The translations under genes and the position numbers were made by a program. A DNA stretch of 41,345 nucleotides from a virus, in IMG/VR virus record IMGVR_UViG_3300021475_000383, positions 1 through 41,345 of that record; one strand, 5' to 3'. This document shows positions 1 to 41,345 of the stretch, piece by piece; the first letter of the stretch is position 1; each line of letters starts with the position of its first letter. The notes below the pieces were generated by a model. It made no database searches. It saw only the letters and a program-made list of their open reading frames with translations, and was not told the DNA's origin.

Positions 1-3
1 GTG

Positions 4-159
4 TTATGTGCGTTTCAGTGGGGCCGCGTTCGCGTTTGCAATTTCGGCGGGCGTGGCACACGTGGCGCAAACCGGAACCTTGCCCACTGCCATATCCGCT
101 TCACGTTCGCCGCAACGTGCGCACGGTTCAAAAGCCCAATGTTGCGGGGCCGCGTTCAT
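4..159 (-). CDS. Small zinc-ribbon protein
   Basis: Encodes 51 residues. Two CxxC knuckles are visible, CARC near residue 14 and CATC near residue 35, the spacing of a small zinc ribbon; no other domain. The start chosen is the ATG at 159, one base after the TAG of the upstream gene, rather than the ORF-opening start at 198, which would overlap that gene. It is the last gene of the leftward run in this window. The function is unknown; nucleic-acid or protein binding is only inferred from the ribbon. Confidence 0.6.
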   Translation of the reverse strand: MNAAPQHWAFEPCARCGEREADMAVGKVPVCATCATPAEIANANAAPLKRT

Positions 160-160
160 G

Positions 161-607
161 CTACTTACCCCCCGAAATTTTGTAGGTGCGCGCGCCATCT
201 ACCGATGTGCTTTCGATCTTGTGGGTCTTGCCTAGCACGCTAATGAATCCACGGACCGTGTGTCGTTGCCAGCCAAATTTGTCCATGAGCTTTTCCAGGC
301 TAATCCCCTTCCGCAATAGTTCAATCGCGTCGCCCTTCTTCGTGGTACGGGCCGTCGGCGTGGCTACTTTCTTGCCCTTCGCGGCGGGCGTGGTCTTGCC
401 CTTCGCGGCGGGCGTGGCTACTTTCTTGCCCTTGCCCTTTGTTGCGGGCGTGGCTACTTTCTTGCCCTTCGCGGCGGGCGTGGTCTTGCCCTTCGCGGCG
501 GGCGTGGCTACTTTCTTGCCCTTGCCCTTAACGGCGGGCGTGGCGGGCGTGGCGGGCGTAATGGCGATGCTGTTTTCGTTGTTCACTTTGGTTTTCCTAG
601 TGCCCAT
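161..607 (-). CDS. DUF3489 protein with histone-H1-like Lys/Ala/Pro repeat
   Basis: A 148-residue protein in two parts. Residues about 20-88 are a low-complexity basic array built from KGKKVATPA and KGKTTPA units, like the tail of histone H1 or of bacterial AlgP/HU-type proteins. Residues about 90-148 match the DUF3489 pattern: a short helical, winged-helix-like domain (GDAIELL, then GWQRHTVRGFIS, then a Tyr-Lys-Ile end). The basic tail suggests non-specific DNA binding and the C-terminal part suggests sequence recognition, both inferred. The array is encoded by a 90-bp DNA repeat present twice. No strong ribosome binding site precedes the ATG. It sits alone behind a 220-bp gap, so it may have its own promoter. 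Confidence 0.75.
   Translation of the reverse strand: MGTRKTKVNNENSIAITPATPATPAVKGKGKKVATPAAKGKTTPAAKGKKVATPATKGKGKKVATPAAKGKTTPAAKGKKVATPTARTTKKGDAIELLRKGISLEKLMDKFGWQRHTVRGFISVLGKTHKIESTSVDGARTYKISGGK
361..540. repeat. Two tandem copies of a 90-bp repeat inside the DUF3489 gene
   Basis: Positions 361-450 and 451-540 are near-identical 90-bp units. Each is built from shorter sub-repeats that encode basic KGKK(V)ATP(A) blocks. They differ by a few bases near the unit ends (ttgttgcg versus taacggcg). The unit length is a multiple of three, so gain or loss of a unit keeps the frame and would change the length of the basic tail. Confidence 0.9.
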
Positions 608-787
608 GTGGGGCGTGATCCAAAGTTAGCTCTGGTGGCACTTACAAGCCAAGCGCTTTTTTCAACTTAGAGGATACACGCGAAACGCCGCGATCCACAT
701 CGGCCTGGTGCGCTGCGAATCGCATCGCGGCGAGGATACATCGGCAGCGATGTGAATCGGCCGGCAGCGGGGATCGCGTGATGTGCA

Positions 788-825
788 GGTGCTCCGAAGA
801 TCGAAATCGAGAAGGGGTCCCCCCG
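788..825 (-). repeat. 38-bp dispersed element, copy 1, just after a stop codon
   Basis: Matches positions 3439-3476 at 33 of 38 bases, without gaps, on the same strand. On the minus strand it begins with a run of six G and a TTCTCGATT core. It starts a few bases after the TAG of the 56-residue gene at 829. The changes do not favour third codon positions, so conserved coding is unlikely. It could be a regulatory or processing element, or a mobile remnant. Confidence 0.7.
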
Positions 826-828
826 CGT

Positions 829-999
829 CTACCTGCCACGCCCCAACTTGATTATGAATAGATCCACTTTCGGATCAGTCTCGGCGGTTTGGATCCCATG
901 TAGGCGGCCGCCGATGCCTTCGGCGTTCACTTCTAATCGGCGATCGCCCGCTTGGGCGACGGCTTTGTTAATCAGATCTGCAAATTCGGTTAGGTACAT
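829..999 (-). CDS. Small conserved-looking phage protein, unknown function
   Basis: Encodes 56 residues from the ATG at 999 (MYLTEFADLINKA...). It is mixed helix and strand with no cysteine pairs and ends LGRGR. The longer reading from 1068 would run into the terminator at 1067-1101, so the inner start is preferred. It follows that terminator and may form a separate small transcription unit. I do not recognise the family. Confidence 0.5.
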   Translation of the reverse strand: MYLTEFADLINKAVAQAGDRRLEVNAEGIGGRLHGIQTAETDPKVDLFIIKLGRGR

Positions 1000-1066
1000 A
1001 GCGCCAGCGTACACTGACTCTGCTCCAGCCCTGCAGCCGCTTGGGGATAAGGGCGTGGCTGGACGC

Positions 1067-1101
1067 AAAATGGCCCCGCCGAGTTCGCATCGGTCGGGGC
1101 C
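1067..1101 (-). terminator. Rho-independent terminator
   Basis: On the minus strand: an arm GGCCCCG-A-CCGA, a seven-base loop, the arm TCGGCGGGGCC, then ATTTT. That is an 11-bp GC stem with one bulged A followed by a short T run. It lies 25 bases after the stop of the gene at 1126 and is well placed to end the run of coupled genes from 3275 to 1126. Confidence 0.7.
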
Positions 1102-1106
1102 AACTT

Positions 1107-1129
1107 ACTAAGGTGAATCACTAAGTCAA
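1107..1129. promoter_or_regulatory. Candidate operator with two ACTAAG repeats
   Basis: ACTAAG occurs at 1107-1112 and 1120-1125, 13 bases apart. The second copy lies in the 11-mer CACTAAGTCAA at 1119-1129, found identically at 22552-22562 in the repressor control region. It overlaps the stop codon of the gene at 1126 and precedes the terminator. Read leftward it also contains TTGACT, a possible -35 hexamer, but no good -10 follows. Binding by the Xre protein is inferred. Confidence 0.5.
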
Positions 1130-1365
1130 CGTGTCCTGCGTTCCAGATCGGCCAGCCGTTTGCGGAAGTCAGCAAGGTCGCTGTGGATCTCAACCGGCAT
1201 TCCCGCGCAGCGCCATTGCAACGGCTTGGTGCTGGCTGGATCGCGGCGAAGGGTGACCGTGCAACCTGGCGCTTCTTCAATCACCATGGCGATGTCGGTC
1301 ACGGCCAGAACCGTGCCGGTGAAGCAGCGCTTTCCAGTGATGCAGACCTTGGAGCCGCGCTTCAT
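1126..1365 (-). CDS. Small protein of unknown function
   Basis: Encodes 79 residues. The N-terminal half is strand-rich (KVCITGKRCFTGTV, then VTDIAMVIEE) like a small SH3/KOW-type barrel; the C-terminal end is a charged helix (LADFRKRLADLERR). The ATG overlaps the stop of the upstream gene by four bases. It is the last gene before the terminator at 1067. The barrel fold is a guess from the strand pattern. Confidence 0.6.
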   Translation of the reverse strand: MKRGSKVCITGKRCFTGTVLAVTDIAMVIEEAPGCTVTLRRDPASTKPLQWRCAGMPVEIHSDLADFRKRLADLERRTR

Positions 1366-1571
1366 CGGGCACCGCCGTCGTCGTAGTAGCCTTCCAAAAA
1401 TCCAATCTTAAATTCCATGGGCAGCGCGTCCCAGGCAGGCACGGCCAGCGGCTCCTCCGTGGCCATGTTGGTAATGAAATCGTAGGCCATGGCTGCGTCG
1501 ACCAGGACGCCGTCGTGTGCATCCCGCGATGCCTGGGCCGCCTCGCGACCCAGGCCGATGAAGTCAGGCAT
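1362..1571 (-). CDS. Small acidic protein of unknown function
   Basis: Encodes 69 residues. AGGAGG lies six bases before the ATG at 1571, which decides this start over the ATG at 1577. The product is acidic and helical, with the end MEFKIGFLEGYYDDGGAR. It overlaps both neighbours (8 bases upstream, 4 downstream) and so belongs to the coupled run. The family is not recognised. Confidence 0.6.
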   Translation of the reverse strand: MPDFIGLGREAAQASRDAHDGVLVDAAMAYDFITNMATEEPLAVPAWDALPMEFKIGFLEGYYDDGGAR

Positions 1572-1917
1572 TCGCATCCTCCTGCTCGATGCGGTCAGGC
1601 AGGCGCCGATTGATCAGGCGGCGCCATTCCCCGAGTTCGCCGTCGCGAACGATCAACCGTGGTGTGTTGATCGCCCTGGCCAAATTGCGCAAGTGATTAA
1701 AATGCATCCCTTCGGCTTTGTGCGGATACTTGCCAGCGACCGGCATCGCCGACCCGCGCACGTGGCTGGGATCGTCGGGCCAGCCTGCGCGGCGGTTGAT
1801 CGCCATGTGCACCAGCCACGTCGGATCGTTTGTGAAGGCCACGTGGTGACCGGCAGCGCGGAAGCGCTGGCAGCGCCGCAGATGGTCAATCGTGTTGGCC
1901 ACTTTCGATTCAGCCAT
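1564..1917 (-). CDS. Hypothetical protein, HNH-like residue pattern uncertain
   Basis: Encodes 117 residues, basic, rich in His, Arg and Trp (HLRRCQRF, HHVAFTNDPTWLVHMAINRRAG, HFNHLRNLARAIN). GGAGG precedes the ATG at normal spacing. There is only one cysteine, so no zinc ribbon. The histidine clusters might suggest a metal site, but no complete HNH motif can be traced. The start overlaps the upstream stop by 8 bases. Confidence 0.6.
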   Translation of the reverse strand: MAESKVANTIDHLRRCQRFRAAGHHVAFTNDPTWLVHMAINRRAGWPDDPSHVRGSAMPVAGKYPHKAEGMHFNHLRNLARAINTPRLIVRDGELGEWRRLINRRLPDRIEQEDANA

Positions 1918-2167
1918 TCGAATCCTCCAGCGCCCGCGTGATGCGTTCGATTAGAAGGCCGTTGCTTGCGTGGGTGCCGACGGCTTCTTCTTCCACGCCG
2001 CAGTTGCGCCAATCGCTCACCACGATGAAGGAATCGAGCACCGTGCCTATGCCGTCGGTCCTTGTGATCGTGATCAACACGCGCTTTCTGCCGCGCTTCA
2101 ACGCCTGGGCGTCGGCCTTCGCGGCAGCGATGCCTTGATCGGCTGGTGTCGTTCGTTTATTTGCCAT
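1910..2167 (-). CDS. Small protein of unknown function
   Basis: Encodes 85 residues. The first 30 or so are basic and alanine-rich (AAAKADAQALKRGRKR), followed by a strand-rich part (VLITITRTDGIGTVLDSFIVVSDW). The start is the ATG at 2167, with GGAGG upstream, not the ATG at 2182. Its end overlaps the next gene. The family is not recognised. Confidence 0.6.
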   Translation of the reverse strand: MANKRTTPADQGIAAAKADAQALKRGRKRVLITITRTDGIGTVLDSFIVVSDWRNCGVEEEAVGTHASNGLLIERITRALEDSNG

Positions 2168-2336
2168 CGTCTTTGCCTCCACAGTTCAGTCGTTCGCATA
2201 ATGCATCGATTTGCCGGTTCGTCAGCGGCTTCACGTCGGCAAAGTGGTCGGACCACTCGGGGCGGTTGAATCCGCCCCGTTCCTTTTGAAACAATCGCAG
2301 CGCGGCCAGGACCGTCGCCAATTCGCGGGGTGTCAT
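2157..2336 (-). CDS. Small protein of unknown function
   Basis: Encodes 59 residues, mainly helical (RELATVLAALRLFQKERGG, then LTNRQIDALCERLNCGG). The ATG at 2336 overlaps the upstream stop by four bases, which fixes the start. It is part of the coupled run 3275 to 1126. The two-helix layout could be a DNA-binding or adaptor fold, but no family is recognised. Confidence 0.6.
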   Translation of the reverse strand: MTPRELATVLAALRLFQKERGGFNRPEWSDHFADVKPLTNRQIDALCERLNCGGKDDGK

Positions 2337-2551
2337 TGGGCATCTCCATCGCGCCATTCGGCGTCGATCACTGATGGGAAATAACCGTGCGGATCGGCAG
2401 TTCCGATCCGTAGCAGCACGCGGCCCGTGGAATCGGGCTTGTGGGGTTCGATCCATCCACCGACCGTGGCCGATTCACCACGGAACGTTTTCACCGAATC
2501 GCCGCGCTTCACGGGCTGGCCCGTGGCGCAGTAGACCAGGATGCGATTCAT
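2333..2551 (-). CDS. Small beta-rich protein of unknown function
   Basis: Encodes 72 residues with the pattern PVKRGDSVKTFRGESATVGGW ... GRVLLRIG ... YFPSVIDAEW, typical of small beta-barrel phage proteins. The ATG at 2551 overlaps the upstream stop by four bases. A similar GDxV pattern occurs in the upstream product (VGDQVICTY). The family is not recognised. Confidence 0.6.
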   Translation of the reverse strand: MNRILVYCATGQPVKRGDSVKTFRGESATVGGWIEPHKPDSTGRVLLRIGTADPHGYFPSVIDAEWRDGDAQ

Positions 2552-3000
2552 GCGATCTCCTTGTGTTGCCGATTCAACTGGTGCCACGCTTCGCGGGACA
2601 TCTCGGCGTAGTAGCTGCCATAGCCAGCCCGGCACGCAAATTCATAGAGCCGAATCGCCTCGGCTGGATCGCTGCCGAAAGACGGCGATTCGGTCACGGG
2701 CTCGCCGAACTGGATCGGCAGGAGCGATGCGAGTTGATCGCGCTGCGTGAACCCAGCCGATCCGTTGTGGCCCAGGTAGCGGACCTTCACATACAGGAAA
2801 TTGGCGCAATAGTACGCTTCGGAGTTGTGCCCGTTCCACGATCCTGCATCGTCGGACACTTCTTCGATGACGCCGACGTGCCACGGGTGGATCCACCACT
2901 GATGCGGACACGGGCATCGGTAGGTGCAAATCACCTGATCGCCGACCTTCATGCCACGGCCAGCCAGGATCGCGTGGTAACGCTCAAGATGGTTCGCCAT
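2548..3000 (-). CDS. Hypothetical protein, Cys/His/Trp-rich N-terminal part
   Basis: Encodes 150 residues from the ATG at 3000, preceded by GAGGA. The N-terminal half holds VGDQVICTYRCPCPHQWWIH and HVGVIEEVSDD, a small barrel-like part with a Cys-Pro-Cys-Pro-His cluster that could bind a metal. The C-terminal half is helical (EAIRLYEFACRAGYGSYYAEMSREAW). It lies two bases after the stop of the upstream gene. No function assigned. Confidence 0.65.
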   Translation of the reverse strand: MANHLERYHAILAGRGMKVGDQVICTYRCPCPHQWWIHPWHVGVIEEVSDDAGSWNGHNSEAYYCANFLYVKVRYLGHNGSAGFTQRDQLASLLPIQFGEPVTESPSFGSDPAEAIRLYEFACRAGYGSYYAEMSREAWHQLNRQHKEIA

Positions 3001-3002
3001 CG

Positions 3003-3275
3003 TTAGATCCTCCCCGTGGCTTGCAGCCATTCTGTTGCATTGCTCACGACCAGATCCAAGTTGCACGGATCATAGTAATCGGGCGATCCGAATTCGCCGT
3101 CGCGTTCCTGATACAAGGCGAAGTACTGCGGAACCAAAGCGCCCGAATCGGGGCCAAGCCGCATGTAATCCCGCATCAGCTCGCGTGCTTCGTTCACGCT
3201 GCTGGCCAGCCTATAGGGCTGGTAGTGGTAGGCGTCGCCTGCGCCTTCCGCTTCGATCACAATCAAGTAAGTCAC
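3003..3275 (-). CDS. Small acidic protein, first gene of a coupled run
   Basis: Encodes 90 residues with a GTG start preceded by AGGAG nine bases away. Sequence features: a strand (MTYLIVIEAEG), a helix (SVNEARELMRDYMRLG) and a tyrosine-rich C-terminal half. It follows a 214-bp gap, so transcription of the run 3275 to 1126 may begin here. The family is not recognised. Confidence 0.6.
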   Translation of the reverse strand: MTYLIVIEAEGAGDAYHYQPYRLASSVNEARELMRDYMRLGPDSGALVPQYFALYQERDGEFGSPDYYDPCNLDLVVSNATEWLQATGRI

Positions 3276-3489
3276 GTTTTGAATCTCCTAGTAAGTGGGG
3301 GCCGTGTTTGCCGCAATGCCCGCCACGACCAGCAGGATAGCTCTGGGTGGGGCGTGTCTCAACGAGATCGGGGATACAAGCGCGGCCTACATCGCGCCTG
3401 GTGCCAGAAGGCGCGTGGCGCGCGTCATCAGTGTTCGCGGTGGTCCGGAAATCGGAATCGAGAAGCGGTCCCCCCGGCGCGAAAAAAAC
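3276..3489. other. Intergenic gap
   Basis: A 214-bp gap between the genes at 3003 and 3490. It contains copy 2 of the 38-bp element and, next to the downstream start, an AGGAG ribosome binding site. A T-rich stretch (minus strand GTTTTTTTCG) follows the stop at 3490 directly, but no clear stem precedes it. I see no convincing promoter hexamer pair and no coding frame. Confidence 0.4.
3439..3476 (-). repeat. 38-bp dispersed element, copy 2, just after a stop codon
   Basis: Matches 788-825 at 33 of 38 bases, same strand. It starts about a dozen bases after the stop of the gene at 3490, as copy 1 does after the gene at 829. In both places a gap of roughly 200 bases follows. In the frame corresponding to copy 1 this copy soon hits a stop, so it is not a shared peptide. 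Confidence 0.7.
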
Positions 3490-3684
3490 CTACTCGGATT
3501 TGAATGCGAGTACGTCGTAGACGGCGACGCGGCGCTCGTAATCCATGCGCGCGAAGCAGAGGTTGAACCGGAGCACCGGACTCTTGGGGCAGGCGCGGCC
3601 CGAGTAAACGATGAATGCCGGCGGGGAAGTGTCGCTCACATCGAATTGATGCTTCTTGCCGTTGTGGATGAATTCCGCGGTCAT
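3490..3684 (-). CDS. Small protein of unknown function
   Basis: Encodes 64 residues from the inner ATG at 3684 (MTAEFIHNGKKHQFDVSD). It reads as a small beta protein with VLRFNLCFARMDYERRVAVYDV near the end. An upstream in-frame start at 3762 would add a Pro/Arg-rich segment that overlaps the hairpin at 3704-3732, so the shorter form is preferred. The family is not recognised. Confidence 0.5.
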   Translation of the reverse strand: MTAEFIHNGKKHQFDVSDTSPPAFIVYSGRACPKSPVLRFNLCFARMDYERRVAVYDVLAFKSE

Positions 3685-3703
3685 AGGTTTCTTTGGCAAT
3701 CGG

Positions 3704-3732
3704 GGCGGCCGCTGACTAGGACCAGCGCCGCC
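3704..3732. terminator. GC hairpin without T run
   Basis: Arms GGCGGCCGCTG and CAGCGCCGCC enclose an eight-base loop, giving ten pairs with one bulged C. No T tract follows on the minus strand (CCGATTGCC). It sits in a 169-bp gap between two leftward genes. It could be a weak terminator, an attenuator or a processing site. Confidence 0.35.
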
Positions 3733-3853
3733 CCATGTGGCTCGCCCCGGCGGTTGCGGCAAAGCACCGCTTTGTTGGAGCGAGATCGACGGCGACGGTT
3801 CGTCGATACTGAGAAGTTTGCCCCGGCCCGATCAGCCCATAGTATGCCATGGT

Positions 3854-4123
3854 TTAATCCGGTGGGCCTCCCAGAATTTCGAACGGTTCAACCATCTGTG
3901 ACGGGTCGGTTCCGAAGCGGAAAAATCGCTGCAGAGGATCGGGTTCGTCCAGAAATTCAATTTCGATCATATGCAACCGGTGCTCTGCCATGGCGGTCGC
4001 GTGCTCCTCGGCTAACGTGGGCAGGAGATTCTCCAGCGCGGCCTCGTCGACCATTACCACCGTGTCTTCGAAGAGCAGGGTCCCGGCGGCGAACCCGCGG
4101 ATCGCGATGCGCATCGGCGCCAT
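3854..4123 (-). CDS. Small acidic protein of unknown function
   Basis: Encodes 89 residues, strongly acidic, with strands at the start (MRIAIRGFAAGTLLFEDTVVMV), then a helix (AALENLLPTLAEEHATAMAEH) and HMIEIEFLDEPDP. The ATG at 4123 lies a few bases after the TAA of the upstream gene. An ATG three codons further in is an alternative start. It may be a protein-protein adaptor. No family recognised. Confidence 0.6.
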   Translation of the reverse strand: MAPMRIAIRGFAAGTLLFEDTVVMVDEAALENLLPTLAEEHATAMAEHRLHMIEIEFLDEPDPLQRFFRFGTDPSQMVEPFEILGGPPD

Positions 4124-4129
4124 ATGGTT

Positions 4130-4570
4130 TTACGTTCGCCGCGCCAGCGCGCCGAGGATTCCGGCAAGCCCCGAAACCTCCGCCCCGGCCACGAGCATCC
4201 AGTCTTCGCGCACGCCGACGGCTCCGGGGTGCTGCCACGCCGCCGCGCCGATATCGTCTTTCGCCTGCACCCAGAACACATCGCGCGCCAGTTCTTCGAG
4301 CGCGGCATACCGGCACGCTTGATTTCGCAGTTCGACGGCCTGCTCTTCGGAGTCGGCCTTTTGGCTGTCGAGCACGGCCTGTTTCGACGCAACATCGTAA
4401 TTGTTCGCCAGCGCCCACATTTTCTTCAACGCCTCGTTGTGGATAGTGCCCAGCGGCTTCTCCGTGGCTTGCATCTTTTGAAGGCCGCGCTGCACGCGCC
4501 GGATGTCACTGTCGTTTACTGTTTCGAAACCGCTGCGCAGTTCCGCAATTACCGTCAAAATTTCAATCAC
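4130..4570 (-). CDS. Helical protein of unknown function, coiled-coil-like
   Basis: Encodes 146 residues with a GTG start seven bases after AGGAGG, which settles the start. Residues about 15-95 are helical and charged (RRVQRGLQKMQATEK, SKQAVLDSQKADSEEQAVELRNQACR). The end is more hydrophobic (EVSGLAGILGALARR), possibly a membrane-touching or amphipathic helix. It could be structural or regulatory; no family is recognised. Confidence 0.6.
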   Translation of the reverse strand: MIEILTVIAELRSGFETVNDSDIRRVQRGLQKMQATEKPLGTIHNEALKKMWALANNYDVASKQAVLDSQKADSEEQAVELRNQACRYAALEELARDVFWVQAKDDIGAAAWQHPGAVGVREDWMLVAGAEVSGLAGILGALARRT

Positions 4571-4588
4571 GTATAAACCTCCTAGTCT

Positions 4589-4879
4589 TCACAAAGGATC
4601 CACACCAAACTCGACCGCCAGGGAAAGCCAGGCGTCGATTGTAGGCTGGTTCAGAAGCACGCGCGCCAATTCGCGCAGCCGCGCCAGTTCCGCGCGGCCC
4701 TCTTCCGACATATGCGGGTTCTGATCCCAGACCGGCGACTCGATCCATTGGCGCAGGTAGGCCGCGATCAGCGCGATGTCCCGCGACGACAACCGATAGC
4801 CCTGCAGGTAGCGCTTCACCGCCGGGACCAACTCGCCGCCGGTTTCATCCATCCAATAGCCGGGACCGGCCGCCATCAC
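4589..4879 (-). CDS. Small helical protein of unknown function
   Basis: Encodes 96 residues. The GTG at 4879 overlaps the upstream TGA, with an ATG next to it as alternative start. It resembles common phage helper proteins of the type ...SSRDIALIAAYLRQWIESP.W... followed by a Leu/Arg-rich helix (ELARLRELARVLL). This YLRQWI pattern is recurrent in phage small proteins of unknown role. Confidence 0.65.
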   Translation of the reverse strand: MMAAGPGYWMDETGGELVPAVKRYLQGYRLSSRDIALIAAYLRQWIESPVWDQNPHMSEEGRAELARLRELARVLLNQPTIDAWLSLAVEFGVDPL

Positions 4880-5469
4880 CTTCCTACCTCCATCTCGCGC
4901 AAGGCGCGGATCAGTTTGCCGACGGGCGCACGCCGCCGTTTCTCATCGGTCCAGTCGGGCGCGCGCCGCCACGCATCGTCAACCACGCGCTGGTACTCGA
5001 TCACGGTGCCGGTCTCGTTGGTGGCCTTCCAGGTCGACGCGCCTCGGTACGGTCCCACCAGCGCCGGGCCGGTCTGGATGCCGTGTTGCAGCCGCTCAAC
5101 CTGCTGGATGCTGAAGTCGCCGAAGCAGCCCTCGGCCACGGCGACCAGGTGCCCGTCCCATCTGCCTGGCGCGTTCGGTGTGCCGCAGCCGATGCCGACC
5201 GACCAGGAGCCGTCGCCCCAGGTTGTCGGCTTGGTCGGATCATCGACGTCGTCGAAGTTAACAGCCACATGCCTTGCGAAGGGCGCATTGTAAGCCACCA
5301 CGCGCACCGCGACCGGCTCCGATTGGATGCCGAAATGCGCCGCCACCTCGATGGCGACGCGCGTGGCGAAGATGCAGAGGTCGCGCCGCTGCCAGCCCTC
5401 CTCCAGCATCGGCGCAAGCAGCGGTGCCAGACCGTCGAAGACGGCGCGGGCGCACAGGGTTGCCATCAT
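4876..5469 (-). CDS. Papain/transglutaminase-like fold protein (candidate cysteine peptidase)
   Basis: Encodes 197 residues. The N-terminal half has a helix starting at Cys32 (RDLCIFATRVAIEVAAHFGI), then a strand (VAVRVVAYN), a loop, DGHLVAV with His107 and GDFSIQQ with Asp118. Cys, then His before a strand, then Asp near the next strand is the triad order of transglutaminase-like cysteine peptidases. Uncharacterised bacterial relatives share the pattern start-helix Cys / GHLV / D-x-S-x-x-Q. A peptidase, amidase or inactive binding role is inferred. It is coupled to both neighbours. Phage use could be processing of a host or phage protein. Confidence 0.55.
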   Translation of the reverse strand: MMATLCARAVFDGLAPLLAPMLEEGWQRRDLCIFATRVAIEVAAHFGIQSEPVAVRVVAYNAPFARHVAVNFDDVDDPTKPTTWGDGSWSVGIGCGTPNAPGRWDGHLVAVAEGCFGDFSIQQVERLQHGIQTGPALVGPYRGASTWKATNETGTVIEYQRVVDDAWRRAPDWTDEKRRRAPVGKLIRALREMEVGR

Positions 5470-5750
5470 CAGTTGCGTTCCCTCCAGACGTTTGGTTGCT
5501 CCGTGCTCAACTCGCGGCGTATTTCAGCCACACTCGCCGGCAGCATCACGGTGTTGTGATCGTCCCAAGTTTCATCTGCGCACGTGACGCAGAGGATCCT
5601 TGCCCTCGGGTGTTTGCGGAGTAACCGCTGGCTGGTGGGGGAGATCATCACGCGGCAGCGGCAGCGCCTGCAGTGGCGATCAAACATCGTCCCCGCGACC
5701 ATGGTAGGCGAGTTCGCTGGAGCGCAAACTAGGATGTATCGATCGTCCAT
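5469..5750 (-). CDS. Small zinc-ribbon protein
   Basis: Encodes 93 residues. CRRC and CVTC about 24 residues apart form a likely zinc ribbon in the middle (HCRRCRCRVMISP ... ARILCVTCADETW). The ATG at 5750 shares a base with the upstream TAA (TAATG), fixing the start; the stop shares a base with the next start. Role unknown. Confidence 0.65.
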   Translation of the reverse strand: MDDRYILVCAPANSPTMVAGTMFDRHCRRCRCRVMISPTSQRLLRKHPRARILCVTCADETWDDHNTVMLPASVAEIRRELSTEQPNVWRERN

Positions 5751-6085
5751 TATTGGACCCCCGGCCTCTTCATCAGCCGCTCTATCGCGGCCCGCGTCTG
5801 GCCCTGGACTGTGGGATCTTTGAAATCGTCGAACTCGATGACGGCATCGCAGAACTTGCGCAGCCGCGCCGGGATGATCCACGCCCCGCGCTTCACCAGC
5901 ACGATGAGCGGCTTGTCGAAAAACATCGCCGCGCCCAATTCCATGCACAGCTTCACGTCGGGCTGGCCGTCCACGATGCTCACGGCGAACCGCGACCCGC
6001 GCATCTTCGGGAACAGATCCACCTCAGCCCCGGCTTGCAACCCGCGAAAGAACTCCTCGATCTCTTCTTCTGTTGGCTTGCTCAT
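5750..6085 (-). CDS. Possible nucleoside-deoxyribosyltransferase/TIR-like Rossmann protein
   Basis: Encodes 111 residues. After a helix (EEEIEEFFRGLQAG) it has SRFAVSIVDGQPDVKLCMELGAAMFFDKPLIVLV and ARLRKFCDAVIEFDD. A strand, then a helix carrying D-x-K-x-C-x-E-LG, then DKP-(I/V)-x-V-L is the layout of small nucleoside 2-deoxyribosyltransferase-like or TIR-like folds that read out nucleotides. The usual N-terminal strand with its loop is hard to place, so catalysis is uncertain. The ATG overlaps the upstream stop by four bases. Confidence 0.5.
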   Translation of the reverse strand: MSKPTEEEIEEFFRGLQAGAEVDLFPKMRGSRFAVSIVDGQPDVKLCMELGAAMFFDKPLIVLVKRGAWIIPARLRKFCDAVIEFDDFKDPTVQGQTRAAIERLMKRPGVQ

Positions 6086-6336
6086 GGCTCCCCCAGGTAT
6101 TCGTAGACGTGCATCGGAATGTGGTCGTCGTCCGTGATTTGTTCCAGGCCCTCGCCACAACGCTGGGCGAGGAAATCCGTCTGCGTCGCGCCCGCGCGGA
6201 ACAGAACAAAGACGTCGTCCACCGCGATCACCCACATCGTAGCCGCCACAGAGCGGCCTTGCTTCATCAGCACCACGATGGTTTCGGGTTTCAGTTCGCT
6301 CACCTTCAATTCGCGTCCGATCTCGGGGTGGCTCAT
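6082..6336 (-). CDS. Small protein of unknown function
   Basis: Encodes 84 residues, beta-rich (TIVVLMKQG, ATMWVIAVDDVFVLFRAG) with an acidic C-terminal end (DDDHIPMHVYEYLG). The ATG overlaps the upstream stop by four bases. No motif is recognised. Confidence 0.6.
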   Translation of the reverse strand: MSHPEIGRELKVSELKPETIVVLMKQGRSVAATMWVIAVDDVFVLFRAGATQTDFLAQRCGEGLEQITDDDHIPMHVYEYLGEP

Positions 6337-6533
6337 GGGTCCACGTACTCCAAATAGCCCAGCACCGCATCACCCGGCCCGAAGAGGTCACCTGGCCCGA
6401 GGATTGGGATGCGCCGCCGATGGCTGGGCCGGTGGCGGAACCAATTCCCCGGCGGGTCCGCGCCGCCGCTCTCTTTGTCGCACAGCACGCAATACAGCTT
6501 CTCGCCAGGCTCCCAGATCATAAAGTCGCGCAC
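6333..6533 (-). CDS. Small CxxC protein
   Basis: Encodes 66 residues with a GTG start preceded by AGAGGA seven bases away; an ATG four codons in is possible. One CxxC (YCVLCDKE) is followed by a His/Arg-rich stretch (NWFRHRPSHRRR), which may supply the remaining zinc ligands. The function is unknown. Confidence 0.55.
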   Translation of the reverse strand: MRDFMIWEPGEKLYCVLCDKESGGADPPGNWFRHRPSHRRRIPILGPGDLFGPGDAVLGYLEYVDP

Positions 6534-6554
6534 GGCGGCTTCCTCTGTCTGATA

Positions 6555-6698
6555 TCACCAGCCGTGCTCCCAACCGGGGGAATCGACCGACTCGGATACC
6601 GTCAGCAGGCACTTACCGAACGTCCGCACAGCGACGCGCAGCACGCGCCCGTCGTCGAGCAGTTTAAACAAGCCGTTCTCGTCCTGGCCGAATGCCAT
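6555..6698 (-). CDS. Very small protein of unknown function
   Basis: Encodes 47 residues (MAFGQDENGLFKLLDDGR ... VDSPGWEHGW). The ATG at 6698 overlaps the upstream TAA by one base (TAATG) and the stop lies 21 bases before the next start. Third codon positions are strongly G/C, as in its neighbours, which supports coding. The pattern LFKLLDDGRVLRVAV suggests a small beta hairpin. The family is not recognised. Confidence 0.6.
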   Translation of the reverse strand: MAFGQDENGLFKLLDDGRVLRVAVRTFGKCLLTVSESVDSPGWEHGW

Positions 6699-6940
6699 TA
6701 GCCGATCCTCCCGCTCTTGGTTTCCACCACGCACTCGCCGGTCGCGTCGAACTTCATCAGCCGGATTTTCTTGCCGCTCTTCGCGGCCTGGGCTTCCATC
6801 GCGGGCAACAGTTTCACCAGCCGGTCGAGGTGATAGTCCATCGCTACCAGCGGGATCATCCCGGCAGGCACCAGTCCCTGTTTGATGCCGACCCTGCCGC
6901 TGCCTAATTCGTCTTCGCCAACCCAGGCGTAGATCGTCAT
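6698..6940 (-). CDS. Small protein of unknown function
   Basis: Encodes 80 residues. A glycine-rich N-terminal part (IYAWVGEDELGSGRVGIKQGLVPAG) resembles small phage proteins of the VGIKQG type found near recombination or replication genes. It continues with a helix (HLDRLVKLLPAMEAQAAKSG) and a final hairpin (RLMKFDATGECVVETKSG). The ATG follows the upstream stop directly. Function unknown. Confidence 0.6.
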   Translation of the reverse strand: MTIYAWVGEDELGSGRVGIKQGLVPAGMIPLVAMDYHLDRLVKLLPAMEAQAAKSGKKIRLMKFDATGECVVETKSGRIG

Positions 6941-7159
6941 CTAGTTCGCCTCATTCCGGCACTGCTGGCACAGCGCCACGCCACCGCACAGCGCCAGGTT
7001 GCCGAAGGCAAGCGCCTGGTGGCCGCATTCCAGATCGAGAATTTTGCCGCCGCGCGCGCCGGGGGCCGGTGACACGCGCAGGATCCGTTTGTGCCAGCGC
7101 GTGTTGCGCGGCCCTTCTTCCGGTTCGATATACCTGCCGCCGCCGAGATCAATTTTCAT
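6941..7159 (-). CDS. Small zinc-ribbon protein
   Basis: Encodes 72 residues. The C-terminal third holds LECGHQALAFGN ... LCQQCRNEAN: a Cys-Gly-His and a CxxC about 20 residues apart, a likely zinc knuckle. The first half is basic (TRWHKRILRVSP). The start overlaps the upstream gene by 11 bases. Confidence 0.6.
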   Translation of the reverse strand: MKIDLGGGRYIEPEEGPRNTRWHKRILRVSPAPGARGGKILDLECGHQALAFGNLALCGGVALCQQCRNEAN

Positions 7160-7427
7160 GGGCCGCCTCGATCTCGTAATGACCCCCGCCAGCCAGTTCG
7201 GTCCACGGGCCGACCTCTTCGCGATAGGCCATCAGCACGATGCCGTGCTCCGGGTGAACGCCGATCAACGGCATCCGTTGAAACGCGAACGGGGGAAGCT
7301 CCTCGAAGGCGACGGCAATCGAGCGCTGGTTGCCGCTGATCAGCGTGACGGTGCCGATTGCTGCCTGGGCAGCCGTCCCGTGCGGATAGACGCGCACACG
7401 CTGCCCCGCCGTAAAGGTTCCGATCAT
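7149..7427 (-). CDS. Small beta-rich protein of unknown function
   Basis: Encodes 92 residues. The opening FTAGQRVRVYPHGTAAQAAIGTV and then LISGNQRSIAVAF resemble a small SH3-like barrel, as in several other short products of this region. The ATG overlaps the upstream stop by four bases. No specific family can be given. Confidence 0.6.
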   Translation of the reverse strand: MIGTFTAGQRVRVYPHGTAAQAAIGTVTLISGNQRSIAVAFEELPPFAFQRMPLIGVHPEHGIVLMAYREEVGPWTELAGGGHYEIEAAHEN

Positions 7428-7666
7428 AGCCTTTTCCGCTCCTCAATGGCCCGCAGCCCCGCGAAAGTGATTTTCAAACTCTCGCGCCACTGCTGCTGGA
7501 TCTTGACCAGCAGGAGATACCAGAAGCCGGTGAGCGCCCAGGTCGCGCCGGTCGCTGCGGATAGCCAGTGATGCGCGCCGACGTTAAATCCTGCCAGCGC
7601 GGCGTTCACTAAATTGAAGCCGATCGTAATCCGGCGCAGAGTTCGCAGATCCTTGTCGTAGGTCAT
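7424..7666 (-). CDS. Small membrane protein with two hydrophobic segments
   Basis: Encodes 80 residues. The segments ITIGFNLVNAALAGFNVGA and ATWALTGFWYLLLVKI are hydrophobic enough to span the membrane; the ends are basic (LRTLRRI, RAIEERKRL). The ATG at 7666 overlaps the upstream stop. Size and layout would fit a holin, but no lysis enzyme is next to it and the context is early genes. An inner-membrane accessory role is equally possible. Confidence 0.6.
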   Translation of the reverse strand: MTYDKDLRTLRRITIGFNLVNAALAGFNVGAHHWLSAATGATWALTGFWYLLLVKIQQQWRESLKITFAGLRAIEERKRL

Positions 7667-7869
7667 ATCGGCTCGTCCCTCAGTTGTCGGACCAGCGCAC
7701 ACTTTTGCCAGTCCGGTTCTTTGTCCTGCATCTCCATCTGGCAGGGAGAGTGGCTCCCGGTGATAATGGCGCACTGGTTCCCATGCTGGTTGAAAAGGAT
7801 GAACGGCGGTCGATTCGGCTGCGGATAGTGCGTCCCATAGAGCGCGCGTCCGTAGAACGGGCAGTTCAT
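7663..7869 (-). CDS. Small Cys-containing protein of unknown function
   Basis: Encodes 68 residues from the ATG at 7869, which overlaps the upstream stop by four bases. Cysteines occur in MNCPFYGRALYG, GNQCAIITG, SPCQMEMQ and QKCALVRQ. The N-terminal CPFYGR pattern is seen in small phage proteins of unknown role. A metal site is possible. Confidence 0.6.
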   Translation of the reverse strand: MNCPFYGRALYGTHYPQPNRPPFILFNQHGNQCAIITGSHSPCQMEMQDKEPDWQKCALVRQLRDEPI

Positions 7870-8450
7870 GTTTTTCTCCCGGTCTTCGTAGTGAAGGCAT
7901 TCTCGAGAGACCCGTACAGCTTCAAGCGGCCATCCAACTCGGACTGCGGACTGAACAACACCTGCGGCGAACGGCGAGGCCCTTTCCGGCCGATTGTATC
8001 CGTGTAGGTGCAAACCCGCTGGGGTGTCTGCACGACCGCTGAGAGTGCATCGCACACGCTCATGGTTCCCTCTTCGACCGCTCGATGGTGCTTATCGTGG
8101 CCGCCATTGAGCAGCGCCTCCTGCGCGGCTGGAGTCAGTTCCTGAAACTTGGGCGTGAGCGCAAACCAATTCACTACCGACACGACGGCCACCGCATCGG
8201 GCGGGGCGACAGCGACAGCGATGCGCAGGACCGAGAAACCGATATCCTTCGTCTCGCCGTGGTTGAGCCAGTCTTCGCCCAGCCGCGCGACCACCAGCGC
8301 TTCAACCTGCCGCATACGATACAACGGCGGCAGCGATTCCCTGTGGTACGCCGCCACGAGAAAGTTGAAATCGTCGCGCTCCAGATCGCGCTTCGCCATG
8401 TTGAAGACCTGCGCGGCGATCCCTTGCAACTCGGCATCCGACAGGCTCAC
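7866..8450 (-). CDS. Helical protein of unknown function
   Basis: Encodes 194 residues from the GTG at 8450, which overlaps the upstream TGA (GTGA). The first 60 residues are helical (LQGIAAQVFNMAKRDLERDD, then FLVAAYHRESLPPLYRMRQ). A hydrophobic stretch follows (LRIAVAVAPPDAVAVVSVVNWFAL), and then a basic tail (TIGRKGPRRSPQVLF). There is no recognised motif. The start lies inside a 22-bp junction repeat also found at the next gene boundary upstream. Confidence 0.6.
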   Translation of the reverse strand: MSLSDAELQGIAAQVFNMAKRDLERDDFNFLVAAYHRESLPPLYRMRQVEALVVARLGEDWLNHGETKDIGFSVLRIAVAVAPPDAVAVVSVVNWFALTPKFQELTPAAQEALLNGGHDKHHRAVEEGTMSVCDALSAVVQTPQRVCTYTDTIGRKGPRRSPQVLFSPQSELDGRLKLYGSLENAFTTKTGRKT

Positions 8451-8466
8451 ACCTTCACCTCGATCT
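8445..8466 (-). repeat. 22-bp junction repeat, copy 1
   Basis: Identical to 8753-8774. On the minus strand it carries a GAGGTGAAGG ribosome-binding-like stretch, the last codons of one gene (Ile-Glu-Val-Lys-Val), its stop, and the overlapping GTG start of the next. Confidence 0.85.
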
Positions 8467-8758
8467 TCTTTTTGCCCCGTGGCACGTGTTCCACCTCGGG
8501 AGCCAGCATGTGGCTCCGACACACAGGGGTTAATGGTGGATGAACCTTGCCAGACTTTATGGGAACCAAGGATGCCATCGTGTGGCCCTGGAACGCGGCC
8601 AAAAACGTCCACAGGTGTTTCGACCGTTTGCCGCATTCGGCACATTGGACCGCTTCCGTAAAGCGCAGAAACTTCACGCGCTCTGTCATCCAGTCCGGAA
8701 ACATCTTGTTCGGCTTGGCGTCCAGAATCTGCACTTCGAGTTTTAGGCGTTCGCTCAC
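8447..8758 (-). CDS. Zinc-finger-like protein of unknown function
   Basis: Encodes 103 residues from the GTG at 8758. AECGKRSKH near residue 40 and CRSHM near residue 80 give a CxxC plus Cys/His pairs, a plausible zinc site. The C-terminal end PRGKKKIEVKV is basic and mirrors the end of the upstream protein. It lies between two copies of the 22-bp junction repeat. Confidence 0.6.
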   Translation of the reverse strand: MSERLKLEVQILDAKPNKMFPDWMTERVKFLRFTEAVQCAECGKRSKHLWTFLAAFQGHTMASLVPIKSGKVHPPLTPVCRSHMLAPEVEHVPRGKKKIEVKV

Positions 8759-8774
8759 ACCTTCACCTCGATCT
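8753..8774 (-). repeat. 22-bp junction repeat, copy 2
   Basis: Identical to 8445-8466, and placed the same way: across the stop of the 310-residue gene and the GTG start of the next gene. It looks like a duplicated gene junction. Confidence 0.85.
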
Positions 8775-9687
8775 CGCGCGGCGGCGGCGCGCCCTTGCCC
8801 TTGGTTCCGCGCACGATACTCGGTGTCCACACCAGCTTGTGATATTTCCCGAACAAGCCGCGACCTTCGCGGTAGTCTCTAAAGTGGCCTCTGCAGATGT
8901 GCATGGCCTGCGCCAGGCCGACTTGGTCGCTGCGGCCTTCCTTGCGCAGAATCGCCTTCAGCGGCTCGATGGTCAGTGTCTTATACGCCGTCGGCGTCAG
9001 GCCGCTGTGGCGCTCCCGGTAGCGCTTGGCGAGCTTTGCCGGCATCGCATGGTCCACGAGTTGCACGTTCTTGCAGTGTAGGAAGCTGATCGCGAACAGC
9101 GCCGGGTTATACCACGCCATTATGGTTTTCATCAGCCCGGCGTCTCGGTCCTCGGCGTATGACTGGATCCACGGGTTGCCGATAGCGCGGCCTTCCGCGT
9201 CCACGCAGAGCCATGTCGCGCCACACGGGCCGTCGGCGGTAACCCCTCCAGAGCGCCGGTAGTCGGTCCACATATCGCACCAATAAATCCAGCGTGTGTT
9301 CTCGGGGATGCCCTCGCCCGTCACATCCGCTGGATCGACCGCCCTGAAATATTGGCCGACCCGCGCTCCGTGCGGAAGCCAGCCGCTCAGATCGGTGTCG
9401 CCGTCTCTGCTGTGAATCTTAGGAACCATCCGCCACTCGACCCAGAACGCCGGAAACGGCGGCGCAATGTTCGGAAAGTCTTTACCGATATCCCAGTACT
9501 CCTGGTCGGTGCCGCTGTAGAAATATTCGGCCACATTATCGATTAGCAGCACCGGCAGAGCGGGATCGGACGCCAGCGCCATAATGTGCCGCGCATATTC
9601 GGTCCACGCGCGTTCGAGCCGTGGCGCGACCCAATGCGGCATCTGCACTTTGCCGTTGGCGCGCAGGTCATCGATCAGGCGTGGCAT
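8755..9687 (-). CDS. Phage protein with CRGHFRDY motif, unknown function
   Basis: Encodes 310 residues. The C-terminal third has the sequence ICRGHFRDYREG ... LFGKYHKLVW ... VRGT. To my knowledge this HxCRGHF(K/R)xY ... LFG ... RG pattern recurs in uncharacterised phage and plasmid proteins. The N-terminal two thirds are tryptophan- and tyrosine-rich with acidic patches (NVAEYFYSG, TRWIYWCDMWTDYRR). The conserved Cys, Arg, His and Phe could form an active site or an RNA-binding surface. No catalytic family can be named. It is one of the longest products of the left block. Confidence 0.65.
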   Translation of the reverse strand: MPRLIDDLRANGKVQMPHWVAPRLERAWTEYARHIMALASDPALPVLLIDNVAEYFYSGTDQEYWDIGKDFPNIAPPFPAFWVEWRMVPKIHSRDGDTDLSGWLPHGARVGQYFRAVDPADVTGEGIPENTRWIYWCDMWTDYRRSGGVTADGPCGATWLCVDAEGRAIGNPWIQSYAEDRDAGLMKTIMAWYNPALFAISFLHCKNVQLVDHAMPAKLAKRYRERHSGLTPTAYKTLTIEPLKAILRKEGRSDQVGLAQAMHICRGHFRDYREGRGLFGKYHKLVWTPSIVRGTKGKGAPPPREIEVKV

Positions 9688-9714
9688 CAGTTCGTCCTCT
9701 TCGGTGGTTGCATT

Positions 9715-9960
9715 TCAGTTCCTCAGTTGCCTGACGTTGTACAACACCAGCGCGGCCCGCGCCGCCTCGCGCAGCGTCATGTGCGGCGGATCCGACTCGG
9801 TCGATCCGGCGACGTAGCATCCGCACCGGCGCTCGATGTGCGCCACGGATCCCACGACCAACCGCATCTGACATTCGTGGTGCAGCGGCTCTCCGTGGCT
9901 TGGCGCTCGTTGCCCTGGCTCGATGGCCTCGCCGCAAAATCCACAGAGAGCCGCTTCCAT
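9715..9960 (-). CDS. Small zinc-finger protein
   Basis: Encodes 81 residues. CGFCGEAIEPG and, about 20 residues on, HHEC give a treble-clef or LIM-like Cys/His set (CxxC ... HxxC); RRCGC follows. The pattern CGxCGxxIxxGQRA ... H.C is common in small phage proteins. The start follows the upstream stop directly. Confidence 0.65.
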   Translation of the reverse strand: MEAALCGFCGEAIEPGQRAPSHGEPLHHECQMRLVVGSVAHIERRCGCYVAGSTESDPPHMTLREAARAALVLYNVRQLRN

Positions 9961-10284
9961 TTACGCCGCCCCGACCTTCATCACGTGCAGCGTGGCCTTC
10001 CGCCGTTGCGGCATCGACAGCCGATAAGCGGTCGGATCGAAATAGGCCGTCAGTGGCCGCGACGGGTTCAGGCGCCAGATCTCGGTCGAGCGGAATTCCG
10101 CCCAGGCCTGCCTCCCGGCGTCGGTGATATGGAAGCCGCGTTTCGGGTCGTAGCTGATCCACTGGCGGATCAACATGGACCGGAAGGGGCGTTGATCGTA
10201 GAGTTGTGCCGTCTCGATGCTCATGTGACTGCCACCGGCGAAGGCTTTGAGCATCGGATACTGCCGATTGGAAAGGTTAGTCAT
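9961..10284 (-). CDS. Small protein of unknown function, possible winged helix
   Basis: Encodes 107 residues. The N-terminal 60 read like a winged-helix module: NRQYPMLKAFAGG, PFRSMLIRQWISYDPKRGFHITDAGRQAW. The phrase strand-ITDAGRxAW is typical of the wing and last helix in small phage regulators. The C-terminal part is basic. A DNA-binding role is inferred. Confidence 0.6.
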   Translation of the reverse strand: MTNLSNRQYPMLKAFAGGSHMSIETAQLYDQRPFRSMLIRQWISYDPKRGFHITDAGRQAWAEFRSTEIWRLNPSRPLTAYFDPTAYRLSMPQRRKATLHVMKVGAA

Positions 10285-10290
10285 AGAGTT

Positions 10291-10695
10291 TTAGGCCGCC
10301 GCCGCCTGCGTGTGCGCCGCCGGGTGTTGCTTCCTGCTCTTATTCTTGCCTGCCGCCATCGCGGCCAGGCGCGCCTTGCGCTTGCGGGGCGACATCTGCT
10401 GCCATTCGCGTTTGCGCTGATCGCTGAGCGTCTGACCCTTCACCTTGGCGCGCGCGACTTGCATCCGCCGCGCCATCTCGGCCCTGCGTTCCTCGGGATC
10501 GTCCGACCAGCCTTTGGTTTGTCGTTTTGCCGGAAGGTTGCGCGCGGTGTGATCGAGTTGTTGCAAGTGACTGAGACTCTCGCGAATCTCGTTGATCTGC
10601 CGCTGCATCAGTTCCAGCGCATATTCCATTCCTGGTAACATCGCTGCCATTCCCATTTGGGCGTAACTCCTCAATTCTGGGTCAATCGTCTTCAT
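10291..10695 (-). CDS. Small basic protein of unknown function
   Basis: Encodes 134 residues. A coiled-coil-like N-terminal helix (ALELMQRQINEIRESLSHLQQLDH) is followed by a very basic half (RRAEMARRMQVARAKVK, SPRKRKARLAAMAAGKNKSRK). AGGAG lies nine bases before the ATG. It is the first gene after a 137-bp gap, so it probably opens a transcript or follows a processing site. Nucleic-acid binding is inferred from charge. Confidence 0.6.
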   Translation of the reverse strand: MKTIDPELRSYAQMGMAAMLPGMEYALELMQRQINEIRESLSHLQQLDHTARNLPAKRQTKGWSDDPEERRAEMARRMQVARAKVKGQTLSDQRKREWQQMSPRKRKARLAAMAAGKNKSRKQHPAAHTQAAAA

Positions 10696-10832
10696 GGTGT
10701 GAGGCTCCTAGTTAAGTGAATCGGGGTTTTGTTTTGCCGCGCCCGATTTTGAGAGACATCATACACCCAGACGGAAACAAATTCGATCCCCTTTGTGAGT
10801 GGCAAATGTGGCATAAAGCACACGGGCCTTTT
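10696..10832. other. Intergenic gap, possible promoter
   Basis: A 137-bp gap, richer in A+T than its surroundings. On the minus strand TATGAT is visible near 10760, but no good -35 stands at normal distance. GATTCACTTAA near 10712 is a partial match to the ATTCACTAAG operator core. No coding frame with a plausible start is seen. Confidence 0.35.
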
Positions 10833-11069
10833 TTACGCCGACTCCTGCGCTCGCATGAAGGCGTCGAACCCCTCCGGGTCGCGCTCTTGTAAATTCTGCA
10901 GTGACACGCCGAGATGCTCGCACCGTGTCACCAGCGCCGCCAGTTTGCCCAGGATCTCACTGGCATGGGGCGACGGGGATTCACCTAACTCAGTGACAAA
11001 GCGATCACGCAGGCCGCCGGTCAGTTCCGCCCAGACTCGAAATGGATTCACCAACGTGGTCGTGTCCAT
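10833..11069 (-). CDS. Small protein of unknown function
   Basis: Encodes 78 residues from the inner ATG at 11069. A purine-rich ribosome binding site (GAGGAAATG) lies upstream. It is helical and acidic (GGLRDRFVTELGES, HASEILGKLAALVTRCEHLG). It sits directly after the gene at 11074 at the end of the putative replication cluster. The family is not recognised. Confidence 0.6.
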   Translation of the reverse strand: MDTTTLVNPFRVWAELTGGLRDRFVTELGESPSPHASEILGKLAALVTRCEHLGVSLQNLQERDPEGFDAFMRAQESA

Positions 11070-11073
11070 AGCT

Positions 11074-11487
11074 TCATTTCCTCTTTTCCGCGCCCTTAAG
11101 CTTCTTCGCGTCTGCCGCCTTTTGAACCCGCTGGTCGAGCTCTGCATCCGCAGTCACCAGGCGCCCTGGCGGCATGGCGCGCGCTGGCGGCTCCCGGCGT
11201 TCGGATGGAATGCCGTCCGGGTAAATCGAACTATAGGCTTCGATGCCGTCCTTGGGTTTCCAGCGCGAACAGTAGAGCGCGCGGATTTCCGCCACGCCTG
11301 GCCATCGGGCGTAGAGGCGCAGCGCCCGGTTCACCAACCAATCCAACTGCTCCTCGGTGTCGACCATGTCGACGAAGACGGAGACGAGCGCGGCGCGGAT
11401 GTCCGGGTCGCCAGGGAAAAATGCCATCAACGCCATCTTGGCGACGGCGGCGGCGGCGGTTTCGGGAGTGAGCGGTGTGAGGTTCAT
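11074..11487 (-). CDS. Possible replication accessory protein (helicase-loader position)
   Basis: Encodes 137 residues. The first 85 match a pattern common in phages: LTPETAAAAVAKMALMAFFP.D...RAALVSVFVDMV ... LDWLVNRALRLYARWPGVAEIRALYCSRWKPKDGI. These proteins usually follow an initiator gene. The C-terminal end is basic (KKLKGAEKRK). The start overlaps the initiator stop by four bases. The position right after an O-like initiator, as with lambda P, suggests helicase loading, but I see no shared sequence with P or DnaC; the role is inferred. Confidence 0.55.
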   Translation of the reverse strand: MNLTPLTPETAAAAVAKMALMAFFPGDPDIRAALVSVFVDMVDTEEQLDWLVNRALRLYARWPGVAEIRALYCSRWKPKDGIEAYSSIYPDGIPSERREPPARAMPPGRLVTADAELDQRVQKAADAKKLKGAEKRK

Positions 11488-11963
11488 CTGCCTGCCTTTC
11501 TCCGTTCTTCGCGGTAGTAGCTTTCCAAAACCTCGCTCTGAACGGATTTTCTGGGGATTGATTTTTGCGGAGTGCGCGAAGCGCCTGGTTCCTTTATGTA
11601 AGGTTCATATAAAGGATACGGCGCGTCCAGAAGCTCATTTTGAGCTATCTGACCCCCCACTTTTGAGCTATCTGATCGCTCATTTTGAGCTATCTGGATT
11701 TCATAGTTGCAACAGGTCTGCGTGCGCTTGATCGCGATGAATCCGAGTTTGCGCAACGCCGATAGTCCACGCTTGACGGTGGCCAGGCCGATGCCGAGTT
11801 CCTGCGCCAGCCTCTCCTGTTTCGGATTACACTGTCCGGTTCGCTTATTTCGGTGATCGAGTAGTTGCGCCAGCAGCAACTTCTCCGTGGCGGAAATCCG
11901 CTTATCTGCCGCGATCTCCTTGGAGACAACCAGAAAGGAATGGCGGTCCATGTGGGAAGTCAC
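11484..11963 (-). CDS. Replication initiator-like helix-turn-helix protein
   Basis: Encodes 159 residues. A winged helix fills residues about 25-85: SATEKLLLAQLLDHRNKRTGQ, then QERLAQELGIGLATVKRGLSAL, then KLGFIAIKRT. This is the DNA-binding layout of phage replisome organisers and O-type initiators. The C-terminal half is polar and contains a peptide repeat (QIAQNE twice) created by DNA iterons. The GTG at 11963 overlaps the stop of a 27-codon upstream frame (GTGA); the ATG at 11951 is the alternative. It probably binds the repeats inside its own gene and recruits helicase with its downstream neighbour. Confidence 0.65.
   Translation of the reverse strand: MTSHMDRHSFLVVSKEIAADKRISATEKLLLAQLLDHRNKRTGQCNPKQERLAQELGIGLATVKRGLSALRKLGFIAIKRTQTCCNYEIQIAQNERSDSSKVGGQIAQNELLDAPYPLYEPYIKEPGASRTPQKSIPRKSVQSEVLESYYREERRKAGR
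11591..11615. other. AT-rich inverted repeat beside the iterons
   Basis: CCTTTAT at 11591-11597 pairs with ATAAAGG at 11609-11615 around an 11-base loop. It is one of the few A+T-rich stretches in the area and lies 21 bases from the first iteron, as a DNA unwinding element would. It lies within the initiator gene. Confidence 0.5.
11636..11697. repeat. Three direct iterons inside the initiator gene (candidate origin)
   Basis: The core TTTTGAGCTATCTG occurs at 11638, 11661 and 11683, with periods of 23 and 22 bases, about two helical turns. The first and third copies are in the same reading frame of the gene, while the middle copy is in another frame. The DNA sequence rather than the peptide is therefore what is kept. 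The layout resembles the lambda origin, whose iterons lie inside gene O. Confidence 0.75.
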
Positions 11964-12043
11964 CAGGCGAAGGAGATTAGCGAATTCCTAACTAAATCGT
12001 CATGCGTCTCTGGGGAAAACAGGTTACGATGAGGGTGATTCAT
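11960..12043 (-). CDS. Possible 27-residue leader coupled to the initiator
   Basis: A short frame with an ATG at 12043 (MNHPHRNLFSPETHDD...). An AAAGGTGG-like ribosome binding site stands upstream. Its TGA overlaps the initiator's GTG by four bases. The overlap fits the coupling used throughout this genome. It may serve only as a translated leader. Coding is uncertain because of its size. Confidence 0.35.
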   Translation of the reverse strand: MNHPHRNLFSPETHDDLVRNSLISFAW

Positions 12044-12083
12044 TTCAGAACGACCACCTTTCTGGCGCGCCGCAACCCTCGGC

Positions 12084-12473
12084 TTAAGAGAGCGGCGCGC
12101 CGGTTCTTTTTGCAGCCTCGTGTTGCTCAAGCCACACAGCCAGCGCTTCGACGGTGTCGACCACCGCGATCGCCAGGCGGTAGCCCAGGCGGATCTCCGT
12201 GATTTTGGTTTTCTGTTCGGGACTGACATCGCCGCCAGGCCGCTTCACTTCGAGCAGGAAGCCGGGAAAGTGTTCGTGCACGGTGGTGTAGTCGGGCGTC
12301 CCCTTCGGCGCGCCCTTGATCCAGCGCCTGCCGTCGGCACTCTTGAACGTGCCGCAGTGATTGCGACCGACCCAGTATCCGCGCAGCGCCAGCAGATCCA
12401 GACAGGCCCGCTCGACGTCGTTCTCGCACAACGGCGGATCGGGCGTGAGCCGGAACTGGTGGCGCCTGGTCAC
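12084..12473 (-). CDS. VRR-NUC domain nuclease
   Basis: Encodes 129 residues, the length of stand-alone phage VRR-NUC proteins. Motifs of the PD-(D/E)XK fold are visible: N-terminal Glu18/Glu21 in NDVERACLDLL, GTPDY with Asp61, LLEVKRPGG with Glu75 and Lys77, and SPEQ with Gln87. Such enzymes act on branched DNA or flaps and are often called Holliday-junction-resolvase-like. The GTG start overlaps the upstream TGA. It lies between recombination and initiation genes, consistent with processing of replication intermediates. Confidence 0.85.
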   Translation of the reverse strand: MTRRHQFRLTPDPPLCENDVERACLDLLALRGYWVGRNHCGTFKSADGRRWIKGAPKGTPDYTTVHEHFPGFLLEVKRPGGDVSPEQKTKITEIRLGYRLAIAVVDTVEALAVWLEQHEAAKRTGAPLS

Positions 12474-12799
12474 AATGCATCTACCGTGGTGTTCATCAAG
12501 TTGGCGATGACGCCGGCACAGAGCGGGCAGATGGAATCGACGAGCAGCAGGTTGTAGGCGATGGCGGCGCGGTGGCCACCGACCAGGGGTTCACCGCAAA
12601 AGCCGCGGTCTGCATCGCCGAATAGCTGGACGTGGGGTTTGTGGTGCTGCTTGCGGACCAGGGTGAGATCGAATTGTCCGGCGAAGGCCTTAGCCAGAAA
12701 CGTCGGCTGGACCCGCATCACGGCTTCGCGGTTGCGGCGCTCGGTGCACACGGGGCAAACCAGGGTGTTGTAGGTTGCGCCGCAGCGGGGGCAGATCAT
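12470..12799 (-). CDS. Multi-zinc-ribbon protein of unknown function
   Basis: Encodes 109 residues. Three CxxC knuckles: CPRC at residue 3, CPVC at about 15 and CPLC near residue 91, with GFCGEPLVGGH between. The first two form a compact ribbon at the very N-terminus. The ATG overlaps the upstream stop by four bases. DNA, RNA or protein binding is inferred. Confidence 0.65.
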   Translation of the reverse strand: MICPRCGATYNTLVCPVCTERRNREAVMRVQPTFLAKAFAGQFDLTLVRKQHHKPHVQLFGDADRGFCGEPLVGGHRAAIAYNLLLVDSICPLCAGVIANLMNTTVDAL

Positions 12800-12978
12800 G
12801 CCGCGCCTCTCTCTTCGTCCCTCGGAAAGTCGGGCAGCACGCCCGGCTCGTTCGGATCGGCCAATGGGCACCCGCGCGGGCAGGCCACCTTGCGGATGCG
12901 GATATTTTGTTTCGCGTCGTCGGCCCAGGTCGGATAGGCGATCCAACCGTCGCCCTGGCATACAGTGCAGAGATTCAT
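12796..12978 (-). CDS. Small DnaJ-type zinc-finger-like protein
   Basis: Encodes 60 residues. CTVCQGDGW near the start is a CxxCxGxG element as in DnaJ central domains; ACPRGCP about 25 residues later completes a cysteine set. The C-terminal part is acidic. It is coupled to both neighbours through short overlaps. Function unknown. Confidence 0.65.
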   Translation of the reverse strand: MNLCTVCQGDGWIAYPTWADDAKQNIRIRKVACPRGCPLADPNEPGVLPDFPRDEERGAA

Positions 12979-13175
12979 GCGGGTCGATCCTGGTGTTGCG
13001 GGTTGAGAAGCAGCACCGCGCCCCAGAAGGCGCGCGCGGCTTCATCGACGGTGAAGGCCGGGTTGATCTCGACGCGGCCGTCGTAGTGAATCGTGACAAT
13101 GGGTTCGCCAGAAGCGGTGCAGATCTGGAGATAGCCGGTCGTTTCATGCAGGGAGATTTTGGTGGGATCGGGCAT
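12975..13175 (-). CDS. Small protein of unknown function
   Basis: Encodes 66 residues, with strands (GYLQICTASGEPIVTIHYDGRVEI) and then a helix (VDEAARAFWGAVLLL). The pattern G.PIVTIHxDGxV..NPxFTxDEAA+AFW is a familiar small phage protein of unknown role, often near DNA-processing genes. AAGG lies eight bases before the ATG. It opens the coupled run that ends with the VRR-NUC gene. Confidence 0.7.
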   Translation of the reverse strand: MPDPTKISLHETTGYLQICTASGEPIVTIHYDGRVEINPAFTVDEAARAFWGAVLLLNPQHQDRPA

Positions 13176-13276
13176 TGCATTTACCTTGGGGGGAGGTTAC
13201 TGTTCCAATTGCCTGCCGCTGGCCGTGACGGGGCCGTCTATGGGGGCCGTTGGTTGGGGCGTACAGGGCCGCCATT

Positions 13277-13343
13277 GGGCCGCCGGGGCCTGGGTGCCCC
13301 GTTTACCGGCCCATGGGGATACGGGCGGCCCCTGCGGCGGCCC
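13277..13343. other. Large GC dyad behind the recombinase gene (candidate attP or terminator)
   Basis: GGGCCGCCGGGGCC at 13277-13290 is complementary to 13327-13343 apart from an inserted TGC. The inner sequence GCCCCGT...ACGGGC extends the symmetry. It lies in a 208-bp non-coding gap directly after the serine recombinase stop. Serine integrase attP sites are imperfect dyads next to the integrase gene; a very strong hairpin terminator is the alternative. Several GGGGCCGT words flank it. Confidence 0.4.
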
Positions 13344-13383
13344 TGGGGCCGTGGGTGCCCTGCCCTAAATGGGGTACGGCGGT

Positions 13384-15024
13384 TCATGCCACCTTGCCCC
13401 GAATGACAAAGGCGAAATGGTCAACTAGGCCACCGGCAACTTGACCATTTCCGCTTCCCGATGCGGATGCCGCCGGGGCTAACTCGATCCGGCAGTACAC
13501 CGTAAAGTCCCTGCCGTCGGTTTCCACCTTCTCCACCGTCTTGAGAACAAACTTGCGGCGCTCGTCGAAGGTCTTCAATCCGTCCAGGCCTTCTTTCAGT
13601 TGTACGCACGTGTCCACGATGCGGTCCCGGCTGGGCAGCGCCACCACGGCGGCCTCGCGCGCTTCGACCTCAAGCGTCTGCCGTTCGGCCTCGATCTCCA
13701 GCAGCTGCTGGGCGGCCTTGTCGCGGGTCCGCTGCGGCACGTTGGCGAAGACGATGGCTTCCGTGCGGTCATAGCGTTCCTTGAGGCGGGCCAGCTGCGT
13801 TTCGACGCTCACGGCATCCGGTTTGGCGCGCGTGATCTCGGCGTGGTATTCCTTCGCCAGCCGGTAAGCGGTTTCCGGTTGGCGGATCCGGTCGCGCACC
13901 CCGTCGATCACCAGATCCTCGATCAGGGCCGCGCGCACCTGGGTCGAGTCGATGCACAGTTTCTCGCGGGTGCGATTGTCGTACATATTGCTGCAGGAGA
14001 ACGCCCCTTTTTTGCGCAACACCCAGCGGCGTTTGCAGCGCTGGCCTGACGGCAAAGTGCAGGCGCAATGGATCTTGCCGGAAAGCGGGCTGCTCGTCGA
14101 CGGGCGGCCCGCGCGGTCCTTGTGCCGCGCCAGCATCACCTGGACCTTATCGAACAGCGCCTTGTCGATCAGCGCCGGAACTTTCAACGTCACCGACTCC
14201 GGTCTTAAATCCTCGCCCTTCACGGTGGTCACGTACTGGCCAGTGTATATCCGATTGCGCAGGACCTTGAGCACCGTGAAATTCGACCAGAGCTTGCCGT
14301 GTTTGGTCAGAATCCCCGCCCGGTTCAAGGCGATCTGAATTCGGAACGCCGACCCGTGCTCCGCGTAAGCCTCGAAGATCAGGCGCTTCACCACGTCGGC
14401 TTCGAACGGGTGCGGCTCGATGTAGCCTTTGCGGACCGCCCCGCCCGTCAGACGGCCGCCGGGATGGTACAGGTAGCCGTAGGTGTGGCACTCGCCGCCG
14501 TTGACGTGGCCCTCCTTCGCCTTCTGCAATCGGCCCTTGGAAGTGCGCTGGATGATCAACTCGGCTTCGTATTCCGCGAAGGTGGCGAACTGGTTGTACA
14601 TCATCCGGCCTTGCGGCGAATCGTCAAACTGCTGCAAGGCGAACGCCAGCGCGGCGCCTTCCCCCTTCAGCATCCTGCGAAACTCGATGGCACCGACCAC
14701 GTCGCGCGCGACCCGGTCCAGGCACAGCGCCAGCACCCCGCCGACTTGTTTGGTGGAAACCAATTCCATCAACCGTTGGTAGTCGGGACGATCAAAGTTC
14801 TTGCCGGTTTTTTTGTCGATCAGGATGAAACCCTCGGGCACGTTGACGCCGATGTCCGAAGCCAGCCGCAGCAGGGTCGCGCGCTGCGAAGCCGGGGAAT
14901 ACATTTCACCTTGATCCTTGGTGCTTACCCGAATGTACATCAGCCACGGCAGGCTTACCTGCTTCCACGTCAGCTTCATCGCCTCCTGCCGGGGCGTCAA
15001 TTGTCTGATTGCCGCTGCGCTCAC
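13384..15024 (-). CDS. Large serine recombinase (phage integrase)
   Basis: Encodes 546 residues, normal for the family. The resolvase domain begins with YIRVSTKDQ, where Ser34 is the expected nucleophile; LCLDRVARD is the conserved arginine helix, and a long helix with YEAELIIQRTSKGRLQKA follows. The recombinase domain has ALNRAGILTKHGKLWS and VLKVLRNRIYTGQYV. A zinc ribbon (CACTLPSGQRCKRR ... CSNMYDN) precedes a coiled coil (LARLKERYDRTEA ... LLEIEAERQTLEVEAREA). It should insert and excise the phage at att sites. The GTG start overlaps the upstream stop. It lies in mid-window with phage genes on both sides. Confidence 0.95.
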   Translation of the reverse strand: MSAAAIRQLTPRQEAMKLTWKQVSLPWLMYIRVSTKDQGEMYSPASQRATLLRLASDIGVNVPEGFILIDKKTGKNFDRPDYQRLMELVSTKQVGGVLALCLDRVARDVVGAIEFRRMLKGEGAALAFALQQFDDSPQGRMMYNQFATFAEYEAELIIQRTSKGRLQKAKEGHVNGGECHTYGYLYHPGGRLTGGAVRKGYIEPHPFEADVVKRLIFEAYAEHGSAFRIQIALNRAGILTKHGKLWSNFTVLKVLRNRIYTGQYVTTVKGEDLRPESVTLKVPALIDKALFDKVQVMLARHKDRAGRPSTSSPLSGKIHCACTLPSGQRCKRRWVLRKKGAFSCSNMYDNRTREKLCIDSTQVRAALIEDLVIDGVRDRIRQPETAYRLAKEYHAEITRAKPDAVSVETQLARLKERYDRTEAIVFANVPQRTRDKAAQQLLEIEAERQTLEVEAREAAVVALPSRDRIVDTCVQLKEGLDGLKTFDERRKFVLKTVEKVETDGRDFTVYCRIELAPAASASGSGNGQVAGGLVDHFAFVIRGKVA

Positions 15025-15383
15025 TTTCGGCCTCCCTTCGCCGCTTGGCTGCCACTTCGAGCAGAAACTGAACCAACCCGATTTCCGCTTTTCGGGTTTC
15101 GGGTCCTGGCGCTGCCCCGCAGATACTGCCGGACAGTTTGGATTCGTTTTTTCCCCGGCGCTTCTTCACAGGCCGCCTCCAGCGCCGCTACGCGCGCTCT
15201 CGCAATCGGCAGTGCGCGGCCAGCCAGCAGGCGCACCGCTTCGTCCCGATCCTGCGTGCCGGAACTTTCCTGGATGGTCTGGCCCTCTCCGTCTTTGTAG
15301 ATCATCCACCACACCCGCCCCCGAATCTGCAAACTGCCGCTGCCATAGGGAAGGCCGGTCGGTTTCTTCTGGTTTATTGACAT
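15021..15383 (-). CDS. Stand-alone arm-type (AP2-like) DNA-binding domain protein
   Basis: Encodes 120 residues. The first 60 read YGSGSLQIRGRVWWMIYKDGEG.....SGTQDRDEAVRLLAGR. This three-stranded sheet plus helix layout is that of the arm-site-binding N-terminal domain of tyrosine integrases; here no core-binding or catalytic domain follows. The rest is a basic, low-complexity tail. The stop overlaps the start of the serine recombinase. It may act as an accessory factor for recombination, or be a remnant of a tyrosine integrase. Function inferred. Confidence 0.6.
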   Translation of the reverse strand: MSINQKKPTGLPYGSGSLQIRGRVWWMIYKDGEGQTIQESSGTQDRDEAVRLLAGRALPIARARVAALEAACEEAPGKKRIQTVRQYLRGSARTRNPKSGNRVGSVSARSGSQAAKGGRK

Positions 15384-15404
15384 GGGTTGAGGTTAACATA
15401 AAGT

Positions 15405-15698
15405 TTATACATCATTCTTCAGACGTGGGGGCCGTTCCCACGGGACGTTTTTCTTGCGGCGGGCCGTCTTGCTCAGGTAGACGCGCCGCGCGACGGACTC
15501 GGGAATCCGGATGCTGGTGTAAGTCCGCCGGTTCCTGCTCACGACCTTGCTGCCGAACTTGATCACCCCTTCTTCGGCGGCGAACCATTCGCCCAGGGTT
15601 TTTTGGGAGATGTGCCAGGCAGCGGACAGTTCCGCGATTGTGTAATGCGGCTCGAGAAATTCCGGGCGCTCCTTATTCTCCGCTGGTTGCCCCATCAT
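15405..15698 (-). CDS. Excisionase/MerR-like helix-turn-helix protein
   Basis: Encodes 97 residues. The start is the ATG at 15698, seven bases after AGGAGG. HYTIAELSAAWHISQKTLGEWFAAEEGVIKFG is a MerR/Xis-type winged helix (a sensor helix, then TLGEWF as recognition helix); RRTYTSIRIPESVARRVY gives the wing and the end. It is the second gene upstream of the recombinase, so it may be a recombination directionality factor or a regulator. Such HTH genes often neighbour recombinases in mobile elements. Confidence 0.7.
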   Translation of the reverse strand: MMGQPAENKERPEFLEPHYTIAELSAAWHISQKTLGEWFAAEEGVIKFGSKVVSRNRRTYTSIRIPESVARRVYLSKTARRKKNVPWERPPRLKNDV

Positions 15699-16131
15699 CG
15701 ATTTGCCTCCTGAGTTCGCGTTCCAACATCCGCACAACCTGCCACGCGCGCGGCCCGCGATAGAACTGGGCGAGCGGTGTAAGATCCCGCTGCAACTCGC
15801 GCTCACTGACCTGGGCCGCCAGAAACCCGTAGGCGCTCGTCAGCGCGGCCCTGGCCAGCATCCGCTGATACCGCCGCAGCGCCGGATCCGCCGGCCACTG
15901 GCGCGCGGCCACGGCGCGCTTCCATCCTTCGCACACGCGCAGGCTTCCCGTTTGCGCCAGCGCCCGCACCGACAGCAGATGCGTCTGCGGGTTCTGCCAA
16001 TCGATTCCGGCGTGGCAGAGGAACACCAGCGGACCGGCGGCGCAGATTTGCGAAACGAGATGGTTCCGCGGTTCGTGCCAGGTCTCGCACCCTTTGCGGA
16101 AAGCGCACTCAGCGCATATTGACGCCGCCAT
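15673..16131 (-). CDS. Helical protein with N-terminal Cys cluster, unknown function
   Basis: Encodes 152 residues. The start region CAECAFRKGCETW with later CAAG and LCHAG could be a metal or iron-sulfur site. The rest is helical and arginine-rich (ALRRYQRMLARAALTSAYG, RAWQVVRMLERELRRQ). It overlaps the next gene by 26 bases and the previous one by 23. No family recognised. Confidence 0.6.
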   Translation of the reverse strand: MAASICAECAFRKGCETWHEPRNHLVSQICAAGPLVFLCHAGIDWQNPQTHLLSVRALAQTGSLRVCEGWKRAVAARQWPADPALRRYQRMLARAALTSAYGFLAAQVSERELQRDLTPLAQFYRGPRAWQVVRMLERELRRQIDDGATSGE

Positions 16132-16357
16132 GTTGGGCCTCCTTCGCCAGCACGGGCGGATTCTCGTTCAATGAAGCAGACTTCGCCAGGGCGTCTTTGT
16201 AATCCTGAACGACGGTCGACAAATCGCTGATCAACCGCCGCTCGCCTTCCACCAAATCGAACAAGTTCCCCTTGAAACTCAGCGTCACGGTCGCGCCCCA
16301 GGAAAGTTCCAGGCACACCTCGGATGCCTCTCCCCACTGGCGTCGTTTGCGGCTCAT
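16109..16357 (-). CDS. Small protein of unknown function
   Basis: Encodes 82 residues. A basic start (SRKRRQWGEASE), then strands (VCLELSWGATVTLSFKGNLFDL) and an amphipathic helix (RRLISDLSTVVQDYKDALAKSA). AAAGGA lies upstream and the ATG overlaps the upstream stop by four bases. Such beta-then-helix proteins are common in phage early regions; no role is known. Confidence 0.65.
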   Translation of the reverse strand: MSRKRRQWGEASEVCLELSWGATVTLSFKGNLFDLVEGERRLISDLSTVVQDYKDALAKSASLNENPPVLAKEAQHGGVNMR

Positions 16358-16536
16358 GCGGATCCTTTCTTCTCGCCGAAGCGTTCCGTCCAGAGGCCGA
16401 GCAGTTTGTCCGCGCAGTTCGCGGCCATCTCGGCGGCCTCGTCGACCAGGCTCTCCCGCTCCGTCGCCAACATCACGGCAAGTGCTTCGAGCGCCGCGCG
16501 CTCCCAGAATTCACGTTGTGCCTGGGGTTGTGCCAT
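16354..16536 (-). CDS. Small helical protein of unknown function
   Basis: Encodes 60 residues from the ATG at 16536, with GGAGGGG four bases before it, which decides the start over 16599. It is almost all helix (REFWERAALEALAVMLATERESLVDEAAEMAANCADKLLGLW). The start overlaps the upstream gene by 26 bases. No family recognised. Confidence 0.65.
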   Translation of the reverse strand: MAQPQAQREFWERAALEALAVMLATERESLVDEAAEMAANCADKLLGLWTERFGEKKGSA

Positions 16537-16738
16537 CGTTCCCCTCCAACTTGCGCAGAATCGCCGCCGCGCTCCGGTAGTAGCAAGAGTTGCGCCCAAT
16601 GCCAGTCAGCGTTTCGCGGATGATGATACGGTCGACCTCGACAATCACCATGGGTTTGGATGCGTCGACGCCAAGGCGTTTCTCCAATCCGTAGGCTGTG
16701 AACACGCGCCTTTGAGCGCTGCTGATTCGTAGGATCAT
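16511..16738 (-). CDS. Small protein of unknown function
   Basis: Encodes 75 residues. The ATG overlaps the stop of the possible nuclease gene (ATGA). The sequence has a strand (PMVIVEVDRIIIRETLTGIG) and a C-terminal helix (YYRSAAAILRKLEG). It belongs with the methyltransferase/nuclease pair by coupling only. Not recognised. Confidence 0.6.
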   Translation of the reverse strand: MILRISSAQRRVFTAYGLEKRLGVDASKPMVIVEVDRIIIRETLTGIGRNSCYYRSAAAILRKLEGNDGTTPGTT

Positions 16739-17316
16739 CGTTTTCCCTCTGAAGCAATCCGAGCGGTATCGTGGCCGCTGCCCCAACGCCAGATGGCTTC
16801 CATCACTAACCGCCGAGGGACGAAGACGCACTCGGAATGCCAGCCCCTGGTCCCTGGCGTGTGCTGCTCCCATGCGCCAAAGCGCTCGCGCCATGCTTCC
16901 CAGCAACGTTGAAACACGCAGCACAAAGGTGGAAACGGAACGATGAAGAAACGGCCGGTATCTTTCCAATACCAGAGAATGTAATCCGCCGTCTTCGCCC
17001 CATCCCGCGTCCAGCCAATGATGTCCTTTTCTTTCACGCTGAACGTTTCCAACGCAAGATCGTCGCTGAAGTCGGGCGCCTGGACGCTGTAATCCGTGTC
17101 CCGCAGTTTCAGGTCGACCGCGAGGGTCTTCAATCCATAACGTTCGATGTAGTAGTCGGTGCCGTCCTTGTCATTCTGCTTCAGTGCGCGGCGCACCGTC
17201 TTGAAATTCGGAATCCGATCCGCCAGGAACGGCAGCACGCTGTCCGCGTGAGGCGCGTGGCCGTTGCTGAAGTCCAACCGCTCTTGAAATCCATACGACC
17301 GGGGGGGCTTCTTCAT
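16735..17316 (-). CDS. Possible PD-(D/E)XK nuclease-like protein
   Basis: Encodes 193 residues from the ATG at 17316, which overlaps the methyltransferase stop by four bases. The pattern GTDYYIERYG, LAVDLKLRDTDYS, DLALETFSVKEKDIIGW, KTADYILWYWKDTGRFFIVP reads like a restriction-endonuclease-fold core: Asp in the first strand pair, Asp-x-Lys in the next, a Glu strand, then a Tyr/Trp-rich strand. A Vsr- or restriction-like enzyme paired with the methyltransferase is possible; the catalytic set cannot be fixed by eye. The C-terminal part holds a CC pair (PPLCCVFQRC). Confidence 0.5.
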   Translation of the reverse strand: MKKPPRSYGFQERLDFSNGHAPHADSVLPFLADRIPNFKTVRRALKQNDKDGTDYYIERYGLKTLAVDLKLRDTDYSVQAPDFSDDLALETFSVKEKDIIGWTRDGAKTADYILWYWKDTGRFFIVPFPPLCCVFQRCWEAWRERFGAWEQHTPGTRGWHSECVFVPRRLVMEAIWRWGSGHDTARIASEGKR

Positions 17317-18356
17317 GTTGCGCCCCCGTCGCTTTCCGCGCCCCAGACCTTCCATCCTTTGCGAGGGCCGCGCGCGAACATTTCCAGCCACGGGCCGGGA
17401 GAGCAGCGTTCTACAAGTTGATAGAATTCGGCGGGCTTGCCGGAATGCTCCGATGTTCGCTTCGCCGCGAACCACGTCCCCGCGTCGCGCACCAGCAGGT
17501 CCAACGATCCGCGCACTCCAAACAGAACGTGCTCAGTGCTGCCGCGAAAATAATTTCCCATGCCGATGCTTGGCTTGCACCACGTCAGCGCGGTGACGTA
17601 GCGGAACCCCCACGCATCGAGCAAGTCGAACCCTTTGGGCAACGACCGATTTGTGATCCACAAATACAGGTGCGCGTCGTCGTCGGCCAACTCCTCGACA
17701 GGCAGCGCCGCGATCTCCTCCACCGGCATGGTCGCGTATTCGGGTCGTCCCCTTCCAAATTGATCCACGTCGCCTTCATCGCCCCAGTCCCACGGCGGGT
17801 CGATGACGATGGTTGGATAAGATTCGCCGACCAGGCTTTCGGCATATTCGGTGTCTTCCACAATGCGCCGGTTGTGCGCGCGTTTCTTCTCGCGGTGTTG
17901 CTCCTTCAGAACGCGCAGCAGGCCTGCAGTCGTCAACTCATCGTGTTCCTCTTCAACGCCCCGCTCGATGTAGCTCTCGAACAATGGTCCCGGCACCCGC
18001 GCGATCTGCTGCCAGCGGTGGGACTGAGTCTTCTCGACGCCGAGATCGGGAAGCTTCACGGTTGCGGGTTGCAACTGTGATTTTCGATCTCCGCCGCGCC
18101 CACTGTCCCGTTCCCCCTTCCGCTCCATGTCGATCAACATTTCCCCGGCACGGCGCTCGGCGCGCAGCCGCACCTCCGCAGCTTCCTGGGCCATGTGGCG
18201 AGAGTGCTGCGCTGCCTTAAAGAACTTCTCGGCACCGCTGGCGATCCCACGCACATGAAGAACCTCGTCCAGCGTCTCGGCATTCTTCAGCAAGGCCCGC
18301 AGTCGCGCCACCAATGCGGGGGTTGGATCTGGACCGAGTTTGGCTGGTGCTCTCAT
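17313..18356 (-). CDS. MT-A70 family N6-adenine DNA methyltransferase with helical N-terminal domain
   Basis: Encodes 347 residues. Residues about 170-345 are the MT-A70 domain: TIVIDPPW with DPPW at 186-189 (catalytic motif), then LPVEELADDDAHLYLWITNR, GFRYVTALTWCKPSIGMGNYFR and TSEHSGKPAEFYQLVERCSPG, the family's conserved blocks. The N-terminal part is helical (AAEVRLRAERRAGEMLIDMERKG, GRGGDRKS, SQLSHRWQQIARVP-like), a ParB/KorB-like module often fused to phage MT-A70 enzymes. It transfers methyl from AdoMet to adenine in DNA. Protection from host restriction, or methylation-based regulation, is the likely use. Confidence 0.9.
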   Translation of the reverse strand: MRAPAKLGPDPTPALVARLRALLKNAETLDEVLHVRGIASGAEKFFKAAQHSRHMAQEAAEVRLRAERRAGEMLIDMERKGERDSGRGGDRKSQLQPATVKLPDLGVEKTQSHRWQQIARVPGPLFESYIERGVEEEHDELTTAGLLRVLKEQHREKKRAHNRRIVEDTEYAESLVGESYPTIVIDPPWDWGDEGDVDQFGRGRPEYATMPVEEIAALPVEELADDDAHLYLWITNRSLPKGFDLLDAWGFRYVTALTWCKPSIGMGNYFRGSTEHVLFGVRGSLDLLVRDAGTWFAAKRTSEHSGKPAEFYQLVERCSPGPWLEMFARGPRKGWKVWGAESDGGAT

Positions 18357-18365
18357 TTCCGCTTC

Positions 18366-18746
18366 CTATTGCGTCGGTGTGGTCGGCCCGGTGCCAGGTC
18401 CGAAATCCAAGCCCTCTTGCATCTCCTCGGTCGTCATCGGCTCCTCCCGAACCACTTCGCCTGTGTCTTGCCGCGTGAGTAGCTTCATGCCGGGTCGTGG
18501 AGAACCGTAATGTACGATGCACGTCACCTCGCGCATTTCGTGCCGATCCCGAATCTTGCCGGCCAAAGTGAACACCCGCCCGTTGGCCTTCTTCAATTCC
18601 GCCGTCACCGCGCTGGTCAATTCTTTTTTGCGCGCTTCGATTTCGCGCACATCATCCGCGGCCCTGGCGAGCTCGTCGCCCAACTCCAGCAACTCGCCCC
18701 GAGTGAAGGTGTATTTCACTTCCGCAATTACAGAACGTTCTGCCAT
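18366..18746 (-). CDS. Small coiled-coil protein of unknown function
   Basis: Encodes 126 residues. Residues about 15-60 form a charged coiled coil (GELLELGDELARAADDVREIEARKKELTSAVTAELKKANG), then a strand-rich part with EVTCIVHYGSPRPGMKLLTRQDTGEVV. A similar plan (helical hairpin, then RDTGEVVxxEPMT) is frequent in phage early regions next to recombination genes. GGAGG lies before the ATG. Function unknown. Confidence 0.7.
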   Translation of the reverse strand: MAERSVIAEVKYTFTRGELLELGDELARAADDVREIEARKKELTSAVTAELKKANGRVFTLAGKIRDRHEMREVTCIVHYGSPRPGMKLLTRQDTGEVVREEPMTTEEMQEGLDFGPGTGPTTPTQ

Positions 18747-18764
18747 CCGCTCCTCCGATTGGTT

Positions 18765-18790
18765 GGGGGAAGGGCGAAGGCCCCTCCCCC
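18765..18790. other. Strong intercistronic hairpin
   Basis: GGGGGAAGGGC at 18765-18775 pairs with GCCCCTCCCCC at 18780-18790 around GAAG: 11 pairs including one G-T. No T run follows on the minus strand. It separates the Pro/Gly-rich gene from the next gene, where every other junction in this operon is tight. It could attenuate, protect 3' ends or act as a processing site. Confidence 0.55.
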
Positions 18791-18801
18791 GGTTGTGTTG
18801 G

Positions 18802-19461
18802 TTATTTCGGCGCGGGCGCTGGCGCCTCGGTCGGCGGCACCGGCTTACTCAGATCGGGCGGCGCGGGAATCCACGCCCAGATCGGAGGGAGAGGTTTGCA
18901 CCCCTGGCCGAAGCCGGGATCGACGGGCACCCAGTTGCCGCCGCCGGGAGGCTTCACTCCAGGCGCGCCAGCGCCAGGCAGTCCCTGGTCCGGTCCCGGA
19001 GGTGCGCCGGGTTTCGGCGGCACAGGTCCACCACCAACAGTCGGCGGCGGCGTTTCGGGCTGGCCCCAACCCGGATCGACAGGAATAAATCCCCACAGTG
19101 GCGGCAGACCGAATCCTGGGTCAACCGGAGCCCAATGGCCTGGAATCCACGGATGCGGCGGCGCGCCGCCCATCGGCGGTCGCTGGCCGGGGTGCGGCGG
19201 AACGATCGGCAAACCCGGAGGTTTGTTGCCGGGATGGCCAGGTGCGATCGGTAATCCGTGCGAAGGGTATCCGCCGCCTGGCCTTCCGAAGCCGGGATCG
19301 ACAGGGCCGCCTGGCCTTCCGAAGCCGGGATCGACTGGACCCCATCCGGGGCGGCCATAGCCGGGATCGACCGGCCCTCCTGGCTGGCCAAATCCTGGGT
19401 CTATGGGACCCGCCGGGCCGACTTCACGAAGCCAGCCCACATACAATTTCAAGTCACTCAT
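18802..19461 (-). CDS. Proline/glycine-rich repeat protein
   Basis: Encodes 219 residues from the ATG at 19461, preceded by AAAGGAG. After a short start (MSDLKLYVGWLREVG) it consists of repeated PVDPGFGRPG units (about nine PVDPG/PIDPG-like copies), then proline runs (PGQRPPMGGAPPHP) and an end of KPVPPTEAPAPAPK. It has no signal peptide or membrane segment. Such disordered, beta-turn-rich chains act as spacers or multivalent binders. It is odd among recombination genes and overlaps the upstream stop by 8 bases. Function unknown. Confidence 0.65.
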   Translation of the reverse strand: MSDLKLYVGWLREVGPAGPIDPGFGQPGGPVDPGYGRPGWGPVDPGFGRPGGPVDPGFGRPGGGYPSHGLPIAPGHPGNKPPGLPIVPPHPGQRPPMGGAPPHPWIPGHWAPVDPGFGLPPLWGFIPVDPGWGQPETPPPTVGGGPVPPKPGAPPGPDQGLPGAGAPGVKPPGGGNWVPVDPGFGQGCKPLPPIWAWIPAPPDLSKPVPPTEAPAPAPK

Positions 19462-19798
19462 CGTTGTTTTGCTCCTTTGGTGATTCACCACAGTCCGACT
19501 TCCCTAACTCGTTTGCCGCCGGATCGGGATACTGCATCTCGTCGCAGCGGTGCATCTCACAGCCCATCGTCGCCATCGCATTCTCAAGCCGCGCCAGGTT
19601 GGATGCGAAGGTGCGGTTGTGATCGTGGCGCAGCATCCAACACAGGACGTCGAGCGCGGCGGTTAAACGGTCCACCGCATCTTCCTTCACCAGCGCCTTG
19701 CGCAGTTTCGGCGTGGTAACGATGAAGGCCAGGACGTCGTGGGCGTGCTGGATCTCGTCGCGCGACCGCTCTAGTTCCGGCTGTTCCGCAGGCAGCAT
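19454..19798 (-). CDS. Helical protein of unknown function
   Basis: Encodes 114 residues from the ATG at 19798, six bases after AGGAGG; the frame is open further but this site decides the start. It is helical (ELERSRDEIQHAHDVLAFIVTTPK, VDRLTAALDVLCWMLRHDHN, FASNLARLENAMATMG), resembling small four-helix phage early proteins. The C-terminal end is acidic and polar. It follows the zinc-ribbon frame without a gap. No known role. Confidence 0.65.
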   Translation of the reverse strand: MLPAEQPELERSRDEIQHAHDVLAFIVTTPKLRKALVKEDAVDRLTAALDVLCWMLRHDHNRTFASNLARLENAMATMGCEMHRCDEMQYPDPAANELGKSDCGESPKEQNNDE

Positions 19799-19799
19799 T

Positions 19800-19952
19800 T
19801 CACGCCTCCTCTTGTGCCCCGCAATCGAGACATTTGAAACCGACATACCTCTGCCGCTCCGCGCCGCCGTCAGGCGATGTTACCCCCGTATAGCATTCGC
19901 CCTCGACGCCGATGAGATTCCAGGACCCGCAGGACGGACAAGCGAAAACTAC
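19800..19952 (-). CDS. Zinc-ribbon frame after the RecT-like gene, start unresolved
   Basis: About 50 residues: CPSCGSWNLIGVEGEC ... YVGFKCLDCGAQEEA, a clear two-CxxC ribbon. Third codon positions are G/C-rich as in real genes, and it ends at the ribosome binding site of the next gene. It lies in the -1 frame relative to the RecT-like gene, whose stop is at 19949. No ATG, GTG or TTG stands at a sensible place before the first CxxC. It may start at a rare codon, be made by frameshifting from the RecT-like gene, or have lost its start. The coordinates give only the part that must be coding. Confidence 0.45.
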   Translation of the reverse strand, partial: VVFACPSCGSWNLIGVEGECYTGVTSPDGGAERQRYVGFKCLDCGAQEEA

Positions 19953-20929
19953 TTCTTCTCCGTCCCCGGATCCGTCGTCTCCGACGGCGGCGCGTTCAGA
20001 AAACTTTCCTGGGCCATGATCTTGTCGCGCACGTTGGGCCGCGCGCGCGGGCCGCCTTCTTCTAAGGGCGGTCCCGGCGGCGCCTGCAGATCCGCCGGCA
20101 ACATCTCGGGCGTGGCCGCTTCGAGCGGAACCATTTCGAGCGCTTCTTCGCGCGACACTGCGCCGCGCAGCACGTGCGGAGCGTGGTACTTCTTCACGCG
20201 GCCCACGGTGCGCCAGTAGTACATATCGCGGCCCCAGGATTGGAAATTCCACTTTTGCGAGAGCGGGATCTGTTTTCCCTTTTCCCAGATCTGCGCGGTG
20301 TCGGCATCGAACTGGGTGAAGCTGACCGAGATCGGCTTATTGTTGCGATCCATCATCGGCAGGTACTTTTGCTGGTCGGCGTTCCACTTTTTCAGCCAGA
20401 GCACGCACCCGACGCACTTCTTATACTTGCGGCCCTTGTGATCGACCTCGTCCTCCACCCATTCGATGTCCCAGTCGTAGCCGCCCTGCTGCAGCTTGGC
20501 CGCGACGATCTCGTTCTCGATGGCTGGGCGGCCGTTGGTGAAATAGATGTACCGGATGGAGTCCGCGGGGTTGAACCCCCAGGCGCGGCCCAGCTGGATT
20601 TTCACCATGGCGGTCGCGATGGCCTGTTCCATGCTCTGGCCGTTGATGTCGCTGAACTGGCCGCTGATGGCGAACTCGCGCGCCAGCGCCCGGTCCTGCG
20701 CGAAGTTCTGGCGCGCCACCTCGGCTTCGACCAGAGCGCTGATCCAGGTTTCGCGCTTCACGTTATCCGGCATGGCCAGCAAGTGTTCGATGGTCACACG
20801 CGATCCCTGTTGCGGCTTGGCCAAATCCGTCGGAGCGGCGGGCGGCGGCGGAACGGCGAGCGCCTGTTGCGGTGGCGGTGGCGGTTCAGCGGGCGCACCT
20901 GTAGCGCCCGCGTCGATGGTCGGGTTCAT
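19949..20929 (-). CDS. RecT-like single-strand annealing protein
   Basis: Encodes 326 residues. A Pro/Ala-rich leader (about 40 residues) precedes a core with MEQAIATAMVKIQLGRAWGFNP, IRYIYFTNGRPAIENEIVAAKLQQGG and WGRDMYYWRTVGRVKKYHAPHVLRGAVSREEALEM. The last block (W..DM..WR..GR..K.Y.P.VL.G) is typical of phage RecT/Redbeta-superfamily annealases. It should coat single-stranded DNA made by the neighbouring YqaJ exonuclease and promote strand annealing. A CVGC pair lies in a middle insertion. The C-terminal end is disordered. The order exonuclease then annealase is the standard phage pair. Confidence 0.8.
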   Translation of the reverse strand: MNPTIDAGATGAPAEPPPPPQQALAVPPPPAAPTDLAKPQQGSRVTIEHLLAMPDNVKRETWISALVEAEVARQNFAQDRALAREFAISGQFSDINGQSMEQAIATAMVKIQLGRAWGFNPADSIRYIYFTNGRPAIENEIVAAKLQQGGYDWDIEWVEDEVDHKGRKYKKCVGCVLWLKKWNADQQKYLPMMDRNNKPISVSFTQFDADTAQIWEKGKQIPLSQKWNFQSWGRDMYYWRTVGRVKKYHAPHVLRGAVSREEALEMVPLEAATPEMLPADLQAPPGPPLEEGGPRARPNVRDKIMAQESFLNAPPSETTDPGTEKK

Positions 20930-20954
20930 AAGTCCAATCTCCTTTTGGTTTCAG

Positions 20955-21935
20955 TTACGCGGCGTCGGCTTCCTCGCCGCGCAGATCATCATGCTCGAAG
21001 CGGATCTTGCGATAGCCCGGCTTCGGGCGCGTGTAGAATTGCTCCAACTCCTCGCGCTTATCTTTGTCTTTCACGTACTCGTTGAGAAGGCCGCGCGCCA
21101 TGCTTTCCCAATCCGTCACCGTCGAATCCTTGATGCGCCGCCAGGTGAATTTACCATTCGGCCATACCAACCCCTCTTTGTCCGCAATGGCGGCCTTGAT
21201 CAAGTTCTCCAGTTTCTCGCGATGCTCCTTCAGCGCGGCCTGTTCGAAGCGCACCTGGGCGTACTCGGTGAGCATCAGGATCTCTGCCTCGGTGGCATAG
21301 CGCAGATCGGGCCGCTTGTGGCGCGGAAACGTCGTCTGCAGCCAGCGCGCGGCGGCGGGGCTGCTGCCCATCTCGGGCCGGTCGTCGCCCAGGATATAGC
21401 GCTGGTGCCATTCCGAGATCCGCAGCAGCATCTGGCGCTCTGCGACGGCGTCCAGGCGCTCGACCGGAATGATCCGAAGCTCGTCGCCGACCATAGCCGC
21501 GATGTCCCACACCGGGTAGTCCATGGCCGCCATGTAATAGTAAGCCTGGACCTGGATGTATTCCGGCACTTCACCCGCCATCGTGCCCCAATTGCGCCGC
21601 TGGTCCCAGGCCACCAGCTTGGCATCCACGCCGCGCCGCTCGCCGCGCACCAGGCCGTCCGGGGTGTAGATCATCCATGGACGCTCTTTGTCCTGCAGCG
21701 TCTGGTTGAAGTACTCCACATCGCGCCGGGTTCGATGAGCGTAGAACTTGAGGATGGCCTCTTCAAAAAAACGGCCGGCGATCATCCGCTCCGTTGGCTC
21801 CTGGTCGGCGACGGCGTCTTTCTTGCGCGCCCAGACGCTGAACTCATCGAGATAGGGATGGCACCCGAAGAGCGCAGCGGCCTCGCTGCCGCCGATGCCC
21901 ATGCGCCGCACGTTTGGATCGATGCTCATTGCCAT
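20955..21935 (-). CDS. YqaJ/lambda-exonuclease family recombination nuclease
   Basis: Encodes 326 residues. It starts with the family signature GIGGSEAAALFG, then GRFFEEAILKFY, TPDGLVRG (Asp93), GVDAKLVAW (Asp104, Lys106) and EVPEYIQVQAYYYM, i.e. the PD-(D/E)XK active-site blocks in the right order. The usual second acidic residue is Asp here rather than Glu. The last third is helical (YAQVRFEQAALKEHREKLENLIKAAIAD), a common extension. It degrades 5' ends of duplex DNA to give single strands for the RecT-like partner. Its start overlaps the upstream gene by 10 bases. Confidence 0.9.
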   Translation of the reverse strand: MAMSIDPNVRRMGIGGSEAAALFGCHPYLDEFSVWARKKDAVADQEPTERMIAGRFFEEAILKFYAHRTRRDVEYFNQTLQDKERPWMIYTPDGLVRGERRGVDAKLVAWDQRRNWGTMAGEVPEYIQVQAYYYMAAMDYPVWDIAAMVGDELRIIPVERLDAVAERQMLLRISEWHQRYILGDDRPEMGSSPAAARWLQTTFPRHKRPDLRYATEAEILMLTEYAQVRFEQAALKEHREKLENLIKAAIADKEGLVWPNGKFTWRRIKDSTVTDWESMARGLLNEYVKDKDKREELEQFYTRPKPGYRKIRFEHDDLRGEEADAA

Positions 21936-22102
21936 TTACTCGCTCTCAGCCGTTCCGATTCCAGCAGTTGCCAGTAGTGCCACGCGCACGGGACGCACAC
22001 CCAGAAGTGATCGAAGAAACGCACGCCGCGCCGCGCGTGGCAGCGGTCGCACCGGGCGGCGGCCTGCGCGTTGGCGATGATGGGTTCGGAAAGCGTGGCC
22101 AT
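21926..22102 (-). CDS. Small zinc-ribbon protein
   Basis: Encodes 58 residues from the ATG at 22102. CDRC at residues 18-21 and CVPC at 36-39 flank RGVRFFDHFW, a compact zinc ribbon; WHYWQLLESERLR follows as a helix. Its stop overlaps the exonuclease start. It is absent from simple long-ORF lists because another frame is open on the same strand. A DNA-binding or partner role for the recombination pair is possible. Confidence 0.65.
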   Translation of the reverse strand: MATLSEPIIANAQAAARCDRCHARRGVRFFDHFWVCVPCAWHYWQLLESERLRASKWQ

Positions 22103-22108
22103 AACGTG

Positions 22109-22348
22109 TCACTTCCGGGATTTACCGTTGCGGGTTGCCTGCGCCCTGGCGGCTGGCTTGCGCGGTGTCGACTCGCCGTATTCATACGTGTCCATCATGT
22201 GTTGCAGCGCCTTCTGCAGAGAGCAGGAGGTCCAACCCATCTTTCGTCCGATGTCTTTTGCGATGGAATGAAATTGCTCCAGAGACTTGGTCACCATCTC
22301 CAAATTGACGTGTCTGGTTTCCGTTTCAGGACTTGCCGTCGCTCGCAT
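22109..22348 (-). CDS. First gene of the early left operon, possible small DNA-binding regulator
   Basis: Encodes 79 residues. The ATG at 22348 lies five bases after GAGGAG; an in-frame GTG at 22354 would lie inside that site. The middle part (RHVNLEMVTKSLEQFHSIAKDIGRKMGW ... SLQKALQHMMDTYE) is a strand followed by two helices and could be ribbon-helix-helix-like. The tail is basic (RKPAARAQATRNGKSRK). It is the first gene behind the leftward promoter, the place of a Cro- or N-like regulator. Assignment inferred from position. Confidence 0.55.
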   Translation of the reverse strand: MRATASPETETRHVNLEMVTKSLEQFHSIAKDIGRKMGWTSCSLQKALQHMMDTYEYGESTPRKPAARAQATRNGKSRK

Positions 22349-22458
22349 ACACACTCCTCGCCATGTGGAGTTTCCGAGGCTATAAAGTTTGTCGATGGCC
22401 TTTCAAACGCTGCTTTCTGCTTGCCGCCGCGTTCGGCCATCCCCGTTGAGTGACTCCG

Positions 22459-22487
22459 AATATAACCCCACTCAGTGATAAGGTCAA
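22459..22487 (-). promoter_or_regulatory. Leftward sigma70-type early promoter
   Basis: On the minus strand TTGACC (22487-22482), 17 bases, then TATATT (22464-22459): four or more matches in each hexamer and ideal spacing. It is about 110 bases ahead of the first early gene. The spacer contains CACTGAGTG, a short palindrome related to the ACTAAG motif next to it, so repressor binding would block it. Confidence 0.75.
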
Positions 22488-22515
22488 TATGCGAAAAATA
22501 AGGGTAAATCGTTTG

Positions 22516-22548
22516 GGCTTAGTGTTTTACTAAGTAATTCACTAAGCC
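22516..22548. promoter_or_regulatory. 33-bp dyad operator
   Basis: GGCTTAGTG at 22516-22524 is the exact inverse of CACTAAGCC at 22540-22548. An inner palindrome TTACTAAGTAA (22527-22537) shares the same centre at 22532. Symmetric positions match at all but two base pairs per side. It is a strong candidate binding site for the divergently encoded Xre protein. Confidence 0.75.
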
Positions 22549-22562
22549 TTACACTAAGTCAA
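22529..22562. repeat. Three ACTAAG repeats, 12-base period
   Basis: ACTAAG at 22529, 22541 and 22553. The last is part of CACTAAGTCAA, repeated exactly at 1119-1129. The 12-base period would place a protein on nearly the same face of the helix. Confidence 0.75.
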
Positions 22563-22570
22563 TTGAATGA

Positions 22571-22587
22571 CCGCCGGGTAGCGGCGG
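22571..22587. terminator. Small GC hairpin
   Basis: CCGCCG and CGGCGG enclose GGTAG. On the plus strand a GGGGTGTTTCT stretch follows, weakly T-rich. It could end transcripts that run leftward through the repressor gene or shape the operator region. Weak evidence. Confidence 0.3.
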
Positions 22588-22834
22588 CGGGGTGTTTCTA
22601 TTCCTGATAAACCCTTCGTTCTCAACCGGTTCCCATGGATCGCCCGACCCGGCTTATAGGGGTCATCCAAGGTGGACAACCGGCGTTCCGGTACGATCAT
22701 GGTCGCGCTGCAATATTTATTTTTGGCCGAGCGTGAGGAAACCCACGGAAGGGCCAGGGGTTCCCTGTGACATTGCACACCTGTACCGTGGCCCGTGGCA
22801 ATCCGAGCGCTTGCCTTTTACGATTGTAAGCGGA

Positions 22835-23110
22835 ATGGACAAGGACACCGAACGAGCGGCTATCCGGCTGGCCTACGGTTACACCCTGCGCTCCCTGCGC
22901 AAGCGCATCGGCCTGGCCCAGGAACGGATGGCGCTCGAAGCGCACGCCGACCGGGCTTATGTCAGCGGGCTGGAACGCGGCCTGCATACGCCCACGCTCG
23001 AAACCGTGATCCGATTTCTGCCGTTCCTCAAGGTTTCGTTTCCCGAGTTCGCCGTCGAGTACGACAAGTGCCTGCGGCGCGCCCGCCGGGAGACGAAGAA
23101 GAACGGCTAA
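22835..23110 (+). CDS. Xre-family helix-turn-helix regulator (candidate lysogeny repressor)
   Basis: Encodes 91 residues from the ATG at 22835. Residues about 16-65 form the Xre helix-turn-helix: LRSLRKRIGLAQERMALEAHADRAYVSGLERGLHTPTLETVIR, with the family's S-x-x-E-R-G turn. The tail is basic and there is no peptidase domain for RecA-induced cleavage. It is the only rightward gene in the window and faces the early promoter across the operator region. Its last 4 bases overlap the end of the late operon. No clear ribosome binding site stands before the ATG, so weak expression or another start is possible. Confidence 0.8.
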   Translation: MDKDTERAAIRLAYGYTLRSLRKRIGLAQERMALEAHADRAYVSGLERGLHTPTLETVIRFLPFLKVSFPEFAVEYDKCLRRARRETKKNG

Positions 23111-23394
23111 AGCATCTTCTGGACGACGGCCTCGACCGACCCCTGGAGGGCATCGTCGGTGATTTCCGCGCCTGCGGCCTGGACGGCTCCGTCCATCACG
23201 GTCGGCGGCTGGACTTGTTGCGCCGCCATATCCGGTACTGCATTGGTCTGGGTAGCCCAGCGCAGGCGCGTGTTGTGCGCGGGCGTGGTATTCGGCTCGT
23301 TGAGAATCGAGTCGGCGAATTTCAGGCAAGCCACTTTGATGCGGCCCCGGAAATCCGGGTCCGTCATGAGGGCTGCGCTTTCGATGTAGGTCAT
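23107..23394 (-). CDS. Small conserved phage protein at the end of the tail operon
   Basis: Encodes 95 residues. It begins MTYIESAALMTDPDFRGRIKVACLKFADSI with TPAHNTRLRWA after it. This YxESAALxxDPxFRxRVKVA pattern occurs in many siphophages near tail fibre genes, always without known function. The C-terminal end is Ala/Gln-rich and acidic. It follows the fibre gene by 20 bases and meets the repressor gene tail to tail. Confidence 0.7.
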   Translation of the reverse strand: MTYIESAALMTDPDFRGRIKVACLKFADSILNEPNTTPAHNTRLRWATQTNAVPDMAAQQVQPPTVMDGAVQAAGAEITDDALQGSVEAVVQKML

Positions 23395-23414
23395 ATAGGA
23401 GTAACCTCTCTTAT

Positions 23415-26400
23415 TTATGGTGCCGTGGTCAGCGTGGTGCTGAAGATGTGAAGCGTGCCGTTCGAGAACCGCACCCAGAAGGTTGCATAGTTCCCGGCCT
23501 CATTGACGGTGAAGCCGCAAGTGTTGTTCGGCATGTTCGGGTTGCTGGTGTAGACGGGGCAGTTCAGAGCCGGAACCTGTAGCGCGGCCGCACCCCCGTA
23601 AATGGTCCCGCCGACGATGAGATTTGCGCCTGCGTTGACCGCGCCCCCGGAGGGATTGAGATACAACGTCGAGCCGCCGCTGTTGCTCAAACTCTGGATC
23701 ACCCCGTTGAAGGTCACGTTCCCGTCGTAGTAATAGCCGAGCGAGACTTGGTAGCCTGCGTTGTTCCCCTGCTCGCAGACAGTAAGCTGACTTGCGCCTG
23801 CAAAGGTGGTTTGGTTCGCGCTGACAATCGAGAGGGCGGAGCGAGGCGCTGACGTGCCGATGCCGATATTCCCGCCGAGCGGATTTAGCACCAATTGCCG
23901 CGCGATGGCACCATTGAAGTCTCTGGCTTGCATCCACATTGCCAGAGAGCCGCTTGGATAGCCGCCAATTTCCAAACCGATATTTACGTTGTTGCCGACA
24001 AACGCCGCGATGCCAGCCGGAGCCGTATAGGTCAAGGTTGGAGGCTGCAAGGCGTTGAGGACCATCAGCGAGTCTACTGGGGCAAGGGCTGGTATTCCCG
24101 GCCCCACCATAACAGTGCCGCCTGGGACGATGGCCATGCGTGGATTTGGCGTCCCAGACAGGCCAGTGCGGAACCAGATGTCTCCGTTGCTATCCGTGCC
24201 TATACCTGCCCAGTTCCCAGCGCTGTTGTTGTACAGAATGACACCGGCATCAGTTGGCGCTGGCGCAGCGAGGGGGCCGACGGCGGTTCCAAAAGTGCTT
24301 CCCTTGGCGCTAGTGACAAAGGGGCCGGTAGCGCTGACTGTCCCGGCTACGTTGATGCTCCCCGTTACGGTGACACCCCCTCCCGTCAGGATCCGCATCC
24401 GCTCTGCCCAAGCCCCGCCATAAGTAGAAAACACAAAATCATTTGTATCAGCACCTCCCGGTACACCTGTCCCCATTGCAACCGCATTGGTTCCAGCAGC
24501 ATTCCAGAATTGCTGATCAGTCGGAACGCCGGTTCCGGCTTGAAAGTACATAAGACCGGCAGATCCAGCGAATCGCGCTATAGTCGCAGTCGAACTACTT
24601 ACATCTAAGCGATACGCTGGCGTCACTCCAATGCCGACGTTGCCCGCTGCCGTGATTCGCATCCGCTCCGTAGGCGTTCCCGCGCTCCAGGTGGTGAACG
24701 TCATCGCACCCGAATTGATTGCGCCGTCGAGCAATCCGAAGATCGAGGCGACTCGCTTTTCCGGTCCCGTGTTGGCGTAGTTGGCGAAAAGAATAGCGCC
24801 CACCGCAAACCCCAGCGTCGTAGTGTTGCCGCAAGTGGTGATTTCCCCGCGCAGGGCACTCACCGTCGTCGGACCCACGATCAGATGGGAAGCCACGTTG
24901 CCATCCGGCGTGACCGTCGCATCGTTCCCCACGCCGATCATCCCCGCGCTGTAGAGGGTGAAGGTCGCGGCGTTAATGTTGCTCGTCCACGGAGTCTGCG
25001 CCGCCGCTGCCGGTGCCCCGGTAATCTTCGACCACGCCAGCGAGGTGATCCAGGCCGGGTCGGCATAGCCCTGCGTCTGATCCACCGCGTGAGTCACCTG
25101 AGCCGCCGTGTAATCGCCCGCCACTGCAACCACCGCGCCCGTGCGCGTGAAGACGCTAGTGACCGGCGAGGAAGCCGACGTGTATGCCGTGGTCTGCGTG
25201 GTGCCGTCAGGGAAGGTGAAGCCGCCCGATCCGCTCTTGACCCCGCCGTTCACCTGGAGCATGTGCGTGCCATCATCCGTCACGGTGCCGATAAGCACGT
25301 GGCCCGCGACGAGGCGCATCACCTCCGATGCGCTGGCGAAGAGAGCTAGCTTAGTGCTCGACTCCACGGTCGTCAGGCCAGCCAGCGCGGGCGTAGCGGC
25401 ATAGCCGGTGCCGTAGGATCGCATGTGCAGGTAGTCGGCAATATCGTTGACCACGGACATCGATGCAAGTGCCGGCGCAGCGTTGATAATCGTCTTCACG
25501 CCCTCCTCGGTGGCCGATGGCTGTATGAGGATTCGGGCCGTCGCGGCGGCGGAAGTGATATTCACGCCGATGCTCTTGACGAAATTCAGGCTCCAGAGCG
25601 CGGCGTTGATATCGCTCTGCCACGGCGTCTGCGATCCCGCGCCGCCGCCCGCTGGCGTCGTCCACGCCATGCCGAGCAACTGGGAGTTGTCCGCTGTGAG
25701 CACCTGGCCGTTTGCACCCACGGGAAGCGCCTGCGGGGGTGCCGACGCGCCGCGCACGATCAGATCGCCCTTGGCTGTGGTCGGGTCCACCAAACCGCCG
25801 CCAGAACCGGTGCCGCTCGAAGCTACCGTGAGATTAATCCGGTTGTCGGTGGGGTCGTCCGCAATCGTCATCGCGACACCAGCGCCATTCACAAAGTTGA
25901 TGGCGTGGCGCGTGCCGATATTGGTCCCGCCGAGGAGCACCTGGATTTGCTGGTTGGTCGTATCGGAGACCACGGAGAGCGTCCGATCCGCACTCAGATT
26001 GCCGCCGCCGGTCAGCCCGGTGCTGGTGTTGATGTTCCGCGTGTTGGCGACTGCGTTGGTCACCATCGCCACCGTATAATCGCCCGTCTGGGCCACGACC
26101 GCGCCGCTCCTGCCGAACACGGTGGTCACTGCAACCGTGCCCCACCTCATTCCCGCCGCTTGCGTGCTGTCGGCGGTCAGGATCGATCCGTCCGCTCCGA
26201 CCGGCAGGCGCGTGGTGGTGGCGGCGTGTACGATGAGGTCGCCCGCCGCCAGGGTCGGATCGAGCATGAAGGCCGGCGGATTGGTGATCTTCGCCCACGG
26301 CAGGGTGGCGATCCACGGCGGGTTGTTGTAGCTGATCGTGGAGTCGACAGCATTGGTGACCTGGGATGCTGAATAGTCGCCACTCGCAGCCACTACCGCG

Positions 26401-27221
26401 CCGGTGCGCGTGAACACGCTGGTCACTGCGCCCGCGCCCGAAGCCGCCGCCCACTTCACGCCGAGGGCTTGAGTCGAATCGGCAGTGAGCACCTGTCCAT
26501 CCGCGCCCACGGCGAGACGATTAGGCGCGGCCAAGCCACGGACGATCACGTCGCCTTTGGTGGTGGTCGGATCGACCATCCCGCCAGCGCCGCCGGTCGA
26601 TGAGATGGTGACATCGACGCGGTTGCTGCCGGGGTTGTCCACGACGCCCACTGTTACGTTGGCCCCGTTGACGAAGTTAATCGCGTGGCGGGTGCCCGTG
26701 AGGGCGGCGCCTGCGAGCACCTGAACCTGCTGGTTGACCGAATCGGGCACGGCCGCGAGATTCAGGTCGGCGGTGAGAGCGCCGCCGCCAGACAGGCCCA
26801 GGCCCGTATTGACTCTCCGGGTCGACAGCACCCCCGTCGCGCCGGTAACGTCGGCGGGCGTGAGCGTGATCGCGCCGGTCCTGCCGAAGACGCTGGTAAC
26901 CAGAGCGGTGAGCGTGATGTCGGAAGTCAGCGGGCCGCCGCCCGACATACCAACCCCAGCGATGACCTGGCGCGCCTGGGGAACATAGAAAGCGGCGTAA
27001 TCCGTCGCCAGCGCCACCACATCGCCGCTGCGTGTAAAGACGCTGGTGACCGCCGAGCCAGTGCCAAGGCCCGAGACTCCCTCCAGCACCACGTTGGAAA
27101 GTTTGTAGCCGCCACCGTTCACATCGCCGCCCCAGGCCACATCGTCCTGGTGCAACTTGTTTAAATCGTCCGAGTGCAGGCGGTCGGACGGCTGATAGTT
27201 CCCCGGACTCTGCCAAGGCAT
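23415..27221 (-). CDS. Long modular tail fibre protein
   Basis: Encodes 1268 residues. It begins with a short attachment-like segment (SPGNYQPSDRLHSDDLNKLHQDD). Three kinds of module then repeat: VTSVFxRxGAVV..GDY..xQV (five copies), P(T/L)xxGDxIV...LPVGADGQVLTADSTQ (three) and NQQxQVL.G..xGTRHAINFVNGA (two). The last third holds ERMRI-type blocks (TERMRITAAGNVGIGVTP), typical of fibre shafts, and ends NYATFWVRFSNGTLHIF, with no S74 chaperone domain visible. It should bind the host surface as a trimer. AAAGGAG precedes the ATG. Confidence 0.8.
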   Translation of the reverse strand: MPWQSPGNYQPSDRLHSDDLNKLHQDDVAWGGDVNGGGYKLSNVVLEGVSGLGTGSAVTSVFTRSGDVVALATDYAAFYVPQARQVIAGVGMSGGGPLTSDITLTALVTSVFGRTGAITLTPADVTGATGVLSTRRVNTGLGLSGGGALTADLNLAAVPDSVNQQVQVLAGAALTGTRHAINFVNGANVTVGVVDNPGSNRVDVTISSTGGAGGMVDPTTTKGDVIVRGLAAPNRLAVGADGQVLTADSTQALGVKWAAASGAGAVTSVFTRTGAVVAASGDYSASQVTNAVDSTISYNNPPWIATLPWAKITNPPAFMLDPTLAAGDLIVHAATTTRLPVGADGSILTADSTQAAGMRWGTVAVTTVFGRSGAVVAQTGDYTVAMVTNAVANTRNINTSTGLTGGGNLSADRTLSVVSDTTNQQIQVLLGGTNIGTRHAINFVNGAGVAMTIADDPTDNRINLTVASSGTGSGGGLVDPTTAKGDLIVRGASAPPQALPVGANGQVLTADNSQLLGMAWTTPAGGGAGSQTPWQSDINAALWSLNFVKSIGVNITSAAATARILIQPSATEEGVKTIINAAPALASMSVVNDIADYLHMRSYGTGYAATPALAGLTTVESSTKLALFASASEVMRLVAGHVLIGTVTDDGTHMLQVNGGVKSGSGGFTFPDGTTQTTAYTSASSPVTSVFTRTGAVVAVAGDYTAAQVTHAVDQTQGYADPAWITSLAWSKITGAPAAAAQTPWTSNINAATFTLYSAGMIGVGNDATVTPDGNVASHLIVGPTTVSALRGEITTCGNTTTLGFAVGAILFANYANTGPEKRVASIFGLLDGAINSGAMTFTTWSAGTPTERMRITAAGNVGIGVTPAYRLDVSSSTATIARFAGSAGLMYFQAGTGVPTDQQFWNAAGTNAVAMGTGVPGGADTNDFVFSTYGGAWAERMRILTGGGVTVTGSINVAGTVSATGPFVTSAKGSTFGTAVGPLAAPAPTDAGVILYNNSAGNWAGIGTDSNGDIWFRTGLSGTPNPRMAIVPGGTVMVGPGIPALAPVDSLMVLNALQPPTLTYTAPAGIAAFVGNNVNIGLEIGGYPSGSLAMWMQARDFNGAIARQLVLNPLGGNIGIGTSAPRSALSIVSANQTTFAGASQLTVCEQGNNAGYQVSLGYYYDGNVTFNGVIQSLSNSGGSTLYLNPSGGAVNAGANLIVGGTIYGGAAALQVPALNCPVYTSNPNMPNNTCGFTVNEAGNYATFWVRFSNGTLHIFSTTLTTAP

Positions 27222-27225
27222 GAAG

Positions 27226-27582
27226 TTACTCCTTTACGATGTCGCTTGCCGGTCCATTCACGCGCTCCACCACTTTGAGGCCGTCGGCTGGCAGCGGCGA
27301 TGCAGGCGCCGGCGGCAGGTTCAGTTGCGGCATGGGTTCCGGCAGCGTCACGATCAGCGCACCGTTCTGCGCGCGCGCGTTCTGAAACTGCTCTACGCCG
27401 CGCGTCGATAACGCCTGGCGAATGAAGGACCGCTGCCGCTCCGCAGCGTTGTCCAGATTCTTGCGCGCCTGTTCCATATCGAGCGAGAGCGCACCGACCG
27501 CCGCCAGCGCCTGGGTGCGCTCCTGGTCGATCTGCATGAGCATCGCGTTTTCCTTCTGATCCAGGTTGTAAGTCTTTTCCAT
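27226..27582 (-). CDS. Small coiled-coil protein between the fibre genes
   Basis: Encodes 118 residues from the ATG at 27582, eight bases after AAGGAG. Residues about 5-60 are a coiled coil (ENAMLMQIDQERTQALAAVGALSLDMEQARKNLDNAAERQRSFIRQAL). The end is proline-rich (LPEPMPQLNLPPAPASPLP). Position and size would suit a fibre connector or assembly chaperone, or a small virion protein. No family recognised. Confidence 0.65.
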   Translation of the reverse strand: MEKTYNLDQKENAMLMQIDQERTQALAAVGALSLDMEQARKNLDNAAERQRSFIRQALSTRGVEQFQNARAQNGALIVTLPEPMPQLNLPPAPASPLPADGLKVVERVNGPASDIVKE

Positions 27583-27595
27583 AGGTGAAGCTCCT

Positions 27596-30500
27596 TTATG
27601 CCACGTTGGTAATGATCCCGCCGCAGACGGTGACATGGCGTCCATCGGCGGTAGCGAAAGTGGAAGTGGCTCCCGACGCCGCCCCGGTGGATTGCGGCCA
27701 GCCCCGCGACACGTTTGAGATGCCGAACTCGGTGCCGTAAATCTGGCCGTAGCTTGGGTTCGTGCATTGCACGCCGCCCTGCCAGATGTAGTTATTGTTG
27801 ATCAGGGTGTTGCCGTTGACCTGGAGAAAGCTCAGGTTCACGGTGTTGGCGGAAAAGTTGCCGGTGACATTCGCGGAGTTGGCCTGCACGTTGGCAGTGA
27901 TCGTTACGGCGTTGTGGAACGTCGTGCTGCCGCTGACATCCATGTTGCCTCGGCAAGTGACGCCGCCGCACCCGATGCCGTAGGTGCCGACGTCCACGCC
28001 GAATCCTACAAACTGATTGTTGCTGTTAACCGCCAGGCCTCCGTTGGCGTAGATTTGATACCCGAAGACCTGGCGGCTGCTGTCGATCACCGTGGTGCCG
28101 TTGATCTGGACGGCGTTGCAGTTCACCGATTGAGTGACGCCAATCGAACCGCAGGCGATGGGTCCGTTGACCACGGTCAGCGAGCCGCACCTGATCCCGT
28201 AGGCGGTCGAGGTGGTGGTCACATCCACGCCCGCCCCATTGAATGCCCCGTTGGTGTTGATGACTGCCGCCGCGAAGCCTGGCACGTAATACTGCGAGCC
28301 TGAAATATTGCCGACGTTGGAGAGCGGGAAGCCGGCACCGTTGATCGGGCCGGTCCAGGGCGACTGGTTCACGCCGCTGACAATAGGCTTGCCCTTCCAG
28401 GCGCCAGTGGCGTCGATCACCGGCCCGTAGCCCTGCACGTTGTAGGCGAGCGCGTTGATGGGTTGGTCCGTGCCGCTGATGGGCGCGCCCTTGAGAACGC
28501 CCTTGATGGAAACGTTGCCGCTGGTGTCGATCTGGAAGAGGATATTCCCGGCGGCGTCCTGCAGGATCATTTGCGGGTTGCCCTGGTTCGTTCCGCCCGA
28601 TGCCAGATACACCGTCCGGTTGTACGGCGCGATAGGTGAGAACATCGCGAAGTCGCCCCAGAAGGCCGATGGGACGTCGCTGCCGGAAGATTGGCCGTTG
28701 AAGGTAACCAGGGAAAGGATCACGGGGTACGTCGGATAGCCAGGCGTCGTCTGCGGCCCGCGCAGCACCATACCGCGATTCAGGAACGTGGCTCCGAAAT
28801 TGTTGCCAACGTTGTCCCACTCGTAGATGTGGATGCCGGGAAACTGCCACTGGCCGCCGCTCAATCCGCCGGCCATCCAGACCGAATTGCCGAACTCCAG
28901 TTTGTACTCAGCGTTCGAAGGTGGCCCGCTCGCCGCCGCGTAGTCGATCGAGAGCTTATTGATGTTGCGCATCTGGAACTGACTGCCGAGCGGGTTGGTG
29001 GTGTCGGGAGTGATCAGGATGTTCCAGTTTGAAATATTAGATCCGCCGATTCCGAGTTGCGTGAACCATGCGCCAGCCGTCAGCTGCGGCGGCGGGCTGG
29101 GGCCGACACCGTCTCCCAAGGATCCCGAGGGCACGGTGAGCGACGCGCCGATGCGCCCCATCTCGTAGCCGTGCGAATCGCGCACCGAGATGTACGGGTA
29201 TTGCGAGCCCTGCGCCGCCGCGATGCCGCCGACCTCGATGATGCCCTGGTTGTCGATGAACAGCGGCGCGGTGAGCGGGCTCGTCCCGCCGACCCAGAGT
29301 TGTCCGAACCACGCGCCCCAGAGCGGCGCGCCGCTGCCTTGCCCCGGCTGCTGCTCTCCCAGCCAGGCGCGCAGCACGCCCGAGGAATTCTCGACGGCGA
29401 TCTGGCCATTGACCGAGCCGCCGAAGGACGCCAGCGGCGACCCGCCGACGATCAACGTCTTGCCCACCTGGACCACTTGCGCGCTGATGTTGTCAGCCGT
29501 CATTCCGGCGGCGGTCCACGAGAACTGGTCCTCGTTGAACCACCCCGACCGCGCCGGGATGATGGCGCCTGCGGTGGGCGTGAAGGTAGAGCCGATCTTG
29601 GGCGTCGTCCCGATCACCAGTTGGTTCTTGTTCCCCTGCGGATCGTCGCTCACCAGATAGAAATCGACCGGCACGGCCGCGCCGATGTTGCCGAAGGAAG
29701 GCATCGCAGGGGTTTGAAACGACGTCGCGTTGCTGGGCACCGACCAGAAGGTGGGTTTGGTGGCATCGCCGTTGACCACCATCGCCACTTGCGCGCTTCC
29801 GAACTGGTTGCCGCTGGGATTAGTCCAGGGACCGACCTGGAAGCTCACCATCCCCACGCCATCGGCAGAGAGCGTCTGCGTGGCCGTGGCCGCGGCCCCG
29901 GTGTTGATGGTCACAAGCGGCGCGTGCTCCGTCCCGCTGCCGGGACTCCCAGGCGTGGGCGGTCCCACGGTCCACTGCACGGTGGGCGAATGGAATCCCG
30001 CCTGGCCGAACTTCGCCGGGTCATCCGCCAGCACCCCGTTGTTGTCGACCGAGATCGCGGCCACCGTCCAGATCTCATCCTGCGCCGGGATGGCGTCGAC
30101 GTCCACGATGTAGGCTTTGTCGGTGTTGGCCTGCTGGCCGCTCAGGTCCTGCGGGAAAGGCGAGAGCGGAGCCGTGCCGGTGACCTTCACCAGGTAGAGA
30201 TGCACGCCCGCGTAGCGCACGTTGTCACCCGAAGCGGGAAGGCTCCAGGCGAACGTCGCTTGGGCAACCATCGAACCGTCCAGGAGCCAGATGACCTTCT
30301 GGCCGCGGATGGAGAAACCGGTCACGTCGGGCGCGCTGGGCACGCCTGGCACGATGGCCTCGGCGTAGGGCGTGGTGCCCTCGACCAGCGAGTTGACGTG
30401 ATGGCCCAGAGGCTGGCTGTCGTCCTCGGAGCAGAAGTAGCAGCGGAACTTGCCGCCGCCAGCGCCGGGATGGTAGGCCGGGGAATCGTACCCGTTGGCC

Positions 30501-31279
30501 GATTGGACCGGCACCGAGATACCGGTGTCCTTGCCTGGGAAGACCGGATTCCCGGCGGGATCGTAGTAGACGAAAAGGATCCGCACGCCGCCGAAACCGT
30601 TCATCCCGGCGGGCACAGCGACCGATGGATCGGGCGGTGTGTAGGTGAAGGTGAGGTTGTATTGCGGATCCGTTCGGTTGTAATCCGTGTTCACCAAGAC
30701 CGACGGATTGGTCACCAGCAGCGCCCACTCCTGGCCGCTCTCGCCCTGGCCGCGCCCCAGCGGGATGTTCACCAGGATCGACGGCGTCGGGCTCGCCTCG
30801 GTGGCGCGCACCAGCCGGGGCTGCGAGCTTGGCCCGTAGGCCGCGAGATAGATTCGCACGTTGCGCGCCGTCTTGTAAGTCTGCCCCGGCTTGCTGCCCA
30901 TGGTGGAGTCGAGCATCACGACCGCCGTGCCGCCGCTGGCCGCCGGGTCCTCCAGGGAATCATTGACGAACACGGGTGCCCAGGTGCCCGACATCTGCGC
31001 GGTGCCGTCGAGCGGGACCGAAGCGCCGTCCATCGGCCCGTTGGCTCCGCTCGAAATATCGGGGTCCTCCAGGTAGATTGCCGCGCCCAGGAAATTTAGC
31101 GCAGTGGCGCTCGCCGACGCGAACCATGCCACGTCGACCTCGACCTGGTGATCGCTGCGGAAGATCACCTCGGCCGGGGCGTCGATGGTGACATCGGGCG
31201 CAGGCAGGCCGCCGCCGGGACCGCCGCCCGTGCCGCCCGTCGGCGATCCCTTCTCGTAGATCCAGGTGCCTGCTGCCAT
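27596..31279 (-). CDS. Large tail fibre or tip-associated protein
   Basis: Encodes 1227 residues. A Gly-rich start (GSPTGGTGGGPGGG) leads to several fibronectin-III-like sandwiches in the first 550 residues (e.g. PDVTGFSIRGQKVIWLLDGS, ATFAWSLPASGDNVRYAGVHLYLVKV). A middle part follows with GRIGASLTVPSG-type blocks. The last 250 residues are beta-helix-like with NGxTVID, GNMDVSGSTTFHNAV and GNFSANTVNL repeats. It directly follows the hub gene, like lambda Stf or other side-fibre genes. It probably extends from the tail tip and takes part in adsorption. AGGA stands before the ATG. Confidence 0.75.
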   Translation of the reverse strand: MAAGTWIYEKGSPTGGTGGGPGGGLPAPDVTIDAPAEVIFRSDHQVEVDVAWFASASATALNFLGAAIYLEDPDISSGANGPMDGASVPLDGTAQMSGTWAPVFVNDSLEDPAASGGTAVVMLDSTMGSKPGQTYKTARNVRIYLAAYGPSSQPRLVRATEASPTPSILVNIPLGRGQGESGQEWALLVTNPSVLVNTDYNRTDPQYNLTFTYTPPDPSVAVPAGMNGFGGVRILFVYYDPAGNPVFPGKDTGISVPVQSANGYDSPAYHPGAGGGKFRCYFCSEDDSQPLGHHVNSLVEGTTPYAEAIVPGVPSAPDVTGFSIRGQKVIWLLDGSMVAQATFAWSLPASGDNVRYAGVHLYLVKVTGTAPLSPFPQDLSGQQANTDKAYIVDVDAIPAQDEIWTVAAISVDNNGVLADDPAKFGQAGFHSPTVQWTVGPPTPGSPGSGTEHAPLVTINTGAAATATQTLSADGVGMVSFQVGPWTNPSGNQFGSAQVAMVVNGDATKPTFWSVPSNATSFQTPAMPSFGNIGAAVPVDFYLVSDDPQGNKNQLVIGTTPKIGSTFTPTAGAIIPARSGWFNEDQFSWTAAGMTADNISAQVVQVGKTLIVGGSPLASFGGSVNGQIAVENSSGVLRAWLGEQQPGQGSGAPLWGAWFGQLWVGGTSPLTAPLFIDNQGIIEVGGIAAAQGSQYPYISVRDSHGYEMGRIGASLTVPSGSLGDGVGPSPPPQLTAGAWFTQLGIGGSNISNWNILITPDTTNPLGSQFQMRNINKLSIDYAAASGPPSNAEYKLEFGNSVWMAGGLSGGQWQFPGIHIYEWDNVGNNFGATFLNRGMVLRGPQTTPGYPTYPVILSLVTFNGQSSGSDVPSAFWGDFAMFSPIAPYNRTVYLASGGTNQGNPQMILQDAAGNILFQIDTSGNVSIKGVLKGAPISGTDQPINALAYNVQGYGPVIDATGAWKGKPIVSGVNQSPWTGPINGAGFPLSNVGNISGSQYYVPGFAAAVINTNGAFNGAGVDVTTTSTAYGIRCGSLTVVNGPIACGSIGVTQSVNCNAVQINGTTVIDSSRQVFGYQIYANGGLAVNSNNQFVGFGVDVGTYGIGCGGVTCRGNMDVSGSTTFHNAVTITANVQANSANVTGNFSANTVNLSFLQVNGNTLINNNYIWQGGVQCTNPSYGQIYGTEFGISNVSRGWPQSTGAASGATSTFATADGRHVTVCGGIITNVA

Positions 31280-31283
31280 AGCT

Positions 31284-34200
31284 TTATCCTGCCGTAAGGC
31301 GCATCGTCTCGGTTGGCCCCAGTGTGTTGGAATTCAATCCGTCGAACAGGAATTCACCGTCGGCGCAGAGCACGATGCCATTGTTGGGTCCGTTGTCGTT
31401 CGAAAGGTAGAGCGTGCGCCCCTGGTAGGCGGCGATGGGCAGCAGCTGCACCGTGACGTCGTTGGCGCTGGTGTCGATGCGGATGGTCTGATCCGTCGGC
31501 AAGGTTGCCCACGGGCCGGGATCGGGACCGACCACGCGCACGGCGGGCGGCTCGCCGAAGACGAAGAGCTCTCGCATGGGCGCGACTGACTCGTCGCTTT
31601 CCAAACCCTGGTTGTCGATGATGAAGCCTTTTACCAGGGCGACTTCGTTGCGCAGGTTCTCGACGCGCATCCGAATCTGAATCATCGTGCCCAGCGTAGC
31701 GACGCTCAAATCGCCGGTCTGGCTGGGCAGCGACCAGCTTGCTTCCTCCACGATGAGCACAGACGTAGCGTCCGGAATCGTCGTCCACGGCGGCGCGACG
31801 TTGATGGTGGTCGCCGTGTTGCCGCTGATGTAGCGCCACTGGCCAGCGCCGGTGCCGCGCAGGATCCGGTAAATGTTTCCCTTCTCGGCGTCGGGCTTGA
31901 GGCCGGGGGAATTGAACTGGTTGCGCGCGACGAAATTGTTCCACATCGGATCGGTGACGCTGTTGAGATCCGCGCTCACGCCGACCTGGCGCACGATCAG
32001 AACGTCGCCTGGCTGGACCGATTGCGTGGGGTCTACCGCCCCGCCGCCGTCCAGGCGAATGCAATCCGGCGTCACCGTCATGGTGCCGGTGGATCCGTCG
32101 AAAGCGCTCACGGTGAAGTTCCACAGCGGCGCGGTGCCGTCGCCCTCCCGCACCAGCGCGGTAAGCCATCTGCCGACCCAGTTGTCGGCGCTGCCGATGA
32201 AATCGTTGCTCTGGATCTGATTTGGCCCGGTGACGCCGGTCACCAACATCCCGGCGATTCCCGAGTGGATGACATGCTTGGCGGCAATGCCGATTTTGCG
32301 CGCTGCGGCCTCTGGCATCCCGTAGGTCATGGGATGGATTGGCCCGTCGAAATTGATGATGGTCTGAGGCGGGTCGCCGGTTTGCTGGAATCCCATAGCG
32401 CGCCGATCCGTTCCGACGTACAGGTCCCACTTATCCCCATCGGGAGAGAGGGCCACGGTCAGGGTGACCCGCTGGTTGTTCAACCCAGCCGGGATCCACA
32501 TGCCAACCAGATTCGAAGGACTGAGCGGCTGGCCGAGTGGCGTGCGCTGCGCCAGGCCCAGGTAGACAGCCATCGGGCCGTTCAGGTTGCCGCCGGGTGC
32601 GAGTTGCCAGCCGGTGATACGCGGCTGCGCGCCGGGGGCCATGGTGTTGATGGGAAACTCGCCCTCCACGAAGAGCGCGGCTTCCCATTTCCCATCCTTG
32701 GTGATGCTGTAGTCCTGCCAGAGATCGAAGGTGCGTTCGAGCGGATCCGGGTAGAGCGGATCCGGTTCGAGCGGTGCCAGGTTGTCCGGCATCCACGTCA
32801 GGCCGACCGCCGAGGGCAGCGTTTCGGGAATGATCGGATCCGCCGGCACGTCGGCGGGTTTCGGCCCGAGTTCTAAGTCGAGATCATACATGCTGTCGGT
32901 GACCGGCGAGCACGCGACGTCGATCGACCAATCGGGATTCAGAACCCACTTCTGCACGCGGCCCTTGGCTTCGCCGTTCGGCATCCACTGGTGCGTTACC
33001 GACACGGGGTCGCCCACCATGGTCTGCAGGCCCAGGATGGTGGTGCGGAATTGGAAATCGCGCGCGGCCAGATACTCGGCCAGGGTCGCGCCGCCCAACT
33101 CCTCCCGCAGCCGCGTGGTGACGACGCGCGAGCATTGGCTCTTATTGCTGATCCCCACAAACGACATATTGCTGATCATGTATTCGGGGGATTCGTCGGT
33201 GCCGATGAAGGAAGCGTGATCGATGTCGTACACCGTGACGTTGTTCAGTTGGAAGCCGAACTCCTCATCGCCGAACTGACCCACCAGCCAGTTGAACTGC
33301 GGCTGGTGCGGCGTCACCTGCAGGCTCTTGAAGAGAATCTGATCGCGCGTGTAAGCGTTCCCCGGCCCCACGCTGGCGTCGACGCGGATCCCGATCCACA
33401 GCTTGCCGTTCACGAAGGTATAGAAGCCCAGGCCGGTGTTGCAGATTTCCTGCAGCCAGTCGCGCAGCGGCTTGCGCTCCTTCAACACGCCCCGGAAGGG
33501 GAACTGGCGCTCCTGGCCGGTGCCCACCAGCTTGTCGACGAGTTCATCGGCAATGGCCGCGGAATAGATCGCCTGGTTCACATCAAATTCCGCTTCCATG
33601 AGCGCCGTCGGCAGCTGCGCCGCCCTGGTATCGTCGCAGCGCAGGCCGCGCGCGCGCAGCCACACATTAATCGCTACCCAGACGAAATTGGACAGGCCCG
33701 GTTGCCAGACACGCTGGCCTGGGGCCGTCCAGATCCAGCCGCCGATCCCCTGGTCGACCGTAACCTGCATGGCGTGATCGGAAACCTGGGAAAGCTGCAG
33801 GCCAGGCTGGTCCGTCCTGCGGATCTCGGCGAAGGCGAGGCCTGCGGAATAGGTCGACCCATCGGGCGGAACGCCCCACGGCGCCTGATCGATTTCGAAG
33901 AAGTCGCCCGCGTTGGCCGGATCGGTCCCCTTGATCCCGCGCCATCCGCCGTAGTGGATCGGGTCGTGCGGCGGCTGGCCGTCCAGGCGCTGCAGCAGCA
34001 GGTTGGAATCATAGCCGCCGATAGGTCCGTCGCTGACGATGCCCAGCGCGGAGTAATAGCTGCTCTCGTCGCGGCCCGCCGCGACGTCCACGGACACCGC
34101 CATCATTTCATCGGTGTAGACCTCCTGCACGGAGCGCTGGTACACCGTGTCGTCGGTCATGGTGACACTCTTAATCGTGCTTCGGCCGAAACCGAAGACG

Positions 34201-35246
34201 CCCGTGGTGTTGTCTTTGATGTACACCGCCGACGGCGCGACCACCACGCCGCCGAACGAAAGCGGGACGCCGCGCGCGATGCAGGAATTGTAATCCTTGG
34301 GGCAGTCGGGAAAGGTCGCCGGATCCGCCGTGGATGGGCAATAGCGCCCCTTGTAGACCTTCCAGCAGTTCCGGGTGACCAGGCGCATCGGGTAGCTTAG
34401 GCCAAGCTCGTATGCGCCATCGGTCGCCGGCAGAATGAAGTGGCCGTCGGCATCGAAGCTCCACGCCAGCGCGTGGCCGCCCCACAGGTCGGCGATGTAT
34501 TGCGACTCGACATGGTAAACCGAAAAATGCACGACCGCACGCTCCAGGTTGATCTGGTTGACGAGTTGGGTCCAGACGTAATCGGCATTGCCGAGGGTGA
34601 AGGTGGCGTTGTCGCTCGACTCCCCGATGCTCTGCGCCAGGCCCGACCAGTCGAGCAGGCGCGGCAGGTAGAGCGTGCCGTCGAGCGTGAACCGCTGGTT
34701 GGAAATGTACATCGGCGTGGCCATCCCTTTCGGCTGGATGGAAAGGAGCGGGATGGGGTGCTGCGTCTGCTGCGTCAGCGCTGCAGTAAATGCGGAGTCG
34801 GGAAACCGAATGAGGCGCGCGACGCTCGTATACGCTGGCGTGATGCCGGGAACCTCGAGCAGCGTCAGGCCGGGGTCGCCGGTGATGAGGCCCACCAGGT
34901 GGGGGAAACTGATGGCGGGATTCTCGTAGCGCGCCGTGACGGATTCGGAGCCGAAGGCGCCGCCCTTGTAGGTGTAGTTGAATTGGGCGTACATCCCCTG
35001 CGCCTGCGCCCAGTGCTGCTTCAGTTTGTCGTACTCGGTGCAGGAAAGATGATCGCGGTGGAAGCGGAAGCGCCGCGCGCCGTCGCCCACGACGAAACGC
35101 TGCTCGGTTTTCAACCCAGGTTGATCGAACGAGTGCACCACGATGGGCACATCGAGATCCATCCCGCTGCCGTAATCCGCCTGCAGGGGGAAGTCGGCGA
35201 TGGTGACCGGATCGGGGATTGTAATCGGACCGAGGGTGTCGGACAC
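31284..35246 (-). CDS. Tail hub/tip protein, gpL-like and gpJ-like parts in one chain
   Basis: Encodes 1320 residues from the GTG at 35246, one base after the upstream stop with GAGGTGG before it; an earlier in-frame start adds an Arg/Pro-rich stretch overlapping the upstream gene. Residues about 1-110 resemble a distal-tail domain. Residues about 120-340 are gpL/DUF2163-like, with Cys294, 303, 315 and 322 in a C-x8-C ... C-x6-C pattern as at the gpL iron-sulfur site. About 530-800 resemble the gpJ/megatron hub (LRDWLQEICNTGLGFYTFVNGKLWIGI, MVGDPVSVTHQWM). The remainder is beta-rich tip. It should close the tube end and carry the fibres. No K- or I-like gene lies between. Confidence 0.8.
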   Translation of the reverse strand: MSDTLGPITIPDPVTIADFPLQADYGSGMDLDVPIVVHSFDQPGLKTEQRFVVGDGARRFRFHRDHLSCTEYDKLKQHWAQAQGMYAQFNYTYKGGAFGSESVTARYENPAISFPHLVGLITGDPGLTLLEVPGITPAYTSVARLIRFPDSAFTAALTQQTQHPIPLLSIQPKGMATPMYISNQRFTLDGTLYLPRLLDWSGLAQSIGESSDNATFTLGNADYVWTQLVNQINLERAVVHFSVYHVESQYIADLWGGHALAWSFDADGHFILPATDGAYELGLSYPMRLVTRNCWKVYKGRYCPSTADPATFPDCPKDYNSCIARGVPLSFGGVVVAPSAVYIKDNTTGVFGFGRSTIKSVTMTDDTVYQRSVQEVYTDEMMAVSVDVAAGRDESSYYSALGIVSDGPIGGYDSNLLLQRLDGQPPHDPIHYGGWRGIKGTDPANAGDFFEIDQAPWGVPPDGSTYSAGLAFAEIRRTDQPGLQLSQVSDHAMQVTVDQGIGGWIWTAPGQRVWQPGLSNFVWVAINVWLRARGLRCDDTRAAQLPTALMEAEFDVNQAIYSAAIADELVDKLVGTGQERQFPFRGVLKERKPLRDWLQEICNTGLGFYTFVNGKLWIGIRVDASVGPGNAYTRDQILFKSLQVTPHQPQFNWLVGQFGDEEFGFQLNNVTVYDIDHASFIGTDESPEYMISNMSFVGISNKSQCSRVVTTRLREELGGATLAEYLAARDFQFRTTILGLQTMVGDPVSVTHQWMPNGEAKGRVQKWVLNPDWSIDVACSPVTDSMYDLDLELGPKPADVPADPIIPETLPSAVGLTWMPDNLAPLEPDPLYPDPLERTFDLWQDYSITKDGKWEAALFVEGEFPINTMAPGAQPRITGWQLAPGGNLNGPMAVYLGLAQRTPLGQPLSPSNLVGMWIPAGLNNQRVTLTVALSPDGDKWDLYVGTDRRAMGFQQTGDPPQTIINFDGPIHPMTYGMPEAAARKIGIAAKHVIHSGIAGMLVTGVTGPNQIQSNDFIGSADNWVGRWLTALVREGDGTAPLWNFTVSAFDGSTGTMTVTPDCIRLDGGGAVDPTQSVQPGDVLIVRQVGVSADLNSVTDPMWNNFVARNQFNSPGLKPDAEKGNIYRILRGTGAGQWRYISGNTATTINVAPPWTTIPDATSVLIVEEASWSLPSQTGDLSVATLGTMIQIRMRVENLRNEVALVKGFIIDNQGLESDESVAPMRELFVFGEPPAVRVVGPDPGPWATLPTDQTIRIDTSANDVTVQLLPIAAYQGRTLYLSNDNGPNNGIVLCADGEFLFDGLNSNTLGPTETMRLTAG

Positions 35247-35247
35247 G

Positions 35248-35643
35248 TCAGTCCACCTCGCGCAGACTGATGCCGACCTGGCCGCGCGGCATGGCCGTCG
35301 TTTCGCTCCAGCCGCTGTCGAAGACCACGGTGTACCGGCCCGTGGGATCCTGGCCGGTGGGATCATAGGAGAACGGCGGATCCGTCTCGCGCGGGTTGTA
35401 CAGGTAGAAGGGTTTGCCCTTGTGGGTCTTGTAGAAATCCCAAAGCCCCTGCCACTCGGCCAGCACCAGCGGCTCCGTCAGGTGGAAGTAGTGGCGCGGG
35501 TTCAACGCCAGCGCCTGGCGCTCGCTCGACCCGTCCGGGTAGGCGTTGCTGATCTCTTCCAGGCGAAGCTCCTCGGTGAAGGACGACGCCACGATCCGGG
35601 GGAACACATCGGTAGGTTGGGCGGGCGCGAGGTTTCCCGGCAT
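35248..35643 (-). CDS. Distal tail protein (lambda gpM / DUF2460-like)
   Basis: Encodes 131 residues. It has FPRIVASSFTEELRLEEIS, then YPDGSSERQALALNPRHYFHL, where lambda gpM has a GDGYxQR..LN segment, then AEWQGLWDFYKTHKGKPFYLYNP, the helix-plus-strand found after it in distal tail proteins. The end is a strand (MPRGQVGISLREV). It should form the ring joining tube and hub. The ATG overlaps the tape measure stop (TGATG). Gene order tape measure, M, L, J supports the call. Confidence 0.75.
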   Translation of the reverse strand: MPGNLAPAQPTDVFPRIVASSFTEELRLEEISNAYPDGSSERQALALNPRHYFHLTEPLVLAEWQGLWDFYKTHKGKPFYLYNPRETDPPFSYDPTGQDPTGRYTVVFDSGWSETTAMPRGQVGISLREVD

Positions 35644-38600
35644 CAGGCCATCACCGTGTTCGGTTCGAGCAGCGCGCCCTGCGTGGCGTAGCGCGAATTA
35701 CCGGCGGAGAGCGCGGTGGCGTTGGACTGAGCCACGGTCGAGGGATTGTTTTGCATCACACTCACGACCTGGCCCGAGAAGAGTTGCATGGCCTGATTGG
35801 GATTCAGTTGCATGTACAGGCCGCGCTGCGAGTATTGGTAGGTCGTGGTGCCGCTGTACGGATTCTGCACCAGCTGGCCGTTCGAATAGACCGGCTGCGT
35901 CGTCAGTTGGCCGCCCTGCTGGGCCGTCGTCACCCCGTACTCGGGACGCGGCAGGCCCGCCATCTGCCCCGTGGTGGCGGAATACAACCGCACGATGTTC
36001 TGCACCTCCTGCGAATACAACCCCACGTTCACATTGCCGCCGTAGGTGTTGGTGATGATCTGGGCGATCTGATCCCGAATCTGTTTGTTGGGAATGTCGA
36101 TCCCGTAAATCCGCTTGACGCCGTCGCGGATCTTTTGATCCATGCCGGGGAAGAGTATGCGCAGCCCACCCGCAACGGCCCCGACGGCCGCGCCGATGGC
36201 AGCACCCGCAGCCGTGCCCAGGCCGGGGAAGACGGCGGTCCCTAATATCGCGCCCGTCAGCGCGCCGCCGCCGACGTCGAATCCCGCGCCCACCTTGCCG
36301 CCGCGCTGGATGCCATAGGCAAGCGCACCGACGCCCGCGCCCAGCAGGCCGCCGCCCAGCGCGGTCAGGCCCAGCGCCGGGAAGGCGAAGGCCGCGCTCA
36401 CGCCCGCCAGGGTGGCTCCCGAAACCGTCTCCACGCCGCCCTTGGGGCCGCCGCGCTGCAACCCGGCGAGAGCCAGCGTGGTGCCCAGCGTCAGGCCCAA
36501 TTGCGCGGCGGCGGGCGACTTGATCATCGCGCCCAGGCGCTGCGCCGAGGTCGCCGACGACCATGGAATCGTCCCACCCGCCGGGATGGGATTTCCCTGG
36601 GCGTCGTAGGTGGCGTCCTGCGCCGTGATGGGCTTGCCGATGTTGAGCGACGTCTTCAGCCGCGCGATGGTTTGTTGCATTTGGGTCAGGCCGCCTGCAT
36701 TCACGCCCGCGCCGCGCGTCGCCGCTGGAGGCATCCCGCCGCTGCTGTAGGCCAGGGTGGAAGCGACCCCGGCGGGCAGAATGTCCATCCCGGCGGGGCT
36801 GCCGGTTTCCCAGCCGGTTTCCATCATGCGGCTCTCGGATCCGATGGTGGCCACGCGCGCCACGTCCGTCGCCGTGCTGCCCTCGGCCTGCGCGCCGCGC
36901 ACCAGCGCGCTGAAGGCGTCGCCCACGTAACGCTGGGCGCTGCCCTGGCCTGGAGGCAGCGGCACCAGGCCGCCGGTCGCGCTTCCAATACCGGGGACGG
37001 CTGGCGGCTCTCCCGCGCCCGATGGCGACGGCGGCTCGTAGATTCCGCCGATTCCGCGCTTGAAGGTGTAGGTGCCGTACCCGAAAATGCCCGCGATTCC
37101 GGCGGCCAGGCGGCTGGTGATAATCTCCTTCATGGCGTTCAGGACCGCCGCCTTCAGCGCGTTCCCCAGGGCCATCCACACGCTCTGCGATTTCGACAGC
37201 AGCGCGTCCCAGACCTTATCGAGTGCACTCTTTATGCCCTCGTAAACCTTCTTCTGCTCGGCGATGATGGCGTCGTTGGACTCCTTCCAGAGGTTGAACC
37301 GGTCCAGTTGAATTTCCACCTCGGCGTTGCGCGACTCGGTGATGCGGGTGTGCTCGAACTTCGCATACTCCTCGGCGATGGAGGCGGTGGCACCGGGATT
37401 ATCCGCGTTGAACTGGTCGTAAGTGGTTTTGGCCGCGGCGATGCGGGTGTCGCGCGTCTTTTCGATGGCTTCGATGTTGGCCGCCTGGATATCGCGGATC
37501 TGCTTCAACCGCTCCGGGAGACTGTCGGGAGTGACCGCGCCTAACGCCGCGACCCGCAGGTTCTTGGTCTGGTCGATGAGCGAAAGCTGGTCCTGCAAAC
37601 TCTGTTCGGCCATTTGCTTCTGCTGCTCGTCGATGAGTTTGTTGGTTTCTCCCTCGGTCTGCAACCGATGCTCTTGCACCTTGGCGTCGGCGATAGCGTT
37701 CTGCTCGACGCGGTTGTCTGCCATGCGCTTTTCCCACCCGGCGATCTCGTCGGCGTGGCCGCCCATCTTCTGCAGCGTGTCGATTTGTAACTGGCCCCGG
37801 CGATCATACTCGGCGTTCTGGTTGTACGTTTGCCGGCGGATTTGCTCTTCGTAGGCATCGGCAGTGAGTTGGGCCATTCGCTGCCGCCCCGCGAACGTGT
37901 CATCGGGCGTCACCCCGGCCTGGGCGATTTCGATTTTGCGCTGCAGCGCCAGAAGTTCGTCGATGTTTTTGAGGCTGTCCTTGCGGCGCTCCTCGTCGGC
38001 CTTCTTGCCTTCGGTGGCGATGTCCACTTCGAGGGCCTTGCGGTACAGGGCCGTCGCCTCGGCATATCCCGCGACGGACCGAAAATGCGCCTTGTAGGCT
38101 TCGGTGAGGGCGGCGATGCTCTCTTTGCCGATCATCAGGTTGCGCCGGTTGGCCTCGTCCAGCGCGTCGGCGGCGCGCTTGGTGGCTTCTTCGGCCTTCT
38201 TTTGATCGGGCGCATAGAGCCCTTTCGACAGGTTCGCTAGTTGGGTCTTCAGGTCGGCGATCTGTTGGTCGCGCGCATCCTTAGTCGGCTGCGATGCCTT
38301 CTGCTTTTCACCGAGAGACAGAACCCACGCGAGCCCACCGACGATGGCAGCAACAATCGCGGCAATCTCTCCCAACCCCGTGCCCAGACTGATGACGCCC
38401 GTTAGCACGGTTGCGGCCGTCCCGGCACCTTCCGCAACGGCGGCGGTCGCGGCAGCTGCTCCGGTAAGAGCGCCCCATACCGTGGCTATGACCGGCGCAA
38501 TCGCCCGCCATGCGGAGAACGCCGTGGCCGCCACACCCGCCAAAGCTGCGATGCTCCCCAACCCTACAACGACATCGCGCACAGGTTCCGGCAACCGTTC

Positions 38601-39458
38601 GAAAGCCCTCGTCAACTCGGTCAAACCCTGCACCAGGGAATCGACCAGGCCCAGCACTTTGCCCAGCGACGGCCCCAGCGCTCTATCTAACTCCTCGGCG
38701 AGTAAGTTGATCGAGGTCATCAATTGACCGAACCGCGCGGTGATCGATTCCCCGGCGGGACCCGCTTCGAGACTCTTAATCCGGGCCTGAATGATAATCA
38801 TCTGCGCCAGGACGTCGGTATTGAGAAGCCGCGTATCGTCGCGAATTTCCTGGACGGTTTTATGCGTCTGGTCCCGGAGCATTTGCATGATCTGCAGCCC
38901 GATTGCTCCAAAATTTTGGTACACACTTCTGGCGGTCACAAATTGCTGGCTGGTCATCTGGCCGAAGGCCTGGACGGCGTGCGTCAGGTCCTCCGTGTTT
39001 CCGGCGGCGGAATCGACCGCTCCTGAAAAGGCCCGCATCACGGAGGGGATATCCTTCACCGCCACGCCGAAATTGCGCAGTTGGTTGGCGCTGGCGGCCA
39101 GATCTGCGAAGGAGAAACGGCTGGCCTCGGCGATGCGCTGCAGTTCCTGCATCGCTTGCGCGCCTCCGGCCGTGGCCGCAAAGGCCCGCTGGATCCGGTT
39201 CAACTGATCGCCCATCACGACCAATTGCTCCGTCGCCTTCAACACGGTCACACCCGAGAGCGCTGCGCTTAACTGATTCAGGGAATTGGCGGCCTGGTCG
39301 ACGCTGACGGAGAAACCCTTGACGCCCGCCGTGGCCTGCGTGGTGGACTGTTCGGTCGTCGTGCCGATGCTCTTAATGTTCTGGTTGAGCGAATTGATGG
39401 CCGTGGTGGCGCTCTGCGTCTGGAAGTCGACCTGGATGAAGATCCGATTCGCGGCCAT
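35643..39458 (-). CDS. Tail tape measure protein
   Basis: Encodes 1271 residues. The N-terminal part (SATTAINSLNQNIKSIGTT, VDQAANSLNQLSAALSGV) and the FADLAASANQLRNFGVAVKDIPSVMRAFSGA block are classic for tape measures. Hydrophobic spans lie near residues 295-390 and 1040-1110 (AGAAIGAAVGAVAGGLRILFPG). A long coiled coil lies between them, with KADEERRKDSLKNIDELLALQRKIE and MAEQSLQDQLSLIDQTKN. It sets tail length and passes into the host envelope during DNA entry. At about 0.15 nm per residue the tail would be near 190 nm. The start overlaps the G-T stop by one base. Confidence 0.92.
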   Translation of the reverse strand: MAANRIFIQVDFQTQSATTAINSLNQNIKSIGTTTEQSTTQATAGVKGFSVSVDQAANSLNQLSAALSGVTVLKATEQLVVMGDQLNRIQRAFAATAGGAQAMQELQRIAEASRFSFADLAASANQLRNFGVAVKDIPSVMRAFSGAVDSAAGNTEDLTHAVQAFGQMTSQQFVTARSVYQNFGAIGLQIMQMLRDQTHKTVQEIRDDTRLLNTDVLAQMIIIQARIKSLEAGPAGESITARFGQLMTSINLLAEELDRALGPSLGKVLGLVDSLVQGLTELTRAFERLPEPVRDVVVGLGSIAALAGVAATAFSAWRAIAPVIATVWGALTGAAAATAAVAEGAGTAATVLTGVISLGTGLGEIAAIVAAIVGGLAWVLSLGEKQKASQPTKDARDQQIADLKTQLANLSKGLYAPDQKKAEEATKRAADALDEANRRNLMIGKESIAALTEAYKAHFRSVAGYAEATALYRKALEVDIATEGKKADEERRKDSLKNIDELLALQRKIEIAQAGVTPDDTFAGRQRMAQLTADAYEEQIRRQTYNQNAEYDRRGQLQIDTLQKMGGHADEIAGWEKRMADNRVEQNAIADAKVQEHRLQTEGETNKLIDEQQKQMAEQSLQDQLSLIDQTKNLRVAALGAVTPDSLPERLKQIRDIQAANIEAIEKTRDTRIAAAKTTYDQFNADNPGATASIAEEYAKFEHTRITESRNAEVEIQLDRFNLWKESNDAIIAEQKKVYEGIKSALDKVWDALLSKSQSVWMALGNALKAAVLNAMKEIITSRLAAGIAGIFGYGTYTFKRGIGGIYEPPSPSGAGEPPAVPGIGSATGGLVPLPPGQGSAQRYVGDAFSALVRGAQAEGSTATDVARVATIGSESRMMETGWETGSPAGMDILPAGVASTLAYSSGGMPPAATRGAGVNAGGLTQMQQTIARLKTSLNIGKPITAQDATYDAQGNPIPAGGTIPWSSATSAQRLGAMIKSPAAAQLGLTLGTTLALAGLQRGGPKGGVETVSGATLAGVSAAFAFPALGLTALGGGLLGAGVGALAYGIQRGGKVGAGFDVGGGALTGAILGTAVFPGLGTAAGAAIGAAVGAVAGGLRILFPGMDQKIRDGVKRIYGIDIPNKQIRDQIAQIITNTYGGNVNVGLYSQEVQNIVRLYSATTGQMAGLPRPEYGVTTAQQGGQLTTQPVYSNGQLVQNPYSGTTTYQYSQRGLYMQLNPNQAMQLFSGQVVSVMQNNPSTVAQSNATALSAGNSRYATQGALLEPNTVMA

Positions 39459-40425
39459 CAGCGATTACCCTTCGCCTGCTTCTGCCACTGTTCCTTTTCG
39501 TAGTTCGCCCGCTCATCCGCCAGCTGGCGCAGCAGGAGAAATTCTGGATAGGGGATGCAGTCGAGCGCCACGACGATCCCGGCCTGAATGGCGAAGTCCA
39601 GATCGAGCACGGTGCTGACAAGTTTTCCGGCGGGGGTTTCGAGGAAAGCGGTGAGCGCCTGTTGCGGGCAGTGCGGACACGGCAACGCCCCGCGCCCTGC
39701 CAGCGGATCCTCCATCAACACCTCGGGGCATTCGCCCGGTCCCGGACAGAGATCCTTCTGCCGGAACATGCGGTGGAAGATAAAGCGCGGCGTGGGTTCG
39801 TCGGGCCAATCCCCGCCGCTTATGAGTTTGGGTCATCGGAAGCAGGCCCCAGGCGGTGCTCGATGAAGTCGACGACCGCACGCATGGCCTCGGCCTTATG
39901 CGGGCCTGGCACCGGTCCGGTATAGGATTCGCCCTTGCCTTCGCACTGGTCCCACAACCGCGCGCCCGATTCCGGATTGAATCGAATCTCCTGCTGGCCG
40001 TAGGGAAGGTCGAACAGTTTGTAGGAGCCGCGCCGGAATTGCAGGATTTGTTCCGCGGTGGGGACCTTCAAGCGATGCTGCACCGCGCCGGTAACGACAT
40101 TCAGCGACACGCAGGCCTCGTTGCCCTCAACCTCGACGTTCGTCACCAGACACATCCCAATCGCCTCCAGCACCATCGACGCTTCGGCTGGTGTCAGTTG
40201 CGGCGAGCCGTTGAGGGCGATGGCGTCATAGAGTTTTTGATCAGGTTCGCCAGGTTCGGGCGGAACGGTTTCGCTCCTGCCACGGCCCAGGCGCCGGGTG
40301 ATGTATTTGCGGGCGCGGCTGCGCACCGCCCATTCCTCGTCGCTCGGCCAACGCACGGTGACGATCTCGGTGCCGCCCAGGCGGGCGGGCGCGGGCATGG
40401 CGATTTCAGCTTTGGCATCGAACAT
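39458..40425 (-). CDS. Frameshifted tail assembly chaperone (G-T form)
   Basis: Predicted product of about 322 residues: the first 200 from the G frame, then a -1 shift at 39826 into the frame ending at 39458. The T part (about 122 residues) has no ATG, GTG or TTG between the stop at 39833 and the internal ATG at 39769, although its codons look coding from the junction on (DWPDEPTPRFIFHR). It carries CPGPGEC and CPHC, a possible zinc site, and a charged C-terminal helix (RQLADERANYEKEQWQKQ). In lambda-like phages the G-T form recruits the tape measure and tube protein during assembly. Position and layout match. Confidence 0.75.
39787..39832 (-). promoter_or_regulatory. Programmed -1 frameshift site
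   Basis: Slippery heptamer CCCAAAC at 39832-39826, read C-CCA-AAC in the zero frame, followed by a six-base spacer (TCATAA, containing the zero-frame stop). Then a stem GCGGCGGGG (39819-39811) pairs with CCC-A-CGCCGC (39796-39787): nine pairs, one bulged A, 14-base loop. Heptamer, spacer and stem are all in the normal range for -1 frameshifting. Confidence 0.8.
39820..40425 (-). CDS. Tail assembly chaperone (G-type)
   Basis: Encodes 201 residues. The sequence begins with PARLGGTEIVTVRWPSDEEWAVRSRARKYITRRLG, continues through a helical middle (TPAEASMVLEAIGMCLVTNVEVEGNE), and ends with MRAVVDFIEHRLGPASDDPNS. It lies between tail tube and tape measure, where this chaperone is always found, and its end carries the -1 slippery site. 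It should coat the tape measure and prevent aggregation before tube polymerisation. The family is very divergent, so the call rests mainly on position and the frameshift. Confidence 0.7.
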   Translation of the reverse strand: MFDAKAEIAMPAPARLGGTEIVTVRWPSDEEWAVRSRARKYITRRLGRGRSETVPPEPGEPDQKLYDAIALNGSPQLTPAEASMVLEAIGMCLVTNVEVEGNEACVSLNVVTGAVQHRLKVPTAEQILQFRRGSYKLFDLPYGQQEIRFNPESGARLWDQCEGKGESYTGPVPGPHKAEAMRAVVDFIEHRLGPASDDPNS

Positions 40426-40431
40426 AACGAT

Positions 40432-40557
40432 TTAAGCCCCCACGAAATAGGCGAGCACCAACAGCGCGAGGCCGGCGCTCATCCAGTTGATTGGCCGGGT
40501 GACCGGCGGTTGCAAGTTGATGGTCCCGACCAGAAAGCAGATCAGGGCCAGGACCAA
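40432..40557 (-). CDS. Tiny two-segment membrane protein
   Basis: Encodes 41 residues from a TTG at 40557: a first span (VLALICFLVGTI), a short loop (NLQPPVTRPINW) and a second span (MSAGLALLVLAYFVGA). Third codon positions are strongly G/C, favouring this frame. An overlapping +1 frame has a better ATG at 40579, four bases after AGGAGG, but encodes an unconvincing Arg/Pro-rich chain. The true start of the membrane frame is therefore uncertain. Small membrane proteins at this place in tail operons have no known role; holin-like action is possible. Confidence 0.5.
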   Translation of the reverse strand: MVLALICFLVGTINLQPPVTRPINWMSAGLALLVLAYFVGA

Positions 40558-40587
40558 GAAACACGATGCGAATCTGCATGAGCCCTC

Positions 40588-41345
40588 CTACAGGCCGAAG
40601 ATGGCGTCGGTGGTGGTGATGGCCGACATCGTGAGTAAGTCGCCCGCAGCGGGTTTCAGCACCTTCACCGTGCAGTTGACGGTGACGATGCCGTCGGCCT
40701 CGCCGTTGACGACGCCCGAAACCTGGGTGCGCGGCATGGCAATCGCGAAGGTGTGGTGGCTCGGGCCAGCGCCGATGATCGCACCAGTGACGGTGATAAT
40801 CGAGGGCGCTTCGGCGTTGCTCATCAGGTTCGTGAACTCCTGCGAGCCCTTCTCGGCGCGCGCCACGAAGGTCAGCGTGACTTCGCGATTGCCGTACTCC
40901 ATGCGGCCCCGGATGGCGTAACCGTTCTGCTGGCCGCTGCCGGGATAGTAGCCGGTGGGCAGCCTGACGTTGTTGTTCCAGCGAAACTCGGCGCTGATGA
41001 ATCCCTGGTTCAGCACGTAGTCGATGCCGTTGATGTTGATCGCCGCGCCCGATGCATTGAGCATGTGTTCGGGCGTAACCGCCGGGAAGGTGAGGGTCGA
41101 CGGGAACGTGACCGACCCGGTGCCAACCGTGTTGACGCTCACGCGGCAATTGGCGCGGCCAGGCCCCGACGCCAGCGAGAGCGTCCAGTCGTTGATCACC
41201 ATCCCCAGCAGGGCGCGGTCGACGACCGAATCCGGCTGCGGGCGGATCTGTTCGGCGTAGGTGAAGGGCGGCAGGTTGATGCAGTTCACCACGGGGTCGC
41301 CTGGGACGGCGGAATAGGTCAGGCCCGCGATGGGGGTGCCGGTCT
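40588..41345 (-). CDS. Major tail tube protein, 5' part cut by the window end
   Basis: At least 252 residues; the frame stays open to the last base, so the start lies outside, and the GTG at 41292 is internal (coding continues upstream as GLTYSAVPGDPV). Beta-rich segments include ALLGMVINDWTLSLASGPGRANCRV, NGIDYVLNQGFISAEFRWNN, MEYGNREVTLTFVARAEKG and ADGIVTVNCTVKVLKP, fitting a tube sandwich fold. It precedes the chaperone and tape measure genes as the tube gene does in siphophages. It should polymerise into the rings of the tail tube. The family match is by position and fold. Confidence 0.7.
   Translation of the reverse strand, partial: TGTPIAGLTYSAVPGDPVVNCINLPPFTYAEQIRPQPDSVVDRALLGMVINDWTLSLASGPGRANCRVSVNTVGTGSVTFPSTLTFPAVTPEHMLNASGAAININGIDYVLNQGFISAEFRWNNNVRLPTGYYPGSGQQNGYAIRGRMEYGNREVTLTFVARAEKGSQEFTNLMSNAEAPSIITVTGAIIGAGPSHHTFAIAMPRTQVSGVVNGEADGIVTVNCTVKVLKPAAGDLLTMSAITTTDAIFGL

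Follow-up and report, generated by a model that had tools for sequence, protein, structure and literature searches.

A Probable Replication Origin Within the Initiator Gene of an Uncultured Phage

The gene at 11484-11963 in a 41,345-bp stretch of viral DNA (the window, analyzed at its full length) very probably codes for the replication initiator of the phage and also contains its origin. The location of an origin in the gene and the selection of its iterons as DNA are well supported by an ortholog, a codon-choice test, the position of repeats across the protein family, the fold of the protein, and named precedents. We infer binding, melting, helicase loading, and use of the origin. The features assigned are as follows.

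11484-11963, minus strand: putative gene for a 159-aa winged-helix replication initiator (Pfam HTH_36 and PHROG matches; ortholog L243)
11736-11900, minus strand: winged helix, residues 22-76, predicted DNA-binding domain (HTH_36 match; AlphaFold)
11678-11696, minus strand: iteron 1, CAGATAGCTCAAAATGAGC on the coding strand, a full near-palindrome that follows the winged-helix code after 39 bp
11661-11674, minus strand: iteron 2, CAGATAGCTCAAAA, off-frame and missing the second half of the palindrome
11633-11651, minus strand: iteron 3, CAGATAGCTCAAAATGAGC, a full near-palindrome
11586-11618, minus strand: AT-rich block behind the iterons, coding YPLYEPYIKEP, with G+C below the synonymous expectation; candidate DNA unwinding element
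11591-11615, no strand assigned: inverted repeat CCTTTAT (11591-11597) and ATAAAGG (11609-11615), present, not above chance, and not conserved
11074-11487, minus strand: next gene, 137 aa, overlapping the initiator stop codon by ATGA and conserved in contigs L241-L243

The initiator protein and its fold

The initiator gene starts with a GTG at 11963, and an in-frame ATG at 11951 begins the part that is conserved in L243. The product matches Pfam HTH_36 (PF13730) with an E value of 2.7e-14 and 53.1 bits (curated cut-off 25), and it matches three phage replication-initiator PHROG families: DnaD-like (2e-11), replication initiation (3.9e-11), and O-like (1e-10). These matches bear out the preliminary description, which had called the gene winged-helix and initiator-like. 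The best of them, PHROG 186 (named DnaD-like helicase loader), is covered only over the N-terminal third of its profile. A Pfam scan of the protein at E values up to 0.1 found neither a Phage_rep_O (PF04492) nor a RepA_N domain, and a direct search for relatives with the initiator or with the recombinase returned none.

AlphaFold predicted a confident winged helix at approximately residues 11-90, with a mean pLDDT of 88-97 in every block of residues 21-90. Residues ~91-140 were modeled as unstructured and with low confidence, and the C terminus was modeled as one helix, also with low confidence. The unstructured stretch is the one that the iterons and the AT-rich block encode, and they are thus predicted to code for a disordered linker behind the winged helix.

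In a structure search, the best coverage of the domain was obtained with 4pql, 4pt7, 5kbj, and 4pta (Z 9.6-10.8, 95-98 residues). The first three scored Z 9.9-10.8 over 97-98 residues, and 4pql gave Z 10.8 with an rmsd of 4.4 A over 98 residues, against scores of 9-10.7 for unrelated winged helices. We take 4pql and 5kbj to be RepA_N proteins. 4pta and 4pt7 are RepA_N proteins (PMC7145576), and a Rep-DNA complex is among the RepA_N matches. Scores close to these were reached over fewer residues by many unrelated winged helices, and the matches therefore support the fold and are not proof of kinship. The DnaD N-domain 2v79 was also in the structural list (Z 9.1); this domain itself does not bind DNA (PMC7145576).

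Repeats and AT-rich DNA behind the winged helix

A scan of the window found three exact copies of TTTTGAGCTATCTG on the plus strand, at 11638-11651, 11661-11674, and 11683-11696, with start-to-start spacings of 23 and 22 bp, as the preliminary description had reported. The window contains no further exact copy, and when up to 3 mismatches are allowed, the sole additional match in 41 kb is a 3-mismatch site at 38899. The outer copies share 19 identical bases (GCTCATTTTGAGCTATCTG; coding strand CAGATAGCTCAAAATGAGC), which on the coding strand form the near-palindrome AGCTCA-AAA-TGAGC; the middle copy has the first half of the palindrome, and the second half is absent. As had also been noted, the middle copy lies in a different frame from the outer two, the three being read as QIAQNE, SDSSK, and QIAQNE. 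The repeat score behind the winged helix is 19, and none of 500 shuffles reached it (maximum 12). The longest exact off-frame repeat is 15 bp, compared with a maximum of 11 bp when the protein was synonymously recoded 400 times with the window's own codon usage.

L243, the sole ortholog found, was reached through a relative of the downstream gene, and its initiator is 48% identical to that of the window over 155 residues. The QIAQNE peptides are gone from it. In the same place as the window iterons, L243 carries two off-frame 19-bp near-palindromes (GTGCCAAATTGACACTTCT and GTGCCAAGTTGGCACTTCT) with a spacing of 23 bp, which follow the winged helix after 47 bp (window: 39 bp) and whose repeat score was reached by none of 500 shuffles. 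The recognition helix has changed as well (GLATVKRG in the window versus RRTVIRK in L243). Because L243 holds off-frame repeats and the AT-rich block without a repeated peptide, the layout has been kept on the DNA while the sequence and the peptide changed. The preliminary description had held that selection acts on the DNA, and had named relatives that keep the peptide and lose the DNA repeat as evidence to the contrary. The off-frame repeat beyond the range of recoding argues for selection on DNA, and L243 is the opposite case, in which the peptide was lost and the repeats were kept.

These results also bear on a reading in which a tandem linker repeat was selected at the protein level and the DNA similarity is a by-product. 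Both outer copies do code QIAQNE, and their in-frame identity alone falls within the recoding range (19 versus a maximum of 20). The off-frame middle copy does not, however, L243 has dropped the peptide while retaining off-frame repeats, and AlphaFold gives no confident structure at the QIAQNE stretch. Selection of a peptide repeat is already contradicted by these observations, and we consider it extremely improbable.

A+T makes up 73% of the 30 bp at 11589-11618, the 99.96th percentile of the window. The G+C content of the AT-rich block is lower than synonymous choice predicts in both the window (P 0.0001) and L243 (P 0.0001), with the window's codon usage applied to both genes, whereas the winged-helix code has no comparable A+T codon bias (P 0.15). 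The stretch behind the block is likewise G+C-poor for its peptide, and the edge of the block is therefore not a sharp limit of the bias. The DNA coding LYEPY..EP is kept both as peptide and as DNA in the window and L243 (TATCCTTTATATGAACCTTACATAAAGGAACCA and CGGTCCTTATATGAACCTTACTTAATTGAACCT). The preliminary description had placed an AT-rich inverted repeat here. The A+T-richness is real and conserved; the inverted repeat CCTTTAT/ATAAAGG is present, but 7-bp inverted repeats are common (two in the gene, 0.57 expected), so that it does not exceed chance, and it is absent from L243.

Different initiators, those of L019, L029, L046, L048, and the window (11633-11696), share a double unit of 45 bp (15 codons) in which spacings of 22 and 23 bp alternate, as though pairs of iterons had multiplied through in-frame duplication. 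Tandem repeats are also found elsewhere in the window, at 357-544 (90-bp units, 95% alike) and at 19273-19335 (33-bp repeat, 1.9 units, 100% alike).

Repeats in other HTH_36 genes and the shared core

We surveyed the best HTH_36 genes from ~1,240 genomes in six phyla, picked blind to repeats. A strong repeat was present in the 300 bp that follow the winged helix in 38 of 115 genes, and two thirds had no strong repeat by the survey criterion. The same test gave 3/111, 1/107, and 0/107 in upstream flanks and 4/113 and 1/103 in downstream flanks, and the next 300 bp of the gene contained repeats in none of 62 cases. The repeats start 58-217 bp behind the domain (median 111), their spacings cluster at 21-24 and 44-46 bp, they are off-frame in 15 of the 38 genes, and A+T rises by 5-7 points over the 90 bp that follow them. 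Their sequences vary from gene to gene, and palindromes among them are mildly enriched (29% at a flank p of up to 0.1). The window protein has the traits of this group: a domain above the cut-off, repeats just behind it, and a match to initiator families.

The repeats might instead be operator sites by which the winged-helix protein controls transcription, rather than an origin. HTH_36 is a generic winged helix with a fold like that of many repressors, and palindromic sites would suit a repressor dimer. The sites, however, are internal to the gene and come after the winged-helix code, with none near the gene start; the upstream windows of HTH_36 genes seldom contain repeats, as the counts given above indicate; the adjoining AT-rich block is kept; and the protein matches phage replication-initiator families. 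We therefore regard an operator role as improbable and favor an origin.

Two loci carry repeats outside coding DNA. In L107, iteron-like repeats (TGTCAAAATATTGGACA and variants) lie in non-coding DNA just past the stop codon of a short HTH_36 ORF. L006 has an HTH_36-type initiator gene (3688-4881) with motif copies inside it and a second, intergenic array of four copies of the same motif at 5767-5856, 0.9 kb from the initiator gene. L006 looks like a two-site origin, and its intergenic array and the post-stop repeats of L107 point to DNA. The 24, 24, 31 spacing of L006 was found too in L076 (Cochleicola gelatinilyticus).

The arrangement in L006 raises the alternative that in-gene sites serve another replication-linked role, such as titration of the initiator or copy control, and that the firing origin lies elsewhere. 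Besides oriL, which lies in gene 38, SPP1 possesses another origin, oriR (PMC6316719). Against this, the window contains no second array of its motif, and we judge a firing origin elsewhere to be quite improbable for this phage; an origin within the gene is our preferred reading.

We also searched IMG/VR, blind to genes, for two-copy arrays of the core TCAAAATGAGC. Arrays were found in 43 contigs, compared with none for the same letters backwards. They lie mostly inside initiator-like genes, where the copies frequently occupy two or three frames, and 15 of 20 array genes scanned singly matched initiator families (10/10 viral, 5/10 from genomes). The annotated lambda iteron ATCCCTCAAAACGAGGGA agrees with the window iteron at 12 of 14 bases (lambda iteron 1; iteron cores CTCAAAACGAG against CTCAAAATGAG), whereas 2,000 random 22-mers from the window never reached 11.

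The core is not general in HTH_36 genes. Besides L209, which was picked by motif, an exact CTCAAAAYGAG was present in one gene (L112). With up to one mismatch, 10 sites remained in ~82 kb of gene region and 10 in 239 kb of flank. The shared core is thus real for a subset of initiators only, and may reflect descent or convergence. Two other patterns were rejected. For eight of nine viral matches to the paired pattern GAGCTATCTG, the translations read did not suggest an initiator array (some, for example, were Ser-Asp or QIAP peptide repeats), L006 being the sole relevant one, and the extended motif AGATAGCTCAWWWTGAGC alone matched mostly unrelated genes. A literature search with the motif string returned nothing on origins among the matches listed. 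Five viral contigs (L026, L039, L042, L051, and L053) carry three copies of GCTCAAAATGAGCG with spacings of 37 and 48 bp outside any obvious initiator gene.

A broader proposal is that winged-helix initiators have a DNA code in common, either ancient or evolved repeatedly. Arms that converge on an A-tract, with the core CTCAAAAYGAG, would then recur among phages of several bacterial phyla, in initiators of the lambda O, HTH_36, and DnaD-like types and in any frame that fits, and the arm sequence would co-vary with the recognition helix, as between the window and L243. We consider this unlikely, although far from negligible; if it were true, sequence could reveal the origin and the incompatibility type of an uncultured phage.

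Comparison with known origins and a proposed mechanism

In-gene origins are already known from phage lambda and the staphylococcal plasmid pSK41, and the window gene is probably a distant representative of this general type. The Rep protein of pSK41 binds four boxes located centrally within rep, and the stretch coded by ori is a dispensable linker (PMC5703833). Iterons of RepA_N systems are mostly semi-palindromes that converge on a poly-A tract (PMC7145576). The window gene resembles pSK41-type RepA_N genes in its winged-helix head, boxes within the gene, ori-coded linker, and semi-palindromic iterons around an A-tract, and RepA_N initiators gave the best structural coverage of its domain. 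The pPR9 Rep, whose head belongs to the same Pfam family as the window's HTH_36 domain (Pfam13730), supports autonomous replication (PMC5703833). The differences are that pSK41-type proteins have 319 aa and come from plasmids, whereas the window protein is a phage protein of 159 aa that has one predicted helix in place of a C-terminal domain and no RepA_N Pfam match.

In lambda, the minimal DNA for unwinding is two iterons and the AT-rich region (PMC7466680). The preliminary description saw the plan of the lambda O gene in the window, and the in-gene iterons and AT-rich region are indeed present: in both systems, iterons in several frames lie within the initiator gene (four in lambda, three in the window) and are followed by an AT-rich stretch, and the initiator gene has a short overlap with the next gene. 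This layout is not peculiar to lambda, as pSK41 and SPP1 have it too. In SPP1, direct repeats and an AT-rich element lie at oriL within gene 38, the gene for the origin-binding protein (PMC6316719), a likeness to the window in layout. The further claim that the window protein is unrelated to lambda O did not hold. Both match the O-like profiles phrog_345 and phrog_678 over the winged-helix region, and since these profiles are shared and the iterons agree at 12 of 14 bases, the window protein appears to be a distant relative of lambda O or, failing that, an initiator of the same kind. Lambda O, however, matches Phage_rep_O at 5.7e-36, whereas the window protein has no such match, and the C-terminal half of lambda O (299 aa), which contacts the P helicase loader, is replaced in the window by a low-confidence tail. 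By analogy, the window initiator would work like the pSK41, lambda, and SPP1 precedents, without being a Phage_rep_O or RepA_N member by Pfam.

In the mechanism that we propose, the winged helix would bind the iterons that follow its coding stretch; as 19-bp near-palindromes (GCTCA-AAA-TGAGC), these lie about two helical turns apart. Strain from the bound initiator would open the adjoining AT-rich block, after which the host helicase would be loaded, perhaps through the product of the overlapping downstream gene or through the C-terminal helix. The iterons and the block code a linker predicted to be disordered, and therefore the protein could tolerate the sequence that the DNA needs. GC skew, suggested earlier as a check on the origin, does not turn at 11.6 kb and gave no origin signal. 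The contig is possibly incomplete.

If the assignment is correct, ~480 bp constitute a candidate self-contained replicon from an uncultured phage. The window would also be a clean case of one DNA stretch serving as both linker code and origin, in which the ortholog has switched the sequence of the sites and kept the layout. As a general rule, off-frame repeats ~40-220 bp behind an HTH_36 domain could locate unannotated origins in many phages and prophages.

The 137-aa product of the downstream gene (11074-11487) is a possible replication partner by position alone. It belongs to no known family, and it is 57-64% identical to its homologues in L241, L242, and L243, where the upstream genes differ. 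In L243, one gene, which seems to resemble an HNH endonuclease, lies between the initiator gene and the 137-aa homologue. For the 137-aa protein as a possible G39P-like helicase loader, Pfam, PHROG, and PDB gave no support, and its structural model was poor; no P-like or other helicase loader was recognizable for the window phage. Elsewhere, the window codes for a large serine integrase (13384-15024), an MT-A70 methyltransferase (17313-18356), and a YqaJ/RecE-like exonuclease (20955-21935). Four long genes (1227-1360 aa) occupy 23415-39458, and the one at 35643-39458 has a sub-threshold tape-measure match.

Follow-up and report, generated by a model that had tools for sequence, protein, structure and literature searches.

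A conserved, predicted operator array upstream of the early promoter of a temperate phage, and its candidate readers

Introduction

Which protein reads a set of evenly spaced ACTAAG repeats beside the early promoter of a temperate phage, and how might lysogeny be held and released there when the repressor-like protein encoded next to it carries no cleavage domain? The locus belongs to one IMG/VR virus record, 41,345 bp long (IMGVR_UViG_3300021475_000383), the whole of which was analyzed and is referred to below as the window. With a 60-bp fragment and a pair of small proteins, it offers an experimentally compact test case for the holding and release of lysogeny without a RecA-cleavable repressor, and study of the repeats would show whether a mode of reading DNA is common to small phage repressors and to controller proteins of the restriction type.

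The phage and its early promoter

Gene content suggests that the phage is temperate: it is marked as such by a large serine integrase (13384..15024, minus strand), in agreement with the lysogeny setting that a first-pass annotation had given the locus. From the left end of the window to 22.35 kb, all genes with a family match point leftward. A DUF3489 protein at 164-607, with a repetitive Lys/Ala/Thr-rich first half, has a homolog in one other record (L022).

The predicted early promoter, here PL, lies on the minus strand at 22459..22487 (TTGACC-17-TATATT), with its −35 hexamer at 22487-22482, its −10 hexamer at 22464-22459, a 17-bp spacer, and a predicted start near 22452. It heads a recombination and methylase gene block, reading leftward into a small gene for a 79-residue protein (22109..22348, minus strand), then into genes for a RecE/YqaJ-type exonuclease (20955..21935, minus strand), a RecT-like annealing protein (19949..20929, minus strand), and others, with an MT-A70 DNA methyltransferase (17313..18356, minus strand) further down. 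To the right of PL, the xre gene (22835..23110, plus strand) runs rightward and is followed by a convergent 95-aa gene, whose product has no Pfam match, and then by leftward tail genes. Only two sites in the 41-kb window score at least 10 of 12, PL and a plus-strand site at 15377. The first-pass annotation had called this leftward promoter excellent, and its sequence and conservation (below) likewise point to a strong sigma-70 promoter.

No prophage relatives were found, by Xre or by RecT, among 84,980 species genomes, and phage records likewise yielded none by DNA, Xre, or RecT (50,697 records for the two proteins). Comparison draws on other virus records. One of them, IMGVR_UViG_3300047409_000500 (hereafter L003), is truly syntenic: gene order is largely the same across the window, and identity to the window is 70% for Xre, 70% for RecE, and 70-71% for RecT. 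Its positions 44-787 hold an apparent tyrosine recombinase, judged by sequence, where the window phage has its serine integrase; the integrase class has apparently been swapped within one collinear genome type. Another relative is L011 (RecT 64%, RecE 50%, Xre 38%). The promoter is in place in both relatives, as TTGACG-17-TATAGT in L003 and as TTGACA-18-TATAGT (11/12) in L011.

A tandem array upstream of the −35 hexamer

The predicted operator array occupies 22516..22559. ACTAAG begins at 22529, 22541, and 22553, an exact 12-bp period, accompanied by CTTAGT at 22518; a core palindrome, TTAC-TAA-GTAA (22527-22537), lies inside the array. Three equal hexamers at equal spacing arose in none of 1000 dinucleotide shuffles, and the window's three-unit array score was reached in none of 400, so that the 12-base-period repeats noted at first pass are borne out.

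All five plus-strand copies of ACTAAG in the window fall either in this array or in another pair of boxes (1104..1126), where the early gene block has its 3′ end. The copies of this pair are at 1107 and 1120; TTACTAAG lies 13 bp from CACTAAGT, beside a strong hairpin, GGCCCCG..CGGGGCC (fold z = −3.4). This pair is possibly a distant operator; it has no counterpart in the phage of L003.

The first-pass annotation had framed the repeats as half sites of a 33-bp dyad (22516..22548). Its arms (22516-22531 and 22533-22548) are 88% complementary about a center at 22532, which the inner TTAC-TAA-GTAA shares; no dyad in the whole window is better, and when the intergenic region (440 bp) was shuffled by dinucleotides, 1 of 1000 shuffles equalled it. 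To that extent the description stands, but the dyad is not conserved as a unit: in the alignment, its left arm, GGCTTAGTG in the window, becomes GAGCAGGGG in L003, and as a functional unit it can be ruled out. What the alignment of window and L003 does keep is the −10 and −35 hexamers and a 23-bp block, GTTTTACTAAGTAATTyACTAAG, within intergenic DNA that has otherwise diverged. Beyond it, by our own reading (the automatic alignment is gapped elsewhere), ACTAAGT followed by TTGAATGrCCGCCGGGT is common to both records, and therefore the window has one 12-bp unit more. Since L003 lacks both the left dyad arm and one unit, the conserved element is a tandem array of short palindromes (ACTtAGT) spaced one helical turn apart, and not the 33-bp dyad. 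This array gains and loses units, the number of boxes varying between relatives.

In other records the boxes differ in sequence. Upstream of the L011 promoter, CTATAA/CTATAG/CTAGCC/CTATAA follow one another at 11-bp steps, and in L004 and L008, whose Xre is 51% identical, ACAAA recurs at 11-bp steps at the promoter. In each of these records, as in the window and L003, the best intergenic three-unit array lies at this place. Shuffles reached the array score in 5 of 400 cases for L008, 24 of 400 for L003, 80 of 400 for L004, and 104 of 400 for L011; taken singly, the arrays are strong only in the window and L008, and those of L011 and L004 are not significant alone. No array was recognized by eye in a further record, L043, which has two tandem xre genes on the strand opposite its first leftward gene. 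The possibility that the repeats are functionless accidents of intergenic DNA, which is AT-rich for this genome (48% vs 37% A+T), sits poorly with the shuffling results given above and with the 23-bp block, which L003 keeps although the intergenic DNA around it has diverged; we regard it as extremely improbable. The array is, as far as sequence comparison can indicate, a conserved regulatory element, and almost certainly the binding site of one of the phage's own regulators.

Position relative to PL and xre

No part of the array reaches the −35 hexamer: counted from the predicted start, it spans about −64 to −107, wholly on the upstream side, and it is some 275 bp from the xre start codon (ATG 22835). 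The xre gene has an upstream conserved block of its own, CACCTGTrCsGTrkCCCGTGGC (22778..22802, plus strand), about 220 bp from the array and a candidate control region for xre. The locus is thus neither compact nor lambda-like, and neither the "compact" switch of the first-pass annotation nor its picture of an array facing xre can be retained. A main role for the array as part of the xre promoter is ruled out by the separate block and by the array's staying with PL.

A position upstream of −35 is unusual for the site of a simple repressor and usual for that of an activator. The array could be an upstream activating site, at which Xre or another protein stimulates PL from −64 to −107, much as the controller (C) proteins of restriction-modification systems stimulate their own promoters. 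The position is conserved in the window, L003, and L011, and C proteins, to which Xre is closest, must be present for their own genes to be transcribed (PMC4321490). Against this, the promoter hexamers are near consensus in all three records (10/12, 10/12, and 11/12, respectively), such promoters rarely needing an activator, and the spacing between array and −35 differs by 2 bp between the window and L003. Activation seems unlikely.

Two other sites in the region are recorded here for completeness. Within the spacer between the −10 and −35 hexamers, CACTCAGTG (22469..22477) matches YACTNAGTR, of which the window holds two matches against 0.49 expected; it is a possible extra site, and L003 does not conserve it. 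The second site, GTTCTCAACCGGTTC (22618-22632), located between the array and xre, is the window's only exact match to GTTCN7GTTC (1.4 expected), which is the alphaproteobacterial form of the LexA box; it is not conserved in the relatives. The SOS box CTGTN8ACAG was also looked for and occurs at chance level only.

Candidate readers of the array

The reading that we favor, and to which we give an even chance, is that the array is a predicted early-promoter operator read by the small, C-protein-like Xre. Xre is a DNA-binding protein encoded opposite the early operon of an integrase-bearing phage. It has 91 residues, HTH_3 is its only domain, and it is the only HTH_3 protein in each of five related records searched. 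Its closest solved structures are the restriction-modification controller proteins C.AhdI (6.6e-12), C.BclI, and C.Esp1396I, one chain of the last showing DRAYISGIER where Xre has the recognition helix DRAYVSGLERG. TAL effector repeats that also appeared among the alignment matches were spurious: no single stretch passed, and they disappeared with a wider alignment.

Recognition helix and boxes appear to vary together. The helix of L003 (DRAYMSGLERG) is nearly identical to that of the window, and the boxes are the same; L004 and L008 have another helix (GRSYMGALERG) and other boxes (ACAAA, period 11). This co-variation favors Xre as the reader, with few independent points compared. In bacterial homologs with the related helix DRSYVGRVERG, GACTATCAGTC-type sites immediately precede the homolog's gene, and plasmid homologs have GACTATCAGTC or GACTATAGTC there, which are canonical GACT/AGTC half-sites. 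In L011, an inverted repeat, GACTTG-N6-CAAGTC (1623-1646), lies directly at the xre start and is possibly an Xre operator of its own. The window contains no exact GACT-N3-AGTC site, and none within one mismatch between PL and xre. Both the canonical C-box and the C.Csp231I site (CTAAGN5CTTAG) were considered as descriptions of the array, and are ruled out by orientation and spacing. That the boxes take the form ACT-N1-AGT in 12-bp direct repeats, and not GACT-N3-AGTC, counts against Xre as the reader, as does their place upstream of −35 against Xre as a repressor.

Tandem palindromes one turn apart suit ribbon-helix-helix proteins or directionality factors at least as well, which likewise weighs against Xre. 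Ribbon-helix-helix operators usually consist of short palindromes repeated in tandem, one turn apart. In the main rival reading, which is possible though on balance improbable, the 79-residue first early protein reads the array and autoregulates PL as Arc does, while Xre acts elsewhere, for instance at the conserved block upstream of its own gene; the existence of that block speaks for such a division. The protein, a candidate antagonist at first pass, is real, with an ATG at 22348 and, in the corresponding position of L003, a homolog of 30% identity. A small protein with a strand-helix-helix (ribbon-helix-helix-like) pattern comes first behind the promoter in the window, L003, and L011, and probably in L044 and L043. 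In L043, the first leftward gene (2005-2679) apparently joins a strand-helix-helix N-terminus to a PAS domain (PAS_3 7.5e-10). The fold is suggested by sequence pattern only: it found no match in Pfam, PDB sequences, or Foldseek, and AlphaFold2 models of the first early protein are of low confidence, with two or three helices. Two further observations argue against this protein as the reader. The presumed contact residues are H,N,E in the window but N,N,K in L003, despite identical boxes, and the first gene of L004 does not resemble such a protein, yet an array is present there.

The array might also be a site for a recombination-directionality factor or a Cox/Apl-type regulator, bound head to tail as in phage 186. 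The array is built of direct repeats, spaced by 12 bp in the window and by 11 bp in L011, L004, and L008, the spacing at sites of such proteins being 10-11 bp. No gene of this type was seen among the genes scanned for family matches, however, and the units are palindromic rather than asymmetric. The phage, moreover, has a serine integrase, and the directionality factors of serine integrases work differently. We consider this very unlikely.

If Xre is indeed the reader, it would bind the boxes cooperatively and keep PL off in the lysogen, either by blocking the contact that RNA polymerase makes upstream or by reaching a weaker box in the promoter spacer, CACTCAGTG. Because Xre has no cleavage domain, release of PL would depend on a drop in the amount of Xre or on an antagonist, and not on RecA-driven self-cleavage. 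The first-pass annotation had already described a small Xre without a cleavage domain and inferred induction by other means, and both statements agree with what is seen here: no S24 peptidase in the record, and neither S24 nor M78 in five related records, which may be incomplete (controls for the S24 search were positive). The lack of these peptidases in the five records argues against classical RecA self-cleavage of Xre, which we treat as excluded, and it would fit control independent of RecA cleavage.

More broadly, these records may represent a family of switches in which an uncleavable, C-protein-like Xre exerts all its control of the early promoter from the upstream side, by way of one-turn-spaced boxes, the sequence and number of which change with the recognition helix, while a ribbon-helix-helix partner heads the operon. 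As a whole, this generalization is tentative and rather doubtful.

Comparison with known systems

The locus is a phage life-cycle switch of a divergent but ordinary kind, and its features find partial parallels in several known systems. Restriction-modification C proteins are, like Xre, small HTH_3-only proteins, and the recognition helix of C.Esp1396I is nearly the same as that of Xre. C.AhdI, C.BclI, and C.Esp1396I use GACT/AGTC half-sites, and C.Csp231I the 5-mer CTAAG (PMC4321490); ACT/AGT is common to the GACT/AGTC half-site and the boxes described here. The spacing differs, being ACT-N1-AGT in a 12-bp tandem instead of GACT-N3-AGTC or CTAAGN5CTTAG. Unlike the genes of C proteins, xre has no restriction endonuclease partner that could be seen beside it, its neighbors being the 79-aa and 95-aa genes that flank it, and the sites lie at the promoter of another operon.

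Among phage repressors, the P2 C protein offers a parallel: it is small (99 aa) and recognizes direct repeats close to an early promoter (PMC4752584), as the candidate repressor here would. It binds a pair of 8-bp repeats that flank the −10 hexamer at a distance of 22 bp from each other (PMC4752584), whereas the three boxes here are 12 bp apart and upstream of −35. Apl, Cox, and Xis bind in the lysis-lysogeny promoter region, at direct repeats that follow each other at intervals of one turn, or 10-11 bp (PMC7498355). With the operators of 186 Apl and P2 Cox the array has in common that its direct repeats are spaced by one helical turn and belong to the switch region; it differs in its palindromic units, in the lack of an Apl/Cox-type gene among the genes scanned, and in its location, since the 186 and P2 sites lie between and over face-to-face promoters. 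Arc-type autoregulators share with this locus short palindromic boxes about one turn apart, and the candidate protein would be the product of the first early gene; Arc-type proteins have a ribbon-helix-helix fold, which the candidate suggests by sequence pattern only. As with lambda cI/cro, a repressor-like HTH gene is divergent from the early operon, but here that gene encodes no cleavage domain, stands off by about 275 bp, and has an upstream block of its own, and the operators do not lie over the promoter. Small uncleavable phage repressors such as P2 C, and direct-repeat sites spaced by one turn such as those of 186 Apl, are already known; what is unusual here is the upstream position of the array.
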